From Gorillibacterium timonense (lineage in GTDB: Bacteria > Bacillota > Bacilli > Paenibacillales > NBRC-103111): a DNA stretch of 64,000 nt. This document shows positions 1 through 64,000 of the stretch, piece by piece. The notes below the pieces were generated by a model that saw only the letters and a program-made list of their open reading frames with translations, searched no databases and had not been told where the DNA came from. How positions within the stretch are numbered: position 1 is the first letter of the stretch; every line of letters starts with the position of its first letter. The position numbers and the translations under genes were made by a program. The stretch lies in the NCBI RefSeq assembly GCF_001457415.1, contig NZ_LN881724.1:496001-560000 (forward strand), written 5' to 3'.

Positions 1-1
1 T

Positions 2-448
2 GTTGTCGATAAAAAGAATGTGCTCAATATGAGTGATCGAACGAACTCAATCCGATGGTATCAGACAGAGCAGGAAGTTAAGAACGACCCGGATATCCAG
101 ATCCCAATCAGCAAGGAAGAAATCGAAGCGATCCGAAAAGAAACCAAAGGAAAAGCTCCGGAGGATCGATTACTAGTAATGGCAAGAAGCAGAAAACTAA
201 CAGAGCTTGCCAAGGAGCTCTTGTCCGCACAGGCATCATTAAGCAGATCCAATTTTACCGTTGTCGCTACTAAGTTTTTATCGATTTCTATAGAGGAAAG
301 CTTGGAGAGTACGGATATCTTATTGAATATCTTAGCCATAGTGGACAAAAGAGTTGGAAAAAAGCGGATTTTAAACATGTCCGACAAGATGAAGGTAAAG
401 CACCCGATTGTGCAGTATTTCTATGAACTACGGCGTAGTACATTATGA
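2..448 (+). CDS. SF0329-like protein, 3' part only
   Basis: The reading frame is open from the left edge to the stop at 446-448, so this is the last 148 codons of a gene that starts outside the window. A GTG at 20 could start a shorter protein, but the frame continues upstream as VVDKKNV, which fits a longer parent. From memory the protein resembles the small soluble SF0329 family of Bacillus and Paenibacillus, whose function is unknown. No membrane segment or catalytic motif is visible. It converges on the hydrolase gene that ends at 529. Confidence 0.6.
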   Translation, partial: VVDKKNVLNMSDRTNSIRWYQTEQEVKNDPDIQIPISKEEIEAIRKETKGKAPEDRLLVMARSRKLTELAKELLSAQASLSRSNFTVVATKFLSISIEESLESTDILLNILAIVDKRVGKKRILNMSDKMKVKHPIVQYFYELRRSTL

Positions 449-528
449 TCTTCTCAAAGCCGATGACCCAATTCAATCCAAGCTGTCGGCTTTTCATTTG
501 ATGGGGACCCATTATGTTGGGGATGTTC

Positions 529-1452
529 TCACGGAATGCTCTGAACATCCATATTGGCTTGGAGAACGTCCTCCCAATTTGGATTCTGCATCATCTCGGA
601 AGCATCTCCATGAAAGGCCTTCATGGCTTCCTGATCATCAAGCAGCCAATACCTCATCCAAGCCGTCAAGTACCCTCTATGATTGCCACCATTGCCTTCA
701 ATCGCTGTATGAGCTGCCCCTTTGGCCATCCCCATCATAACGGGCGTACTTGCGTTAGTAGTGTGCAAGGCTAATTTATTCGTTGATACCGGTGAGATTA
801 GAAAATCACGTGTGCCGCCCATAATGAGGAAAGGAGCGGTAATACGTGATGTATCGTATACATCTTCTGGATCCGCATACTTCAAAGCCGGGAGAGCGAT
901 GGATACAACCGTCTTTATCAACGATCCGCTTGCGAAGTTGGTATGAGCATTAATAACCCCAGTAGACCCTTGAGAATGTCCGGCCACACCGATTTGCTCC
1001 GTTTGTATTTTTTGATAAAACAAGCTGTTTGCTAGTTGATTTTCATTTATCAAATAATCAATAGCGTCTGAAATCTCTTTGCCTGTTCCTGTTGTTGTGC
1101 TATAAGAATCGATGACAATGAATCCCCAGCTAGCAAGATGAGTTAAGAGCTCATCATAACGATCCGGCGTGGCACCTGTTCCATTTCCCCAGGAAATAAC
1201 AGGGTAGGATTCGTCTCCTTGAAAGGCGGGGTAGTATATTCGATATAAAGCCTCTCCAATCGTACTCTTAACTTCTTCTACCTGTACAGGATAGCTTCCT
1301 TGCTCTGCATACCGCTGTTCCATGCTTCCTTCTGCAAGCTCTGGTACATTCGAATGAATGATGATTTGCAGGAAAATGGTAAGTGAAATTGCAATGATAA
1401 GGACTAAAGCGGACAACCATAAAATCCACTTTCGTTTCCTTAAAACCGACAT
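529..1452 (-). CDS. Membrane-anchored alpha/beta-hydrolase
   Basis: This 307-residue protein has a basic N-terminus and one hydrophobic segment (about residues 8-30), then an alpha/beta-hydrolase domain facing the outside. The nucleophile elbow is GHSQG with Ser160. The acid is probably Asp216 in GTRD and the base His248 or His258. The layout with SWGNGTG (about 87-93) resembles chlorophyllase- or dienelactone-hydrolase-like members, so an esterase on a small ester is the best guess; the substrate is unknown. It is transcribed alone, divergent from the kinase gene at 1603. Confidence 0.75.
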   Translation of the reverse strand: MSVLRKRKWILWLSALVLIIAISLTIFLQIIIHSNVPELAEGSMEQRYAEQGSYPVQVEEVKSTIGEALYRIYYPAFQGDESYPVISWGNGTGATPDRYDELLTHLASWGFIVIDSYSTTTGTGKEISDAIDYLINENQLANSLFYQKIQTEQIGVAGHSQGSTGVINAHTNFASGSLIKTVVSIALPALKYADPEDVYDTSRITAPFLIMGGTRDFLISPVSTNKLALHTTNASTPVMMGMAKGAAHTAIEGNGGNHRGYLTAWMRYWLLDDQEAMKAFHGDASEMMQNPNWEDVLQANMDVQSIP

Positions 1453-1602
1453 ACACGTGACCTCTACGATAGTCTATAGGTTTCTCTATCGTTTTCTCTG
1501 TTAGAATAGGAAACTAGGGGATATACGTGAAGGATGTAGGTAAGTTTCATTAGAGGACCATCAGCATATGCGTGGCAATCCATTCTTTTTAAGGAGCAGG
1601 CT

Positions 1603-2505
1603 ATGTCCACTGGAAAAGTATATGAATCGATCATAAAGAAGGAACCGATAACAAAAGGCTGGTCGGAAGATCAAAAATATTGTGTCACAACAATAAGCGG
1701 AGTAAAATACCTGCTCCGAATTTCGCCAGCTTCCCAGTATGAAGCAAAGAAAATGCTCTTTTCCATCATGGAACAGATCGCCGCTCTGGGTATTCCCATG
1801 TGCCTTCCTATAGAGTTCGGCACTTGCGATGACGGCGTTTATTCCATTCAAAGCTGGATTGACGGCGTAGATTTAGAAACCGTATTGCCCTTGTCGTCAG
1901 AAACCTTGCTATCTGAAACAGAGCAATATGCGTTGGGGCTACAGTCAGGAAAAATCGCTAAAAAGATACATACGATACCCCTAGAGGAACCACATGAGGA
2001 ATGGGCAGTAAGCTTTAACCGTGAAATCGATAGGATAGTACGGGACTATCACACATGTGGCTTGCATGTTGACGGCGATGCTCCTATTCTCGCTTATGTC
2101 GAGAGTAGCCGCCATTTATTGAAAAACCGTCCACAATGCTTTCTCGCCGGCGATTATCATGTGTTAAACATGATGTATGAAAACGGCGGTTTGGTCATTA
2201 TCGATTTCGAACGTTATCGCATTGGCGACCCGTGGAATGAATTTAATGGTATCGTTTGGAGTGCGATGGCTAGTCCTCATTTTGCAACGGGGCAACTACA
2301 CGGCTATTTTGATGGTGAACCGCCAATGGAGTTTTTTAAGCTGCTTGCCCTTTATATCGTTATTCTTGTTTTGTCATTACTTTCATCCTGGGCGGTTACA
2401 TCTGATTTTGGTCGTACTGTCACATTGAAGCTTTCACAGGATGTATTGAAATGGTTCGACAATATGCAGAGCCCTATACCAACATGGTATCTCAAAGACT
2501 ATTAA
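1603..2505 (+). CDS. Aminoglycoside phosphotransferase-family kinase
   Basis: The 300-residue protein has the APH/choline-kinase fold. The catalytic loop is GDYHVLNM with Asp184 and Asn189, and the metal-binding Asp201 sits in DFE. The usual His before the catalytic Asp is replaced by Gly, which is common in antibiotic and small-molecule kinases of this family. A good ribosome binding site, AAGGAG, precedes the ATG. Such proteins phosphorylate aminoglycosides, macrolides or metabolites such as homoserine and fructosamine; the sequence alone does not say which. It stands alone and converges with the gene ending at 2533. Confidence 0.75.
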   Translation: MSTGKVYESIIKKEPITKGWSEDQKYCVTTISGVKYLLRISPASQYEAKKMLFSIMEQIAALGIPMCLPIEFGTCDDGVYSIQSWIDGVDLETVLPLSSETLLSETEQYALGLQSGKIAKKIHTIPLEEPHEEWAVSFNREIDRIVRDYHTCGLHVDGDAPILAYVESSRHLLKNRPQCFLAGDYHVLNMMYENGGLVIIDFERYRIGDPWNEFNGIVWSAMASPHFATGQLHGYFDGEPPMEFFKLLALYIVILVLSLLSSWAVTSDFGRTVTLKLSQDVLKWFDNMQSPIPTWYLKDY

Positions 2506-2532
2506 CCACGAACTTTTGCGATAATAAGTCCG

Positions 2533-3051
2533 CTAGATTTTCTTAACCGGTGAGATCGATGTCCAGAGCTTTTTCTCGCAGAAGTGAAGCCAATCAGGCT
2601 CATCCGGATCATCTTCGAAAGCAACTTCGGCATTCCATCCAAAAAGATCATAATTTTGTGTGTATCCCCAGCTTTTATACACGTCTATCATCGAATATTC
2701 TTGACCGTAGATCCCTTTGGCAATAAAGGTTTCCGGTAGAATCCGCCCTGTAAATCCTTTGGGAACGGGAGTATCCGAAGGTACAAACTTTCCGATGATA
2801 TAGCTGAAAGTATGATCCTCTTCTGTATAATTACCTGTCCAAGCCATAATTGCACCAGGAATGATGGATGGAAGACGTTTAATCACTTCAAAAGACCCAT
2901 CTTCAAGAATAATTTCCCATAACTCATTTGCTTTGTTGCGAAGAAAATCAGGACCGCCGCAGCGGGTTTCACGTCCGACCAATTTCATAGTGGGCATTTC
3001 GAAAATTTCTACCTCAGCACGATTCGCAACTATTTCATGGATCTTTTTCAT
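2533..3051 (-). CDS. Stand-alone GyrI-like effector-binding domain protein
   Basis: The 172-residue soluble protein is nearly all one GyrI/AraC effector-binding domain. The stretch TPVPKGFTGRILP followed by FIAKGIYG matches the AraC-fused domain at 19700-20620 in this window (TPVPEGMTG, then TIAKAQ). There is no DNA-binding part, so it may bind or sequester a small molecule, or act as a hydrolase as some stand-alone members do. The WxxxxEVAFEDDPDEPDW tail region is acidic. The gene has its own promoter space upstream and no operon partner. Confidence 0.6.
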   Translation of the reverse strand: MKKIHEIVANRAEVEIFEMPTMKLVGRETRCGGPDFLRNKANELWEIILEDGSFEVIKRLPSIIPGAIMAWTGNYTEEDHTFSYIIGKFVPSDTPVPKGFTGRILPETFIAKGIYGQEYSMIDVYKSWGYTQNYDLFGWNAEVAFEDDPDEPDWLHFCEKKLWTSISPVKKI

Positions 3052-3196
3052 GATGGCGAGTCCCCTCCTTTTTCCATCTAAGTCCTAGTTTTAGTATATC
3101 ATGTAGAATAATCCTGAGTAAGTCACTATTGGTTCTATATAATATTCATGTTAAAAAGAACGCCATTTGGTTTGGGGCATTCTTTTTTGCGTTGGG

Positions 3197-3658
3197 CTAA
3201 CTCGAAAATCCATTAAATTGTCGGAGATTTTGGATGAATTCATGAAGTTGCGCATCGTTCCAGTTTGAGAGTCGTTCGAAAAAAGCGGACTCTTTTTCTT
3301 TGAGAGCATGAATGGTCTGCTGCTGTCCGCGTTCCGTGAGCGAAAGAAGAATGGCTCGGCCATCATTAGGAGAGGCATCCTTTCTCACATACCCAAGCGA
3401 CTCCAATTGTTTGACAAGGCGGCTTACGGAACTGCGATCCATAGCCGTTGATTCCGCTAAGGCTGCAGCACTTGTTGGCCCATAAGAGTAAAGCCAACGA
3501 ATAATGTGGAAAGCAGCAGGCTGTAAAGACGAATCGAACCGCGCAGCAGCCTTGACGTTGAGTGCATGTGCAGTGCTAATAAGAGCATTAAGCTGCTGGC
3601 CTAAAGCGATCTCCAATTGCTCTCTCGGCTCATTATTGGGTTGAGAATGCTCCATCAT
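3197..3658 (-). CDS. MarR-family transcriptional regulator
   Basis: The 153-residue protein has the MarR winged-helix layout. A helical N-terminus leads into a helix-turn-helix around GPTSAAALAESTAMDRSSV, and a wing ends in GRAILLSLTERG. MarR proteins are dimeric repressors released by small phenolics, oxidants or drugs. The gene is divergent from the short-chain dehydrogenase gene at 3815. Two 18-bp direct repeats lie between them, so this regulator probably controls both itself and that enzyme. Confidence 0.85.
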   Translation of the reverse strand: MMEHSQPNNEPREQLEIALGQQLNALISTAHALNVKAAARFDSSLQPAAFHIIRWLYSYGPTSAAALAESTAMDRSSVSRLVKQLESLGYVRKDASPNDGRAILLSLTERGQQQTIHALKEKESAFFERLSNWNDAQLHEFIQNLRQFNGFSS

Positions 3659-3701
3659 GATTCACCTTTCCGTTCGTCAAAAATAACACCTTAATATGAT
3701 T

Positions 3702-3747
3702 GACATATATCCATTAAATCACTATAGTGGACATATATCAATTAAAT
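3702..3747. promoter_or_regulatory. Direct-repeat operator between marR-like and SDR genes
   Basis: GACATATATCCATTAAAT at 3702-3719 recurs as GACATATATCAATTAAAT at 3730-3747, with one mismatch in 18 bp and a 28-bp period. Both lie between divergent genes, one of them a MarR regulator. MarR sites are usually A+T-rich dyads of this length, so these are the likely binding sites. Binding is inferred. Confidence 0.55.
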
Positions 3748-3814
3748 TGAGGATCTGACACCGTTTCTTCGAATTTCTTGTTTAGAATATTGTATCACAT
3801 AAAGGAGAATGATC

Positions 3815-4690
3815 ATGCTGAAACATCCAGTTGTTGTCATAACCGGAGCCACCAGCGGCCTGGGACAGATTGCGGCCATTGAACTGGCGAAACGCGGTTT
3901 TCGTCTGGTTCTGACAGCCAGAAGCAAAGAGCGCGCGGAAGCAACAAAGAAGATCATCCAGGAAACCACTTCTTCGGCGATGGTCGACTTTTTTTTCGGA
4001 GATCTGTCGTTAATGAGCGATGTTAATCGAGTTGGCCATGAAATTGCAGCGGCGTACCCGGTCATCGATGCGCTTTTGAACAATGCGGGTATTCATGCCT
4101 TTAAGCCGCACGTCACCTCCGAAGGATTACCGGAAATGATCGCTGTCAACTATTTAGCGCCCTGGTTGTTGACGCATGTCTTGAAACCATCCTTACAAAA
4201 CGCGGGAAAGGCCCGTGTGGTCAACGTTGCCTCGGAAGCCTCGCGCAACCACGGCATATTAAAGCTACCTGAGGATTTAACCGATACGGAGCCCTTTACT
4301 GCACGGGGCTCGTCCCCTATTTATGGAAAAACCAAGCTGTTGAATATCATGTTCACGATGGAGCTGGCTCGACAATGGGAGGGGACAGGGATCCGTGTTA
4401 ACGCCTTGAATCCAGGATTCAATGTCACCGGTCTTGGACGGGAACTCAGATTCGCATCTGTCCTTGCACGTATTTTGAATCTTTTTCATATCGGAGATCC
4501 TCGAAGGGGTGCTGAAATCATGACTCGCTTAATCGTAGACTCAAGCTATCAAGAGGTGACAGGAGGGTACTTCAACGTGGGAACCGGGAATCCGCTTAAG
4601 CCCGTATCTCCTGGAGGTGATCCCGCTATGCAAAAGAAGCTATGGAATGCCACACAAGACCTGCTGTCTCAAAAGGGATTCCTTGATTAA
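3815..4690 (+). CDS. Short-chain dehydrogenase/reductase (SDR)
   Basis: This 291-residue SDR has the Rossmann motif TGATSGLG (residues 10-17), NNAG (89-92), catalytic Ser140 and the YGKTK pair Tyr170/Lys174. It would use NAD(P)H to reduce or oxidise an alcohol/carbonyl. The TARSK after strand 2 carries Arg, which favours NADP. It resembles the retinol-dehydrogenase/WWOX-like SDR group. The ATG at 3815 is chosen because AAAGGAG at 3801-3807 gives 7-nt spacing; an ATG six bases earlier is too close. The divergent MarR gene is its likely regulator. Confidence 0.85.
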   Translation: MLKHPVVVITGATSGLGQIAAIELAKRGFRLVLTARSKERAEATKKIIQETTSSAMVDFFFGDLSLMSDVNRVGHEIAAAYPVIDALLNNAGIHAFKPHVTSEGLPEMIAVNYLAPWLLTHVLKPSLQNAGKARVVNVASEASRNHGILKLPEDLTDTEPFTARGSSPIYGKTKLLNIMFTMELARQWEGTGIRVNALNPGFNVTGLGRELRFASVLARILNLFHIGDPRRGAEIMTRLIVDSSYQEVTGGYFNVGTGNPLKPVSPGGDPAMQKKLWNATQDLLSQKGFLD

Positions 4691-4729
4691 AGGCCTTTTC
4701 GCACCAGCCAAGTGATATAGTAAGGCTAA

Positions 4730-5083
4730 TCGTTCATAGAGGTAATCCAAGAAGATGATGGATTACACCCTGATATTCTATATAAGGCGCTGAGCCATGA
4801 CTTTAATCGAACTGTGCTTGTTAGACAGCGATTTCATGGACTTCAGGCAAACGCTTCAGCATTATCGCCTGAGGAACTAGATGATTCTGATTAATTGATA
4901 TGCTCTCATCCTATAGAATTAGCACAGTCCATGCAAAAGTTGAAAGAATTGATTTCATTGAAAATTGTGGGAGGTTGTTGTGGCACCGATCACACCCCTA
5001 TAAATGAGATTGCTAACGTCATGAGTTCTGTTGTCAGAGGCGAATCCTTGAGGACACGAAAAAAGATGACATCTACTCTTTAG
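4730..5083 (+). pseudogene. Decayed homocysteine S-methyltransferase (3' remnant)
   Basis: One frame is open from 4730 except for a TAA at 4892-4894. Before the stop it reads RFHGLQANASALSPEELD, and immediately after it, in the same frame, PIELAQSM and then GGCCGTDHT. The GGCCG motif is the zinc-binding Cys pair near the C-terminus of homocysteine S-methyltransferases. The 5' two thirds of the gene, with the first zinc Cys, is missing; the frame closes at a TAA at 4727. So this is a truncated gene with a nonsense mutation. Confidence 0.7.
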
Positions 5084-5109
5084 GATGACAGGCGCACTCT
5101 GGAAAAACA

Positions 5110-5118
5110 TGGTATAAT
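5110..5118 (+). promoter_or_regulatory. Extended -10 promoter element of the amidohydrolase gene
   Basis: TGGTATAAT is a perfect sigma-A -10 hexamer with an extended TG, 37 nt before the ATG at 5155. No convincing -35 box is seen, which fits extended -10 promoters. Confidence 0.5.
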
Positions 5119-5154
5119 CATTCGGTACGGATACCGTGTAATCGGAGGGGTCTT

Positions 5155-5967
5155 ATGTTAATTGATATTCACGCTCATGCTGCAGGCGAATACGGCACAG
5201 TGGATTCCATAAAAAACATGGCCGAAAAGTACAAGTTGGAGAAAGTCGTTTTATGCACAAGCCCAAAGAATCTCCAAGATCTTCAGAAACCGCCGAGTCT
5301 GCCTTTCACACAGAAACCCAACAGCATTTACATGATGAATCGGATGAATCGGCTGGCTTATCGCCATTTTTTCAAGGATAACGGTGACGGAAATCAATTT
5401 GTCTCGGAGTTAAGGAACCAGTTACCCGAGCTGGTTATTCCGTTTCTTTGGGTAAACCCGCTCGATAACGGACACATGGATCAGTTGGATACCATTATCC
5501 ACACCTATCAACCCAAGGGGATTAAACTCCATCAGGCTTGGAATTCATTTCAGATTGACGGTATAGAATTTAAGAATCTGGTTGATATCGCCTCTTCAAA
5601 TCAATTGCCGGTTTATATTCATCTCTATTCCAAAAAGGAAGTTCTGAAGCTGCTGCGCTTTATTAGGGAAAACCAAAACGCCGTGTTTATTATCGCGCAT
5701 TTGACGGGTATAGACCTTTTCAGCGAAAGTGGCGTAAACCTAAAAAACGTTTACTTTGATACATCAAGCTCCAAAAGAATTCAAGGAAGTGATGTTAAGC
5801 AGGCAATCGACGCTTTCGGCTATGAACATATCGTTTTCGGTACGGATACGCCGTATGCAAGTATTGACGAACAGATTAACAGAATGGAACAGTTGAATCT
5901 GTCTGATTCTATAAAAGAGCATATTTATACTCTGAATGCAAAATATCTTTTGGCTTTGGACAAATAA
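5155..5967 (+). CDS. Amidohydrolase-family metal-dependent hydrolase
   Basis: The 270-residue protein is a small TIM-barrel amidohydrolase. Metal ligands are visible in order: HxH at His6 and His8, Lys124/His126 in KLH, His156 in YIHLYS, His182 in IAHLTG and Asp231 in GTDTPYAS. This is the layout of the amidohydrolase-related (ACMS decarboxylase-like) group, which hydrolyse or decarboxylate small carboxylates; the substrate is not evident. CGGAGGGG precedes the ATG. It is a single-gene unit followed by a terminator at 6002. Confidence 0.75.
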   Translation: MLIDIHAHAAGEYGTVDSIKNMAEKYKLEKVVLCTSPKNLQDLQKPPSLPFTQKPNSIYMMNRMNRLAYRHFFKDNGDGNQFVSELRNQLPELVIPFLWVNPLDNGHMDQLDTIIHTYQPKGIKLHQAWNSFQIDGIEFKNLVDIASSNQLPVYIHLYSKKEVLKLLRFIRENQNAVFIIAHLTGIDLFSESGVNLKNVYFDTSSSKRIQGSDVKQAIDAFGYEHIVFGTDTPYASIDEQINRMEQLNLSDSIKEHIYTLNAKYLLALDK

Positions 5968-6001
5968 CGGAAGATGACGAATGAGAAGTTAAGGCGGGAT
6001 T

Positions 6002-6028
6002 GCCCTCTCTTTATGGAGAGGCTTTTTT
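6002..6028 (+). terminator. Rho-independent terminator
   Basis: A GCC(C)TCTC / GAGAGGC hairpin is followed by TTTTTT, 35 nt after the amidohydrolase stop. Confidence 0.7.
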
Positions 6029-6133
6029 GTCTTGTAGTCAAAATTTTTATCATACTGCAGAATATGACAGATAGATGTCATATTTGTTGGGATATAACGG
6101 TTATTGTGAGATAACAGTTGGAGGTGTTTAATA

Positions 6134-7213
6134 TTGAACAAGACGGATTGGCTGAAAGGAATCGTACATCCTTTTATCGGTAGTGATCTGCCTGGATACA
6201 GTGGGGATGGTGGCATTGCCAAGGATGCCCTCCTAAATGGACCGGCAGGAATAGCTATTGATAGCAATAACGATGTTTATGTTGCTGAAATCTTTAATCA
6301 TGTTGTGAGAAAAATTGATACAAGGACCAATACGGTAACAACTATTGCGGGATGTGGAGATAAAGGATTCAGCGGTGATGGTGGACCAGCTGTTAAGGCT
6401 AAGCTTAATGGGCCAGAAGGTGTGTTCGTTGACTCCTATGGAAATATTCACATTGCAGACACGGGGAACCAACGAATTAGAAAGATTGATCCAAAAACCG
6501 GAATTATCAAAACCATTGCAGGAAATGGAGAGGCTGGATTCAGCGGTGACGGTGGGAATGCTTGTAATGCAAGCTTAAATCGTCCCTCTGGTGTCGTCGT
6601 TGATTCGATTGGAAATGTCTATTTTAATGATTACAAGAATGACAGGATAAGAAAGATAGATAAAAATGGAATACTATCTACCTTTGCAGGAACAGGAGAA
6701 TCTGGATTTACTGGAGATGGTGGTCCAGCTAATCAGGCTAAAATAAATGATGTCTATGGATTAGCAATTGATAAGCAGGATAATCTTTACTTTGTTGATA
6801 GCCTAAATTTCGCGATAAGAAAAATCAACATTCACTCTGAAATCATTAATACGGTTTGTGGCAAAGGGAAGCCAGGTGAAATAGTTGAGTTTGAGAGTAT
6901 AGACAGTTGCTATCTCGGTGGGAGTGCGCATCCAAAAGATCGTGTAGGCGAAAGAGTACCTCACGGTCTTGATGTAAGTAATGATGGATACCTATTTATT
7001 GCTGATACCGGAGTAAATAGAATTCGATTAGTTGACCCATTTGAAAATCAAGTATACACCATTGCTGGAATAGGGGAAGGCGGCTACTCGGGTGATGACG
7101 GACTTGCTTTAGAAGCCAAAATAAATGTACACGGAGTAAGAGTTGATCTAGAGGGTAACCTATTTTTTGTTGATTATCATCATCATGTTGTTAGAAAAAT
7201 TACATTCAAATAG
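6134..7213 (+). CDS. NHL-repeat beta-propeller protein
   Basis: The 359-residue protein is built of about six NHL-type blades. Each carries a version of TIAGxGxxGFSGDGGPAxxAxLNxPxG, then a VDSxGNxYxxDxxNxRIRKID segment. Such blades form a propeller like the extracytoplasmic serine/threonine kinase sensor domains and NHL proteins. Here no signal peptide or kinase is present, so it is probably a cytosolic or non-classically placed scaffold; function unknown. The start is TTG at 6134 after GGAGGTG. The last blade reads SGDDGLALEAKIN. Confidence 0.8.
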   Translation: MNKTDWLKGIVHPFIGSDLPGYSGDGGIAKDALLNGPAGIAIDSNNDVYVAEIFNHVVRKIDTRTNTVTTIAGCGDKGFSGDGGPAVKAKLNGPEGVFVDSYGNIHIADTGNQRIRKIDPKTGIIKTIAGNGEAGFSGDGGNACNASLNRPSGVVVDSIGNVYFNDYKNDRIRKIDKNGILSTFAGTGESGFTGDGGPANQAKINDVYGLAIDKQDNLYFVDSLNFAIRKINIHSEIINTVCGKGKPGEIVEFESIDSCYLGGSAHPKDRVGERVPHGLDVSNDGYLFIADTGVNRIRLVDPFENQVYTIAGIGEGGYSGDDGLALEAKINVHGVRVDLEGNLFFVDYHHHVVRKITFK

Positions 7214-7263
7214 TGCCCATTTTGTAATTTCACCATATTCGTACAGATCACCAACATCACCAT

Positions 7264-7288
7264 AAACGGCAGAGATGCCGTTTTTTTT
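7264..7288 (+). terminator. Rho-independent terminator
   Basis: ACGGCA-GAGA-TGCCGT followed by a run of eight T closes the NHL gene. Confidence 0.75.
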
Positions 7289-7365
7289 GTGTCTACCCTT
7301 TGCGTTGTTTTCATTTATCGAGACGAGACACGTGAATTCGAATTTGGATATAGGCGATGATTGAA

Positions 7366-7548
7366 TTAATGACACAAAGCATGAGCAATTTTATTCGCTT
7401 TCTTACTAACATCATGCGGTATTCCATCAAGCGCAGCGGCGCCACCGATTAAAATACTTCCAACAATATCGTATCCACCTGCTTTTAGTGTTGTTTCAAT
7501 AGCAGCTAAAGCTCCAGCACCTTGTTGAAAGTTAGCCCTCCCAGCCAT
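7366..7548 (-). pseudogene. Gene remnant, unrecognised
   Basis: A 60-codon frame reads as dense coding sequence (GGYDIVGSILIGGAAALDGIPHD) up to a stop at 7366. Upstream the reading seems to continue in another frame (LDPAMTTSGPTSFPT at about 7560-7605), which suggests a frameshift near 7550. It looks like the C-terminal end of a flavodoxin- or Rossmann-like protein, but I do not recognise the family. The rest of the gap from 7289 to 7804 holds nothing else I can support. Confidence 0.35.
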
Positions 7549-7804
7549 CGCGTTGGAAAGGAGGTGGGACCAGAGGTCGTCATTGCTGGATCGAGTCCAA
7601 TGGACATGGTGATAAGGGGTCGGAATGATTCTTTGTAAATAAAGTATACATTGATAAATGGATGGCAGAGAGATAATGTTTGAAGTAGGGTCATTTCCAA
7701 TAATGGATGTGATTGGAGTGAGTGTTGAACAAATCGGCTAATTAAACGAGACATTGAATATTATGGACGTCACAAGCCACGATTTAGAGAGGGCAAGGTG
7801 AAGT

Positions 7805-8719
7805 ATGGAAGATATGATTGTTCGCATAGAAAAGAAAGTCGAGGAAGTCTTACATGCAAAAGTGGATCACATCGAAAAACTTGAAAATGTTCCAAATAAC
7901 TCTGTCTATAAGATTTTCGTGAAAGACAGACCGTACATATTTAAGATATACAGGCAGAGAGATTGGCCCGAAGACGGGAAGCTCGCTTTTATCAATCAAA
8001 AACTGATTGAACATCAGATCGGCTGTGCAAAGCTGATCGCATTCGACAGAAGCGATCCCTTTTTTCAAAACGGTTATTTGCTTGAGGAGTGCCTGCCTGG
8101 GGTAACCGCGGATCAAATGAGTTTTGATTCGGAGTCGGGAAAGGAGTTCTATAAACAATTCGCATGTTTGGTTTCGAAAATCCATCAGATTCCAATCGTA
8201 AACTACGGCTATATTGGCAGTGGCATTGCATGCTGCGACTCGTTTCTTGAGTCTATGGACGATAAATACGACGAAATCGCGAATGCTTTGATAAACAAGA
8301 AGTTATTCGATGAGAAGACCTTACTGGAAATAAAAAAATCGGTTCTCGATCGGCTTCGGTTATGTGAAGGCCTCCCCTCCGTACTGAACCATGGGGATTT
8401 ATCAACCAAGAACGTAATGATCGATAATCAGGGCGAACTTACTTTAATCGATTGGGATGATGCCATGTCCTATAACTGGATCGCGGATATCTCGAGAATG
8501 ACTTACTGGATGAAATTTTATTACACGGATTATGAATATGAAATGTACAGAAATGCATTTCTAGAGCATTACATAACGGACAGTTCGATTCGGGATTTCA
8601 ACGTTTTCGAAAACACCTTTCATGTATGGATCGGTCTGGATCATTTGAATTATGAAACTCATCAGCCTCTCTATGAAAACAGACTCGCGTACTTTAAGGA
8701 AACGGTAGAGAAGCTGTGA
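7805..8719 (+). CDS. Aminoglycoside phosphotransferase-family kinase
   Basis: The 304-residue protein has the full APH signature: NHGDLSTKN with His196, catalytic Asp198 and Asn203, and IDWDD with metal-binding Asp216. The likely ATP-anchoring Lys is in IFKIY (about residue 47). It could phosphorylate an antibiotic or a sugar/choline-like metabolite. It is distinct from the other family member at 1603, which lacks the His of HGD. A terminator at 8750 separates it from the next gene. Confidence 0.8.
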   Translation: MEDMIVRIEKKVEEVLHAKVDHIEKLENVPNNSVYKIFVKDRPYIFKIYRQRDWPEDGKLAFINQKLIEHQIGCAKLIAFDRSDPFFQNGYLLEECLPGVTADQMSFDSESGKEFYKQFACLVSKIHQIPIVNYGYIGSGIACCDSFLESMDDKYDEIANALINKKLFDEKTLLEIKKSVLDRLRLCEGLPSVLNHGDLSTKNVMIDNQGELTLIDWDDAMSYNWIADISRMTYWMKFYYTDYEYEMYRNAFLEHYITDSSIRDFNVFENTFHVWIGLDHLNYETHQPLYENRLAYFKETVEKL

Positions 8720-8749
8720 GATCACTGAATGAGTTTCAGTGTGTTTTAG

Positions 8750-8777
8750 CGAGAAGCTGGCAAGCTTCTCGTTTTTT
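8750..8777 (+). terminator. Rho-independent terminator
   Basis: CGAGAAGCT-GGCA-AGCTTCTCG is a perfect 9-bp stem followed by six T. Confidence 0.85.
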
Positions 8778-8823
8778 GTTGTTATGGTACAATAGGGGCA
8801 AAACGGAAAAGGGAGCCATGACC

Positions 8824-9402
8824 ATGACAAAACGCGACATCGACCCTTCAAAAGCGCTGCTGCCAGATCAACGGGAAGAGCTTCTTACCACTTTAAAAAG
8901 CCGCTTCGAGAAAAATAAGTCTCGCCATCCAGAGTTGGACTGGGCAGCTGTACAAGCAAGGCTCGAAGCTCATGACGAGAAGCTGTGGTCGCTGCAAGAA
9001 ATGGAGAGAACAGGCGGCGAACCGGATGTCGTGGGTTTTGACGTTGAAACGGGCGAGTTCATCTTCTGTGATTGCTCGGCGGAAAGCCCGAAAGGACGAA
9101 GAAGCGTGTGTTACGACCGGGAAGCACTCGAGTCCCGAAAAGAACATAAACCGCAGAACAGTGTCCTCGATATGGTGGAGGCGATGGGCATTGAGCTCCT
9201 AACGGAAGAACAATACAGGAGCCTCCAAACCGTAGGGAAATTCGATCTGAAAAGCTCAAGCTGGGTGAAGACGCCCGACTCGATTCGAAAGCTTGGGGGA
9301 GCCATCTTTTGCGATCGCCGTTACGATATGGTCTTCCTGTATCACAACGGAGCGGAGTCTTATTATGGGGCCAGAGGCTTCCGCGGCTCTCTAAGGGTCT
9401 GA
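8824..9402 (+). CDS. DUF4256 protein
   Basis: This 193-residue soluble protein matches the DUF4256 family as I recall it: an N-terminal helical part, then GGEPDVVGFDVETGEFIFCDCS and the C-terminal FLYHNGAESYYGARGFRG. The function is unknown. The ATG at 8824 is chosen because GGGAG at 8811-8815 gives 8-nt spacing, whereas the in-frame ATG at 8818 is too close. A TG-G-TACAAT extended -10 lies upstream at about 8784. It precedes yaaA by 40 nt and may be co-transcribed with it. Confidence 0.8.
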   Translation: MTKRDIDPSKALLPDQREELLTTLKSRFEKNKSRHPELDWAAVQARLEAHDEKLWSLQEMERTGGEPDVVGFDVETGEFIFCDCSAESPKGRRSVCYDREALESRKEHKPQNSVLDMVEAMGIELLTEEQYRSLQTVGKFDLKSSSWVKTPDSIRKLGGAIFCDRRYDMVFLYHNGAESYYGARGFRGSLRV

Positions 9403-9442
9403 ATACGGATAAGCTGTCCCGAGGAAGAGAAAGAGGAAGATC

Positions 9443-10186
9443 ATGAGAGTCATTATTTCACCTGCCAAAAAAATGAAGACCGACACGGATTTTTTGGGCA
9501 GCCGTCAATTGCCGCGATTCCTTGACGAGTCGAAAATGCTGTTGACCCTCGTCAAGAAGCTGAACTACGAGGAAGCCAAAGCGCTATGGAAGTGCAACGA
9601 CGCGATCACCGAGCTGAACCTAGAGCGGCTTCGGATCATGGACTTGACCCGCCAAGTGACCCCGGCCCTCTTCGCTTATGAAGGCCTTCAATACCAACAC
9701 ATAGCGCCTGGCGTGTTTGAACAGCAGGAGCTGGAGTACCTTGAAGAGCATTTGCGTATCTTGTCCGGTTTTTATGGGGTGCTGCGGCCCTTTGACGGTG
9801 TTGTTCCGTACCGGCTGGAAATGCAGGCCAAACTGGAAGGCCCAGACTTTCACTCTCTCTATCAGTTCTGGAACCGAAAGCTGGCGGAAGAGCTGGCGTC
9901 GGAGAGTAGCTGCATTCTGAACTTGGCCTCCAAGGAATACAGTAAGTGTATTTCACCTTACCTGAGCAGGGAAACCCGCTTCATCACGTGCGTGTTCGGG
10001 CAGTGTGTGAACGATAATGTAGTTGAAAAAGGAACCCTGGCCAAGATGGCCAGGGGCGAGATGGTGCGCTACATGGCGGAGCGACAGATCGACTCTGTGG
10101 AGGAGATCAAAGCGTTTAACCGGCTGAGATTTCGATTTGATGAAGAACGGTCCACGGAACTAACGTATGTCTTCATTCAAGAGTGA
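9443..10186 (+). CDS. yaaA: Peroxide stress protein YaaA
   Basis: The 247-residue protein is a full-length member of the YaaA (DUF328) family. It begins with the diagnostic MRVIISPAKKM, contains LWKCND and AYEGLQYQ, and ends with FNRLRFRFDEERS. In E. coli YaaA limits intracellular iron and DNA damage during hydrogen peroxide stress, and the fold has a helix-hairpin-helix-like DNA-binding element. It probably acts in the cytosol. The gene is followed by a shared terminator and converges with the mannanase gene. Confidence 0.92.
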   Translation: MRVIISPAKKMKTDTDFLGSRQLPRFLDESKMLLTLVKKLNYEEAKALWKCNDAITELNLERLRIMDLTRQVTPALFAYEGLQYQHIAPGVFEQQELEYLEEHLRILSGFYGVLRPFDGVVPYRLEMQAKLEGPDFHSLYQFWNRKLAEELASESSCILNLASKEYSKCISPYLSRETRFITCVFGQCVNDNVVEKGTLAKMARGEMVRYMAERQIDSVEEIKAFNRLRFRFDEERSTELTYVFIQE

Positions 10187-10230
10187 TCATGGGGAAGGGG
10201 ATAGCGCCTTTTCCTTACTAATCACAACAA

Positions 10231-10275
10231 AAAGGGTTGGAGCAGGGGCAGTCCCCCCGATCCAACCCTCTTTTC
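10231..10275. terminator. Bidirectional terminator between yaaA and mannanase gene
   Basis: AAGGGTTGGA and TCCAACCCTC pair around an inner GGGG/CCCC stem. A runs precede and T runs follow, so it can serve both converging genes. Confidence 0.75.
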
Positions 10276-10283
10276 TTGTCTCC

Positions 10284-12467
10284 TTATGGTTCAATTCCCC
10301 ATGTAAGCTGACCGTTCAAATACCCGGTAACCTTATCATGGTTTGCGAACTGGCTGCCGGATGCCTTAAATGAGTAATCATTCGTCTGGGTGTAAGCGGA
10401 CCAATCGGTTTTGGAGAACCGTGCTTGAATCTCTGCGCTCTGACCGGGATTAAGCGTTCCGGCCGAACTCGTAAAGCCAATCTCCAGATAATAATCGGCT
10501 CCGGCAACCGGAGTCGCCAGTTTCACGAACTTGCTGGTTACATTCGCGCTCCCAACACTGGCCCAGTCGCACCAGAAATTCTGAGCGATTTCCCCGTCAA
10601 TCGTATAATAATATCGGAGTTTTACATCACTTAATTGAATCACCGAATTACCGGTGTTGACTACTTTGAGCTTGGGTGAGATTCCGTTGGTGGAAGAACT
10701 TGTGTTTCCATTAAAGGCTTGGATCGTCAAGTTACCAGCGGGTGTAGGTGTTGTCGTTGGTGTCGGCGTCGGAGTTGATGTCGGTGTCGATGTTGGTGTC
10801 GCCGTTGATGTAGGAGTAGGTGTAGGTGTCGACGTTGGTGTAGGAGTAGGTGTTGGCGTCGACGTTGGTGTAGGTGTAGGAGTAGGTGTAGGTGTCGGCG
10901 ATGTACTCGGGCTGGGATTGTTCCCCTTTAAATTAGGAAGCTCATCCAATGTGATGACATAACTACTTTGGTAAAGCGTTTTCAAAGTAGCTGGATAATT
11001 AAAGGCGGAACTCATGAGATGCTCACCATACCAGGGGCAGAAGTAGAGCCATCCCGATTTTTCCTCGGTCAGATTCTGTACGCTTGGGACGGTGTCGTTC
11101 TCCGTCATGGCCACCATTTTCTTACCGTCGGTTAAATCAACTAGCTGATAGAATATCGAGCTAATGGCATCCTCGTTGGGCACACCGGACAAACCGTCAG
11201 TGCGGTTGTAAATCGTATTGTATTTATCATAGCCAACAATATCTACCTTGCCGTCACCGGGATACCATGCAGGAGAAGTGCTATACACGTAGCTGTTGTA
11301 GGTCCAGATCAAGTTGTGCAAGCCATAGGTTTCCGTAAGTTCGGTATAGAGCATATTCCATAATTGCTTGTACACCTCTGCGCCGGCCGAAGCCCACCAG
11401 AACCACGCACCTTCGCCATTCAATCCGCCGTTGCCCTCCGCCTCATGATAGGGACGGAAAATTACCGGCACCTTGTTATTTTGCAGAATCAGCAACTGTT
11501 CTGCCAAATCCGCAATGGTCAACTTCACGTATTGATATTCTTTCGTACCGGGAACCACCGCATTGGCGGTATTGAAATTGGTTTCTGTTGGCTTGTAGGT
11601 GGCTTGCTTCCAATCTACCGCCTGTCCGAGCTGATAAGTCGTGAAATTGCGAGGTACATTGATGTGCCAGCTAGTTGTCGCGATCCCGCCGCGGTTATTC
11701 ACCCAATCGATCATCCGATTTGTCGTGCCGTCTTCCCAGCCGTACAACGGATTATAGTTCATTAAATCGAAGCCGCGGATGGCCGGATACTTACCGGTTA
11801 AATTGTGGATCCAATCAAACTCCAACTCCGCATTGCCGTCATTCCCGCCTCCGTAAATCTCCTGCTGACCGGAGAGTATATGGTTGCCGTAAACCTCTGT
11901 TAAATAATTCATCAAAAGTTGAGTTTCTGATGTGGCTTGAGAATCGGTGAGAACGGGCTGCACATTCAAGGGATCAAGATCGGCATAATCCACCGTGAAC
12001 GTGTCAAAGTAAGCGTAGCCCCAACCGGACTTCAATTGGATGGTGTTGGCCCCTTGCTTCAGCTTTTGAAAGCCAAAGTCGAAATTCGACCACGTGGTGG
12101 TATAGGGCAGCATATACGAGCCCTTGGATACGCCATTAACGGTTAAATATTGAAGCCTTCCGTCCGCACTTAATTCCTGCATGTATCGGGTAGAGATCGC
12201 ATACATACCGGTTTCCGGGACGGTTACAGTAAGGGTGATGGAACCGGAACTCTGCATCCAGACAAATCCGTTCCCCGAGTATCCGGGTTTGGGCTGTCCG
12301 TAAATCTGAGTCGCCACTTGAAGATCAGAGGTTAGCTGAGCGTTTTCGGCTTCGATCGTGAAGAGCGGGGTGTCTGCATGAACGGGGGCTGTCATTAATC
12401 CAAGTAACAGGGTAATTGCCAGCATAATTGCGCTTGCCTTTTTGAGCCAGTGCTTCATTTTCATCAT
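10284..12467 (-). CDS. Secreted GH26 beta-mannanase with two binding modules
   Basis: The 727-residue enzyme hydrolyses beta-1,4-mannan outside the cell. Order: signal peptide (1-31, cleavage after VHA), a CBM35/CBM6-like beta-sandwich (about 35-162), a GH26 TIM barrel (about 172-510), a Pro-Thr-Ser linker (515-577) and a C-terminal CBM3-type cellulose-binding domain (578-727). The acid/base is Glu342 in RPYHE and the nucleophile Glu456 in MTEND, with WFWW nearby as usual. GGAAAGG lies just before a cluster of Met codons; the one at 12458 has the best spacing. A perfect cre site lies upstream, so carbon catabolite control is expected. It fits with the GH27 and GH130 genes of the window. Confidence 0.9.
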
Positions 12468-12514
12468 CCCTTTCCAATTTTGTTAGGCAAAACATAACAA
12501 ATTAGATAATAAAA

Positions 12515-12528
12515 TGACAACGCTTACA
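12515..12528 (-). promoter_or_regulatory. Catabolite-responsive element (cre)
   Basis: Read on the minus strand, TGTAAGCGTTGTCA matches the CcpA consensus TGWAANCGNTNWCA at every position. It lies 48 nt upstream of the mannanase start. Repression by CcpA when glucose is present is inferred. Confidence 0.75.
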
Positions 12529-12665
12529 AAACAAACATAACACACATACCAAATTTTGTAAACCCACCAAAATGAAAAATTTTACAGATTTGCGAATGAC
12601 ACGAATTGAATTTGTAATGGCAAAATTTTACGGAACAGGTATTGATTTTAGGTCTACACGGTGTT

Positions 12666-12704
12666 AATATAGCTACGTCTACATCCTGTAGGCGTAGCTA
12701 TATT
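12666..12704 (+). promoter_or_regulatory. BlaI-type operator palindrome
   Basis: A perfect 12-bp inverted repeat, AATATAGCTACG at 12666-12677 and CGTAGCTATATT at 12693-12704, encloses CTACA-TCC-TGTAG at 12679-12691. The inner TACA/TGTA dyad is the half-site type bound by BlaI/MecI repressors. It sits 24 nt before the repressor start, so autorepression is likely. Confidence 0.7.
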
Positions 12705-12727
12705 TGGATGGAAAGGAGGCCGGTGCT

Positions 12728-13114
12728 ATGGATCAAGTGCCGCAGATATCGGAGTCCGAGTTGATCATCATGACGATTATTTGGGACAAAGGGAACTCTG
12801 CACGTTTTGCAGAGATTATGGAAGAGCTTGATCAGCTTAAAACGGAATGGAAGAAAAGTACGGTTTTAACGTTTCTATCTCGGCTGATTGAGAAGAACAT
12901 GCTCTCAACCCGTAAGTTCGGAAGGCGCAATGAGTATACCGCCCTCATGACAAGGAACCACTACCAAGCCTATCAAACCAAACAGTTTTTGGATAAAGTA
13001 TACAGCGGCAATGTGCAGGGACTTGTCCATATGCTGGTACAAAACCATCTTATCTCTGACAAGGATGTTGAGGAGCTGCGAGAATTCTGGAGGGAGGGTC
13101 AGCCCGATGAATGA
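12728..13114 (+). CDS. BlaI/MecI-family transcriptional repressor
   Basis: The 128-residue protein has the BlaI layout: a winged helix (ISESELIIMTIIWDKG, then KKSTVLTFLSRLIEKNML and the wing FGRRNEYTAL) and a helical dimerisation tail. BlaI proteins are released when a membrane M56 sensor protease (BlaR1) cuts them. AAAGGAGG gives an ideal distance to the ATG at 12728. A strong palindrome lies just upstream. Its usual partner should start at 13107 but is cut to 12 codons, so the inactivation route is missing here or is supplied in trans. Confidence 0.88.
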   Translation: MDQVPQISESELIIMTIIWDKGNSARFAEIMEELDQLKTEWKKSTVLTFLSRLIEKNMLSTRKFGRRNEYTALMTRNHYQAYQTKQFLDKVYSGNVQGLVHMLVQNHLISDKDVEELREFWREGQPDE

Positions 13115-13145
13115 TGTCCTTAGGCTTGTCCTATGTATGATTTAA
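13107..13145 (+). pseudogene. Truncated start of a BlaR1/M56 sensor gene
   Basis: An ATG overlapping the BlaI stop by 8 nt, the usual coupling of blaI and blaR1, begins MNDVLRLVLCMI and then meets TAA at 13143. The first residues resemble M56 peptidase N-termini; nothing of the transmembrane or HEXXH parts follows. The AraC gene starts inside this remnant at 13133. This looks like a deletion that fused the 5' end of the sensor gene to the next gene. Confidence 0.5.
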
Positions 13146-13960
13146 GCGCGATCTATAACCCCATCACATCGCAAAATCCATTCGTAGGGAATCGATACGA
13201 TCCATGCTCTCCGTTAAAGCCGTATATTGCAACGTTTTGGGGAACGGAAGACCCCATGTTTGATCTAGAAGCGGAAGGGGATCCTCTTCTTGTTATTCCC
13301 GATACGTGCGTGGACATTATATTCGAAATGGATTACCGGACCCATCGATTCAGCGCCCATTATAGCGGAATGAACGACAGACCCTTTATGGCCAGCACCG
13401 TTGTGGAGACAACGTTTTATTCTTGTTTCGCCATTCGTTTTTATTTTTGGGCGATCCATTTGTTTGCGGATAATCATTTAAGAGACAGCTTAAACCTTCA
13501 TATCGATGCGGAGGCGTACTTTCATGGATGGAGCGGCTTTTTCGAAGAGATGATGAGCAGGACACGCACCTTAAAGGAGCGAATCCCGCTAGCCGAAAAG
13601 TTTTTGCTAGCCAAGCTAAACTTACACAAAAGCGACCATAATGTCCTGAATGCGGCATATCTTATCTTAAACTCCAAAGGGACAACCCCGATCAAAGAGG
13701 TTTGCTCCTATACGGCCGTAAGTCAACGACAGCTCGAGCGTTTGTTTCTGCATCAAATCGGATTGTCCGTCAAAAAGCTGTCAAGCTTGGTCCGGTACCA
13801 GAATGTCTGGCAGGATGTCGTATACGCTCGGGAATTTGATATTCAGGATGCAGTCACTATCTATGGATTTGCGGATCAATCTCATCTCCTCAATGAGTTT
13901 AAGAAATATCATAGTATGACGCCTAATCAAGCCAAAAAGTTGGCATTTCACCAGCGATAA
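13133..13960 (+). CDS. AraC-family regulator (DUF6597-type N-terminus)
   Basis: The 275-residue protein has an N-terminal ligand-sensing domain of the DUF6597 type (PLKPYIATFWG, then DTCVDIIFEM) and a C-terminal AraC DNA-binding domain (about 170-275). The latter has helix-turn-helix elements ending in YGFADQSHLLNEFKKYHSMTPNQAKK. The ATG has no clear Shine-Dalgarno sequence, so translation may depend on coupling from the upstream repressor gene. Targets are unknown; the gene downstream at 14050 is a candidate. Confidence 0.8.
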   Translation: MYDLSAIYNPITSQNPFVGNRYDPCSPLKPYIATFWGTEDPMFDLEAEGDPLLVIPDTCVDIIFEMDYRTHRFSAHYSGMNDRPFMASTVVETTFYSCFAIRFYFWAIHLFADNHLRDSLNLHIDAEAYFHGWSGFFEEMMSRTRTLKERIPLAEKFLLAKLNLHKSDHNVLNAAYLILNSKGTTPIKEVCSYTAVSQRQLERLFLHQIGLSVKKLSSLVRYQNVWQDVVYAREFDIQDAVTIYGFADQSHLLNEFKKYHSMTPNQAKKLAFHQR

Positions 13961-14049
13961 CCGGATGTCGTTTTTTTTCAATACAGGCACTCGTGCAGTC
14001 GGTACGATAAAGTGGCAGCATATCTCCCCATAAGAAGAGGAAGGGTGTC

Positions 14050-15003
14050 ATGAGAACAGTAGATCATAACGCTTATCTTGAAATCCGCGAATGGGTTCAC
14101 CGCAACGCAAGGCCTCTTGAATTGGCCGTGTGGCGATACTTTTTTGAACAGGGGGATCAACAGTCCGTTCTGACCGAATTAGCTTATTATCAGAATGAAG
14201 ATGGAGGATTCGGCAAGACGATTGATCCTGACAACTGGAATCCTCATTCTACGCCTTATAACGCACAAATTGTGATTAAGCTGCTCCGGCAGATTGGATT
14301 TACGGATGTGAAGCACCCGATCTATCAAGGGATCTTTCATTATCTTGAAACGACGGAGCATCAGTCGGCTATTGGATGGTTTTTTACGATTCCCTCGAAT
14401 GATGATTATCCCCATGGCGTCTGGTGGGATTATAACCCCGAGACGAATGCCTATGAGAGCATAGGGACAACGGCAAGCTTAGCCGGATTCCTGCTCCGCT
14501 ACGGAGACCCGGAATCAAAGTTGTACAAAACAGCTGCTTCCTATGCGGACATGCTCATGGAGAAGCTGAGAGTAACAACCCCATATGGTGATATGGGAGT
14601 TGGCGGGTATTGTGAATTGCTCGAGGATATCGAAGCCGCCGGACTTGAAAGTCAATTCGATTATGAATTGCTTCGCAGCAAGGTGCCGGAGCTAGTGCGC
14701 GGCAAAATACAGAATGAACCCAACAATTTTATGGCAAATCCGCTTGAGTTCGTGCTGTCTCGGGAGAGCCTCTTTTATGAGGAAAATAAGCAGGAGGTAG
14801 AAGCGGCGCTTGATGTCCTGATCGACCAAAGACCGGCTAACGGGGTATGGGATATTCCTTGGCAATGGTACAACGGGGATAAATATCCCCGAGCCTTTGC
14901 GATCAGCGAAAATTGGTGGAAGTCGCTTAAAGCCACGGAAAAGCTGCTGCAGCTGCGCAGGTTTAATCGCTTGGAAGAGGAGGCAGGCCTTGCTCCGGCT
15001 TGA
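14050..15003 (+). CDS. Alpha/alpha-barrel protein of cyclase/prenyltransferase type
   Basis: The 317-residue soluble protein contains YYQNEDGGFGKTIDPD (about 45-60), a repeat motif of the QW/prenyltransferase-like alpha/alpha-toroid superfamily, and later SIGTTASLAGFLLRYGDP. Related folds cut or cyclise polyisoprenoids or bind polysaccharides. I do not recognise a characterised family and would not assign a reaction. Helix pairs continue to the end (WDIPWQWYNGD, then FAISENWWKSL). GAGGAAGG precedes the ATG. It follows the AraC gene by 89 nt. Confidence 0.6.
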   Translation: MRTVDHNAYLEIREWVHRNARPLELAVWRYFFEQGDQQSVLTELAYYQNEDGGFGKTIDPDNWNPHSTPYNAQIVIKLLRQIGFTDVKHPIYQGIFHYLETTEHQSAIGWFFTIPSNDDYPHGVWWDYNPETNAYESIGTTASLAGFLLRYGDPESKLYKTAASYADMLMEKLRVTTPYGDMGVGGYCELLEDIEAAGLESQFDYELLRSKVPELVRGKIQNEPNNFMANPLEFVLSRESLFYEENKQEVEAALDVLIDQRPANGVWDIPWQWYNGDKYPRAFAISENWWKSLKATEKLLQLRRFNRLEEEAGLAPA

Positions 15004-15032
15004 CAATTCGGAAAGAAATGGAGAGGGTAACG

Positions 15033-15140
15033 ATGGAAAACTCCCGGCTTGTGTATGATTCCATGCTGAAGGGGCTGCTCCAAACCCCGTCGTTGACTCG
15101 AATTCAAGAAGTGGACGAGCTGCTCGATACCGTTTGGTAA
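15033..15140 (+). CDS. Short ORF, possible remnant
   Basis: A 35-codon frame begins at an ATG preceded by GAGAGGG and starts MENSRLVYDSMLKG. It ends in TAA just before the convergent TetR gene. The composition looks coding, but the length suggests either a small protein or the 5' end of a truncated gene. I do not recognise it. Confidence 0.3.
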   Translation: MENSRLVYDSMLKGLLQTPSLTRIQEVDELLDTVW

Positions 15141-15149
15141 ATTCTTTCG

Positions 15150-15734
15150 TTATCTCTGGGATAGCGGGGTGTGGTAAATGGCGAGACAAATTTCCGTCAT
15201 GTCCTCAATGGATTTTGAAAAGTCGGATTCGATCCATTTTACAGCAACATGATAGAGGGCACCTGAGGTAAAGTAAATTCGATAGAGGCTTTGATCGGAT
15301 TGATCAGGCATGTTTGCGAGCATGATATCCGTTAAACGCTCCAAGATTACATAGTCAAACCTTGCATCTTTGAGGGTTTTATAGATATCGCGTTGCTGGA
15401 AAATGACTTCAAAAAGCACTCGAATGAAAGGCTCCGGTTCCTTGGCTTTGCCGGTGATTTCATCCGCATAAGGAATCAGCTTCTGATTAATTTCGAAGAT
15501 GAGTGAATCGACTAGATCGACTAAGATTTCTTGTTTGGACGAATAATTGTTGTAATAGGCGGTTCGGGATACTCCGGCGCGCTTAACAATATCGGTAATG
15601 GAAATTTTGCTAAAGGGCCGTTCCTTGATGAGTTGGATCAGCGCCGTGCAGATGGCTTCTCTCGTCAAACGATTGGTTTCTTGATTGGAGTAATGCTTTG
15701 AGGTGTTTGGACTGAATAATTCATAAGGCGACAT
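15150..15734 (-). CDS. TetR/AcrR-family transcriptional regulator
   Basis: The 194-residue protein has a TetR helix-turn-helix at about residues 25-70 (ISITDIVKRAGVSRTAYYNNYSS) and a ligand-binding helical body. The C-terminus resembles the TetR_C group of dihydroxyacetone-kinase-type regulators. It is divergent from the M28-like membrane protein gene at 15872, with a 16-bp palindrome in between, so it probably represses that gene and itself. Confidence 0.85.
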   Translation of the reverse strand: MSPYELFSPNTSKHYSNQETNRLTREAICTALIQLIKERPFSKISITDIVKRAGVSRTAYYNNYSSKQEILVDLVDSLIFEINQKLIPYADEITGKAKEPEPFIRVLFEVIFQQRDIYKTLKDARFDYVILERLTDIMLANMPDQSDQSLYRIYFTSGALYHVAVKWIESDFSKSIEDMTEICLAIYHTPLSQR

Positions 15735-15814
15735 GACACTTTCCTCCGATTTGTACGTCTTGACCCTCCGTTTATTGTTTTTCCTTATCCGTTTCTCTAT
15801 ACTTTACCACGCGG

Positions 15815-15830
15815 CATTACAAATGTAATG
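15815..15830. promoter_or_regulatory. Probable TetR operator
   Basis: CATTACA-AA-TGTAATG is a 7+2+7 palindrome between the divergent TetR-type gene and the gene at 15872. Both position and symmetry suit a TetR dimer. Binding is inferred. Confidence 0.55.
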
Positions 15831-15871
15831 TCAGGACGATGATTGAGTGAAATGGAAAGGAGCACGGAGAC

Positions 15872-17722
15872 ATGGTCGAGAAATTGAATCGGGAATTATC
15901 AAGTATTATGCTCTTCCTTTTGGCCTTTTGTGCTTCGGTATTTATCGGTCAAGAGACGGTAATCTCTTTCGCGGCAATCCTTTTTTTAGCCATTGAGTGG
16001 GGGATCTCCTATTTTCTTTTGAAGAAACGCACTCCCTTACATGGGGTGTATATGAGTGTAATAGCAGCGGAAGTCTTCTTTTTGGTAACGCAGGAATTTT
16101 GGCTGCTTGCGCTTTCGATCTTGCTGTTGATCGTGGCTGGAGTATGGAAGGAATTTTTCTCAGGCGCTGTTCGCAGAAGAGCGAGGGTTTATTCCGTGGT
16201 TCGAAGCGTGATACTCAGTTTGGCGGTTCTACTGGTCAGTGTCTTTTGGATGATGGATCTCTATGCACAACCGATTACCAAATCCGTTAAACTGCCGGCT
16301 ACTCTGACGGCTGAAATCGATCAAACGAAATTGGATTCTACCGCAACAATGCTGAACCATATTGAAACGATGAATTCCTTTGGGAGTCGCACAACAGGCT
16401 CTGAAGGCCATAACAAATTCATTTCTTGGCTGGAGCAGCAGGTGACGGATATGGGGCTTACTGTATACCGGGACAAGTACACCTTTGATCGCTGGGAAGA
16501 GAAGAAAAGCTCGATCACCATCGATCACCAGGAAATCCATGTGTCCTCCGCCTTTCCCTACTCCGGGGAAACCGATGAACATGGAGTAACAGGCGAGTTC
16601 GTTATTACGAAGCGCGGCGATTACGACCGAGCAATAGGCAAAATTGCCGTCGTTGAAATTGAAAATTACAGCCATTTTCCTATTGGAGTGGTGATGAATA
16701 TGCGCGAATCCTTTCCAGCACAGGCAGGAATTCCTGCAAGTGAAGGCGATCTCGTCCTGACCACCGCTCTGAAAGACGCCAAATTAGCCAAAGCGAAAGA
16801 GATGGGGGTTAAGGCGGTTATCCTGGTCTGGAAAGGGGTATCCGATGCCAAGGTCGAACAGCAGTATTTGCCTTTTACCACGGACTATGCGGGAATTCCA
16901 GCGGTCTGGGTAAATGAAACAGACGGGCGACAGGTGATCAACGCAGCTAAGGAACACAAAACGGGTACCGTGATTTTGGAAGCAGAACGGCAGCAGCATG
17001 CACCGACCGAATCCTTTTATGTGAAAGTCGATGGCATAAATCCAAGCGAATCAATCATCGTGAATACCCATACGGATGGCGTGAATGTTGTGGAGGAAGA
17101 TGGCGCTGTTGGTATGCTGTCCATGATTCGGTACTTGCAGCAGCAGGAGAAACCGGAGCGAACCTTGATCTTTGCCTTTGTCACTGGACATTTCCGATTG
17201 CCCGAATTTAAAGGCACTTCTCAGGCGACATCTACCTGGATGATGGCTCATCCCGAGCTATGGGATGGCAAGGAGGGTCACATGAAAGCGGTGGCGGGAA
17301 TAACGGTCGAGCATCTAGGCAGCATGGAATGGAAGGACGATGCCTCCGGACGTTATGGGCCAACGGGGGAACGGAGTACGGAGTTTGCCTATGCAGGCAA
17401 TGAAGTCATGAAAGCGATCTGGCTGAAAGCCATTGAACATCAACCCCACACACGCGCCATAATCTTGCGAGGACATAATAAGTTTGAATTTGGTGAGAGT
17501 CAGCCTCTATTCGAAGCAGGCATTCCTGTGATTGGATTCATTCCGATGCCTGATTATCTAACGGTGAATAGCGACAATCGAGAAATGGACAAGTTTGATG
17601 TGGAGCTCATGCATGACCAAATTGAATCGTTGTTGAAAGCCATCCAGCTTGTGGATGAAACAACGACGGCCCAACTCGGCAAGGCAGACGGCTATTCCTT
17701 CTTTTATGGTCGAACCCGCTAA
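15872..17722 (+). CDS. Membrane-anchored M28-like peptidase homologue
   Basis: The 616-residue protein begins with about five hydrophobic segments within residues 8-130. Then comes an extracytoplasmic region with an M28-like fold split by a PA-type insert (about 240-370). Possible zinc ligands are His400 and Asp402 in NTHTDG, Asp410, and Glu480/His481 in VEHLGS. M28 aminopeptidases normally have a Glu-Glu pair after the FAFVTG strand; here it reads FAFVTGHFRLPE, so the pair is not conserved. It may be a divergent or non-peptidase member. AAAGGAG precedes the ATG, and the divergent TetR gene is its likely regulator. Confidence 0.7.
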   Translation: MVEKLNRELSSIMLFLLAFCASVFIGQETVISFAAILFLAIEWGISYFLLKKRTPLHGVYMSVIAAEVFFLVTQEFWLLALSILLLIVAGVWKEFFSGAVRRRARVYSVVRSVILSLAVLLVSVFWMMDLYAQPITKSVKLPATLTAEIDQTKLDSTATMLNHIETMNSFGSRTTGSEGHNKFISWLEQQVTDMGLTVYRDKYTFDRWEEKKSSITIDHQEIHVSSAFPYSGETDEHGVTGEFVITKRGDYDRAIGKIAVVEIENYSHFPIGVVMNMRESFPAQAGIPASEGDLVLTTALKDAKLAKAKEMGVKAVILVWKGVSDAKVEQQYLPFTTDYAGIPAVWVNETDGRQVINAAKEHKTGTVILEAERQQHAPTESFYVKVDGINPSESIIVNTHTDGVNVVEEDGAVGMLSMIRYLQQQEKPERTLIFAFVTGHFRLPEFKGTSQATSTWMMAHPELWDGKEGHMKAVAGITVEHLGSMEWKDDASGRYGPTGERSTEFAYAGNEVMKAIWLKAIEHQPHTRAIILRGHNKFEFGESQPLFEAGIPVIGFIPMPDYLTVNSDNREMDKFDVELMHDQIESLLKAIQLVDETTTAQLGKADGYSFFYGRTR

Positions 17723-17817
17723 TTTCCCGCACCCTTTATCTGTGGAAAGCCTCTCTTGAACTTCCATTTTACCAGAGGAGCGGTTTTTGTTAGCCTTCAA
17801 GGCTTAGGATCAATAAA

Positions 17818-19410
17818 TCAATAGATGACTTTCCAATTATGGTCGCATCCGGCCTGAACGACTTCGCTCTCGCGAATGAAATCGGCCAGGATCTCCGTCA
17901 TGTCCGTCGGAATTTCGCGCATGACCGGCTTGTTCTTCAGCATGTCAAAGTTACCTCCTCCGCCCGCACGATAGCTGTTCATGACGACGGTGAAGTGGTC
18001 ATCCGGCTCCAAGGGAATCCCGCCGCGTTCGAGCTTGACGACTCGTTGACCGACTGGCTTCGATATATCGAGCACATAGTCGATGCCTTCCCACATGTCG
18101 TAATTGAAATGCTGCGGCTTAGGCTCCAGATAAGCATCGGACACCCGCAAACCACCGCTGGATTCATCCTTCTCGAAATAACGGGCGTTTTGCTCCAGCG
18201 CCTCGCGGATATCGCGGCCGGACAGGCGGACCACCTTTAGCGTGTTGGGGTAGATGTAGTTGGATACGACGTCTCTCATCGTGATCCGATCCCCGAAGCC
18301 GCGGGCTTCATTCGTGAAGATCGCCGCGCAGGACAGCTCCGCGCCGGTCACCGCCATCTGGACTCGGTTGACGAATTCCGTGAAGGCATGATCGGCCTGG
18401 CGGGCGATGAACGGGTCGGGAATCGAGAGATCCCCTTCGGTGCGGCCGATCGGCTGATCCAGCCAATGCTGTGTTCTCTGTTCGTCATCCACGAACAGAG
18501 ACAAGAATTCCTCGTCGGCCGTGTCCGCTTCCTCCGCCATCAACAGGCGGGCACCCTTGCGCCGAAGAGTCCAGCCTCCCTCCGGCCGGGGCTCAAATTC
18601 CAGCTCGACCCGGGCCATCGCTTGTCCGGCGCTGCCTGGCTGGGCGATGACGACGCCGTTCACTTCTCCGGCTAGCAGCCGATGCTGATGGCCGGTCAGC
18701 AAGACGTCGATGTCGCCAGCAAGGCGCTCACAGATCGCGTAGCCCTGGTTCTCCCCGGTGAGCGGCTCGGTCGGCGCTCCGGTCGCCGGGTCCCGCTCGA
18801 AGCCCCCGTGGTAGCAGACGACGACTGCGTCCGGGTTCTCGTTCGCGCGGATATGAGCGACCCAGCGGGCCGTCGCTTCCAGCGCATCTTCGAAGGACAA
18901 ACCCTCGATATGGGCCGGCTCCTCCCAGTTCGGAATGTAAGGCGTCGTGATGCCGAGTACGGCGATTCGAATGCCTGCGACGGGCGTGAAGATGCGGTAG
19001 GGTTGTCCGTAAGCGGGCTGTCCGTCGGTTGTGCGGGTGATCGTAGCGGACAACCAAGGACAGTTGGAGTCCGAGATCGCCTGGTCGAGCAGGTCGAGTC
19101 CGTAATTGAATTCGTGGTTGCCGAGCACAACCGCGTCATAACGCAGCGCATTCAGCGCTCGCGCAGCCGGATGCACTCCGCTGCGGTCGAATTTGGCGTA
19201 ATGGTACATGAGCGGCGTTCCTTGCAGAAAATCGCCGTTATCGAGGAGCAGCAATGAGGCTGTTTGGCTTCTCTCCCTGCGGATGAGGGTCGCTAACTTG
19301 GCGAGTCCGAGTGGCTTGTCGCCGGGGCCGCGATAATCCGTTGGATAGAGATGGCCGTGAATATCGCTGGTGTGCAGGATCGTCAGGACGACAGATTGTG
19401 GAGACGTCAT
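17818..19410 (-). CDS. Bifunctional metallophosphatase/5'-nucleotidase
   Basis: The 530-residue enzyme has the UshA/5'-nucleotidase layout. The N-terminal metallophosphoesterase domain shows TSDIHGH (Asp16, His18), NGDFLQG (Asp60), GNHE (Asn98, His99) and later GHQHR. The C-terminal 5_nucleotid_C domain (about 330-530) contains the substrate-binding NSYRAGGGGNFDML. It would hydrolyse nucleotides or cyclic nucleotides. There is no signal peptide, unlike periplasmic or surface members, so it is predicted to be cytosolic, as in YunD-like Bacillus proteins. It is a single-gene unit. Confidence 0.85.
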   Translation of the reverse strand: MTSPQSVVLTILHTSDIHGHLYPTDYRGPGDKPLGLAKLATLIRRERSQTASLLLLDNGDFLQGTPLMYHYAKFDRSGVHPAARALNALRYDAVVLGNHEFNYGLDLLDQAISDSNCPWLSATITRTTDGQPAYGQPYRIFTPVAGIRIAVLGITTPYIPNWEEPAHIEGLSFEDALEATARWVAHIRANENPDAVVVCYHGGFERDPATGAPTEPLTGENQGYAICERLAGDIDVLLTGHQHRLLAGEVNGVVIAQPGSAGQAMARVELEFEPRPEGGWTLRRKGARLLMAEEADTADEEFLSLFVDDEQRTQHWLDQPIGRTEGDLSIPDPFIARQADHAFTEFVNRVQMAVTGAELSCAAIFTNEARGFGDRITMRDVVSNYIYPNTLKVVRLSGRDIREALEQNARYFEKDESSGGLRVSDAYLEPKPQHFNYDMWEGIDYVLDISKPVGQRVVKLERGGIPLEPDDHFTVVMNSYRAGGGGNFDMLKNKPVMREIPTDMTEILADFIRESEVVQAGCDHNWKVIY

Positions 19411-19699
19411 CGGGGTATTCCTCCTCTTGCGATGCGATTCATCTAATAGAGTCGGCTCAGAATACCGTTATTATAGCGAACTTAGCCGACAGATTGGTTA
19501 ACGGAATGTTAGCGTTGCTCGAGCGCACGCCATCAGCGTCCAGAGATGTGGACGGAGTAACGTTGCGGAGCTACAATGATACCGAACACTCACCCTGCTG
19601 AAAGCGGAAATAGAAACATGGGATTACCGTGCGGTTGTTGTACAGAAAATGCAAAGCAGAACCGCGTACTTTGTAGAATAATACAAGAGGAAGGAGGGG

Positions 19700-20620
19700 G
19701 TGAAAATCGAAGCGTTGAATCAGACTCAGCAGGTGATCGATATGCTTGAAGCGGATATGATGAACGTCGATTATGAGCAAATTGAAAAACAGACAGGCAT
19801 TCCTCTGGGCCTTTACCAGCGAATTTTTTCTTATATCTGCGAGATTTCTCTGGCGGGTTATGTACGAAGAAGAAAGCTGACCCTGTCTGCGGAACTGCTT
19901 CTGTCGGGAAGGAAAAAAGTCACCGAAGTGGCAATGGAATGCGGCTATGAGAGCAGTTCCTCCTTTTCAAGAGCGTTTAAGGAACAGTTTTCGGTTCCAC
20001 CTGCACTCCTTACGTATGCCATTTATCAGGACAATGCATTCCCTCCCCTTTCTATCACGGATAAGGACACGTATTATGTTAGGAATGGAAGAAGAATGAT
20101 GGCGGAGATGGTTAAGCTCGACTATGAGCATACCGAGGATAGGCTCCTTATTGGCATAAGGAACAAGGATTATGGAGTGACAACCAACCAGCTGTGGGAT
20201 GTCTTTTTTGAGCGGGGCTTTGACATTAAGCTCGCAAGGCTTGAAGAGCATCAAATCGGGATGGAGGACTGCATCGGTCTCGGCTACATGACCGACTTCG
20301 CGGATGACAGCGGTCTTGGGGATACCTATATGGTCGGAAAGACTTGTAAGGTGGGAACTCCGGTCCCTGAGGGCATGACGGGCATTCTGATCCCGGGCGG
20401 TACAATCGCTAAGGCACAGATAGCTGCAAGCAATCTTGACGATCTGATTAGCAGTGCCTATCCTCTCATCTCCAGCATGGTGCAGATAAATGGCTATACG
20501 CTTAAGTATGACCCTTTTTACTGGCTGGAGGTTTACACAGTCAGCGGATTCTGCGAACCTCTTGAAAGCGGAGCAGAGCAAGTTAGTCTTGATTGGCAGA
20601 TGCCGTGCAGGAAACGATAA
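19700..20620 (+). CDS. AraC-type regulator with GyrI-like effector domain
   Basis: The 306-residue protein has an N-terminal AraC helix-turn-helix domain (about 10-112, with VAMECGYESSSSFSRAFKEQF). A GyrI-like effector-binding domain follows (about 140-300, with TPVPEGMTGILIPGG). This is the Rob/BmrR style of drug- or metabolite-sensing activator. The start is GTG at 19700, directly after AAGGAGGGG. A GNAT gene follows 48 nt later and may be a target. Confidence 0.85.
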   Translation: MKIEALNQTQQVIDMLEADMMNVDYEQIEKQTGIPLGLYQRIFSYICEISLAGYVRRRKLTLSAELLLSGRKKVTEVAMECGYESSSSFSRAFKEQFSVPPALLTYAIYQDNAFPPLSITDKDTYYVRNGRRMMAEMVKLDYEHTEDRLLIGIRNKDYGVTTNQLWDVFFERGFDIKLARLEEHQIGMEDCIGLGYMTDFADDSGLGDTYMVGKTCKVGTPVPEGMTGILIPGGTIAKAQIAASNLDDLISSAYPLISSMVQINGYTLKYDPFYWLEVYTVSGFCEPLESGAEQVSLDWQMPCRKR

Positions 20621-20668
20621 CAGTGAGTCACTCACTCAATCGATGATAATGACAGGGAGAAATTCGAT

Positions 20669-21244
20669 ATGGGCAATCCTTATGCACAATTTCCGCACAT
20701 CGTCACCGATACCATTATCTTGCGTAAAATCGAAGAAACGGATATCGAAGGGCTGTTTGAAATCTATACCAACGAGAATGTGTTTATGTACATACCGGGG
20801 GATCGTAAAAAGAACAAGGCTGCTGTGCAAAATATGATTGGTCATTTCGAAAGAGACTTCCATAAGCGGAAGGTTATCTTCCTGGGGATTTATTTGCCTG
20901 AAGCGCCGAATGAAATCGTTGGCGTAGCCGAGATCTTTGACTATGACGATAAGGTAAATCAGATCACGATCGGGTATCGGCTTAATGAGCGCTATTGGGG
21001 CAAGGGAATCGCGACTCAGACCGTCAGAGCCATGGTGGAGTATCTTTATAACACCCTTGAAATCAATCGGATCCAAGCCTTTGTCATGCCTGCGAATGAA
21101 AGATCCCAAAACGTCCTTCAAAAGAACAACTTCGTTAAGGAAGGGATCATGAGGCAATCCCAGTATTGGACTGGCATAGGAGTTGTTGATTTAACCATGT
21201 ACTCTTTGCTTCGTTCGGAATTTGAGCCTGTAAAACGACGATAA
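20669..21244 (+). CDS. GNAT-family N-acetyltransferase (RimJ/RimL type)
   Basis: The 191-residue protein has the GNAT fold. The acetyl-CoA-binding motif A region reads IGYRLNERYWGKGIATQTVRAM, followed by LEINRIQAFVMPANERSQNVLQKNNF, typical of RimJ/RimL-like acetyltransferases. The acceptor is unknown. AGGGAG precedes the ATG. It probably shares a transcript with the AraC-type gene upstream. A bidirectional terminator follows at 21357. Confidence 0.85.
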   Translation: MGNPYAQFPHIVTDTIILRKIEETDIEGLFEIYTNENVFMYIPGDRKKNKAAVQNMIGHFERDFHKRKVIFLGIYLPEAPNEIVGVAEIFDYDDKVNQITIGYRLNERYWGKGIATQTVRAMVEYLYNTLEINRIQAFVMPANERSQNVLQKNNFVKEGIMRQSQYWTGIGVVDLTMYSLLRSEFEPVKRR

Positions 21245-21356
21245 GAATACTCGCCCTTGCTCACCCCTATGTATATCGGGAAGACGACAGTGAAGCGATC
21301 ACGCGATTTCTTGCCGAGCAGATCAAATGATGAATAGCAATAGCTGAGAAGTTAAG

Positions 21357-21421
21357 AAAACCGCTCCTTAGGGAAAATGGAGGCATGTCACCACCATTTT
21401 TCCATGAGGAACGGTTTTTTT
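21357..21421. terminator. Bidirectional terminator
   Basis: AAAACCGCTCCT and AGGAACGGTTTT pair, with an inner GGAAAATGG/CCATTTTTCC stem. A runs and T runs flank it, so it serves the GNAT gene and the convergent dehydrogenase gene. Confidence 0.75.
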
Positions 21422-21440
21422 GTTAATTTCCAGGGATGAA

Positions 21441-22856
21441 TCAAGGGACAATTTCAAAGACCGTGCCTTGATGATAATCCGCCACTTTCATAGAGCCATA
21501 AACCCCTAAGTAGAGTTTGGTTTGAGTCAGATTCGTTCCCAGACTGACATAATAAGCGGATTGGGACCCGAAATCATAATCGGTTTCGATGACATGAAAG
21601 TCATTAAGTCTGCAGTCGCTTCTGACCCGGGAATAGGCTAAAACCCCTCTAGCCGGAGGTTGAGCTCCTTCGTTCCGCGCCAAATCGGTAAACACGAGGC
21701 TCCCGGTTAGACCGAGGATTTCATTTCCGCTATAGGGCTGGACTCCTGTGAGAGCAGTTGCTCCGAACTTATCGGGTCGGGAATCCTTATGAAAATAGCT
21801 GATTTGAGGCGGAAGACGACGCACAGAGGTTATGACAGCTTCGTCGTAATAAGCTATTGTTTTCTCATCCATGGTCGGATTTTCGGAACAATCTCTTATG
21901 ATAGAAGTCGGGAAAGCACCCTCCCACCCTCGCCAGCCCAGGTTAATAAATCCTTCTTCATCGAGTTTAAGCCCCATCAATGAAGCTTGAACAAGCTGAG
22001 TAACCGGCATGGGTTTATAGGGAATGAAGGAGTAAATGGACTCGACCAGATCCTGTCCGACATTTCCCACATATTTGATGTATTGATTATTATATCTTTG
22101 AAAAGATATCCCCGGTATATTGCGAACCCCTTTGACGATTACCGTAAGCGTCTCTTGAAGAAGTGCGGGAAGCTCATGAAATTGCGTAACGACAGGCGGA
22201 TGATCGAGAAAGGGATGCTTATGCACATCGATTTCAATGATTTTGCCAGCGATTTCTCGATCATCCTGGCTCAAATTGAAGGGATCATAGCCGGAGCCGC
22301 CATCTCCGTTTGTGTAAACAAGCTTTCCCGTTTCAGGCGAGAAGGTTAAGCTGTTGACGCCATTGTGATTGAGAAAGGGTCTTCTCACATGGAGTAATGT
22401 TCGCCTTTTATGAGATTGACCATCTGCCTGTAAAATCCACTCTTCCACGGTGTCAATATGATCATATCGAGTTTCACGGTTTATCCACTTCAGATTTAAG
22501 GTTTTGGGATTACACGGATCGGGCTGAAAAGGCTCCGAAAGAGCGCCGGGTCCTTGGGTCCCGGCTAAAGAGTAATGAAGATAAAACAGACCGTTATAAG
22601 AAAAATGGGGATGAAAGGCTAGCCCGAGCAATCCGCGTTCATCATATCCGCCGCCAGTTGTACCTAGCTTAATGATTCGCGAGCGAATGTCTAAGAATGT
22701 CCTTATTCTACCATTGCCTATGCAATAGATCTCTCCTGTCTGGGTTGCGACAAACAAGCTTTCGATGGAATTGCCAGGAAGGATCGCCGTTTTCAAAACG
22801 GTGGGTATATTTATCCTGCTCACAATAGGCCGCAAACGTACTCTCACGTTTATCAA
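21441..22856 (-). CDS. Glucose/sorbosone dehydrogenase-type beta-propeller (PQQ family)
   Basis: The 471-residue protein has the six-bladed GSDH/HHIP-like propeller: FVATQTGEIYCIGNG, RGLLGLAFHPHF, NHNGVNSLTFSPETGKLVYTNGDGG and the distal INLGWRGWEG. Relatives are PQQ-dependent sugar dehydrogenases, but many Bacillota members lack evidence for cofactor use. There is no signal peptide. The short N-terminal VRLRPIVSRINIPTVLKTAIL is as expected for the first strand. The gene is monocistronic. Confidence 0.75.
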   Translation of the reverse strand: MINVRVRLRPIVSRINIPTVLKTAILPGNSIESLFVATQTGEIYCIGNGRIRTFLDIRSRIIKLGTTGGGYDERGLLGLAFHPHFSYNGLFYLHYSLAGTQGPGALSEPFQPDPCNPKTLNLKWINRETRYDHIDTVEEWILQADGQSHKRRTLLHVRRPFLNHNGVNSLTFSPETGKLVYTNGDGGSGYDPFNLSQDDREIAGKIIEIDVHKHPFLDHPPVVTQFHELPALLQETLTVIVKGVRNIPGISFQRYNNQYIKYVGNVGQDLVESIYSFIPYKPMPVTQLVQASLMGLKLDEEGFINLGWRGWEGAFPTSIIRDCSENPTMDEKTIAYYDEAVITSVRRLPPQISYFHKDSRPDKFGATALTGVQPYSGNEILGLTGSLVFTDLARNEGAQPPARGVLAYSRVRSDCRLNDFHVIETDYDFGSQSAYYVSLGTNLTQTKLYLGVYGSMKVADYHQGTVFEIVP

Positions 22857-23061
22857 CTGCCTTTTTCCCGTTATATGGTCCTCTATAGGAATATGAGTGG
22901 AACGGTTCTATTAGTACGAAGGGAAGCCGGACCCTTCATGAGGAAGAATGTGTAACCTAAGAAAGAAATTGACCTATAAGAACAGGTGTTCTAAAATGAA
23001 GGAGGCATCCAAAGATTAGGTAAAGCTAGAGAAATGAACTTTTAGGGTTGGAGGGTTTTCT

Positions 23062-24018
23062 GTGATCAAAGTTGGAATATTGGGTACGGGGTTTGGAAGG
23101 CAGCACGCAGCATTATTCAAGAAGTTGGAAGGCTTCGAGGTCGTTGCCATCTATGGTCGGGACGAAGCGAAATTACAGGAAATCAACGAGTCTCTGAACA
23201 TTCACACAACCACGGATATGTACGAGATTATCCATAACAAGGAGATCGACTTAGTTGATATTTGCCTGCCGACCTCACTTCATGCCCAGTGGGCGATGGA
23301 AGCTTTGAAGAACCATAAGCATGTTTTTTGCGAAACTCCGCTTTCCTATTCCTTCGCTGAGGCGGAGGAAGTGTTAAAGCTTTCAAAGGAAGTTCAACGA
23401 CATGTCTTTGTGGATTTGTTCTATAAATTTTCGACTCCGCACCATCTTACGATAAACAAAATCAAAAACCTTGAGTGTGGTCAGGTCAGATCCTTTCATT
23501 CGTATAACAAAACGGCTCCGAACTGGGGCAACCTGGGATTGCCCAAGAACGTCACGGATTTCCACACCCACAATTTTGATTTCCTGATGGAGATTTTGGG
23601 CATGCCCGAGCAGGTGGCTTCCAATGGCATCGACTTTGGGGACGAGTCCATCGTCATCACAACATTGAATTACCCTAATCAATTCGCAGTTGTTGAAAGC
23701 TACTCAAATTTACCTAAAGGTTCTCCGTTTTATGTAGGCTTCGAGGTGAATTGTGAAAGAGGCTCCATCAAATTCGATGCCGAATATGGGATGGACTCCA
23801 AGGAAGAGTTTGTCCTCTATCATAGCGATGGAACTAAGGAAGTGTTAACTCCCCAAATGCAGGATGATTATGAGCAGGTCATTCTGCATCTGAAGGATTG
23901 CTTGGAACAGGGGAAGAAAAGCGAGCATCTCGATATGGAAGCCGCAATGGACGTTATGAAGATTAGGGATGCCGTGTTGAAGTCCTTAGAAGCCAAAAAA
24001 CCGATTCTCCTCGGTTGA
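23062..24018 (+). CDS. Gfo/Idh/MocA-family oxidoreductase
   Basis: The 318-residue protein has an N-terminal Rossmann domain (GILGTGFGRQHA, residues 6-16) and the Gfo/Idh C-terminal alpha/beta domain. It should oxidise or reduce a sugar or inositol derivative with NAD(P). The usual catalytic EKP motif reads ETP here (Glu91-Thr92-Pro93), so the canonical Lys is missing; HTHNFDF (about 172-178) supplies His and Asp in the second site. The start is GTG at 23062 after GGAGGG. A GNAT gene follows 23 nt downstream. Confidence 0.82.
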   Translation: MIKVGILGTGFGRQHAALFKKLEGFEVVAIYGRDEAKLQEINESLNIHTTTDMYEIIHNKEIDLVDICLPTSLHAQWAMEALKNHKHVFCETPLSYSFAEAEEVLKLSKEVQRHVFVDLFYKFSTPHHLTINKIKNLECGQVRSFHSYNKTAPNWGNLGLPKNVTDFHTHNFDFLMEILGMPEQVASNGIDFGDESIVITTLNYPNQFAVVESYSNLPKGSPFYVGFEVNCERGSIKFDAEYGMDSKEEFVLYHSDGTKEVLTPQMQDDYEQVILHLKDCLEQGKKSEHLDMEAAMDVMKIRDAVLKSLEAKKPILLG

Positions 24019-24041
24019 GAAGAAAGAGGGGGAGAATAAAC

Positions 24042-24584
24042 ATGAGCCTGCAACTCTTTCATTCATTGGAAGGACAGAAGATCCGTTTCAAACCCATGTC
24101 TGTAGAGGATGCACAAGCCATCCATGACTATGCGTCAGATGAGTTGGTATCTCGTTTCATTGGTTGGAGGTTAATGAAGACTGCAAATGAAACGAAGGAA
24201 TACGTTGAAGTCATGATGGAGCGAGAACGAGCGGGCACTCATTACTACGCCTCCATTGTTCTCCAATCCACTCAGGAAGTGATCGGCACCGCTATGATCT
24301 TCCATTTTGACGAAGAAGCCAACCATGCCGAAATCGGTTATGTGTTCCACAGAGACCATTGGGGCAAGGGGTATGGAACAGAGAGCGTTGCCATGATGAG
24401 CGATTTCGCCTTTGAAATCCTTCAGCTTCATAAACTTCATGCGAGTGTAGTGGATGCCAATGGAGGCTCCGCCCGGATCCTGGAGAAGAATGGGTATCAG
24501 TTGGAGGGACGATTAAAGGATCATTATTATATCGAAGGCACCTATTACGATGCCTTGCTGTTAGGGAGAATTCAGCCGTCTTGA
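24042..24584 (+). CDS. GNAT-family N-acetyltransferase
   Basis: The 180-residue protein is a RimJ/RimL-type GNAT enzyme with AEIGYVFHRDHWGKGYGTE (acetyl-CoA loop) and NGGSARILEKNGYQLEG. The ATG at 24042 is chosen for the AGAGGGGGAG upstream; the frame is open further upstream but overlaps the preceding gene. It is probably co-transcribed with the oxidoreductase. The substrate is unknown. A strong terminator follows. Confidence 0.85.
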   Translation: MSLQLFHSLEGQKIRFKPMSVEDAQAIHDYASDELVSRFIGWRLMKTANETKEYVEVMMERERAGTHYYASIVLQSTQEVIGTAMIFHFDEEANHAEIGYVFHRDHWGKGYGTESVAMMSDFAFEILQLHKLHASVVDANGGSARILEKNGYQLEGRLKDHYYIEGTYYDALLLGRIQPS

Positions 24585-24617
24585 GGAAAGAGGGGACTTC
24601 CCTCAATAACTCGAAAG

Positions 24618-24666
24618 AAAACCAAGTAGCAAAGCGAGAACAAGCCGCTTAGCTACTTGGTTTTTG
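24618..24666 (+). terminator. Rho-independent terminator
   Basis: AACCAAGTAGC and GCTACTTGGTT pair, followed by a T run. An inner GCGAG/CCGCTT part may extend the stem. Confidence 0.8.
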
Positions 24667-24873
24667 ACGTCTCGTCTTCATGAGCAGATGTAGGCAGGGA
24701 AACTCTCCGATCTCCAGACTTACGACTGGTTAGCATGGAAGCAGGAACCGCTCAAGCCCCGGCTGTTCTCCAGCGGGTTTGATTGTAACGGAAACAGCAG
24801 CCGTTAATCAGCTCGAAATGGCTCTCTTCTCCGCCTAATGGAAATGGTGGACCTCTGTCAAGAAAGTGGACGG

Positions 24874-25710
24874 TCAGGAAGCGGAATGAGTAGAAAAAAG
24901 AGCTGCAAAACGAACAGGAGAGAGATAGCCTAAGGTGCTGTGGATTCGTTTGCGGTTGTAGTAAAACTCGATGTATTGGAAAAGGGAATGGTAAGCCTGG
25001 TCCTTGTTCTTGAAACGGGGGTTGCAGTAAATGAGCTCTTTCTTCAAGATGCTGTGCCACGACTCGATGCAGGCGTTGTCATAGCAATTGCCCTTTCGGC
25101 TCATGCTGGGTTTCATGTGATAGAGGCACAACTGATTTCGGTAGTCTTGAGAGGTGTATTGCGAACCTCGGTCGGAGTGGTGAATCAAGCCTTTTTCGGG
25201 TCGCTTGGCTGCATATGCATCTTGTAAAGCACCGAGTACGAGGCTCGTTTCCATGTGGTGATCCAGACGCCATCCAACAATCTCACGCGTACATAGATCC
25301 ATGACGCTGGCCAAGTACAAGCGCCCTTCTCGACAAGGAATCGAGGTGATGTCCGTCACCCATACCATATTCGGCTTCGGCACCCTGAATTGTTGATTGA
25401 GGTGGTTGGGGGAAACGGGATGGTCGGGATTGGAGCAGGTTGTCTGTACCCGGTATTTTCTGGACACAACCGAGCGGAGGCTCATCTCTCGCATGTATAC
25501 GCTCACGGTACGCTCAGAGATCGTATGTCCCTCTTGACGAAGCAGTCGGGTAATCTTCGGGCTTCCGTACCGCTTCTGATGGTCGGCGAAGTGATATTGA
25601 ATGCGCTTGAGCACAATCGCTTTGCGTCGCTTCTGTTTACTCGACCGCTCGACTCTCCACTTGTAATACCCGCTCCGTGAAACCCGTAGGGTTGTGCACA
25701 TCTTCTCCAA
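24874..25710 (-). CDS. IS3-family transposase OrfB (DDE integrase core)
   Basis: The 278-residue product has an N-terminal HTH_21-type region (RVSRSGYYKW) and an rve integrase core. The DDE residues are visible: first Asp in WVTDIT, second Asp in HHSDRGSQY, and Glu in NACIESWHS. It cuts and joins IS ends. The ATG at 25710 is probably not the native start. The frame is open upstream to the A7G run near 25786, so it is made as an OrfAB fusion by -1 frameshifting. Confidence 0.9.
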   Translation of the reverse strand: MEKMCTTLRVSRSGYYKWRVERSSKQKRRKAIVLKRIQYHFADHQKRYGSPKITRLLRQEGHTISERTVSVYMREMSLRSVVSRKYRVQTTCSNPDHPVSPNHLNQQFRVPKPNMVWVTDITSIPCREGRLYLASVMDLCTREIVGWRLDHHMETSLVLGALQDAYAAKRPEKGLIHHSDRGSQYTSQDYRNQLCLYHMKPSMSRKGNCYDNACIESWHSILKKELIYCNPRFKNKDQAYHSLFQYIEFYYNRKRIHSTLGYLSPVRFAALFSTHSAS

Positions 25711-25748
25711 GCGGAACTCGGAGCGATGATCCTCAATAAACCGGAATC

Positions 25749-26066
25749 TCAGTTCTTTGGTTTGCTGAAGATGTGCACTGCTTTTTTTACGATGGCGAGC
25801 TCTTCTTCCACATCGGAGAGTTTTTGCTCTTTTTCATGGAGTTGCCGGTTTAGTTCGCTCAACTTCGCTTCCAGTTCACGTACCCGATCTCCGCTAGCTG
25901 CCGGTTCATATTTCAGTTCACGGTACTGGCCCATCCATTGGTGGAGGGTGCCTCTTGGAATGTTGAGTTCCTCTGCTAGATCCGCTACTGTTTTTGTTTG
26001 TTCCTGAATGAACCGCACGGTCTGCTTTTTGAATTCCTCGTTGTACCGTTGTCGTTGTTCGCCCAT
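25749..26066 (-). CDS. IS3-family OrfA (HTH DNA-binding subunit)
   Basis: The 105-residue protein has a Tnp_1/HTH_8-type helix-turn-helix (TVADLAEELNIPRGTLHQW) and a leucine-zipper-like coiled coil (VRELEAKLSELNRQLHEKEQKL). It binds IS ends. A slippery A AAA AAG sequence (minus strand, about 25783-25791) close to the 3' end allows a -1 shift into the OrfB frame, giving KKSSAHLQQ at the junction. Confidence 0.9.
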   Translation of the reverse strand: MGEQRQRYNEEFKKQTVRFIQEQTKTVADLAEELNIPRGTLHQWMGQYRELKYEPAASGDRVRELEAKLSELNRQLHEKEQKLSDVEEELAIVKKAVHIFSKPKN

Positions 26067-26134
26067 GGGGACACCTCCGTTGGCTTCATTATCCGCAGTC
26101 TGTTAGCCGGTGTCCACTTTTTATTCTAGTTGCA

Positions 26135-26577
26135 TGGATGCAGCTATTTGACTTCCTTCGGCGTGATAATCGGCGATTGACCCCATTTGCGGCGTGCAGT
26201 TCCATTAGAATTTCAAAACCCTACTTATTGGCGAAATAGCAGCCGTGACCGCCATTAGAAAAACAGCACCCGAGCAGTTTTGGAGTAACCCCTTGGAATT
26301 GTTATTTGATAGCTCGATGATGTCTGGGGAGGTACTCCCCTGATTGATCGGAGGTTTCGCACACCCAAAAGGGGTTTGAGAAGGAAGCAATCAAGCCGAT
26401 AAGGGAGCGGATCAAGCCAGCTGATTCTCACCGCGTCAGGATCCTCCTGAGCGTATGAAGTGGACGCAGCCCGAGTGAAGACGCGGGAGCGTTCTTTTTT
26501 TCGGAAATGGAATGGCTTGTTTGTTATGATACAAAGGAATCTAGGGTGCTTGATCGATGGGAAGGAGTGAATGCTTC
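26135..26577 (+). repeat. Non-coding gap with CCATTAG-type repeats
   Basis: No gene is visible. Short related units occur on both sides of the insertion sequence: GCCTAATGGAAATGG at about 24833-24847 (inverted), TTCCATTAGAATTTC at about 26201 and CGCCATTAGAAAAAC at about 26239. This looks like a decayed dispersed repeat that the insertion sequence split. A possible hairpin (ACGC..CCCG / CGGG..GCGT, then TTCTTTTTTT) at about 26469-26503 could be a terminator. Confidence 0.35.
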
Positions 26578-27462
26578 ATGGCGACGGATATGCCGTCGGG
26601 GACGTTTGGTTTTCGTTTTACGTCCTCTGACCGTCTGGCGTTATGTAATTTATTCGCGGTTGGTCGGGATCGCGTGCAGGACCCGGCTTATCGATGGGAT
26701 GGAGAGACCCGAACGGACGGCCCTTTGCTGTTGTTCCAATATACGCTGGATGGTGAAGGGGTGTTTGAGAATGAGAGCGGGATCTACCGGATTGGGCCGG
26801 GGCAAGCGATTATGGCGCAAATTCCGGGTCCGCATCGGTACTACTTTCCAGAGGACGGAACCCACTGGTCATTCCTCTTTCTCTTGATGCGGCCCGACTT
26901 GATCCAGCCGAATTGGGAAGACTCGCTGCGGCGCTTGGGTGAAGCGCCATTCTTGCCCCATACGAGCTGTCCCATCCGTTTACTACAGCATATTTGGGAT
27001 GAAGCGCATGGAGCTCGGATCATAGAGCCGTACACGGCTTCCTCCTACGTGTATCAATTCGTATCTGAGCTATGCAGATATGCGTCGGCTCCGCAGGGGA
27101 ACAACCGCCTGTGGCCGGAGAAAATTCGTCTGGCCGTCGAATACATCGAGAGCCACTACTCCCGAATGATCAGCCTGGACCAGTTGTCGGAAAGACTCGG
27201 GCTGTCCAAATACCATTTGCTGAGGGTATTTACGGAGACGGTGGGGGTTTCGCCCAACCATTATCTGAACCGCGTCCGAATCGAAGCAGCGATGCGGCTT
27301 CTCCGGGAGACGGACTGGAGCGTAGAGAGGATTGCCGAGCAGGTCGGATATTCCGGTGGCAGTTATTTTATCAAAGTCTTTCGCAATTTGACTGGATTGA
27401 CACCAGGTAATTTCCGCTCGGGTGAAGGAACGTTGACGTACAGCCGGTTGTTCTTTGATTAG
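26578..27462 (+). CDS. AraC-family regulator with cupin sensor domain
   Basis: The 295-residue protein has an N-terminal cupin (about 20-120, with GIYRIGPGQAIMAQIPGPHRYYF) and a C-terminal AraC domain. The latter contains ISLDQLSERLGLSKYHLLRVF and VERIAEQVGYSGGSYFIKVF. This is the plan of sugar-responsive activators. The ATG at 26578 is chosen because GAAGGAG at 26561-26567 gives good spacing. The alpha-galactosidase gene 129 nt downstream is its probable target, with a galactoside as likely effector. Confidence 0.88.
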   Translation: MATDMPSGTFGFRFTSSDRLALCNLFAVGRDRVQDPAYRWDGETRTDGPLLLFQYTLDGEGVFENESGIYRIGPGQAIMAQIPGPHRYYFPEDGTHWSFLFLLMRPDLIQPNWEDSLRRLGEAPFLPHTSCPIRLLQHIWDEAHGARIIEPYTASSYVYQFVSELCRYASAPQGNNRLWPEKIRLAVEYIESHYSRMISLDQLSERLGLSKYHLLRVFTETVGVSPNHYLNRVRIEAAMRLLRETDWSVERIAEQVGYSGGSYFIKVFRNLTGLTPGNFRSGEGTLTYSRLFFD

Positions 27463-27591
27463 GCTTCGAAGAGCGACCGCAATATTTTGCTATCAGGGGT
27501 CCAAGATTACTATAGAATCGGTGTGTTATCAAAAGTAAGCTAAGGAAGGAGAGGATCCCTCCACATTTTCAGTCTACACAGGAGGTTCGAC

Positions 27592-28854
27592 ATGCAGCAT
27601 CATCACTTTGCTCCAACCCCTCCGATGGGATGGAACAGCTGGGATTGTTACGGAGCAGCCGTTACGGAAAAGGATGTCCGTGGAAACGCGGACTATATGG
27701 CGGAACATCTGAAGGATTATGGATGGGAATACGTCGTGGTTGATATTCAATGGTACGAGCCTGGGGCTGTTTCCCATGTTTATCGCCCATTCGTCCGGCT
27801 GGAGACCGACGGGTATTCCAGGCTGATTCCCGCCGTGAACCGTTTCCCTTCCGCCACTGGCGGGCAAGGGTTTAAGCCGCTTGCCGACTATGTGCACAGC
27901 CTTGGCTTGAAGTTTGGTATCCACATCATGCGCGGAATTCCCCGTCAAGCGGTTCATGACAATACACCCATCAAGGGAACGAATATAAAGGCGCGCGCCA
28001 TCGCCCATACATGCTCCTTCTGCGGATGGAATAGCGATATGTACGGGGTTGACGCTTCCAAAGAAGGCGCGTTCGACTATTATCGCTCCCTCATGGAACT
28101 GTATGCCGAATGGGGCGTCGATTATATCAAGGTTGACGATATCGCGGATTCCTGGCTGCACGGCGGACCGCATCTTGCCGAGATCGAGTTGATTCGCAAG
28201 GCGATTGACTCCATCGGCCGACCGATCGTGCTGAGCCTGTCGCCTGGACCAGCACCCGTCGGTCATGCTGATTTCTTTGATGCGAATGCCAATATGTGGA
28301 GGATAACCGATGATTTCTGGGATCAGTGGCCGCTCCTCCTGGACATGTTCGATCGCTGTGAAACCTGGCAAGGCCGTCCGAAACCTGGCAGTTGGCCGGA
28401 TTGTGATATGCTGCCGCTCGGCCGAATCGTCGACGGGATGACCAAGTTCACACACGATGAGCAGCTTACCTTAATGACGCTGTGGACGATCTTCCGCTCC
28501 CCGCTCATGTTCGGAGGGGATCTGCGCGATAACGACGAGTGGACGCTGTCGCTGCTTACGAACCGGGACGTTCTCGCGATGCACCGCGATAGCTCGGGCG
28601 CACGGAAGGTCATGCGGGCCGATGACCGGGTTGTCTGGGCAGCCGAGTGTGACAATGGCGAGCACTATGCCGCATTCTTCAATACCGGTGAGACCGAAAC
28701 GCAAGTATCCGTGTCCCTCGCCGACTTGGCGATCACCGGTCAAGCTCGCGTCAAGGAGCTCTGGACAGGTAAGGAGATCGGATGGCTCTCGGAATCGTTG
28801 TCCTCCACCATTCCTCCGCATGGAGCTGCTTTATTCCAGCTCATTTGCGAATGA
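27592..28854 (+). CDS. GH27 alpha-galactosidase, cytosolic
   Basis: The 420-residue enzyme has the GH27 start PTPPMGWNSWDCYGAAV and a TIM barrel with nucleophile Asp182 in YIKVDD and probable acid/base Asp241 in WRITDDFWD. A C-terminal beta-sandwich ends FQLICE. Members remove alpha-galactose, for example from galactomannan oligosaccharides, though some GH27 enzymes act on beta-arabinopyranosides. There is no signal peptide, so the substrate must be imported. CAGGAGG precedes the ATG. It is controlled by the preceding AraC gene by context. It complements the secreted mannanase and the GH130 enzymes. Confidence 0.88.
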   Translation: MQHHHFAPTPPMGWNSWDCYGAAVTEKDVRGNADYMAEHLKDYGWEYVVVDIQWYEPGAVSHVYRPFVRLETDGYSRLIPAVNRFPSATGGQGFKPLADYVHSLGLKFGIHIMRGIPRQAVHDNTPIKGTNIKARAIAHTCSFCGWNSDMYGVDASKEGAFDYYRSLMELYAEWGVDYIKVDDIADSWLHGGPHLAEIELIRKAIDSIGRPIVLSLSPGPAPVGHADFFDANANMWRITDDFWDQWPLLLDMFDRCETWQGRPKPGSWPDCDMLPLGRIVDGMTKFTHDEQLTLMTLWTIFRSPLMFGGDLRDNDEWTLSLLTNRDVLAMHRDSSGARKVMRADDRVVWAAECDNGEHYAAFFNTGETETQVSVSLADLAITGQARVKELWTGKEIGWLSESLSSTIPPHGAALFQLICE

Positions 28855-29118
28855 GTCGGAGAGAGAGATAAGAATCAGAGGGAATTTGAACCGGATGCTG
28901 GGAAGTGGAAAATATTGTGGATGCATTCGAGGTCATGCGAAACAACGGGCAAGAGCCGGAGTGCGACGAGGAGCTGTCGTATCGGGTAAAATGCTTGGAG
29001 GACGATATCCCGTAGTTTTGATAGGAACGAGTGATTGCTCTCGAAGAATTTACGGTAAACGCGAGATTTGAGAATTGACTTTGACATCTATCGAAAGCTG
29101 CTATTAAGATGGTGACTT
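28855..29118 (+). other. Gap with a 36-codon ORF and promoter-like relic
   Basis: From GTG 28905 to TAG 29013 there is a 36-codon frame reading ENIVDAFEVMRNNGQEPECD and on, which looks coding but which I do not recognise. After it, GTTTTGATAGGAACGAG (29016-29032) and a TTGACTTTGACATC stretch near 29074 resemble the MerR promoter region at 32241-32283. This may be a decayed duplicate of that region. Confidence 0.3.
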
Positions 29119-29120
29119 AT

Positions 29121-29177
29121 TAGGACTATACCAAGGAAGCCCGAAACAAAGGGGTTCACCGGTGTAGTCCTATTTTT
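29121..29177. terminator. Terminator hairpin
   Basis: TAGGACTATACC at 29121-29132 pairs with GGTGTAGTCCTA at 29161-29172 and is followed by five T. It may end the region downstream of the GH27 gene and the minus-strand kinase transcript. Confidence 0.65.
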
Positions 29178-29230
29178 CCTGAAAAGGGAATCTATCGTTA
29201 GAAGGGTTATTATACAGGAATAACAACCCT

Positions 29231-30502
29231 TTACGCAGTAGCCTGAAAGATAAACCAGCCATCCTTAACTGAAAACTGGAACACACCGCCATGCTTTTCC
29301 ACGATATGAGCCATGCTTTTTGTGCCAAAGCCATGCCCCTGTTCTTTTGAGACAGGCAGGCCTTGATGGAATATCGGTTCTGCCTGATAGCTGTTGCGAA
29401 TGTCAATGCACAGCTTCGTGTTCTTGGAATACACACGCAGCCGGATGATGCGTTTCCTGCGGTCAGGTAAACGTTTCGAAGCTTGTATAGCGTTTTCCAA
29501 AGCGTTTGACAAGAGCGAACAAAGCTCGGTATCGCTGAAAGGAAGTGAGTCAGGCAGCTTCGCATCTACCGCCAACAGGATTCCCGATTGTTTTGCTTTG
29601 GAGGCGAATGCGGACAAAATCAGATTGACGGTTTCGTTTTCGCAAAAGCGTACGGGTGTAATGGCATCCATGTCGGACTGGGCAGTTTGTAGATATTCTG
29701 TTAATGCCTCTATGCGTCCCTCGGATACCAGACCCTGCATAAGTGCAAAATGGTGGCGCATATCGTGGCGATAGGCAGCGGCATTCTGCTGCATTTGCCG
29801 CAGAGAGGCAAATTCCGTCTGCGCGTACCGGAATTGGATGTCCAGCATATCTCGCTCTCTTTGGGCTTTTGCTTGTTTTTGCGTTTCAGCGTAGTAAATG
29901 ATGACAAACACAAAATAGAAAATAGATATTGTGGAGGGCATGAACTGCACCGCCCATTTGGTGCCTCTGTAAAGCACATCTGTGTAGATGGTGGTAACGT
30001 AATCGAATGTATAGTAAAAAAGAGGTACCCCACCTAATAATAAGCAGGATTTATTGGATCTTTCCATAAGCTGCCGGACCGACCCGGCTACATATCTTTG
30101 CAGGAAATAATAGGACAGAAACACAGCCGCGATATAAAAAATGTGGTCTGCAAGGCTACTACCAAAGGCGGCTCCCGCAAGGAGACCGACCCAGCTTGGC
30201 GCTTGGCAGCACAGATAACCGGAAAGTACGCTGACGGCGGATATGAACCACGGACGCTTATAGTACAGGGTGAACATCAAGATCAGTGGCAGGTGAGTAA
30301 TCAGCGGATACAGCTTTGATGTCAAGTCCAAGCCAAGAAGCCACCAGCAGGCGGTTTGAATGATAAGAAAACATGCACAGAGGAAGACAAGGATAAGCCT
30401 GTTTTTCCGTGTGGGTTCAATTCCTGCAAAGAGAACTGACACTGCCACACCAAAGAGCAAAGAAAATCCGAATCGTATTAGTTCTATCCCTGTTAGTATC
30501 AT
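29231..30502 (-). CDS. AgrC/CitS-type sensor histidine kinase (GHKL)
   Basis: The 423-residue protein has about six membrane segments in residues 1-205. A cytosolic helical part follows with the phospho-acceptor region AYRHDMRHHF (His246), then a GHKL ATPase with LLSNALENAIQA (N box, about 331-341) and GHGFGTKSM (G box, 389-397). Such kinases often sense peptides in quorum-type circuits or cell-envelope stress and phosphorylate LytTR regulators. The regulator gene lies just upstream on the same strand. No AgrB or AgrD-like signal gene is visible nearby. Confidence 0.85.
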   Translation of the reverse strand: MILTGIELIRFGFSLLFGVAVSVLFAGIEPTRKNRLILVFLCACFLIIQTACWWLLGLDLTSKLYPLITHLPLILMFTLYYKRPWFISAVSVLSGYLCCQAPSWVGLLAGAAFGSSLADHIFYIAAVFLSYYFLQRYVAGSVRQLMERSNKSCLLLGGVPLFYYTFDYVTTIYTDVLYRGTKWAVQFMPSTISIFYFVFVIIYYAETQKQAKAQRERDMLDIQFRYAQTEFASLRQMQQNAAAYRHDMRHHFALMQGLVSEGRIEALTEYLQTAQSDMDAITPVRFCENETVNLILSAFASKAKQSGILLAVDAKLPDSLPFSDTELCSLLSNALENAIQASKRLPDRRKRIIRLRVYSKNTKLCIDIRNSYQAEPIFHQGLPVSKEQGHGFGTKSMAHIVEKHGGVFQFSVKDGWFIFQATA

Positions 30503-30526
30503 TCGAACGCAGCACCATCCATTCGC

Positions 30527-31258
30527 TTATACCCCTTCCATTTGATAAGCCAGATACTGCTGCTTAATCTCCCGCGCTTTGCCCTGTGCAACAGGGACGG
30601 AGGAAAGGGTCTGTAAGGTTATCTGATGATTTTCTATGGTATCCACATACTGCATATTCACAAGATAAGAGCGGTGGGGTTTGATAAAACACCCATAATT
30701 CAGAAGATTATCGCAGACAGAGGAAAAAGGTTCTGTGCATTCGATTACCTTGCCGGAGCGCAGGTGATACAGCACATTTCTGCCGATGACCTCGGCAAAA
30801 GCCAAATTGGAGATCAATATTTTTTGAATGCCTTCATTACTCTTTACGATAAACGCTTCCTTGTCTTTTTCCGCTTTGATCTGCTCCAGCATTTCGTCAA
30901 AGGTGAAGAACAGTTTTTCTTTTGAGATGGGCTTTAGTACATAGTTGATGGCTTTCACCGAATAGCTTTCCAAAGCATATTCGGGCGATGATGTAAAAAA
31001 TAAAATCGGCGCGGTTTTGTCGAAACCACGGATTTCCTTTGCGACATCAATGCCCATAAAGCCCGGCATAATAATATCAAGACAGTATATATCAAATCGC
31101 TTTCCTTTTTCTAAGGCCGAAACCAGCTCAAATCCGTTTGGAAAGACGGCGTATTCGCAGCTGAAATTTTTAGATGCTCTATATAGGTTTATGAGCTGTA
31201 CCATATTGGATAGCTCGTCAATATTGTCATCACAGACCGCGATCTGAAGCATAAGCAT
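30527..31258 (-). CDS. LytTR-family response regulator
   Basis: The 243-residue protein has a receiver domain with phospho-acceptor Asp61 in CLDIIMPG and Lys109 in VLKP. A LytTR DNA-binding domain follows (about 140-240, with KPHRSYLVNMQYVDTIE). This is the AgrA/ComE type. It is the first gene of an operon with the kinase gene, 24 nt apart. Targets are not evident; the divergently transcribed LemA gene is one candidate. Confidence 0.9.
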   Translation of the reverse strand: MLMLQIAVCDDNIDELSNMVQLINLYRASKNFSCEYAVFPNGFELVSALEKGKRFDIYCLDIIMPGFMGIDVAKEIRGFDKTAPILFFTSSPEYALESYSVKAINYVLKPISKEKLFFTFDEMLEQIKAEKDKEAFIVKSNEGIQKILISNLAFAEVIGRNVLYHLRSGKVIECTEPFSSVCDNLLNYGCFIKPHRSYLVNMQYVDTIENHQITLQTLSSVPVAQGKAREIKQQYLAYQMEGV

Positions 31259-31346
31259 TCCTCCCTTTCTCGATTTCTCAATTTCTTCAAGCTAAGTTAA
31301 ACATAATAATGAAATATCTGAAACTATATTTCATGTCGAAAATTGC

Positions 31347-31463
31347 ATGTTTCATGCAGCGGACGGTTTTTGTGAGGGGATTATTGATAGATTGAACTCA
31401 GGGAACGTTTCCGTCACAACTCCTGAGGCTCTGATCGATGAAGAGCTAATCCAAACCATGTAA
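31347..31463 (+). CDS. Short ORF before LemA gene, possible remnant
   Basis: A 38-codon frame beginning MFHAADGFCEGIIDRLN ends 16 nt before the LemA start. It has coding-like composition, but no ribosome binding site is visible before its ATG. It may be the 3' end of a deleted gene that once preceded the LemA gene in an operon. Confidence 0.3.
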   Translation: MFHAADGFCEGIIDRLNSGNVSVTTPEALIDEELIQTM

Positions 31464-31479
31464 CCGGAGGTGAAGTACC

Positions 31480-32010
31480 ATGCTGCCAACTTTCATCGCA
31501 ATCATCGCAATTATCGCAATTGCTGCGGTTTTTATGCTATGGGCAATCTCCACACAGCGCAAACTGGTCGTGCTTGATGAAAATATCAACAATGCCATGA
31601 GTCAGATCGGGGTGCAGCTATTCTGCCGCTTCGATGCTCTGACTGCTCTCTTAAATCTGACAAAGGGCTATGCTAAGTACGAAAGCGAAACGCTGATTGA
31701 AACGATCAACTCCAGACGAAGCGTGATTACGGCAAAATCCACGCCGGATGAAGTGCTGCGACAGGAAGGGGTTATTTCCGGAGCCTTGGGCAGGATTGCC
31801 CTGGTGACGGGGCAATACCCGGATGTAAAGACCGACCCAACGTATATCAAAGCCATGGACGCGGTGCAGACCTTTGAAAACATGGTGCGCACCAGCCGCC
31901 TTATTTACAACGACAGCGTGACCAAATTGAACCGTGAAATCCGATTGTTCCCGGTCTCCATGATTGCCGGGATGTTAGGCTTTCGGCAAAGAAAGTATCT
32001 TGTGGAGTAG
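31480..32010 (+). CDS. LemA-family protein
   Basis: The 176-residue protein has one N-terminal membrane segment (about 3-24) and the LemA helical domain. Recognisable parts are LVVLDENINNAMSQIGVQLFCRFDAL and YNDSVTKLNREIRLFPVSMIAGMLGF. LemA proteins are membrane-anchored with the helical domain exposed; their function is poorly known. GGAGGTG precedes the ATG. Confidence 0.9.
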   Translation: MLPTFIAIIAIIAIAAVFMLWAISTQRKLVVLDENINNAMSQIGVQLFCRFDALTALLNLTKGYAKYESETLIETINSRRSVITAKSTPDEVLRQEGVISGALGRIALVTGQYPDVKTDPTYIKAMDAVQTFENMVRTSRLIYNDSVTKLNREIRLFPVSMIAGMLGFRQRKYLVE

Positions 32011-32264
32011 GCCGGCAAGGGCGATATGCCAAGTTTATTATGAGGTGCCCTTTGCGAAAAAAATGAGCTGCCTGCTTCCTTTGTTATTTTCGAAGGATTG
32101 AGCCGCTGACAGATATATAATGAGAGAAGGGAACGGAATAGAAAAAAATGATGATGTAAAAATCGGTGATGCTCATTTGATTCCAGCACTATTGAAGATC
32201 CATTTGAATATGAGGAATGAGAGATTTCGTGTTTTGATAGGAACGAGAGATTGCTTGGGAAGTA

Positions 32265-32295
32265 TTGACTCTGACACCGTGTCGTCCATTATCCT
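32265..32295 (+). promoter_or_regulatory. MerR-type promoter with 19-bp spacer
   Basis: TTGACT (32265-32270) and TATCCT (32290-32295) are separated by 19 bp that contain GACACCGTGTC (32273-32283), a dyad. A long spacer with a central dyad is typical of promoters activated by MerR proteins through DNA untwisting. The MerR gene starts 27 nt downstream, so autoregulation is likely. The rest of the gap from 32011 shows no gene. Confidence 0.65.
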
Positions 32296-32321
32296 CGGGG
32301 AGAGAAGGGAGGAGCGAAGAG

Positions 32322-33320
32322 ATGGAACTGCAAACCATTAGCACGGTCTCCCAGCATTATGGGATCTCAACGCGCATGCTGCGCTATTACGAGCAGATCG
32401 GGCTGATTGAAAGTTTTCGAAAAGAGGATTATGCCTACCGCATGTATGATGAGAACGTCTTGAAGCGGCTGCAGCAGATCATTCTCCTTCGGAAGCTGCG
32501 TGTTCCCGTAAAGCAAATCGGCACAGTCTTGAACAATCCGAACGCGACGACTGCGATTGAGGTCTTTCAGCAAAATATGGAGGAACTCGATCAAGAAATT
32601 GCAGCTTTATCCACGATCCGAGCGATATTGAATCGGTTTGTTCAAGAATTGCAGACGAAGACGAATCAACCGTTCCGCCTGGAGGCATTGGATGATGCGA
32701 CTGTGCTTGAGCTGACAAGCTCCTTGTCCTTCTCGAAAAATCACCTCAAGGAGGACAAGACCATGGAGGATTTGAACAAAGCGACGGAAAAGGTAACCAA
32801 ACTGACCGATGTAAGGATTATCTATCTTCCGCCCATGACGATGGCGTCCAGTCATTATGTCGGGGAAGATTGCGAACGGCACGCGGGGCAAGCTCTGGAC
32901 CAATTCGTTCAAGAGACCGGATTGCTGACAATCAAGCCCGACATCCGGCATTTCGGCTTCAACAATCCCGTTCACCAGGGGGATCCCGGCGAGGCATCCG
33001 CCGGTTACGAAATGTGGATATCCATCCCGGAGGCGATGGAAGTACCAGCTCCCTTGAAGAAAATCCAATTTCATGGCGGGTTATATGCGGCGCACGCCAT
33101 CACCTTTGGGAACTTTGATCATTGGGGCTTGCTGTACGAGTGGGTGATGAACCACGATCAGTACACAAGCGATTGGGGCTCTTTGCGGTGTACCCCGCAT
33201 GTGGAGGGAATGGACTGGGCGTTGGAAGAACAGCTGAACTTTCTGACGAACAGCCAGAATCCCCATTTCGATAGCAACACCATGCAGTTGGACTTGTTGT
33301 TCCCGGTCAGGGAAAAATAA
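32322..33320 (+). CDS. MerR regulator with GyrI-like effector domain
   Basis: The 332-residue protein starts with a MerR winged helix (residues about 4-70: ISTVSQHYGISTRMLRYYEQIGLI). A coiled coil follows (about 80-115), and then a GyrI-like effector-binding domain (about 165-330, with MTMASSHYVG, EMWISIPE, YAAHAITFGNF). This is the BmrR plan of multidrug-sensing activators. The ATG at 32322 has GGGAGGAG upstream. No transporter gene follows, so its target is distant or is its own gene. Confidence 0.88.
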   Translation: MELQTISTVSQHYGISTRMLRYYEQIGLIESFRKEDYAYRMYDENVLKRLQQIILLRKLRVPVKQIGTVLNNPNATTAIEVFQQNMEELDQEIAALSTIRAILNRFVQELQTKTNQPFRLEALDDATVLELTSSLSFSKNHLKEDKTMEDLNKATEKVTKLTDVRIIYLPPMTMASSHYVGEDCERHAGQALDQFVQETGLLTIKPDIRHFGFNNPVHQGDPGEASAGYEMWISIPEAMEVPAPLKKIQFHGGLYAAHAITFGNFDHWGLLYEWVMNHDQYTSDWGSLRCTPHVEGMDWALEEQLNFLTNSQNPHFDSNTMQLDLLFPVREK

Positions 33321-33472
33321 GCAGATAGGAAAAGGGAGGCTGTCCGTGCTCCAGCCGCTGGTGGGGTCCTCTCCAGGATCAAGTCGCTGTTGGCTGCCGC
33401 TTTATGGCTTCGATCTTATGGGGTTGAAGACCTGGAAGAATGGATCATCATTCGTTTGTTTTAATGGCAGAG

Positions 33473-33509
33473 AACCCTCTCGTTAGCGACTTTAGCGAGA
33501 GGGTTTTTT
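33473..33509 (+). terminator. Rho-independent terminator
   Basis: AACCCTCTCG at 33473-33482 pairs with CGAGAGGGTT at 33496-33505, followed by a T run. The preceding stretch from 33321 holds no gene. Confidence 0.85.
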
Positions 33510-33550
33510 GGCTGTCGGAAAGGATGATGCCTTTTTTGCGCTAAGTTCGC

Positions 33551-33593
33551 TTTACATTTTATGCAAAGCATACTATACTACATTTGCAAAGCA
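33551..33593 (+). promoter_or_regulatory. Promoter and repeat operator of the XRE gene
   Basis: TTTACA (33551-33556), a 17-bp spacer and TATACT (33574-33579) make a good sigma-A promoter. TGCAAAGCA occurs at 33562-33570 within the spacer and again at 33585-33593 after the -10 box, 23 bp apart. These direct repeats are placed to let the XRE protein repress itself. Confidence 0.6.
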
Positions 33594-33620
33594 AACTGTA
33601 CTCATGAAGGGGGCGAACAT

Positions 33621-33827
33621 TTGAACACCCGCATACCCGAGCTGCGAAAAGCCAACAAGCTGTCGCAAGAAGAGTTGGCCCTGGCTGTTGGGGTCACCCG
33701 GCAAACCATCACATCCATCGAGACCGGCAAGTATACGGCATCGCTTGTTCTCGCTTATCGCATCGCTACATTTTTCAATCTGACAATTGAAGAGGTATTT
33801 GATTTTGATGGGGAGGAGACGTTCTAA
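33621..33827 (+). CDS. XRE-family helix-turn-helix regulator
   Basis: This 68-residue protein is a minimal Cro/CI-type repressor: ELRKANKLSQEELALAVGVTRQTITSIE is the helix-turn-helix, and the tail IEEVFDFD is typical of the YgzD-like group. The start is TTG at 33621 with AAGGGGG upstream. Its stop is 2 nt from the ATG of a small membrane protein, a pairing common in Bacillota. Confidence 0.88.
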   Translation: MNTRIPELRKANKLSQEELALAVGVTRQTITSIETGKYTASLVLAYRIATFFNLTIEEVFDFDGEETF

Positions 33828-33829
33828 CG

Positions 33830-34300
33830 ATGGAGACCTTTGTAAGACGGATTCGGTTTCGTGTGAAGGCATTTTCGATTCTGCTGGTTGTATCGATGCT
33901 CTTAACGGTATCCATTGCCGTATGGCAATATTCGGTCGGTGATGTGACCGGAACGGAGGGTATGGGGGATTTTTATAAGGGTCTGCTAAAAGGAATGCAG
34001 ATCGGTGTGTTTTTTGGGGTATTCGTCGCTATGTTGGGCTTCATCATCCAGTACGCCAAAGCCTTACGGAATGAAACCAGCATGAGAAAGCTCTATATAG
34101 AGGAAAATGATGAACGCAATCGCTTGATCCATTTCCAATCGATATCCGTTTCGTTTTACTTGATCATGGGCTGCGTTGCCCTGGCTGGCGGTATCGCGGT
34201 CTTCTTCCAAGCGGTTGTGGCTTTTACGCTATTCGCAGTGCTGTTGGTGATGGGGCTAACTCTGCTTCTTTCCTGGAGCTATTTCACGAAGCGTACTTGA
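33830..34300 (+). CDS. Four-helix membrane protein paired with XRE regulator
   Basis: The 156-residue protein has four predicted membrane segments (about 14-33, 58-78, 104-126 and 128-149) and a charged cytosolic loop (ALRNETSMRKLYIEENDERN) between the second and third. The EENDERN motif recurs in the DUF2178/DUF3169-like membrane partners of small XRE repressors. Function is unknown. It is translationally linked to the regulator gene, and a GGCCC/GGGCC hairpin without a T run (about 34321-34354) follows. Confidence 0.7.
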   Translation: METFVRRIRFRVKAFSILLVVSMLLTVSIAVWQYSVGDVTGTEGMGDFYKGLLKGMQIGVFFGVFVAMLGFIIQYAKALRNETSMRKLYIEENDERNRLIHFQSISVSFYLIMGCVALAGGIAVFFQAVVAFTLFAVLLVMGLTLLLSWSYFTKRT

Positions 34301-34359
34301 TGGCAAAGCAAGAATGCGCAAGGCCCCGTCCGTCCGCTTAGATGGATAGGGCCTTGTAT

Positions 34360-35469
34360 TCAGGTTTTCTCTTGCAAGTCTACCATCGTGTGAGCCGCTT
34401 CCTGGCCGTTGATAAGCAGGACGATCCGGTGAAGGCCGGGATAGTGCTTGCGGGTGGTAAGGTTAGCAAAGCTGTGCGTGCGCGTACCGGTAAGATGAGC
34501 TTTTCCCGATACGGTTCGGTCCGACAGCAGGAAGAGCTTGCGCGATGCCTTACCGCTCCCTTTGATAAAATCGATGCCATATTCAACGCGGATCTGGGTC
34601 GGTGCCTCCCGATCGATGTCCAGCGAATACTGCAGCTCGCAGCTGTCGCCCACACGAAGCTGTTCGGGTTGAACGGTTAGGATGGCACTTTGGACCAGTG
34701 ATTTGCCTGGTTCGGTCACCGTATAGCCGAAGAGCATCAAGGCCTCTGGAATCGCTTTGCGGATAAGGGTACGGCAGCCCTGCCGCAGAATCCAGTCCGT
34801 ATGTGGATGGTGGCCTATCCACTTTTGGGCGGTGGTCAAGACAACGTCGGGATGGTCCTTCGCGATGTCGTTCAAGTTATTGGCGACGCTTTTGCGGACG
34901 TAGAGAGAAGAGTCTGCTTTCAAACGCTCCAGCACGTCGAGCACCGGAGAAGGATCTTGTTTGAACAGCGGAAGCGAGATGCTCCAAGGCAGGCGCGGAC
35001 GACAGCCTTCGCTCGATAAACGCCGTACATGTTCATTGGGATGAAGCGACCACTCCAGCATCTGATTCATGACGCGCTCCGGATTCTTGAGTATAAAAGG
35101 GCGGATGGCGAACTCTGAAGAGGACCGCTGGGTGAACCTTTCTAAAGCGCGCATGGAAAGCTCCCAATGCTCCTCGCTCAGCCCATACGTGGAGACAAAA
35201 TCAGGAAAGAACAAATACGGGAACCCGCTGCACGACTCCTCGAGCGAAAATAAAACCTCCAATGCCTCCTCATAACGAGGGGGCAGCTGCTCGCCTAGGC
35301 TTTCGACAATCCGGTGCATGCGAGTCCGCAGCGGCATTTCGTCCCAGGGAGGCGTCAAGACAGCTTTTACAAATGCCTCGGCAGGAAAGCTTGGATAAGC
35401 GGCGCGCACCATTTCTCCAAAGTCGTGTATAAATTCGGTTGTATAGATATCCTTTAACGCATCGCTCAT
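34360..35469 (-). CDS. DNA alkylation repair protein (AlkD-like HEAT repeats)
   Basis: The 369-residue protein begins with a helical HEAT-like array as in AlkD glycosylases (WELSMRALERFTQRSSSEFAIRPF, then NEHVRRLSSEGCRPRLPW and SLYVRKSVANNLNDIAKDHPD). It continues with a C-terminal beta-rich part (about 265-369) not found in short AlkD. AlkD removes N3- and N7-alkyl purines. The ATG at 35469 is chosen for the GGAGG spacing; a TTG nine codons earlier lacks a binding site. Confidence 0.85.
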   Translation of the reverse strand: MSDALKDIYTTEFIHDFGEMVRAAYPSFPAEAFVKAVLTPPWDEMPLRTRMHRIVESLGEQLPPRYEEALEVLFSLEESCSGFPYLFFPDFVSTYGLSEEHWELSMRALERFTQRSSSEFAIRPFILKNPERVMNQMLEWSLHPNEHVRRLSSEGCRPRLPWSISLPLFKQDPSPVLDVLERLKADSSLYVRKSVANNLNDIAKDHPDVVLTTAQKWIGHHPHTDWILRQGCRTLIRKAIPEALMLFGYTVTEPGKSLVQSAILTVQPEQLRVGDSCELQYSLDIDREAPTQIRVEYGIDFIKGSGKASRKLFLLSDRTVSGKAHLTGTRTHSFANLTTRKHYPGLHRIVLLINGQEAAHTMVDLQEKT

Positions 35470-35677
35470 CGCTTCGTTCCTCCGTTTGGTGTCCAAATCG
35501 TACGATTGAATTCTCCATCTCTAGTCCACTATAAACCATTTAACCTGACAGCATTCTGTCCGGTTAGCGGTTCGTCTCTTTGCCATTGTTTTCTTCTCGG
35601 GAAAGATTGATATAGAAATCTCTCCGGAATTATGGTACATCTTAACAAAAGCTGCTGGACAAAAGGAGTCGACTTTG

Positions 35678-36064
35678 ATGCAGATTGGCGCGGTCACGTT
35701 TTTCGTAAACGATATGGAGAAGATGGTCGGCTTTTATCGGGATGTCATGAAGATGGAGATCGAGTGGGATGGAGGCAGCTTTACCGGGGTTCGAATGGAG
35801 AACCGCGTATTCTTTAATTTGTGTCAGCGGAATGAAGGGGACAAGGCCCGGTTTGATTATCATGAGCGTATCAACGGGACCATGGAAATTTCCTTCGGCG
35901 TACCTACACCGGAGGATGTGGACGTCGAGTTCGAGCGCTTGGTGCAGGCGGGCGCGACTCCTGTGAACCAACCGGTATCGCAGCCGTACGGCTTGCGAGA
36001 TTCGGCGGTGGCGGACCCGGAAGGTAACCTGATCGAGATCGTGGCGGCTCTTCCAGAGGAATAG
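35678..36064 (+). CDS. VOC-superfamily (glyoxalase-like) protein
   Basis: The 128-residue protein has the paired beta-alpha-beta modules of the VOC fold: AVTFFVNDMEKMVGFYRDVMKM at the start and GLRDSAVADPEGNLIEIVAAL at the end. The final EIV Glu is a typical metal ligand. Members include lyases, dioxygenases and bleomycin-type drug-binding proteins. AAAGGAG gives the ATG at 35678. It lies 28 nt before the next gene, so the two are probably co-transcribed. Confidence 0.85.
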   Translation: MQIGAVTFFVNDMEKMVGFYRDVMKMEIEWDGGSFTGVRMENRVFFNLCQRNEGDKARFDYHERINGTMEISFGVPTPEDVDVEFERLVQAGATPVNQPVSQPYGLRDSAVADPEGNLIEIVAALPEE

Positions 36065-36092
36065 AGATCAGGATAGGCGAGGGGGAACCATT

Positions 36093-36680
36093 ATGAATGT
36101 TTTCATAGTTTACGCGCATCCGAGCGAGGATTCGTTTACCCGTCATGTGAAGGAGAGCTTTATCCGGGGGTTGGAGGATGCGGGCCATTCTTATCTCATC
36201 TCGGATTTGTATCAAATGAATTTCAAAACCGACATGAGCGAGGCCGAATACCTGCGCGAGTCTAATTATCGGGATGATCTGCCGGTGCCGATGGATGTCA
36301 AGCTGGAGCAGGTAAAAATCAACGGCTGCGACGCCATCGTCTTCGTTTATCCCGTCTTCTGGACGGAGGCTCCCGCGAAGCTCGTTGGCTGGTTTGACCG
36401 GGTGTGGACCTACGGCTTTGCTTACGGCAACAACCGCACCATGAAGCAGTTGGCTAAAGGGCTCGTGCTCTGCGTCGCGGGAAACACCTTGGAGAAGCTG
36501 ATCGAAATGGGCCATTATGAGAGCATGAAGACGGTCATGCTCGGGGACCGGTTGTCCGACCGGGTGACGAGCAAGGAGATGATTGTCCTCGAGCGTATGT
36601 CCAAGGAATACGCGGAAGAACGCGAGGGCAATTGGGACAAGCATCTGGAGACGGCCTATCAGGCGGCCTACTCTTTGTAA
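36093..36680 (+). CDS. Flavodoxin-fold NAD(P)H oxidoreductase
   Basis: The 195-residue protein is of the NQO1/KefF type: FIVYAHPSEDSFTRHVKESF near the start and VFVYPVFWTEAPAKLVGWFDRVWTYGFAYG in the middle, which form the FMN- and dimer-contacting segments. It would reduce quinones or other electrophiles with NAD(P)H. The pairing with a VOC protein suggests detoxification. A strong bidirectional terminator follows. Confidence 0.85.
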   Translation: MNVFIVYAHPSEDSFTRHVKESFIRGLEDAGHSYLISDLYQMNFKTDMSEAEYLRESNYRDDLPVPMDVKLEQVKINGCDAIVFVYPVFWTEAPAKLVGWFDRVWTYGFAYGNNRTMKQLAKGLVLCVAGNTLEKLIEMGHYESMKTVMLGDRLSDRVTSKEMIVLERMSKEYAEEREGNWDKHLETAYQAAYSL

Positions 36681-36734
36681 TCAAGGCCAAATCGGTCCAT
36701 TGTGAGAAAAAGGATAACCGAAGCTATGCCGTTA

Positions 36735-36767
36735 AAAAAGCCTTGAGCGGAGCGCTCAAGGCTTTTT
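36735..36767. terminator. Bidirectional terminator
   Basis: AAAAAGCCTTGAGCG-GAG-CGCTCAAGGCTTTTT is a perfect 15-bp stem with A and T tails. It also contains the stop codon of the convergent transporter gene. Confidence 0.9.
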
Positions 36768-37727
36768 GCTTAGCCCGTTTGCTGGAAGGAGCGGCTTGCG
36801 CCTCAGGTGGGCAAATGGGAGGGAGCGAAGCAGGAAGCGTTGGCGGGGTTCATCCATCGAACCCTTGGAGACGGTCCGCGGCTTCCGTTTGATGCCGGAG
36901 ACGACAACCCCGGCGAGGACAAGCCCGGCGCCTAGATAGCCCCTCGCCTGCAGCACCTCGTGCAGGAACAGGTAGGCAAACAGCGCGGTGAACACGGGCT
37001 CTAGTGTAAACAAGAGTCCGGTACGCTCCGGCGTTGTGTGCTTCTGGGCGACTGGCTGCAGCACGAAGCCGAACGCGCTGCAGACGATAGCCAGCCCCAA
37101 TACGGCTGTCCATTCCGCACGGCTGGCGGGTAGGGCGGGATGCTCGAAGATCAAGCTGCCGATCAACCCGTACAGCCCGGCGAAGCCGAGCTGGTAGATC
37201 CCGAGTAGCAGCCCATCCGCTTTGTGCGTCATCCGGTTGGTGGCGATGATTTGCCAAGCGTAGGTAAAGGCGCCTGCCAGGCACAACAAAGCCCCGCCCG
37301 AGAGCGTCAGCCGTCCGTTCAGCGAAAGCAGAGCGATGCCGGTCAAAGCCAGGACGGCGCCTGCGGCGACCGGAAGCTCAGGCTTACGGCGGGTGATCAG
37401 CATTTGCAGCAGGGGGACGAAGACGACGGTGGCGCTGGTCAGGAAGCCGGCGGTGGAGGCGGACGTCGTCTTCAAGCCGAACATCAGAAAGGCGAAGAGA
37501 CCGAACAAGAGCAGGCCGAGCAGCGCTCCGTAGCCGATCGTCCGCCGATCCGTCCGAGCCATCCGCTTGCGGAAGAGAAGAGCCGTTAGAAGGAAGGCGA
37601 TTCCAAATCGAAGCGAAATGAGGTTGAATGGCCCCATGTGGTTGAGGCCGAGTTTCATGAGAAGATAGGACGATCCCCAAGCCATGGAGATCAAGGCAAG
37701 GAGGAGGTCTGCTTTTTTCTGCGTCAC
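36756..37727 (-). CDS. EamA-family (DMT) transporter
   Basis: The 323-residue protein has ten hydrophobic segments in two EamA repeats, starting LLALISMAWGSSYLLMKLGL. The second repeat ends with FTLEPVFTALFAYLFLHEVLQARGYLGAGLVLAGVVVS, the signature segment. Such proteins export amino acids, nucleosides or other metabolites. The last codons lie within the terminator hairpin. A LysR gene is divergent at 37907 and probably controls it. Confidence 0.9.
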   Translation of the reverse strand: MTQKKADLLLALISMAWGSSYLLMKLGLNHMGPFNLISLRFGIAFLLTALLFRKRMARTDRRTIGYGALLGLLLFGLFAFLMFGLKTTSASTAGFLTSATVVFVPLLQMLITRRKPELPVAAGAVLALTGIALLSLNGRLTLSGGALLCLAGAFTYAWQIIATNRMTHKADGLLLGIYQLGFAGLYGLIGSLIFEHPALPASRAEWTAVLGLAIVCSAFGFVLQPVAQKHTTPERTGLLFTLEPVFTALFAYLFLHEVLQARGYLGAGLVLAGVVVSGIKRKPRTVSKGSMDEPRQRFLLRSLPFAHLRRKPLLPANGLSKKP

Positions 37728-37906
37728 GCTGGCTGCTCCATTCTGCTATAGCGGCGGGTGCTCAAATAGGTCTTGCCAATTCACACCTGCTTAGTAAACA
37801 ATAAAAAGCAGAATTAGAAAAGCGCATGTTTTTCATAGAATACATGAGAAAAATTCATGTTGGAACGTTGGGAATATCTAGAATCATCCATGGAAGGAAT
37901 AGAAGC

Positions 37907-38782
37907 ATGTCCAATCCTAAATATGAAGCGCTGCTGAAAACAGTCGAGCTGGGCAGTCTGACCAAAGCAGCGGTGGCACTCGGATATACGCAGTCGGGCA
38001 TCAGCCACATGCTGAACGCGCTGGAGAAGGAGTGGCAGCTGCAGTTGCTCATCCGCGATCGTTCCGGCATCCGCCTTACCTCCGAAGGAATGAGACTCCT
38101 GCCCCATATCCGCACCGTGTGCAATGCGGAGCGCGAGCTGGAGGAGGAGACCCGGCGGCTCCATGGGCTGCAATCCGGTTTGATCCGCATCGGTATGTTC
38201 ACCAGCGTGGCGGTACACTGGCTCCCTTCTCTCATCAAGACTTTTCACGCGGAGTATCCGAACATCGAATTCAAGCTGCTGCACGGGGATTATGACCAGA
38301 TCGAAGATTGGGTCGAGGAGGGGCAGGCTGATTGCGGCTTTCTCCGGCTTCCCGCCCGCTCCGGTTTGGAAAGCCGCTATTTGAAGCAGGACCGCCTGCT
38401 TGTCATCCTGCCGGAGCAGCATCCGCTTGCGGACTGCGACTCTTTCCCGGTGGAGCGGTTGGCAGAGGAGGCGTTCATCCTGCTGGATGAGGGAACGACG
38501 AACGAGATCACCGACCTGTTCGAGCTGCACCGAATTCATCCCAAGGTGCGGTTCAGCGCCAAGGATGACTACGCGATCATCTCCATGGTCGAAAGCGGCC
38601 TCGGCATCAGCATCCTTCCGGAGCTGCTTCTGCATCGCACGCCTTACCGCGTCGTCCGCAAGGAGCTCAGCGTTCCCGCATACCGCAAGCTTGGGATCGT
38701 GATGAAGGCGGGCAAGCTGCCTTCGCCCGCGTTGAGCCGTTTTTTGGGGCATCTGCAGAATGGCCGGGAGGGGTTGATCTAA
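37907..38782 (+). CDS. LysR-family transcriptional regulator
   Basis: The 291-residue protein has a LysR helix-turn-helix (1-60: TVELGSLTKAAVALGYTQSGISHMLNALE) and a periplasmic-binding-protein-like effector domain (about 88-290, with GQADCGFLRLP and MVESGLGISILPELL). The ATG at 37907 has GGAAGGA upstream. LysR proteins usually regulate the divergent gene, here the EamA transporter. Confidence 0.9.
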   Translation: MSNPKYEALLKTVELGSLTKAAVALGYTQSGISHMLNALEKEWQLQLLIRDRSGIRLTSEGMRLLPHIRTVCNAERELEEETRRLHGLQSGLIRIGMFTSVAVHWLPSLIKTFHAEYPNIEFKLLHGDYDQIEDWVEEGQADCGFLRLPARSGLESRYLKQDRLLVILPEQHPLADCDSFPVERLAEEAFILLDEGTTNEITDLFELHRIHPKVRFSAKDDYAIISMVESGLGISILPELLLHRTPYRVVRKELSVPAYRKLGIVMKAGKLPSPALSRFLGHLQNGREGLI

Positions 38783-39062
38783 CTGAATGGTCCCCTTGGG
38801 TCCATCTTTTTGGTGAACATCACCGTTAAGGTGATCGTGAAGCCAATGAATGACTAGGCAATTTGAGATAAGGGTATGATCCATGCCAATGAGTGATTTC
38901 TCGTTTCGCTGGCATCGTTAAGCCTTGTCGACCTATCATGTCCAACCAAATGTTTCATTACACAAAAAACGGGAACATTCCCATGTTCTACTTCTAAAAA
39001 ATGTCGTTTTGTGGTTCAATAGAACTATAAACTGAATTTTCATAAAATGGAGGGGGTACCTG

Positions 39063-41093
39063 TTGCAGGATATTAAAGGGTACAAAATCATACGAACTCT
39101 TGGAGCAGGGAATTTTGGAACTACATTTGAAGTTGAGAAAGAAAAGACGAGATATGCCTTGAAATTAATACGTGAAAATATAATGGATAAAGAGGCCGTC
39201 CATTCAAGAAGAATTGAACGGGAAATCCGTATTTTAAAAGCTGTTGACAATGAGAATGTTGTAAAATATGTTGATGATGGTTTCATTAGCGATGGCGTTC
39301 AGAAATATCGCTATATTGTTATGGAGTACGTAGAAGGTGAAACGCTAGAAGCAAGGATTGAAAAGTCTCTGACTATACAAGAGGCTTGTGTTATTGCTAA
39401 GAATATTTTCATTGGAATTAATGCAATTCATTCTAACAACATTATTCATCGTGACTTAAAACCGTCAAATATTATTGTTACAAATCACAATATGGATATA
39501 AAAATTATTGACTTCGGTATTTCGAAGTTGATTGATGCAAGTACCCTTACAACTACAGGACAAGGTATGGGTACTTTTGCATATATGGCACCTGAACAAT
39601 TGCGTTCTGCTAAGGACATCGATTATCGTGCTGACTACTACTCAGCCGCGGCAATTATGTATGAACTTATATCTAAAGAACGTCCACTTAAAATGAGTAA
39701 TCAATTGGAAGCCATACATAAAATATTATCTGAAACTCCTGAACCCCTTGCCACTAAAGTTCCATCAATTCCAATTGAGATATCGGAATTAGTTGAAAAC
39801 TTGCTAAAAAAGCAACCTTTCGAACGAAACATACCCTACGATACCATTGTTTCAGTCCTTGAAAAACACAAAAAGACTGGTATTCGAACAGGCCCCAAAA
39901 TAATGACTTTGTATTTTAACTCGGAAATAGAGTTCTTACCGATGGTCATTCAAAATGATGCTAAGGCGGTTGTAGAATATCATAACAGCCACTTTATTAA
40001 AGGGGCCGTCTTCAATGCTCCACAATTGCTTCATTCGGATAAGAACTATTTAGAACTTTCACAACATAATCTTCGGTTGATTATTGACCCATACACTCAA
40101 ACTTTGGGATATTCTGCATTTACAACAAAGCCTACCTATAAAAAAATCCCTTACTTAATTAGTGCCTTAAAAAAAGAAACACCGAAAGATTTCTTTAATA
40201 TCACTGTATTACAGAACAGAGTAAAAAAGGTCATTGATCTCCAAGAATTCTATAAAGCTAGCATTTTTCTTGCACCCTTTCATTTTATAGAGTCCCATAA
40301 GGACGATTGGTTAAACGTTGACTATAACGCTTATAAAGAAAGTAAATCTTATATTCAGCAAGCCGGAATCAATAAACCAGTTTACTATGGTATCTCTTTT
40401 GAAGTTGGTCAGTTCGAAGATATTGATTACATCAAAGACCTAGTAAATCTGGTGACATCGGCAAACCCAGATGGGTATTACCTTCAAATTTCCGGTAACT
40501 TTGATTCAACCAACACAAATCATTACTTGGCCTATGCTTACCTGGTCAAAATGCTTGCCGACTCCAAAAGGGAAATTATACTTTCTCGTATTAATGACTT
40601 TTCGCGGGGCTTAATTGCATTAGGTGCAAATACGATTTCAGCCGGATTGGGCCAAAGTGATAACTTCAAGAAGGAGTATCTAGAAAGAGAACAAGGTGGA
40701 GGAACCAGCAGGAGATATTATGTTGAGAAGCTGATGGGATTGTACAATCAAAATATGTTGGAGGATATTCTGTCAACAAATGCAGGTTTATCTTGTGTGT
40801 GTCATTGTGACTTTTGCCAAGGCGCGTCGAATACAAACCAGCTAACGGAATTTAATAATGTAATCAAACATCACCTTTTTATAAAAAATAAACAAATGAA
40901 AGAATTGTCTTCACTTCACCAAGCTGAAAAGATGGAAAGTTTTATGGATAGTGTAGCTATAGCGATTCAACTGATCAAAGATATTAATAAAGAAAAACGA
41001 ATAAAGAACTTCGGATATTCCCATTTAGAAGCCTGGAGGGACGTTATTTTAGAAGTATCCAAGTCCAATTTCAACAATGCTTCTCATATGTAG
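39063..41093 (+). CDS. Ser/Thr kinase fused to a TGT-like domain
   Basis: The 676-residue protein has an N-terminal Hanks-type kinase (about 6-270) with glycine loop GAGNFGTT (14-21), Lys34, HRDLKPSN (129-136), DFG (150-152) and APE (176-178), so it should be active. Residues about 280-676 form a second domain resembling tRNA-guanine transglycosylase (TGT/DpdA): a barrel-like alpha/beta run and a CxCxxC knuckle (Cys580, Cys582, Cys585). HHL (603-605) and His619 follow, near the spacing of the TGT zinc site. TGT enzymes swap a base in nucleic acid. There is no membrane segment. The start is TTG after GGAGGGGG. Codons are A+T-rich, unlike flanking genes. The second assignment rests on my reading of motifs. 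Confidence 0.7.
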   Translation: MQDIKGYKIIRTLGAGNFGTTFEVEKEKTRYALKLIRENIMDKEAVHSRRIEREIRILKAVDNENVVKYVDDGFISDGVQKYRYIVMEYVEGETLEARIEKSLTIQEACVIAKNIFIGINAIHSNNIIHRDLKPSNIIVTNHNMDIKIIDFGISKLIDASTLTTTGQGMGTFAYMAPEQLRSAKDIDYRADYYSAAAIMYELISKERPLKMSNQLEAIHKILSETPEPLATKVPSIPIEISELVENLLKKQPFERNIPYDTIVSVLEKHKKTGIRTGPKIMTLYFNSEIEFLPMVIQNDAKAVVEYHNSHFIKGAVFNAPQLLHSDKNYLELSQHNLRLIIDPYTQTLGYSAFTTKPTYKKIPYLISALKKETPKDFFNITVLQNRVKKVIDLQEFYKASIFLAPFHFIESHKDDWLNVDYNAYKESKSYIQQAGINKPVYYGISFEVGQFEDIDYIKDLVNLVTSANPDGYYLQISGNFDSTNTNHYLAYAYLVKMLADSKREIILSRINDFSRGLIALGANTISAGLGQSDNFKKEYLEREQGGGTSRRYYVEKLMGLYNQNMLEDILSTNAGLSCVCHCDFCQGASNTNQLTEFNNVIKHHLFIKNKQMKELSSLHQAEKMESFMDSVAIAIQLIKDINKEKRIKNFGYSHLEAWRDVILEVSKSNFNNASHM

Positions 41094-41724
41094 CTGTACA
41101 TTTTGCAATTATTTCTTCAGCTACTTTATATCTCATTAAAGGGTCTAGTGGTTTGATTGGGGGAGCTTCTATTATCTCCCTTACCCTAGACCCTACACTT
41201 ATTAAACCGACTTTAAATCGTTTGCATTCACTCTGATCGGCGCGGTGAACATATTGTTCATCCAACGCTAAATAGGATTTATTTGCAAAACGCTGATATC
41301 GAATAGCTTGAGCCAATCCCTTCGTCCAGTCCTCTAATTTTGCTTCGATTGCTGTGACATTTGGATTGAATAAAGTAAAATCTTGATTCCTTATGTAAGT
41401 ATTCTCCACCATTAATACTGCGCCAATTTCTTCTAGACGTTTTAAAATATTGTATTTGAGTCGTTGCTTTGAAATGAAGAGCGTGTTATGAAGTTCTTCA
41501 ACTTCTACGCTTTTTCTTTTTCGGATATAATCGAAGACCTTAACTTCATCCAAATGTTTCAAATAAATACCATTTCTTTCACAGATAAATCTATTTAATT
41601 CTGATTGATTTCGAATGATAAGCAAATCAGAAATTCCATATCCAACACCGATTTCTTGAATGGTGAAGTTTCTATTATAATGTTGAACGAGCCGTTGTAC
41701 TAACTCCTCCTCAGATTGAAACAC
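41071..41724 (-). CDS. PD-(D/E)xK nuclease-like protein with winged helix
   Basis: The 217-residue protein shows the restriction-endonuclease-fold pattern: Asp33 in GISDLLII, then EAK (Glu127, Lys129) in TAIEAKLEDW, and QAIRY (Gln139, Tyr143) as the helix motif. A winged-helix-like segment (about 60-110, VFDYIRKRKSVEVEELHNTL) lies between the Asp and EAK strands. It is a candidate DNA-cleaving or DNA-binding effector. Its 3' end overlaps the kinase-TGT gene by 23 bp in convergent orientation. Base composition is equally A+T-rich, which suggests the two were acquired together. Confidence 0.65.
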   Translation of the reverse strand: MFQSEEELVQRLVQHYNRNFTIQEIGVGYGISDLLIIRNQSELNRFICERNGIYLKHLDEVKVFDYIRKRKSVEVEELHNTLFISKQRLKYNILKRLEEIGAVLMVENTYIRNQDFTLFNPNVTAIEAKLEDWTKGLAQAIRYQRFANKSYLALDEQYVHRADQSECKRFKVGLISVGSRVREIIEAPPIKPLDPLMRYKVAEEIIAKCTATYEKHC

Positions 41725-42208
41725 AACAATTCACCTTTTCTATATTCTTTACATGAATGATCTATGCAACATTATACCTTCTACACGGTTGGGTATCTAT
41801 ATGATAGTTGATAGCTCATTTTTTTAACCAACTGTGGATTTTCTTGCACAGATCTACGATACTGAATAGAAATATGTAAGCGGTGGTTAGACACAAGCCA
41901 ATATTCCTCAAGAAATCAACTCGTTCTCCCAAATAAACATTTGTAATGAACAAAATGATTGAAAAATCAATATGGCAGTCCTAAATAAGCTATCTTCTCT
42001 GTGAAGTTATAGTTTCTAAATGAACGGAAATATTTCACTAAGATATAATTGAAAATGACCGTAAAAATAATAAGCATAAGCAACGTTTTTGCTCCTTTAT
42101 TACATCACAATCAAATCCAATATACAGCCATTTCTTCTAGATGTCCGTTCACAAAAATCCACACATGGCGGGTCTGTGAGCTGTATTATGAAAACGCCAG
42201 AACACTAA
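41725..42208. other. A+T-rich gap without recognisable gene
   Basis: The stretch upstream of the nuclease-like gene is A+T-rich and should hold its promoter. Short open frames on the plus strand (for example around 42049-42249) show no coding character that I trust. Confidence 0.4.
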
Positions 42209-42337
42209 ATGGGGATCAGAGTAAATGTGGATCAAGAAGTAGCTATTAGAGTTCATCAAGGAGAGCAATGTAGTGTCCGCTGGGATAATTTCATGTTTTT
42301 CTCGAGTTACATTAAAGTTTTGACAGACCACCAATAG
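42209..42337 (+). CDS. Small 42-residue protein or gene remnant
   Basis: The frame from ATG 42209 to TAG 42335 reads GIRVNVDQEVAIRVHQGEQC and ends FFSSYIKVLTDHQ, with convincing amino-acid composition. A TAA codon immediately precedes the ATG and no ribosome binding site is seen, so it may be the 3' end of a broken gene. Its stop is at the base of a terminator, as in a real gene end. Confidence 0.4.
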   Translation: MGIRVNVDQEVAIRVHQGEQCSVRWDNFMFFSSYIKVLTDHQ

Positions 42338-42361
42338 CCGCCTTCGATGGCGGCCTTTTTT
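42337..42361 (+). terminator. Rho-independent terminator
   Basis: GCCGCC-TTCGAT-GGCGGC followed by a C and six T ends the small ORF and isolates the glycan locus from upstream transcription. Confidence 0.85.
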
Positions 42362-42405
42362 GTTTTTAGGCTTCTTACAAGAAATCAACCCCCGCAACTG
42401 GACAA

Positions 42406-42558
42406 ATGGAAGCGTACCCGCGAAGGCGCTGCCGCTTTTATAATGACGGTAAACCGGAAAGAATGCCCCACGGCTTAGTCTATCTCTCCGGCTGGTTCAA
42501 CGATGACGATGAACCAGCCGATACCTTGGATTCTATGGAACAGGAGAAACCGAGATGA
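42406..42558 (+). CDS. 50-codon ORF overlapping the GH130 start
   Basis: A frame from ATG 42406 to TGA 42556 overlaps the GH130 start as ATGA. It contains FYNDGKPERMPHGLVYLSGW, followed by NDDDEPADTL. It might be a small coupled protein or the 3' end of a lost gene; the frame closes upstream at a TAG at 42367. No ribosome binding site is obvious before the ATG. I do not recognise it. Confidence 0.35.
   Translation: MEAYPRRRCRFYNDGKPERMPHGLVYLSGWFNDDDEPADTLDSMEQEKPR
42489..42520 (+). other. Hairpin before the first GH130 gene
   Basis: CGGCTGGTTCA at 42489-42499 pairs perfectly with TGAACCAGCCG at 42510-42520. There is no T run, so it is not a classical terminator. It could stabilise mRNA or bind a regulator 35 nt before the GH130 start. 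Confidence 0.4.
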
Positions 42559-43625
42559 CCCTTACCGCAGATCACATTGAGATCATGAAAGAACAATACC
42601 GGAAGGCGATGGCTATGGAGGTGGGCGACCACGCTCTGTTGTCCACGCTTGATTTTGCGGGAAGCTATGCAGACAATCCCGATTGGGCCATCGGGCCTTT
42701 TCGGCAGGAAGTGGACATGACGTTCAAGCTGGACCGCCACTGGCGGGACCCTTACAATTTCGGCTGGAGGAGCGGGTTTCTGTTTAATCCCAGCCTGATC
42801 GAGCGGAACGGGAAGTTGTATATGTTTTACCGGGCGGCTCCGCGTAAGGAAACGCTGGGCTCGCGCATCGGGCTGGCCGTCTATGATCCGGACTCGCGGA
42901 CGTGGACGGACTATGAAGAGAATCCCGTGATCTACCCTACGGATGAGAATGAATTGGTCAGCTGTGAAGACCCGAAGATATACCGGGCGGGAGATCGCTA
43001 TTACCTGTTCTACAACGGCATTTGGCCGCTGGACGAGGGGGAGGAGGAGATCGCTCGGCAGTCGATGGGGGAAGAGGTCGCCGTCGGCTGCGACATCAAG
43101 GTCGCGGTATCCGATGATCTTCTGCATTGGGAGAAGGTCGGACTAGCCGTTCCCCGCGAGGTATCCCGCCTTTGGGCCAAGGGCGCCGTGATTCCCCGCA
43201 ATTCGCGGGGAGAAGCCGTTCGCATCGGAGGAATGTATCGGATGTTCCTCAGCGAGGGCTGTGGAGGGAAGCAGCAGGTCGGAACTTCTGACGATATGCT
43301 GAATTGGTCCTTCGATCCGCAGGAGTACCTGAACACCCGTTCGCTCGGCAAGCTGTACGAGCTGGCTTGCATTTCGACAGAAGTTGACCAGGACGAGCTT
43401 GTCTTTGATTTCTTCTATCGCGATTTCGAGGGCCGGAACCAGGCGGCGCAAGCCTTGTACCGCAAGGATGAGCCGTTCCGGCAATTGGCGTTGAATCGGG
43501 GAGGGACCTTGGCTTGGGGCGGCTTGCTTCAGTTTGAGGGAAACTGGCTGTTCGCCCAAGGCTGGGATGCCGAGGACGGCGCAAACGAGATGTACCTGTA
43601 CTCCGCTCCAATCAAGCCGCGTTGA
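42555..43625 (+). CDS. GH130-like glycoside phosphorylase/hydrolase
   Basis: The 356-residue protein is a five-bladed propeller of the GH130/GH43-like group: RSGFLFNPSLIERNGKLYMFYRA, then SCEDPKIY with the probable catalytic Asp139, then FYNG, and KGAVIPRN later. GH130 enzymes phosphorolyse beta-mannosides to mannose 1-phosphate, or hydrolyse them. It is more divergent than the GH130 copy at 46831. There is no signal peptide, so it acts in the cytosol. GGAG 8 nt before the ATG supports the start. It opens the glycan locus. Confidence 0.78.
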   Translation: MTLTADHIEIMKEQYRKAMAMEVGDHALLSTLDFAGSYADNPDWAIGPFRQEVDMTFKLDRHWRDPYNFGWRSGFLFNPSLIERNGKLYMFYRAAPRKETLGSRIGLAVYDPDSRTWTDYEENPVIYPTDENELVSCEDPKIYRAGDRYYLFYNGIWPLDEGEEEIARQSMGEEVAVGCDIKVAVSDDLLHWEKVGLAVPREVSRLWAKGAVIPRNSRGEAVRIGGMYRMFLSEGCGGKQQVGTSDDMLNWSFDPQEYLNTRSLGKLYELACISTEVDQDELVFDFFYRDFEGRNQAAQALYRKDEPFRQLALNRGGTLAWGGLLQFEGNWLFAQGWDAEDGANEMYLYSAPIKPR

Positions 43626-43817
43626 ATCCACAAGCAGGCTAAGCGCCGAACCGCCGATTTGCCCGGCAGACTCTCCCGCCTGACGCTTCCTGTGATACGA
43701 TAAGAGGGTAGGTCTTGTCCTCTCCACTTATCCGTCAGGTGCTCTCCGTGAAAGATCGATAACTACTCGACGGATGGGATGACGGGATGTCGGCAAGACG
43801 GCGCAAGGAGGCGCAGC

Positions 43818-45599
43818 ATGAAGAGAAAAATGGAATCGAAGCTCCTGAAGCGAATATGGCCGAACAAGTTGAAGGGCAGGCTGACTACGCTGCTGGTGTT
43901 TGTCACCCTCACGCCGATCATCTTGATCGGCTTCACTTCCTATTATTGGTTCTTCAAAGTGCAGATGGAGAAGGTCAACGTCAACTACCAAATGCTGCTA
44001 GAGAGCGAGCGAGACGCGCTGGAGAAGGCTTTTTCCAACCTGATGAGCGTCTCTCAATTGCTGGCGGTCGGCGGCGGACTTGGCGATAACCTTACCGCCT
44101 ATTTGGACAGCAATGATCCCGCGGTGAAAACCGACGCCTTTCTGACAATTGACAAGTCGCTCACCAACATCATTTATTCCAATCCCGGGGTTCAGGGAGT
44201 GTTCCTCTATTTCGCGGGACAACCCAATCCCATTCAGTTCGAATCGGCGCCGCTTAAGCCCCAGCTCTTCGGAATGTCCCTGGAGCCTATCCCGTTCGAA
44301 CCGCTTTTTGTCGCCGGTCAACTCTATTACAGCAGCCCGCACCCGTCGGTGTTCAACTCCAGCGAGGCGACCGCGATTTCACTGATTCGCAGCATTCCCT
44401 ACGGGAACAGCGGAACCTATTACGTTTATCTGGAGACCAACCTTAACCAATACGTCTCCCGTGCCTCCACCGATAAAGGAGACAGGGCGATCTATCATCT
44501 GTTGATCGGCAGCGACCAAGCGGTGCATTACAGCGATTTGCCGTTTTCCGTCAAAGAAGGAACGATGTTGTCTGATGTGCAGCTAAGCGAGCTTCAGCAC
44601 TACCGGCAGTTCGTCACCACCGGCAAGAACGGCTGGCAGCTGATCTCGCTTGTTCCGAAGAGCGTCTACGGGAAGGAAATCAATCAGTGGCGCATTCAGT
44701 TCGCCCTCGTGCTCTTTCTCTCGCTTGCGCTCACGGTGAGCGCTTCCTCTTATGTATGGCGGATGGTCTACCGTCCGCTTCAGGGGATGAACAAGGCGAT
44801 GAACCGGTTCAGCCAGGAAGGCGATCATCTCGACCGGCTTCAGCCTGGCCTGGAGGAGTTCGAGATGCTTCATGGAAGCTTCCGGGAGATGAGCTACCGG
44901 ATCAGCGAGCTGATCAAAGAGGTGGAGCAAAAAGAGAAGCGGCGCGGGGAGCTGGAGGTCGAGAAGCTGATCTCCCAGATGAACCCCCATTTTCTCCACA
45001 ATACGCTGAATACGATTCAGTGGCTGGCTCTTGAGCAAGGACAAAAAGAAATCTACAACCTCATCAAGGTGTTTACCCGGGTGCTGCAATACAACATGGG
45101 CAAGACCAGCATGATCGTGAAGATGCGGGAAGAGATCGCTGCGCTGCAAGATTACATCGAGCTGCAAAATATCCGCTACGACCATCGCTTCAACGTCCAG
45201 GTAGCAGGAGAGGCCGATATTCTGGATGTTCCCATTCCGCGTTTTGTCCTTCAACCGATCGTGGAAAATGCATTGTATCACGGACTCGTCAGTGAGGAAG
45301 GCACCATCATCGTCAAGATCTTCCGCTACAGCGCCGGACAGATCTGCATCCGTGTGGAGGACAACGGGGCGGGCATGGAGCCGGAGAAGATCGAGGAGCT
45401 CTTGAGCGGCAAGAGAGAGCGAAGCACGGGGATCGGAATCGGGCTGAACTATGTCAAAAAAATGCTCGACGTCTATTACGGTGAGCTCGCCTCCATGCGA
45501 ATCGAAAGCCGAATGGGGCTTGGAACGACCGTGATCCTGATCGTTCCCAATAAAGTGAAGGGAGAGGAGACTCATGTTCAAGGTCTTATTGGTGGATGA
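43818..45599 (+). CDS. YesM-type sensor histidine kinase
   Basis: The 593-residue protein has a membrane segment at about 22-46, an extracytoplasmic sensor region, a second membrane segment at about 290-312 and a HAMP-like helix. The His_kinase motif ISQMNPHFLHNTLN follows (phospho-acceptor His391), then an HATPase with VEDNGAGM and GIGIGLNYV. YesM kinases respond to extracellular glycans and pair with YesN-type AraC regulators. AAGGAGG sets the ATG at 43818. The next gene overlaps by 26 nt. Confidence 0.9.
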   Translation: MKRKMESKLLKRIWPNKLKGRLTTLLVFVTLTPIILIGFTSYYWFFKVQMEKVNVNYQMLLESERDALEKAFSNLMSVSQLLAVGGGLGDNLTAYLDSNDPAVKTDAFLTIDKSLTNIIYSNPGVQGVFLYFAGQPNPIQFESAPLKPQLFGMSLEPIPFEPLFVAGQLYYSSPHPSVFNSSEATAISLIRSIPYGNSGTYYVYLETNLNQYVSRASTDKGDRAIYHLLIGSDQAVHYSDLPFSVKEGTMLSDVQLSELQHYRQFVTTGKNGWQLISLVPKSVYGKEINQWRIQFALVLFLSLALTVSASSYVWRMVYRPLQGMNKAMNRFSQEGDHLDRLQPGLEEFEMLHGSFREMSYRISELIKEVEQKEKRRGELEVEKLISQMNPHFLHNTLNTIQWLALEQGQKEIYNLIKVFTRVLQYNMGKTSMIVKMREEIAALQDYIELQNIRYDHRFNVQVAGEADILDVPIPRFVLQPIVENALYHGLVSEEGTIIVKIFRYSAGQICIRVEDNGAGMEPEKIEELLSGKRERSTGIGIGLNYVKKMLDVYYGELASMRIESRMGLGTTVILIVPNKVKGEETHVQGLIGG

Positions 45600-46623
45600 C
45601 GAACCGCTTGTGCGCCGGGGCATTCGCAGCATGCTTCCTCTTGTGGATTATGACATGGAATGGGCGGGAGATGCGTCCACGGCAGAAGAGGCGAAGGCTA
45701 TTCTGAATGAGAGACCGGTCGATCTGGTGATGACCGACATCTCCATGCCTGGTCAAGACGGATTGACCTTCATCCGCTCGTTGACGGAAACCTATCCGTC
45801 CATCTTGTCCGTCGTCATTACTTGTCACCAGGATTTCTCCTATGTGCAGCAAGCTCTCCGCTTGGGAGCGGTGGATTATATGGTGAAGACCCAGCTCGAC
45901 GATCAATCGGTGCGCGATCTGCTGGAACGGGTTTCGCGGCAGCTCTCCTTGCGCGCGGAGCGCGAGCGGACGCGGGAGGCCGAGCTCAGCTACGATCCGC
46001 TTCATTCCAAGCGGCTGTTGACCCAATGGAGTTCGCTCGCGTGGATTGCCGAGACGCCCGTCTGGCAGGAGATGCTGGAAGAAACGATGCGGGAGCTGTC
46101 GACCCCCGCGTTCAAAGAGATGCTTGCGGAAGCGGCCAAGCATTGGCCGGTCCGCTGCCCGTCGCTGCAGCAGGTGACGGATGCGCTGCTGCCCAGGCTG
46201 GACTTGCTGCATACGATAGGCGAATTGAACGGATGGACCGATGCTTATCGGAAGGAAGCGATGCAGCTGCTATGCGGCACGATGTATTCGGAGCAGGTCA
46301 TCAGCTCCATTCTCCGCGCGCTCGATCTGATGCACGGAGATTCCGAGGAGAAGCAGAGTCAGGCGGAGCTTTGCCGAGCGGTGAACTTGAGCGTGAGCTA
46401 TTTCAGCAAATGCTTCAAGGAGATCGTGGGCGTCTCCTTCGTCTATTACGTCCAAGAGGCCAATCTGCGGGAGGCTCAGCGGCTGCTCCAGACGACCAAC
46501 CTGCCCGTCTATGAGGTGGCGGAGAAATCCGGCTTCACCGATGAGAAATACTTCGGCAAAATCTTTCGTATCAAGACGGGGCATTCCCCGAGCGAGTATC
46601 GGCTCGCTTGCCGCAGCAAATAA
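45574..46623 (+). CDS. YesN-type response regulator (receiver plus AraC domain)
   Basis: The 349-residue protein has a receiver domain with Asp55 in MTDISMPG and Lys105 in YMVKT. A helical middle follows, and then an AraC DNA-binding domain (about 250-349, with VNLSVSYFSKCFKEIVG and VAEKSGFTDEKYFGKIF). It should activate the transport and enzyme genes that follow when the kinase senses the glycan. It is translationally coupled to the kinase gene. Confidence 0.92.
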   Translation: MFKVLLVDDEPLVRRGIRSMLPLVDYDMEWAGDASTAEEAKAILNERPVDLVMTDISMPGQDGLTFIRSLTETYPSILSVVITCHQDFSYVQQALRLGAVDYMVKTQLDDQSVRDLLERVSRQLSLRAERERTREAELSYDPLHSKRLLTQWSSLAWIAETPVWQEMLEETMRELSTPAFKEMLAEAAKHWPVRCPSLQQVTDALLPRLDLLHTIGELNGWTDAYRKEAMQLLCGTMYSEQVISSILRALDLMHGDSEEKQSQAELCRAVNLSVSYFSKCFKEIVGVSFVYYVQEANLREAQRLLQTTNLPVYEVAEKSGFTDEKYFGKIFRIKTGHSPSEYRLACRSK

Positions 46624-46830
46624 AACGGGTTTTCCCAGGAAAAGAAAAGGAACCGGTCCAAACAGCGGAGGAATCATTTGCGCTGAAGGGCTGGTTTTTT
46701 TGCATGTTCAGGCGAAGGAAGAAGAATTCATTCCACCCAACCGCGTAAACGGGAAGGTAACGGGCTGCGGGCAAGGGGAGCTACAATAAAGATGCGAAAT
46801 AACAGAAGTGTGTTAGGGAAGGAGTTTCAC

Positions 46831-47922
46831 ATGGCGCTTATACGATCCGAGTCAAATCCAATTCTCACCTGCCAGGATGTTCCGCCTTCGCGGGAAGGCT
46901 GGGAGGTCATCGGCGTCTTCAACGCCGGCGTTGCCCGGTTGAAGGATGAGGTGATTCTGCTGCTTCGAGTGGCCGAACGCCCGGTGCCAGGAGATGCGGA
47001 TTTCTATCTCACCCCTCTATACAATCCGGACACAAAGGAGCTGGAAGTGTGCCGCATTCCCCGTGAAGGCGCCGATTTCAGCGATCCGCGGGTGGTCCGG
47101 ACACCTGACCAAAATTACTTGACGTCGATCTCCCATATCCGCCTCGCACGGAGCCGCGACGGAATCCGCTTTGAGGTGGAAGCGATCCCTGCCCTTGAAC
47201 CCGCTTCGGAATACGAAGCCTACGGCATTGAGGACCCGCGGATCACGCCGCTTGAGGGCGGATTCATCATCACATACAGCGCAGTATCGCAGCTTGGGAT
47301 CGTTGTTCCGCTCGTCTATACGGAGGACTTCCGTTCCTTCGAACGCCGCGGGCTGATCTTCCATCCCGACAACAAGGATGTCGTGCTGTTTCCCGAGAAG
47401 ATTGGCGGCAAATACTACGCGCTGCACCGTCCGTCCATCTCGCATTACGCCAAGCCGGATATGTGGATCGCGGAATCGCCGGATCTGGAGCATTGGGGTC
47501 ATCACCGCCACGTCGCCGGCATTCGCCCCGGCAAGTGGGACGATACCCGCATCGGTGCAAGCGCCGTACCGATCCGCACCGAGCAGGGCTGGCTGGAGCT
47601 CTATCACGGAGCAGATAGCCACAACCGCTATTGTATGGGCGCGATGCTCTTCGACCTCGAGGAGCCTTGGAAGCTGATCGCCCGCTGCGAGCTTCCCTTC
47701 ATGGAGCCGGAGGAGCCATATGAAACCGATGGATTCTTCGGCAACGTCATCTTCGCTTGCGGAGCTCTTCTCGACGGGGAGACGATTCGGCTGTACTACG
47801 GCGCAGCGGATTCCTGCATGGCCTATGCCGAGGTGCCGCTTGCGGATGTGCTTGGGACACTGTCCCCTTCCAGCAAAACCGGGAAGACGGAGAACTCGTC
47901 GGACGGAGGGGCTGAGGAATGA
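46831..47922 (+). CDS. GH130 beta-mannoside phosphorylase
   Basis: The 363-residue protein carries clear GH130 features: GVFNAGVARLKDEVILLLRV near the start, YGIEDPRITP with probable catalytic Asp135, and KWDDTRIGASAVPI. Members cleave beta-1,4- or beta-1,2-mannosyl linkages with phosphate. The ISHIRLARSRDGIRF segment reminds me of the beta-1,2-mannoside group, but linkage cannot be settled by eye. The ATG at 46831 has AAGGAG upstream. It overlaps the permease gene by 4 nt (ATGA), so enzyme and importer are co-translated. Confidence 0.88.
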   Translation: MALIRSESNPILTCQDVPPSREGWEVIGVFNAGVARLKDEVILLLRVAERPVPGDADFYLTPLYNPDTKELEVCRIPREGADFSDPRVVRTPDQNYLTSISHIRLARSRDGIRFEVEAIPALEPASEYEAYGIEDPRITPLEGGFIITYSAVSQLGIVVPLVYTEDFRSFERRGLIFHPDNKDVVLFPEKIGGKYYALHRPSISHYAKPDMWIAESPDLEHWGHHRHVAGIRPGKWDDTRIGASAVPIRTEQGWLELYHGADSHNRYCMGAMLFDLEEPWKLIARCELPFMEPEEPYETDGFFGNVIFACGALLDGETIRLYYGAADSCMAYAEVPLADVLGTLSPSSKTGKTENSSDGGAEE

Positions 47923-48857
47923 AAACGCAAGCGAAGCGCATCAAGCACAAAGGCCTGCACGATCTCGTCTACAATCGGTACCTGTACGCGCTCGCGATAC
48001 CGGCCGTCATCTTCAGCATCATCTTCGCTTATTTGCCCATGATCGGCATCTCCATCGCGTTCATGAACTTTAATCCGCTGAAGGGGATTTTCCACAGTCC
48101 CTGGGTCGGACTCGAGAACTTCCGCTTCTTCTTCCGCGGAAGCGACTGGTTAGTCATCACCCGCAACACCGTTCTCTACAATGTGGCGTTCATCGCCACT
48201 GGCACGATCCTGTCGCTCACTCTCGCCATCATGCTGACCGAGCTCGGGCGCAACCTGTTCGTGCGCGTCATGCAGTCGGTGATGATTCTGCCGAACTTCA
48301 TTTCCTGGCCGATCATCGGGCTGTTCACGGTCGCCTTCTTCACCGCCGACACCGGGGTATTGGCCCACTTCTTCACTTCGCTCGGTCTGCCGCAGGTTTC
48401 CTTCTACACGAATTCGCATGTGTGGCCTTGGATTCTGGTGATCATGAATTTGTGGAAGACGGCCGGTTTCGGCGCCATCGTCTACATGGCCGCCATCGTT
48501 GGCATCGACAAGGAGCTGTACGAGGCGGCGCGAATTGACGGAGCCTCTCGCTTCTCCTGCATTTTCCGGATCACCCTGCCGCTTCTGAAGAGCACGATCG
48601 TCGTGCTGTTCCTGCTCAGCCTCGGCAATATTTTTGGCGGCAACCTGGACATGATCTACTCGCTCGTCGGGGACAACTCGTTCCTCTTCCCGACCACCGA
48701 CACCATCGACACCTATGTATTCCGCGCTCTGCGTACTACCGGCTCGATGGGCATGACCCAGGCGATCGCGCTCTATCAATCCTTGGTTGGATTCGTACTG
48801 GTTGTGGCCGCCAACAAGCTGGCCAGCAAGCTGGACAAAGACTCTGCGTTATTCTAA
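47919..48857 (+). CDS. Carbohydrate ABC transporter permease (LplB type)
   Basis: The 312-residue protein has six membrane segments and the EAA loop EAARIDGASRFSCIFRITLP that contacts the ATPase. It is the first of two permeases. As usual for this family in Bacillota, no ATPase gene is present in the locus, so a shared MsmX-type ATPase is expected. The ATG overlaps the GH130 stop. Confidence 0.93.
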   Translation: MKTQAKRIKHKGLHDLVYNRYLYALAIPAVIFSIIFAYLPMIGISIAFMNFNPLKGIFHSPWVGLENFRFFFRGSDWLVITRNTVLYNVAFIATGTILSLTLAIMLTELGRNLFVRVMQSVMILPNFISWPIIGLFTVAFFTADTGVLAHFFTSLGLPQVSFYTNSHVWPWILVIMNLWKTAGFGAIVYMAAIVGIDKELYEAARIDGASRFSCIFRITLPLLKSTIVVLFLLSLGNIFGGNLDMIYSLVGDNSFLFPTTDTIDTYVFRALRTTGSMGMTQAIALYQSLVGFVLVVAANKLASKLDKDSALF

Positions 48858-48875
48858 CGGGAAGGAGACACACCT

Positions 48876-49757
48876 ATGAAAAACACGGGCACTGACAAAT
48901 TTCTGTCCGTTCTGTTCTATATTCTCTGCGCCTGCTTTGCGATTGCCTGCTTGTATCCCTTCCTGCTGGTGGTAGCCAGCTCGCTGACCGACGAAGTGGC
49001 GCTCATGAAAGACGGGTACCGACTCTTCCCGCAGCACGTTTCCTTCGCCGCTTACAAGGCTATTTTTAGCAGCAGCACCATTCCGGACGCCTATTTGGTC
49101 ACAATCTTCGTCACCGTTGTGGGAACGGCGCTCAGTCTGCTGGTAACGAGCATGGCCGCCTATGCACTGTCGGGTAGAAGGCTCTATTATGCGGGAGGCA
49201 TCGCGATGTTCTTCTACTTCACGATGCTGTTTAGCGGCGGGATGGTCTCCAACTACATCCTGGTCACCCGCTACCTGCACCTGTCGAATACGATTTGGGT
49301 GTACATCCTGCCGGCGCTACTGTCCCCCTGGAACATGTTCCTGATGCGCAATTTCTTCAACGACATTCCGAAGGAGCTGTTCGAATCGGTGAAGATCGAG
49401 GGGGCCGGGGAATTCCGCATCCTGCGCTCCATCGTGCTGCCGCTGTCTCTGCCGGCACTTGCCACAATCGGGCTGTTCTACGCCCTCGGCTACTGGTCCT
49501 CCTGGATGCCGGCCATGCTGTATATCGACGATACGAAGCTGTTCTCCCTGCAGTACATCATCATGCAGATCATTCGCAACGTCGATATGGCTCAAAGCAT
49601 TGCCGTACAAGGAGCGCAATCCACGGCTACGCTGGCACCGGCCTACACGGTGCGGCTTGCTACCGCGGTTGTGACGGTAGGACCGATCATCTTCCTCTAT
49701 CCATTCCTCCAGCGCTATTTTGTCGGAGGCTTGAAGGTAGGGGCCATCAAAGGCTAA
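48876..49757 (+). CDS. Carbohydrate ABC transporter permease (LplC/YtcP type)
   Basis: The 293-residue second permease has six membrane segments and an EAA loop ESVKIEGAGEFRILRSIVLP, and ends with VGGLKVGAIKG, the family's typical C-terminus. It forms a heterodimer with the preceding permease. A ribosome binding site GGGAAGGAG lies before the ATG. Confidence 0.93.
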   Translation: MKNTGTDKFLSVLFYILCACFAIACLYPFLLVVASSLTDEVALMKDGYRLFPQHVSFAAYKAIFSSSTIPDAYLVTIFVTVVGTALSLLVTSMAAYALSGRRLYYAGGIAMFFYFTMLFSGGMVSNYILVTRYLHLSNTIWVYILPALLSPWNMFLMRNFFNDIPKELFESVKIEGAGEFRILRSIVLPLSLPALATIGLFYALGYWSSWMPAMLYIDDTKLFSLQYIIMQIIRNVDMAQSIAVQGAQSTATLAPAYTVRLATAVVTVGPIIFLYPFLQRYFVGGLKVGAIKG

Positions 49758-49826
49758 ACTCGGCCGCAAGGCTGGTTGGCATAATTGACTCATTCAGGTA
49801 AAGTACAGACTACGGGAGGGTTTATC

Positions 49827-51518
49827 ATGATCAACAAGAAAGTGCGCACGCTGTCGCTCTTGATCGCGTTGTGCATGCTGCTCACGCTGCTTGCTGCCTG
49901 CAGCAAAGATTCGAACAGTGCATCTCCATCGGCATCCACGGCTCCGGGTACATCCACGGAGCCCGGTGCAACGAAGCCGGACCCGGTCACCCTGAACATC
50001 ATGCTGTGGGGCGACAAGCCGAAGCAATTTGACGATGTGGTGAAGGAATTCGAGAACCGGACGAAGGACACGTTGAACATCAAGCTGAACGTGACGTTTA
50101 CGCCTCAGGCGGATTACGTCAACAAGCTGAAGCTGAAGCTGTCCGCAGGTGAACAGGTTGACGTCGCTTTCGACGCACCCTGGATGAACATGAACGCTTT
50201 TATCGCTCAAGACAACTACACCAACCTGGACAGCTACTTCAACAACGACCAATACCCGGGCTTGAAAAAAGCTTTCGGCGAAAGCTACCTGGGCAACAAC
50301 CGCTTTACCGGCGCAGACGGCAAGCTTCATGTCTACGGGGTTCCGCTCGGTCAGTACATGGGCGACCTGTCCACGGTCTACTACCGCAAGGATCTAGCCA
50401 AGAAATACGGCATGGACGACATCACGACCTATGATCAGCTGGTCTCCTTCTTCGACAAGGTGAAGGAAAACGATTCGACGTTGATTCCCTTCGTCATCAA
50501 AAACGATGGCAACTATGGAGCGCAAGCTCTGATCGACCTGAACAAGGCGCAGCAGGCTAAGTATGAGAAGGGGCTGTGGACCGTCGCTCTCGGACCGAAC
50601 GTAGAAGGCACGGTCTTGATTGAGGACAAAAAAGTAAGCGCTCTTTCGATCTCGGGAGATAAAGTGGCGAACAAATCCAGCTTCCCGGCTCCGTTCAACC
50701 AACCGGATTACAGCACCTTCAACACGATCCGCGAGTTCCACGACAAGGGGTATATCGAAAAAGAACCGATCGTCCGCAAGGATGCAGGCGGCACGTTCTA
50801 CGCTGGACGCGCAGCGGCAATGATGGAAGGCTTGTCCAACCTGGACAATGTCAAAACGCAGCTTACCGCCGGTGTACCGAATGCGGAACTGGGCTACTTC
50901 TTGACCTCGCAAACGGCGCGTGAACGCGTGCAGCCAGACCCGAACCAAGTTGTCGATTTCCGCGTCTGGAACTTCCTCGCCATTCCGAAGACTTCGGTCA
51001 ATGCCGACCGTGCGATGGCTTTCATCAATTGGATGTTTGAGAGCCAAGACAACCATGACCTGTTCGAGCTCGGGATCGAAGGCAAGAACTGGGAAAAAGT
51101 CGGTGACGACAAATACAAGGTTCCGGACGGCGTAGATGCCAGCCAGAACTATGTGTTCCCGGGCTACATGCTGACCTGGAACCCGACCTACATCCGTCTC
51201 TCCTCGAATGTGCCGGACAATCTGGTCGACGCCTTCCGCTATGAGGCAGACGAGAAAACGTATGTGAAATCGGCACTGGCCGGCTTCGCCTTCAACCAGG
51301 ATCCGGTGAAGAACGAGCTCGCCAACCCCGACTTTGCGAAGATTCCGTCGGAGGAGCTGCCCTATAAGCTCGGTATGGTGGCGAACCCGGTTGACGGACT
51401 GACGAAGCTGCAGCAAAGCCATGAAACCAATACGAAGCTGCAGAACGACATCGAGAAAATCAAGCAGGAAGCGATCAAGCAAATTCAAGCTTTCCTTGAC
51501 CAGCAGACAACGAACTAA
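49827..51518 (+). CDS. Extracellular solute-binding lipoprotein (LplA type)
   Basis: The 563-residue protein has a lipoprotein signal with lipobox LAAC (Cys25), a Ser/Thr/Pro-rich spacer and a large two-lobe binding domain. It includes VTLNIMLWGDKPKQFDDVVKEF and LNIKLNVTFTPQADYVNKLKLKLSAGEQVDV. The size and sequence match family-1 oligosaccharide binders of Paenibacillus that work with LplB/LplC permeases. GGGAGG precedes the ATG. It probably determines which oligosaccharide enters. Confidence 0.92.
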   Translation: MINKKVRTLSLLIALCMLLTLLAACSKDSNSASPSASTAPGTSTEPGATKPDPVTLNIMLWGDKPKQFDDVVKEFENRTKDTLNIKLNVTFTPQADYVNKLKLKLSAGEQVDVAFDAPWMNMNAFIAQDNYTNLDSYFNNDQYPGLKKAFGESYLGNNRFTGADGKLHVYGVPLGQYMGDLSTVYYRKDLAKKYGMDDITTYDQLVSFFDKVKENDSTLIPFVIKNDGNYGAQALIDLNKAQQAKYEKGLWTVALGPNVEGTVLIEDKKVSALSISGDKVANKSSFPAPFNQPDYSTFNTIREFHDKGYIEKEPIVRKDAGGTFYAGRAAAMMEGLSNLDNVKTQLTAGVPNAELGYFLTSQTARERVQPDPNQVVDFRVWNFLAIPKTSVNADRAMAFINWMFESQDNHDLFELGIEGKNWEKVGDDKYKVPDGVDASQNYVFPGYMLTWNPTYIRLSSNVPDNLVDAFRYEADEKTYVKSALAGFAFNQDPVKNELANPDFAKIPSEELPYKLGMVANPVDGLTKLQQSHETNTKLQNDIEKIKQEAIKQIQAFLDQQTTN

Positions 51519-51578
51519 CAAAAAATGCCTTCGGGACGGCGGTGAGACTGCCGTCCCTTTTTGAAGGAGGGAACGTGA

Positions 51579-53225
51579 ATGATCCGCAAGGTTAACCAAA
51601 TGCCGAATATGCCCGCTCCGTACAAGATGCGAGATTGGCGGGAGGTCAGCATCCAGTACGATCGTCTCGTCTTTGACTTTGAGGCACAAGGGAACTTCTT
51701 CCCGCTCATCTGGTGGGACCGCTCCCGTCGCAACGTGAATCGAGACACCTTCGGCCTGCCGTCGTATCTGGGGGCTTCCGGAGGGACGGAGAGCCATGAG
51801 GCCATCAATACGGTGGCGGCTGTTCTGGGAGCGACTCTCGCCGGTGTGGACAAGTTCAATCAGAACGGACACAACTGGGTGGAGATGCTGGAAGGCTATT
51901 TTACCGTGGAAAACGGCGAGCGCCTCTTTCTCAACCGAACCTTCCTCAAGGCGGGAAGCACCTTCTGGTACGAGCTCTATCCGCACATTCTGATATACGG
52001 ACTTGCCGCCTGCTATCCGGAAGCGACAGGGCTGCAAGCCATCATGCGGGAGACGTCGACCAAGTGGCGGATGGCCTGCGAGTCGCTCGCAGCGGGGAGC
52101 GGGGTGCCCGATTTCAATCATCTGGCTTATGATTTCACTCTCGGTCATGCCGTGGACAACGAGCGGTGGAAGGAGCCGGATGCCGCCGCAGGCATGGCCT
52201 GGATTCAGTACATGGCTTATACGCGGTGGGGAGATGATCGCAGCCTTGTGGCAGCTCGTTCCTGCCTCGAATTTCTCAAACGCTTCGAAGGTAATTCGTT
52301 CTATGAAGTGCTGCTCCCCTTCGGCGCTTACATCGCGGCGCGGATGAACGCCGAGCTGGGAGATATGCACGACGTGAGCAAGTTGGTGAACGATGTGTTC
52401 GAAGGAGACAGCGCTTGCCGTCCCGGCTGGGGCGTCATCGCCGAGAACTGGGGCGGCTATGATTGCCACGGTTTGTGCGGCAGCCTGACCGATTGGGGGC
52501 AGCGATGGGACGCGGGTCCGCCGGAGGAAGGCTGGGCGGCGAGCGATCCGATCCGCAGCGGCTACGCCTTCGCCGCCAACACGTTCGCCTTGGCGGCTCC
52601 GCTCGTGCCGCTCGTCCGCTACGACAGCCGCTTTGCCGCCGACATCGGCAAATGGATGCTGAACGCGGCCAATGCGGCGCGGCTGTTCTATCCGCGCGCG
52701 CTTCCTGCGGAGCAGCAGTCCTGTGCCTTTTACCGGCCCGACCCCGACGACGTGATCGCCTACGAGGGATTGCGCAAGTGGTGGGATGAGCAGAGCCCCT
52801 ACGCCACAGGAGACGCGATCCGCTACAGCTGGGGCTCTATCGATATCGGCCTCTACGGCTCGTCCCATGTCGGGATTTTCGGAGGAATCATTGAGCAGAC
52901 CGAGGTAGAAGGCATCCTGCGGCTGGATTGCCTGCGCACTGATTTCTTCCACCAGCCGGCGTATCCCACCTATCTTTACTTTAATCCTTACGGAGAAGAC
53001 CGTACGGTAGCCGCGAATTTGCCGCATCCCGGCATGCGCTGCTATGACGCGGTCACCCATCGGTTGCTGCCGATCCGGGAAGGTCAGCTGCTCATTCCGG
53101 CTCATGGGGCTGTGCTGACGGTCGTTTTGCCGGAAGACGGAGAAATAACGGACCGGGATGGCAAGCGGTATTGCAACGGTATCATCATCGATTATGCGAT
53201 AGACAATGGAGGAACCTCATGCTAA
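51579..53225 (+). CDS. Cytosolic member of an unrecognised enzyme-like family
   Basis: The 548-residue protein has no signal peptide or membrane segment. Helix pairs suggest an alpha/alpha-barrel followed by a beta-sandwich end. Patches shared with both exported paralogues downstream are FWYELYP (129-135), EPDAAAG (199-205), GYAFAANTF (328-336), IGKWMLNAAN (356-365), YEGLR (395-399), PYATGD (407-412), FGGII and YPTYLYFNPY (462-471). Asp201, Glu396 and Asp412 are present in all three and are candidate catalytic acids. Context among GH130 genes and a sugar importer suggests a glycoside hydrolase or related enzyme. I do not recognise the family. Confidence 0.65.
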   Translation: MIRKVNQMPNMPAPYKMRDWREVSIQYDRLVFDFEAQGNFFPLIWWDRSRRNVNRDTFGLPSYLGASGGTESHEAINTVAAVLGATLAGVDKFNQNGHNWVEMLEGYFTVENGERLFLNRTFLKAGSTFWYELYPHILIYGLAACYPEATGLQAIMRETSTKWRMACESLAAGSGVPDFNHLAYDFTLGHAVDNERWKEPDAAAGMAWIQYMAYTRWGDDRSLVAARSCLEFLKRFEGNSFYEVLLPFGAYIAARMNAELGDMHDVSKLVNDVFEGDSACRPGWGVIAENWGGYDCHGLCGSLTDWGQRWDAGPPEEGWAASDPIRSGYAFAANTFALAAPLVPLVRYDSRFAADIGKWMLNAANAARLFYPRALPAEQQSCAFYRPDPDDVIAYEGLRKWWDEQSPYATGDAIRYSWGSIDIGLYGSSHVGIFGGIIEQTEVEGILRLDCLRTDFFHQPAYPTYLYFNPYGEDRTVAANLPHPGMRCYDAVTHRLLPIREGQLLIPAHGAVLTVVLPEDGEITDRDGKRYCNGIIIDYAIDNGGTSC

Positions 53226-54175
53226 ACACATCTGTGCACATTCAAACCTGCCTTGAGATGCTGGAAGAGTACCGCGAGCGCCGCAGCGCGGCGACGGCGT
53301 CAAGCGCCCGCAAGCTCGAATTTGACCGCGTCGACGGGAAGGATGTCTACAACATCACCGCTCCCTTCGAAGACGAAGGAGAATGGAAGCTGGCCGGCCG
53401 GGTTGAAGGCCGGGATACGGAGTTCTCGGAGGTGCTGATCTTCCACCTGAACGGAGAAGTCTGGGAGCCGGATGCTCGCTATGCGCCGCTGCCGCTTCAA
53501 GATCCGTTCTACACTCGCATCGGCGGAGAGTTGATTCTGGGCGGCGTCTCCCTGATCCCGGACAAGGATGATCCTCATCGGATCGCCTCTTGGGTTACCG
53601 CTTTTCGCCGTGGTGCGGCTCTCTCCGGCTTAACTCCCTTCCTCACCGGCCCCGACCACATGAAGGACGTTCGACTGGTCGAACTGCCGGACGGGGAAAT
53701 CGGGGTTCTGAGCCGCCCGCAGGGCGAGAAGGGCGGACGGGGAAAGATCGGCTTCACCCGTGCGTCTTCTCTCACGGCCGTTACGGCGGAGGAAATCGCC
53801 GCTGCGCCTCTGTTCGAGAGTATGTTCCCCGACGAGGAATGGGGCGGAGCGAACGAAGCCCATGTGCTGAAGAACGGGCTCATCGGCGTACTCGGCCATG
53901 TGGCTAGCTTCGATGAGGCGGGCGACCGCCACTATTACCCGATGACCTTCGCCTTCGATCCCGCGACGCGGAATCGGACGCCGATGAAGATCATCGCGGA
54001 GCGCGCCGATCTGCCGGCAGGACCGGCGAAACGTCCCGATCTCGCCGATATTCTCTTCAGCGGCGGGCTGATCCGCCATGAGGACGGCACGGCCGACCTG
54101 TATGTGGGGATTAGCGACGCGGAAGCGGGCGTGATCCGGCTGCCGGACCCCTTCCTGGAATACGAGGCTTTGTAA
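53219..54175 (+). CDS. DUF1861 beta-propeller protein
   Basis: The 318-residue protein matches DUF1861 as I recall it, a five-bladed propeller related to GH130/GH43 enzymes: GKDVYNITAPFEDEGEWKLAGRVE near the start, HMKDVRLVELPDGEIGVLSRPQG in the middle and LYVGISDAEAGVIRLPDPF at the end. It probably acts on mannoside products, but no activity is assured. The ATG at 53219 overlaps the preceding stop by 7 nt and has GGAGGAA upstream, so it is coupled. A terminator follows. Confidence 0.78.
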   Translation: MLNTSVHIQTCLEMLEEYRERRSAATASSARKLEFDRVDGKDVYNITAPFEDEGEWKLAGRVEGRDTEFSEVLIFHLNGEVWEPDARYAPLPLQDPFYTRIGGELILGGVSLIPDKDDPHRIASWVTAFRRGAALSGLTPFLTGPDHMKDVRLVELPDGEIGVLSRPQGEKGGRGKIGFTRASSLTAVTAEEIAAAPLFESMFPDEEWGGANEAHVLKNGLIGVLGHVASFDEAGDRHYYPMTFAFDPATRNRTPMKIIAERADLPAGPAKRPDLADILFSGGLIRHEDGTADLYVGISDAEAGVIRLPDPFLEYEAL

Positions 54176-54219
54176 GTCAGGTTTTTTAAGGTTTCGTTAG
54201 AACACAGCGCTTCGAACAA

Positions 54220-54252
54220 GGCTGCGAGGACAAACGCTCGCAGTCTTTTTTT
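54220..54252 (+). terminator. Rho-independent terminator
   Basis: CTGCGAG at 54222-54228 pairs with CTCGCAG at 54237-54243, followed by TC and a T run. It separates the transport/phosphorylase operon from the exported-enzyme genes. Confidence 0.8.
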
Positions 54253-54314
54253 CGTTGCTTTGCGAAGAGTGAGCCGGGTTAACCGTGTCAGCAAACCAGC
54301 CCTGCAGACGGGAG

Positions 54315-54368
54315 CCAAGCTAATTAAGCAAGCCGAGCTGACCAAGCTAGCCGAGTTAACCAAGCTGA
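54315..54368 (+). repeat. Three tandem 18-bp repeats
   Basis: GCCAAGCTAATTAAGCAA, GCCGAGCTGACCAAGCTA and GCCGAGTTAACCAAGCTG follow one another without gap, with a partial fourth unit (ACCGAGT) after. They lie between the terminator at 54220 and the promoter region of the large surface protein gene. The role is unknown; a regulator-binding array is possible. Confidence 0.6.
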
Positions 54369-54527
54369 CCGAGTGAAACGAGTCGTAGTTGATGTACACA
54401 CCTCCGTTCGGTGTGGAAAGTTTTTCTCATTATGGCTGTTTTTTTTGCGCTGCTCGAAACCGAGGAAAAAAACAAGAGGAACCCAACAAGAGGACGAGTA
54501 ACGCATGAACTCTTGGAACCGCTACGA

Positions 54528-54541
54528 TTAAAGCGTTTACA
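54528..54541 (+). promoter_or_regulatory. cre-like site before the surface-enzyme gene
   Basis: TTAAAGCGTTTACA matches the CcpA consensus at 13 of 14 positions and lies 36 nt before the ATG at 54578. Catabolite repression is inferred. Confidence 0.6.
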
Positions 54542-54577
54542 TAACCGCTTATTCAACAAACAGGAGGGGTAAAGGTG

Positions 54578-57500
54578 ATGAAAAAAGCAGTTGCGCACTC
54601 CGCCTTGAGCGTGCTCATGGCGGTCTCCGTATTTACAGGCGGGGTGTCGCCGACATTTGCGGCCTCGGAGGGTGCGGGTGGAGGTGGACAACCATCCGGC
54701 GCGTGGGACGGGCAGAATGCCATCCGCTATCTGAACGATTGGCCGAACCTGCCGAGTCCGTTTTTTATCAGAGACTGGAAGGGAACGGCGAATGAATTCT
54801 ACGATTTGGCGTTCGATCCCGCCGCTCTCGGAGAGAGTCTTCCGATCATAAAGACCTTTCAGGTGGATACTCCAACGAGCAGCGGTTTTACCGGTGAAAC
54901 GTTCAGCATGCCGAGCTATTTGGGAGCCTGGAACAAAGGCAATTACGCATCCACTTACAATGTGCAGGTATCCGCAGACGGAACGGATTGGACGACCGTC
55001 TACACCACCAGCAGCGGCAAGGGCATTGCGGAAGACCTTACATTTGCTCCAGTAAACGGCCGGTATATCAAGGTGAACGCCTTGAGCGGGCCTGCTGGAG
55101 CCAAGCTGTTTGAAGTGATCGAGCTTCAAGCGTATGGCGGCGGGTCGGGGAATTTGGCTTTGGGCAAGTCGGCGTCGGCCTCTTCCGCAGGCTCGAAGAA
55201 TCCGGCAGCTTATGCGACCGACGGCAATCTGTCCGCCGGTTGGAAATCAGACTCTGCTGCCAACGAATGGCTTCAGATTGACCTGGGCTCTGTCCAGCCG
55301 CTGGACAAGCTGTCCTTGCTATGGGCTTCGCCTTACGGCGAAGGAGTCAACTCGCTGGCCGCCGTCATGGGCGCGACCTTGATGGGGCGTGACATGACCA
55401 CCTACAACGGCAAAGATTGGGTCAAGATGATCGAGAACTACTACAGCAAGACCGGCGGCAGAGGCTTTGTCACGAACGGACCTGCGGCGTCGGATTCCAC
55501 GGAGAGCTTCTGGTACGATCTGTACCCGACTTTGCTGTTTACGCAAATTGCCGCTTTGTATCCCAACGCCGACAGTCTCAACGACAAAGCGCTCGATGTA
55601 GCCGACAGCTGGCTGGAAGCGCTTGCGGTTCTCGATCACAATTGGGATCACACCGGATTCTCTTTCAAGTCGATGGCGGTCACCGAAACCGGACGGTGGA
55701 CGGAGCCGGACGCTGCCATCGGTGTCGCTTATCTGGAATACATGGCTTATCTGAAGACCGGTGAGCAGAAGTATTTGGATGCCGCAGCCAAATGTATGAC
55801 GCAGGCGAGCGCGTTCGGCTACAATCCGCTTTATGAGATCGTCGGTTCCTTCGGCCCTTATTTGGCCGCTCGCATGAATGCCGACATCAATGGAGGTTTC
55901 CCGGTCAACAAGTTCCTCGATTGGGTATTCTCCGAAAGCTCTGATAGACGCAATGGATGGGGCACGGCGAACGGCCGCTGGGGAGCTTACGACGCCTACG
56001 GCTTGCTTGGCTCCACCAACGACACGAGCGGGTATGCCTTCGCGATGAACACCTTTGTCTCGGCGGGTGCGCTTGCGCCGGTGGCCCGGTACTCTCCGGA
56101 ATACAGCAAGGAGATCGGTCGGTACCTGCTCCAGGTTGCCAACAATTCCAATCTGTTCTTCCCCGACGGTCTGCCGACATCCATGCAGACGAACGCCGAA
56201 TGGTACGAGAAGACGGGGATCACTTCCATCGCTTATGAGGGAGTGCGCAACAAGGGGAAAACGCAGCCGTACGCCACAGGCGATTTTCCCGGCTATTACG
56301 GCATCTACAGCACAGCTCCGATCGGGATGCTGGCGGCGATAACCGAGAAAACGAATGTGGACGGCATCTTGAGGTTTGACTTGCTGAAGACCGATTTCTT
56401 GCATGAGAACGCGTATCCTACTTATCTGTACTATAACCCTTTTGAGACGGCGCAAACGGTCGATATCTCGGTTGGCACAGAACCGAAGGATCTGTACGAT
56501 GCCGCGACAGGACGCTTCCTTGCCCGCGGTGTAACCGGAACGGCAAGCTTCGAAATGGCGGGCGATTCCGCCGTACAGCTCGTATTGGCGCCTGCGGATG
56601 GTACGCTGACGCAAGCAAGCAATCGGGTGATGATCGACGGGGTTACCGTGGGCTATCAGTCCGCATCCGTCTATGTTTCGAATCTGGCGAATGGCGACGA
56701 GATCACCGAAGCCGTTCCACTTCAGCTTCATGTTCGCTTGCCGGAAGGCGATTCCTTGCAGGAGCTTACGATCTCGTTCGGTGGAAAAACCGTCTATACG
56801 GGAACCGAAGTCCCCGAAGATCTGCGACTGGACCCGTCTCTCAACGGCAATGGCAAACAAAATCTTCTTGCGACGGTCACCTCCAAGAACGGCCTCAAGG
56901 CAACCAGCTCGATCGTCCTCACGGCTCGAAGCCATACGGGAGGAATCGCTTATTATGCAGGTGCCGATGACTTGGCTGAATGGAAAACCGACAATACCAC
57001 CGTATCAAGTGACGGCAGCACGGCAGAACTAACGGTGAAGCCGGGCCAATCCTGGGGAACGTTGACTGGCGGCAGCTTCGAGTTGGATTTCAGCCGTCAG
57101 CCTCTATTGACGATTCAGGTGCAGGATACGACGAAGAACTGGGGCGCCAAGCTTGTCGATGAATCGACCGGGCAGCAGTACTATGTGCAGGGAGATGTCA
57201 GCAACGCCGGAGTCTTCCGCTATGAGCTGCCGGATGCTTTGAAGGTTTATTCTCAAACCGCCGACCTGTCGGGCGTGCGCAAGGTCCATCTGATTCTATT
57301 CGCGGCTGGCGGAGAAGGCTCGAAGACGGGATTCTCCAAGGTGGAGATCGGGTATGGCAAGGCGGATACCGCTTATGCGGCCGATGCGCAGGCGATCTCG
57401 CAATGGGAACCCAATCCGCTCATGCCTGCCGCTGCCAGCTTGTCCAACGACTCCTCCGCAGCGGTGATCACGGAGAATCACGAGGGGTATGGCAGTGCCG

Positions 57501-60500
57501 TCTCGCCGTTCGTACCGATCGATTTCAGCCGTGCTCCGCTTCTTACGATGAATGTGTCTGCAGTAAGCCATAACTGGTTTCTCAAGCTGCAAACCGCGGA
57601 CAACGCAGATCAGAACGGGTACTACTTGAAGGGAGACAACAGCGAAACCGGTACGATCACATTGGACCTGAATGAAGTGCTAAGCGCCAATCATGCGAAT
57701 GTATCGGGGCAAAAGCAGGTTCAGCTCTGGCTGGGCGCTTCCGGAGGAACGGGATCGAATGTGACTGTCAAAGACATTCAAATCACCTATCAGCAGCGGG
57801 GAGTCGAGTTGAACAAGGTCGTTCTGACAGCCGGAAAAAGCAATCTGTTGGAAGGTGAAGCCGTTCGTTTGGACGTATCCGGACAAATGAGCGACGGCAC
57901 CGTGGCCGATCTGACCAACGCTCGTATGGTTTATACGAGCAGCAGGCCTGATGTCCTAGCGGTTTCGGACAACGGAACGGCTGTGGCATTAAAAGCCGGT
58001 GATTCTCTGGTTTCGGTTGCCGTCACGGTTGGGGATAAGACCGTCTTCTCTAACTCACTCCCGCTTCATGTCGGGTACCTGACGAACGCCTTCTCGGCCG
58101 AAGCTGTTGATATCGCCGGCTGGGAACCGAAAACCCCCGTTACCGTTGAGCTGGCGAATGATGCGAGCCAGACGGTAATCCGGGAGCAAAAAGACGGTTG
58201 GGCTATGCTGGCATCACCCTATTTTCCGATCGATTGGGACAAGCACCCCCAGATTCAGCTTCGGGTGAATGGAGTTGAAGGGAAATGGTTTATGAAGGTG
58301 CACACGGACGATCCCGCTGATGTGAATGGCTATTATGTGCGCGGAGACAATACCGATCTCGGCGTCATCTCCTTTGATCTTCTCGATGCAGTTAAAGCTT
58401 ATCAGCCTGATGCGGTTCTGAGCGGCAAGCACATGCTCCAGCTCTATCTGGGTACTTCGGGCGGAAGCGGGGCAGAGGTCACGGTGAGCGGCGTACAGGT
58501 CATTTATCCGCCCGTACTCAGTTCCGTTCGCTTAACTGCCGACAAAACCAATTTCTCTGCCGGCGAGACAGGTTCGCTGCGAGTAGTTGGTACGATGAGC
58601 GATGGTTCGACAGCTGATCTGTCTGTAGCTCACGTCACCTATTCCAGCAGCAAGCCGGAGGTTGTGGAAGTGACGGAAGGCGGTCTCATCCGGGCGGGTC
58701 AAGCGGGAACGGCGGAGCTGTCGGCTGTCGTGACCTTGGGAGACGTAACAGTGGCAGCCGATTCCTTGACCGTCAACGTTTCGAACCGCATAACGGCGTT
58801 CAGCCAAACGGCAGCGGACATTCTTCGTTGGCAGCCGGTCGGCATTATGCCCGCAACAACTCGTTCGGACAACTCCGGTAACACGGTCGTTACCGAAAAT
58901 AACGGGGGGTGGGGAGCGATAGGGTCCTCCTACTTCGATCTGGATTTGGACCGTTCTCCCCGTCTTACCATCGACATCAAGGATGTCAGCTCCAATTGGT
59001 TTCTGAAGCTGCACACGGACGATCCAGCGGATACCTACGGGTATTACCTGAAAGGAGATAACCGGGAAACGGGCAAATTTGACTTGAACGTAGCCGACCT
59101 CCTGTCATCGGAGGGAATGAGCGGCGTTCAGCATGTTCAATTGTGGCTGGGCGCTTCCGGCGGAACCGGAGCAACGGTTACAGTGGGTAGTCTGGAGATC
59201 ACCTATGCAGACGCGCCGACGCCAACGCCGACACCGGAACCGTCGGAAGATCCGACACCAACACCTACACCGGTGCCGTCGGAAGACCCGACACCTACGC
59301 CGACACCAACACCAGCACCGTCGGAAGACCCGACTCCAACGCCGACACCGACTCCATCGGAAGACCCGAAGCCAACACCAACACCGACGCCGTCGGAAGA
59401 TCCGACGCCGACTTCAACGCCGACATCAACGTCGAAACCGACACCGACTCCAGTTGTTACCGAATCGGAGGTACGCTTGGCATTAGCTGAATCGGCGATC
59501 ACCCTTGACACGTCAGAGGTCGAGGGGCATGACCAAACCGTTGCAACCCTGCATGGAGAGGACCTGATTGCGGTCATCGATCAATTGCGACTGGCCTCTG
59601 TAGGGACGGATTCAAGCGTGCCGAAGGTGATTCGAGTGAATCTCGAGGGTACATCAACCGGGGATATCAAGGTCGTCATTCCCGCCAGCGCAGCCGCTTA
59701 CGCCCAAAAGACACTGCCCAACGTCTTGTTATCCGTGTCCGATTCGGCCGGCGGATACCGCTTGCCTCTTGACGCGGTCGATCTGCCTTCCCTGGCAAAA
59801 TCACTCGGAACCGATCTCGACAGCCTCACCCTTGTCATCCGCATCGCCAAGGTGTCGGAGCAGGACAGCGATCAGGTTCGAGCAAGCCTGGCGCGGGTTG
59901 GCGCAACCCCTCTCGCCGCTGCCCTTGACTTTACCGTCACGGCTGAAGCAGGAGGCCGACAAGCGCTCGTCACGAACTATGGCGGCACCTATGTGGAAAG
60001 GACGATTCACGTCCCGGCATCGGTCAGCCCAGCCCGTACGACCGCGGTCAGGATTGATCCTTCTACGGGCCAAGTCTCCTCTGTTCCCGCTCGGTTCCAG
60101 GCTGTGAAGGACGGAACCGATGTGACGATTCTGAGTACCAGCAACAGCAGCTATACCGTGGCTTCGGTAAACAAGACGTTCACGGATATGGACGGACATT
60201 GGGCGAAGGCCGACATCGAATTGCTCGCGTCCAAGCTGGTCGTGAACGGCACGACAGCGTCGCAATATGAGCCGGATCGGCAGGTGACGCGCGCGGAATT
60301 TACCGCGATGCTCGTTCGGGCTCTTGCTTTGGAACCATCGAGTGACGCAGCATCTCGGTTCCAGGATGTACGACCGGACGCTTGGTATGCAGGTGCGGTT
60401 AGCGCCGCAAGCGAAGCGCGTTTGGTGCAAGGGACGGGGCCGAACCGATTCGACCCCGACAGCACCCTCACGCGGGAGCAAATGGCCGTCATGACGGCCG

Positions 60501-60760
60501 CGGCTTTAAGCTTCGCGCAGCAGAGATCGGCTTCTGCCCCCAATGCAACCGCCGCGCTTGCCGGATTTGCTGATGCTTCTGCCATCAGCTCATGGGCAAG
60601 GGACGCGGTGGCCGCACTGGCCGAAGCTAAGATCATGTGCGGCGCATCGACCTCCGCATTCGAGCCTGGCTCCGCTGTGACCCGGGCGCAGGCGGCAGCC
60701 GTCGTGAGCCGTCTTCTGCAGCAGGTCTCGTTTCTGGATGGTCGGGACTCTATCGATTAA
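54578..60760 (+). CDS. Giant SLH-anchored multidomain protein, same unknown enzyme family
   Basis: The protein has about 2060 residues. Order: signal peptide (1-30); the unknown enzyme domain (about 45-680) interrupted at 125-254 by a permuted F5/8 C domain; an Ig-like linker (690-785); four related beta-sandwich modules (about 788-927, 930-1073, 1166-1312, 1405-1545), each with GYYLKGDN- and [10 protein letters not shown]-like motifs; two Big2-like domains between them (1078-1165, 1315-1402); a Pro-Thr-Ser-Glu-Asp linker (1548-1626); a mixed domain (1630-1862); and three SLH repeats (about 1866-2045). SLH repeats bind pyruvylated cell-wall polysaccharide, so it sits on the cell surface. CAGGAGGGG precedes GTG 54575/ATG 54578. 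Family patches EPDAAIG, YEGVR and PYATGD are kept. Confidence 0.8.
54947..55336 (+). other. Circularly permuted F5/8 type C domain insertion
   Basis: These 390 bp encode residues 125-254 of the SLH protein. The second half of a discoidin domain ([18 protein letters not shown] to IELQAYG) comes first, then a GGSG linker, then the first half ([12 protein letters not shown] to LSLLWASPY). Removing it restores a gap-free alignment with the cytosolic paralogue (SYLGA, then 11 variable residues, to AAV). TTACG flanks the segment at 54943-54947 and 55333-55337. Confidence 0.8.
59216..59452 (+). repeat. PTPTPxPSEDP linker repeats
   Basis: The linker is made of about six copies of a unit encoding [12 protein letters not shown], with the DNA core CCGTCGGAAGACCCGAC repeated with small changes. 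It links the binding modules to the wall-anchoring part. Such arrays change length by slippage. The mannanase at 10284 has a comparable but SED-free linker. Confidence 0.75.
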
Positions 60761-60772
60761 CGCGAAACAGGC

Positions 60773-60803
60773 AGCCGGTTGGCCTTTCAATCGTCAACCG
60801 GCT
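60773..60803 (+). terminator. Hairpin between the two exported-enzyme genes
   Basis: AGCCGGTTG at 60773-60781 pairs with CAACCGGCT at 60795-60803, followed by a pyrimidine-rich CTCTTTCTCC rather than a T run. It may be a weak terminator allowing read-through into the next gene. Confidence 0.5.
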
Positions 60804-60840
60804 CTCTTTCTCCATGCAAGCAATACCTAGGAGGCCATTC

Positions 60841-63351
60841 ATGAAACGACTAACCAGAGGACTCACCCTCTTAACGGCTGTAAGCTTGGTCGGCGGTATC
60901 GTCACCGCCGGTCCCGTTGCGGTGAAAGCTGATTCAACGAGCCAACCGGTGACACAAAGCTCGATCCCGTATCTGGAATACTACGTGCCGAACAGCCCTG
61001 CTAATTATGTCATGAAGGACTGGTACAACACCGCGCGTGCTTTTGATTCGTTCGTATTCAACTTCACCCAATCCGGCACTAACTTGCCTGTAGCCGCTTG
61101 GGATGACACCCACTACAACATGAACTCCACCACCTTCAAAATGCCCACTTACATCACCGGCGCTCCTCACAACACGATGCCGGCAGACGGTGCGCAGGAA
61201 GCGCTCGCGGCTTTATCCGCCGTCCTCGGCGGCTCACTGGTGGGGATCGATAAGAGCAATCAAACGGGCAGCGGCTATAGCAACGTGAACTTTGTCCGCA
61301 TGATTCAAACCTTCAAAAACTCGGAAGGGATCATCTCCAATAATCCGACCTCTCTCTCGGGCGGTCAGGAATTCTGGTACATGCTGACACCAACTTTGCA
61401 GTTTGCGGCTCTCGATTCTCTCTATCCCGGCGTAACCGATATGGATACGATCATGCGGACGGTGTCCGACAAATGGTATGACGCCATCGTCAAGATGGGC
61501 GGCGCCAATGTGAATTTCAACTATTACACGTACAATTTCACGACAAACGCACCGGTGACGGGACCGTATTCCCAACCGGACGCTGCCGCTGGCGCGGGTC
61601 TGCTCATGTATTACGCCTATCAAAAATTCGGGGATGCCAAATTTCTGAACGCTGCGACCTGGTGCATGCAGTTTTTGCAAAATCTTTCGTTTAACCCGCT
61701 CTACGAGGACTTGGCGTATTTTGCCCCGCTCCTGGGAGCGCGGTTGAACGCGGAGCAGGGTCAGAACAACGACATTGCTAAAATGCTCAATTGGACTTTC
61801 ACGGACAGCGCTCCGAGCCAGCGTAAAGGGTGGGGGATGACCACCGGCAACTGGGGAGTAGCGGAAGCAAACGGCTTGCTCGGAAGCACGACGGACACCA
61901 AGGGCTATGCGTTCTCGATGAACACGTTTATCGGAGCCATGGGACTTGTGCCGGTGGCGCGTTACGATCAGCAGTATGCACGAGCGATCGGCAAGTGGAT
62001 GCTGAACGCGGCGAGCAATTCCCGGTTCTTCTATGCCGACGCCCTGGATTCCACTCATCAGGATGGCCTTTCCTGGACGGGAGATCAGGGCCGAGTCGTG
62101 CCTTATGAAGGGCTGCGCCATTACAAGAGAGTTGGATATAGCACTCCGTATCAGATCGACTATAATACGTATCCATTCGCGACCGGAGACGCGGTGGGCT
62201 GGAATTTTGGCACCAATTTTGGCGTCTACTCGGGGGCCTTGTCCGGCGTGTTCGGCGGCATGATCTCGACGACGAACGTAAATAAGATTCTGCAGCTGGA
62301 TCTGAACAAGGCGGACTTCTTCCCGGTGGACGGGTATCAAACTTACCTGTACTACAACCCTTATGAGACCAGCCAATCCGTCCAAATTGATGTGGGCGCA
62401 GCTTCGAAGGATCTGTACGATGCGGTGAGCGATACCAATCTGAAGACGAATGTCAGCGGAGTCCAATCCTTCACGATTGCCCCCGATTCGGCTGTCGTGC
62501 TGGTGCTGGCACCTGCAAACGGAACGAAAACTTACAGCGGCCAAACCATCTTGATCAACTCCAAGTTCGTCGGCCACCGCCCGGTGACGAATTTGGCATC
62601 CGGCAAGACGGCGACCGCCAGCTCGACGGTAAACGGCAACGTGGCAGCGGGAGTCACCGACGGCACGACGGCTACCCGCTGGGAATCGGCGACCAGTGAT
62701 CCGCAGTGGATTCAAGTCGATCTGGGCAGCTCCAAAACCGTCGGCAAGGTCGTCCTGAACTGGGAAGCGGCGTATGCCAAAACCTATCAAATCCAAACCT
62801 CTCTTGACGGAACCAACTGGACGAACGTGTACAGTACAACGGCCGGTACCGGCGGGGTCGAACCGATCTCCTTTTCACCCGTGAACGCTCGGTATGTGAG
62901 AATGTACGGGACGGCGCGGGGAACCAGCTGGGCTTATTCCCTCTATGAATTCGGGGTGTATGCGCCGGATGATCTCGCGCGGAATCGCCCCGTATCCGCC
63001 AGCTCGACGGTGAACGGGAACCTTCCGACATTTGTAGTCGATGGCACGACGGCAACCCGCTGGGAGTCGACGGCCAGCGACCCGCAGTGGCTTCAAATCG
63101 ATCTGGGCAGCTCGAAGACCGTCGGTAGAACGATTCTCCGCTGGGAAGCGGCTTACGGCAAAACCTATCAAATTCAGTTATCGACGGACGGAACAACCTG
63201 GACCAACGCTTACAGCACCGTCTCGGCAACGGGAGGGGTGGAGAATATCACGTTCACACCCACAACCGCCCGGTATGTGAGGCTCTCCTGCACGCAGAGG
63301 GGAACCACGTACGCGTATTCCTTGTATGACCTGGAGCTGTACGCAAACTGA
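60841..63351 (+). CDS. Secreted member of the unknown enzyme family with two F5/8 C domains
   Basis: The 836-residue protein has a signal peptide (1-31), the unknown enzyme domain (about 40-575) and two C-terminal discoidin-type F5/8 C domains (about 582-708 and 710-836). These are nearly alike (both with WESATSDPQW- or WESTASDPQW-type patches) and probably bind a polysaccharide. Family patches are QPDAAAG, GYAFSMNTF, IGKWMLNAAS, YEGLR, PFATGD and YQTYLYYNPY. The Glu of EPDAA is Gln here, so that residue is not the conserved catalyst. GGAGG precedes the ATG at 60841. It has no SLH domains and should be released. Confidence 0.75.
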   Translation: MKRLTRGLTLLTAVSLVGGIVTAGPVAVKADSTSQPVTQSSIPYLEYYVPNSPANYVMKDWYNTARAFDSFVFNFTQSGTNLPVAAWDDTHYNMNSTTFKMPTYITGAPHNTMPADGAQEALAALSAVLGGSLVGIDKSNQTGSGYSNVNFVRMIQTFKNSEGIISNNPTSLSGGQEFWYMLTPTLQFAALDSLYPGVTDMDTIMRTVSDKWYDAIVKMGGANVNFNYYTYNFTTNAPVTGPYSQPDAAAGAGLLMYYAYQKFGDAKFLNAATWCMQFLQNLSFNPLYEDLAYFAPLLGARLNAEQGQNNDIAKMLNWTFTDSAPSQRKGWGMTTGNWGVAEANGLLGSTTDTKGYAFSMNTFIGAMGLVPVARYDQQYARAIGKWMLNAASNSRFFYADALDSTHQDGLSWTGDQGRVVPYEGLRHYKRVGYSTPYQIDYNTYPFATGDAVGWNFGTNFGVYSGALSGVFGGMISTTNVNKILQLDLNKADFFPVDGYQTYLYYNPYETSQSVQIDVGAASKDLYDAVSDTNLKTNVSGVQSFTIAPDSAVVLVLAPANGTKTYSGQTILINSKFVGHRPVTNLASGKTATASSTVNGNVAAGVTDGTTATRWESATSDPQWIQVDLGSSKTVGKVVLNWEAAYAKTYQIQTSLDGTNWTNVYSTTAGTGGVEPISFSPVNARYVRMYGTARGTSWAYSLYEFGVYAPDDLARNRPVSASSTVNGNLPTFVVDGTTATRWESTASDPQWLQIDLGSSKTVGRTILRWEAAYGKTYQIQLSTDGTTWTNAYSTVSATGGVENITFTPTTARYVRLSCTQRGTTYAYSLYDLELYAN

Positions 63352-63470
63352 TGGAACTGCCTGTAAATCCGGGGGTCAAACCACCTTAATCATGTGGATT
63401 AGAATCGGCGCTACCTGGCATGAGAACAGGGCGTTGAACCCACTTTTGTGAGTGGACAGCATACCGGGTG

Positions 63471-63499
63471 TTGAGTTTCAGGGCATCGTATGCTATAGT
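63471..63499 (+). promoter_or_regulatory. Promoter of the ABC-F gene
   Basis: TTGAGT (63471-63476), 17 bp and TATAGT (63494-63499) make a good sigma-A promoter. It lies 32 nt before the leader peptide, leaving a transcribed leader of about 235 nt before the ABC-F start. Confidence 0.6.
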
Positions 63500-63530
63500 T
63501 CTTTCAACGAAATCGATTGGAGTTGAAAAG

Positions 63531-63551
63531 ATGGATAACCTTTCTTGCTAA
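63531..63551 (+). CDS. Leader peptide MDNLSC
   Basis: ATG at 63531 with GGAG 8 nt upstream starts a six-codon frame ending TAA at 63549. Its codons form the left arm of a long stem, so ribosome position on it would decide folding. Short leaders like this precede inducible ABC-F and Erm genes. Confidence 0.55.
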   Translation: MDNLSC

Positions 63552-63725
63552 TGAATCTGGATAAGACAACGGAGCGAACGTTACCGTTTGTTTTATTATT
63601 CATGCAAGAAAGTTATCCTTTCTTTTCGCTCGGACCGCATAACCTTGTCATCCCCCTCGGAGGGTTGGCTTCGCTATAGGTTTGAGCTGCGAGAAGATAC
63701 TTTCTTGCAGCTCATTTTTTATTTT
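63533..63725 (+). promoter_or_regulatory. Transcription attenuator of the ABC-F gene
   Basis: GGATAACCTTTCTTGC (63533-63548) pairs with GCAAGAAAGTTATCC (63604-63618) with one bulge. A terminator follows at 63683-63725: TGAGCTGC and GCAGCTCA with TTTTTTATTTT. The ABC-F start lies 17 nt past it. A drug-stalled ribosome on the leader would change the folding and let polymerase through. The mechanism is inferred from layout. Confidence 0.65.
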
Positions 63726-63741
63726 CCGGGAGGCGATGACG

Positions 63742-64000
63742 ATGTCATTGATCAACGTAACCAACCTGACCTTCAGCTATGACGGCAGTTACGATACCAT
63801 ATTTGAAAATGTCAGCTTTCAAATCGATACCGATTGGAAGCTGGGGTTCACTGGGAGAAACGGCAGAGGAAAAACAACCTTTCTCCAGTTGCTGCTCGGC
63901 AGCTATGAATACAGCGGCAAAATTTCGGCGAGTGTCGGCTTTGATTATTTTCCTTTCCCGGTCGAGAACAAGGAACGGGATACCCTTTCGGTGGTTGGCG
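63742..64000 (+). CDS. Lsa-type ABC-F ribosomal protection protein, 5' part
   Basis: The first 86 codons are present before the window ends. They begin MSLINVTNLTFSYDGSYD and contain the Walker A motif GRNGRGKTT. The sequence resembles Lsa-type ABC-F proteins, cytosolic twin ATPases that dislodge lincosamides, streptogramin A and pleuromutilins from the ribosome. The ATG at 63742 has GGGAGG 8 nt upstream, while the in-frame ATG at 63736 is too close. An attenuator precedes it. The rest of the gene lies outside. Confidence 0.82.
   Translation, partial: MSLINVTNLTFSYDGSYDTIFENVSFQIDTDWKLGFTGRNGRGKTTFLQLLLGSYEYSGKISASVGFDYFPFPVENKERDTLSVVG

Follow-up and report, generated by a model that had tools for sequence, protein, structure and literature searches.

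A circularly permuted discoidin domain within the enzyme-type domain of an SLH protein of Gorillibacterium timonense

A large SLH protein of Gorillibacterium timonense carries a circularly permuted discoidin (F5/8 type C, CBM32-like) domain within an otherwise continuous enzyme-type domain. The gene lies in a stretch of 64,000 nucleotides that was analysed as a whole, hereafter the window, along with two paralogues of the host domain that are free of the insert. In the explanation that best accounts for the data, and which is probably correct, a discoidin module in a permuted register was inserted in the loop before Glu256 of an SLH-anchored (alpha/alpha)-barrel domain. The features on which the argument rests are as follows.

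51579–53225, + strand: host-domain paralogue used as insert-free comparator, without a signal peptide (by eye) and without the insert
54575–60760, + strand: host gene, encoding the SLH protein (P0001), 2061 aa, GTG start; the ATG at 54578 is an alternative
54719–54943, + strand: N-terminal part of the host domain, residues 49–123, reaching the insertion loop
54943–54947, + strand: TTACG, left border
54944–55138, + strand: C-terminal half of the discoidin domain, placed first, ending ...IELQAYG
55139–55150, + strand: GGSG linker between the old C- and N-termini
55151–55336, + strand: N-terminal half of the discoidin domain, placed second, ending ...LLWASPY
55333–55337, + strand: TTACG, right border, 390 bp after the left copy
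55337–56644, + strand: remainder of the host domain, residues 255–690, beginning with G255 and the conserved E256
60841–63351, + strand: paralogue whose host domain is uninterrupted and precedes two F5/8C copies in tandem

Order and fold of the insert

The insert extends from Tyr124 to Tyr254 of the open reading frame at 54575 (54944–55336) and is separated by a single residue, Gly255, from a glutamate, Glu256, that is conserved across the host family. A preceding reading of the sequence alone had described residues 125–254 as the two halves of an F5/8 type C domain in swapped order, joined by a GGSG linker. The linker is present, and the order of the Pfam matches bears out the swap, with the insert beginning at residue 124. 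PF00754 matches the SLH protein in two stretches and scores 68.1 bits, above its cut-off of 28.2, which assigns the protein to the F5/8 type C family; the better stretch places residues 200–254 on profile positions 2–58. The best stretch of PF22633 (NedA-like) places residues 122–167 on positions 45–91, the end of that profile. The end of the domain thus precedes its beginning; as the C-terminal half comes before the N-terminal half, in departure from the canonical N-to-C order, the insert is classed as a permuted variant and not as a canonical F5/8 type C member.

Put back into normal order, the insert aligns with the F5/8C copies of the gene at 60841, as the same reading had held, with LLWASPYASTY facing LNWEAAYAKTY across the new join and with 41% identity to the first copy and 34% to the second. 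A third gene in this genome (L043) has an F5/8C copy that is 38% identical to the insert. The two halves of the insert best match different discoidin copies, and in a tree in which it is one of 79 F5/8C domains the insert stands on a long end branch (1.12).

Structure prediction of the insert alone, a check proposed at the outset, returned the beta jelly roll of F5/8 type C domains with high confidence (AlphaFold, pLDDT 94.1, pTM 0.88). The alignment supplied consisted of 21 windows from tandem arrays, so that the model demonstrates compatibility with a closed domain and is not proof of one. Residues 1–65 of the model fit residues 64–131 of 4zz5 (64 residues, 1.0 Å) and residues 66–131 fit residues 44–115 of 4gwj (66 residues, 1.9 Å); in the predicted structure, each half fitting a solved discoidin is the picture expected of a permuted domain. 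A model of the whole host domain reached pLDDT 71–98 in most blocks outside the insert, 63–78 just upstream of it and under 50 in the insert region, where no other row of the alignment covers the insert.

The host domain and its uninterrupted homologues

The SLH protein, probably a bacterial surface enzyme, has what looks by eye like a signal peptide at its start; its enzyme-like domain is followed by modules of CIA30-like and Big type, then a stretch rich in Pro and Thr, and three SLH domains. Three repeats at a spacing of about 711 bp (57572–59184) lie 3' of the enzyme domain, in the CIA30-like/Big-type part.

The host part adopts an (alpha/alpha) barrel in the model, with its best structural match in GH76 (6u4z; Z 23.3, 325 residues, 3.5 Å), while other (alpha/alpha) families score Z 18–20; Foldseek ranked GH127 first, with low TM-scores. 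The GH76 sequence profile does not recognise the host domain, which in a profile search had no Pfam or NCBIfam match of its own and no PDB sequence match. Four members of the host-domain family, searched against Pfam at E up to 10, fell into no family, in a range where the HMMER filters drop most matches above about 0.1; the members tested likewise had no Pfam or PDB sequence match. Because other (alpha/alpha) families also score 18–20, the host domain is regarded as sharing the GH76 fold and not GH76 membership. The family is widespread: of 588 candidate stretches in named genomes, at least 544 are relatives, and Bacillota, Bacteroidota, Planctomycetota and Asgard archaea MAGs are among the sources named in their titles.

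Within the genome itself the host domain recurs in the paralogue at 60841 (60967–62566) and in the third gene (L043:2985–4700), in addition to the cytosolic paralogue. Removal of the insert had been said to leave the host domain aligned with the cytosolic paralogue without a gap. This holds at the site, where the loop of the SLH protein shrinks to 8 residues, equal to that of the paralogue, but further upstream in the domain P0001 has an insertion of 4 residues. Uninterrupted homologues, which the sequence-only reading had suggested seeking, were found, and none of those examined shares the insert. When aligned with the insert excised, the 32 whole-genome homologues, of which three belong to the same genome as P0001, have no insert at the site (33 rows including P0001, four fragments having been removed beforehand). 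The same is true of 79 of 80 named-genome loci, the exception, L103, ending before the site; the two sets overlap, and the 80 are the best 80 of the at least 544 relatives. The site loop, measured from the conserved Tyr-x-Gly region to the conserved Glu, is 4–14 residues long at the named loci and reaches about 15 among the whole-genome homologues.

The residues that surround the insert are well preserved. In a 108-row alignment, 53 positions show conservation of 93% or more outside P0001. The SLH protein retains the common residue at 51 of them, E256, E421, E555, D570 and D607 included; at the other two it has R in place of K (516) and F in place of Y (529). Judged by this conservation, the host domain of the SLH protein looks functional. 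Discoidin domains were found in the host-domain frames of four of the 80 named loci (L083, L085, L125 and L142), always after the enzyme domain. L083 (L083:2727–4764) is the closest host-domain homologue among the matches listed, with 51% identity to the P0001 host domain in the best segment; its reading frame is broken into two open stretches, one after the other, and it has a C-terminal discoidin.

The insert has so far been seen in this genome, the only one of its genus in the set. Across the 104 genomes of the family, with the best 11 candidates at most scored per genome, the listed matches outside the own genome cover query residues 78–219 only, that is, the discoidin part and its edges. 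No relative sharing the insert appeared in genome draws from the order (392), sister families (394) and phylum (398), among the best 80 of at least 544 named-genome relatives or in a single-sequence scan, in scans from which own-genome or very near records may be excluded. The order-level host-domain homologues belong to a family (f10) other than that of the window (f1).

Origin from tandem discoidin arrays and the border repeats

Compared with its own genome by tblastn, the insert aligns without permutation over the junction of the two F5/8C copies of the gene at 60841 (residues 3–136 of 137, E 6.8e-24; junction window 62773–63156). It aligns over array junctions in other genomes too, 36 of the 104 family genomes giving a match, its own included. 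Among 29 loci from other genomes, 27 consist of adjacent discoidin copies in normal order; L028 has copies separated by spacers, in L030 a partial copy precedes a full one, and a lone permuted copy occurs in none of the 29. Between equivalent points the insert measures 131 residues, and the array windows 128–146 residues in 42 of 43 and 157 in one. The Gly-rich type of linker seen in the insert is also present between some array copies (EVYGTGG..., EVYGSVGNLAMG).

Since the insert aligns unpermuted over the junction in the 60841 gene, it is most simply explained as one period of an array in shifted register. Such an order needs no circle, because an array cut mid-copy at two equivalent points yields it directly. 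In the mechanism proposed here, one 390-bp period of a tandem discoidin array would have been cut mid-domain in both copies and copied into the host loop in a single step, by illegitimate recombination, and the ordinary linker between copies would thereby have become the linker of the permuted domain. The search for a donor gave a best identity of 41% and an end branch of 1.12, with no identifiable donor array; with this degree of divergence the insertion event itself is invisible. A recent transfer from the neighbouring 60841 gene was considered and rejected, its copies being only 41% and 34% identical to the insert. Nor is there a compositional signal of a recent foreign origin, GC3 being 0.656 in the insert against 0.651 and 0.706 in its two flanks.

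The sequence-only reading had pointed to TTACG at both borders as the mark of a microhomology-driven insertion of a circular or tandem copy. The repeats are indeed there, starting at 54943 and 55333. Runs of at least 5 at position pairs 390 bp apart occur at 51 of 5683 pairs in the host gene (0.9%, a raw figure that ignores codon constraint). At the site, L083 reads Gln-Tyr-Gly-Glu (CAA TAT GGT GAA) and P0001 without its insert would read Asn-Tyr-Gly-Glu, so that Tyr-Gly is possibly older than the insert; its presence in the host before insertion is plausible on this comparison. L084 and L085, the other two nearest among the matches listed, have no Tyr at the site. At the break point the discoidin itself has Tyr-Ala or Tyr-Gly as its motif, and for this reason TTACG is weak evidence. 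An array piece slightly longer than one period carries Tyr-Ala/Gly twice, and a repeat at both ends is therefore expected anyway. The insert is moreover too diverged, by the identity and branch length given above, for a scar of 5 bp to be trusted. Such a repeat would suit a microhomology-driven event without proving one: a host Tyr-Gly is plausible, but the motif also belongs to the discoidin, and the circle is unnecessary.

A circular DNA intermediate is possible in principle, and could take the form of a single discoidin copy, or an excised circle of one period, that entered a TTACG of the host through one crossover. The exact 390-bp period, the TTACG at both borders and the Tyr-Gly-Glu already at the site in L083 would all suit it. 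A tandem piece would, however, bring the repeat as well, the Tyr-Ala/Gly being the discoidin's own, and the linker of the insert resembles some of those between array copies. None of the 7 matches to the insert in the own genome shows a 390-bp array, the period of the 60841 pair being 381 bp, and the sequence has diverged too far for scar analysis, all of which makes such a crossover improbable. Misassembly of the insert is also unlikely, and a chimera in which two discoidin fragments were falsely joined into an enzyme gene is scarcely credible: the 7 genome matches are not confusable with the insert (at best 42% over half and 37% over the whole), the frame is open through 2061 codons, the contig spans 2.4 Mb and the composition is continuous over the insert.

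Possible role and relation to known permuted domains

Two GH130-type proteins are encoded in a sugar-utilisation locus at 42555–54175, together with a two-component system (histidine kinase and response regulator), two ABC permeases, one solute-binding protein and a DUF1861 protein; two host-domain paralogues also lie in the neighbourhood. Near genes of the host family, a GH130 relative was found in 27 of 114 loci and DUF1861 in 10 of 114, counts drawn from overlapping sets with short flanks and including one own-genome locus. The host domain is probably a carbohydrate-active enzyme, and on a fair reading it may act on mannose-type glycans.

More tentatively than the origin from an array, the new termini may lie in the CBM32 sugar-binding loop, which would bring the module near the active-site rim as an accessory surface. 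In structure comparison the first residue of the insert falls on residue 579 of sialidase 1eut, in a loop that carries galactose-binding residues there and is the sugar-binding one in classical CBM32 domains. With its first residue in that loop, the insert would point its ligand face at the enzyme. Subfamily motifs (TRW, WEAAY and RGT..GYSL) have been lost, and sugar binding may therefore be gone; DGN.S and the C-terminal Glu are kept. That the permutation itself is functional, the termini having moved to the ligand face and aimed it at the catalytic mouth so as to add subsites or an active-site lid, is doubtful; were it true, the permuted discoidin would reach an arrangement closed to normal-order binding modules fused at protein ends. 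There is a better, though still less than even, chance that the insert is an idle permuted spacer, a relic without ligand in a tolerant loop, which would alter the role and leave order and origin as described. The loss of RW, WEAAY and GYSL, the varying loop lengths of the homologues, which suggest a tolerant site, and the other modules of the SLH protein speak for an idle spacer; the open frame, the ordered fold predicted with high confidence, the retained DGN.S and C-terminal Glu and a GC3 within the range of the neighbours speak against it.

Natural permutation of a carbohydrate-binding module has a precedent in CBM36 and CBM60, which, in work by Montanier et al. of 2010, were reportedly found to be two families related by circular permutation. 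The present case differs in that a single F5/8C copy is permuted and sits within a catalytic-type domain. The closest solved sequence relatives are DD1 and DD2 of the chitosanase/glucanase of Paenibacillus sp. IK-5 (4zxe, 4zz5 and 2rv9), which match each half; they are chitosan-binding modules in normal order and their motif residues differ from those of the insert. A Foldseek search of the PDB with the insert gave no match at E ≤ 0.001, and its top match was 6eon (TM 0.71 by insert length, E 0.0037). This is the galactanase BT0290, whose residues 628–761 superpose on the insert in sequential order (120 residues, Z 12.4; next-best 5.5), so that the strand order of the insert has apparently already been solved. 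The 6eon chain was not among the hits when the insert was used for a sequence search at E up to 1. Residues 628–761 of 6eon may themselves be a permuted discoidin-type domain; GH35 genes, tried as a route to relatives of that domain, gave four strong frames of 617–634 codons, judged too short to contain it.

As an enzyme interrupted by a permuted domain, the SLH protein recalls the swaposin, or plant-specific insert (PSI), of plant aspartic proteinases, a circularly permuted domain within an enzyme (PMC3320104). Relatives of the swaposin occur as tandem repeats, which hints at how the swapped order arose (PMC3320104). In both cases an enzyme is interrupted by a permuted domain whose family also occurs as tandem repeats; in the SLH protein the interrupted domain is continuous in the homologues examined and both flanks are conserved. 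They differ in that the swaposin is a helical, saposin-like domain of plants, while the insert is a beta jelly roll in a bacterial surface protein, from one genome. The initial remark that clean permuted binding-domain insertions are rare is fair, but the kind was already known from the swaposin (PMC3320104). Among the open-access titles listed in literature searches, none dealt with a permuted discoidin. A permuted domain in an enzyme and a permuted carbohydrate-binding module are thus both known already, and the bacterial discoidin adds an example.

Similar cases may escape notice, because searches with normal-order profiles return two separate stretches. The SLH protein offers a clear bacterial example of how one out-of-register repeat of an array could give a permuted domain that is already inside an enzyme, with many uninterrupted homologues available for comparison with the insert-bearing gene. 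It also suggests a route for engineering, in which permuted binding modules would be placed inside catalytic domains.
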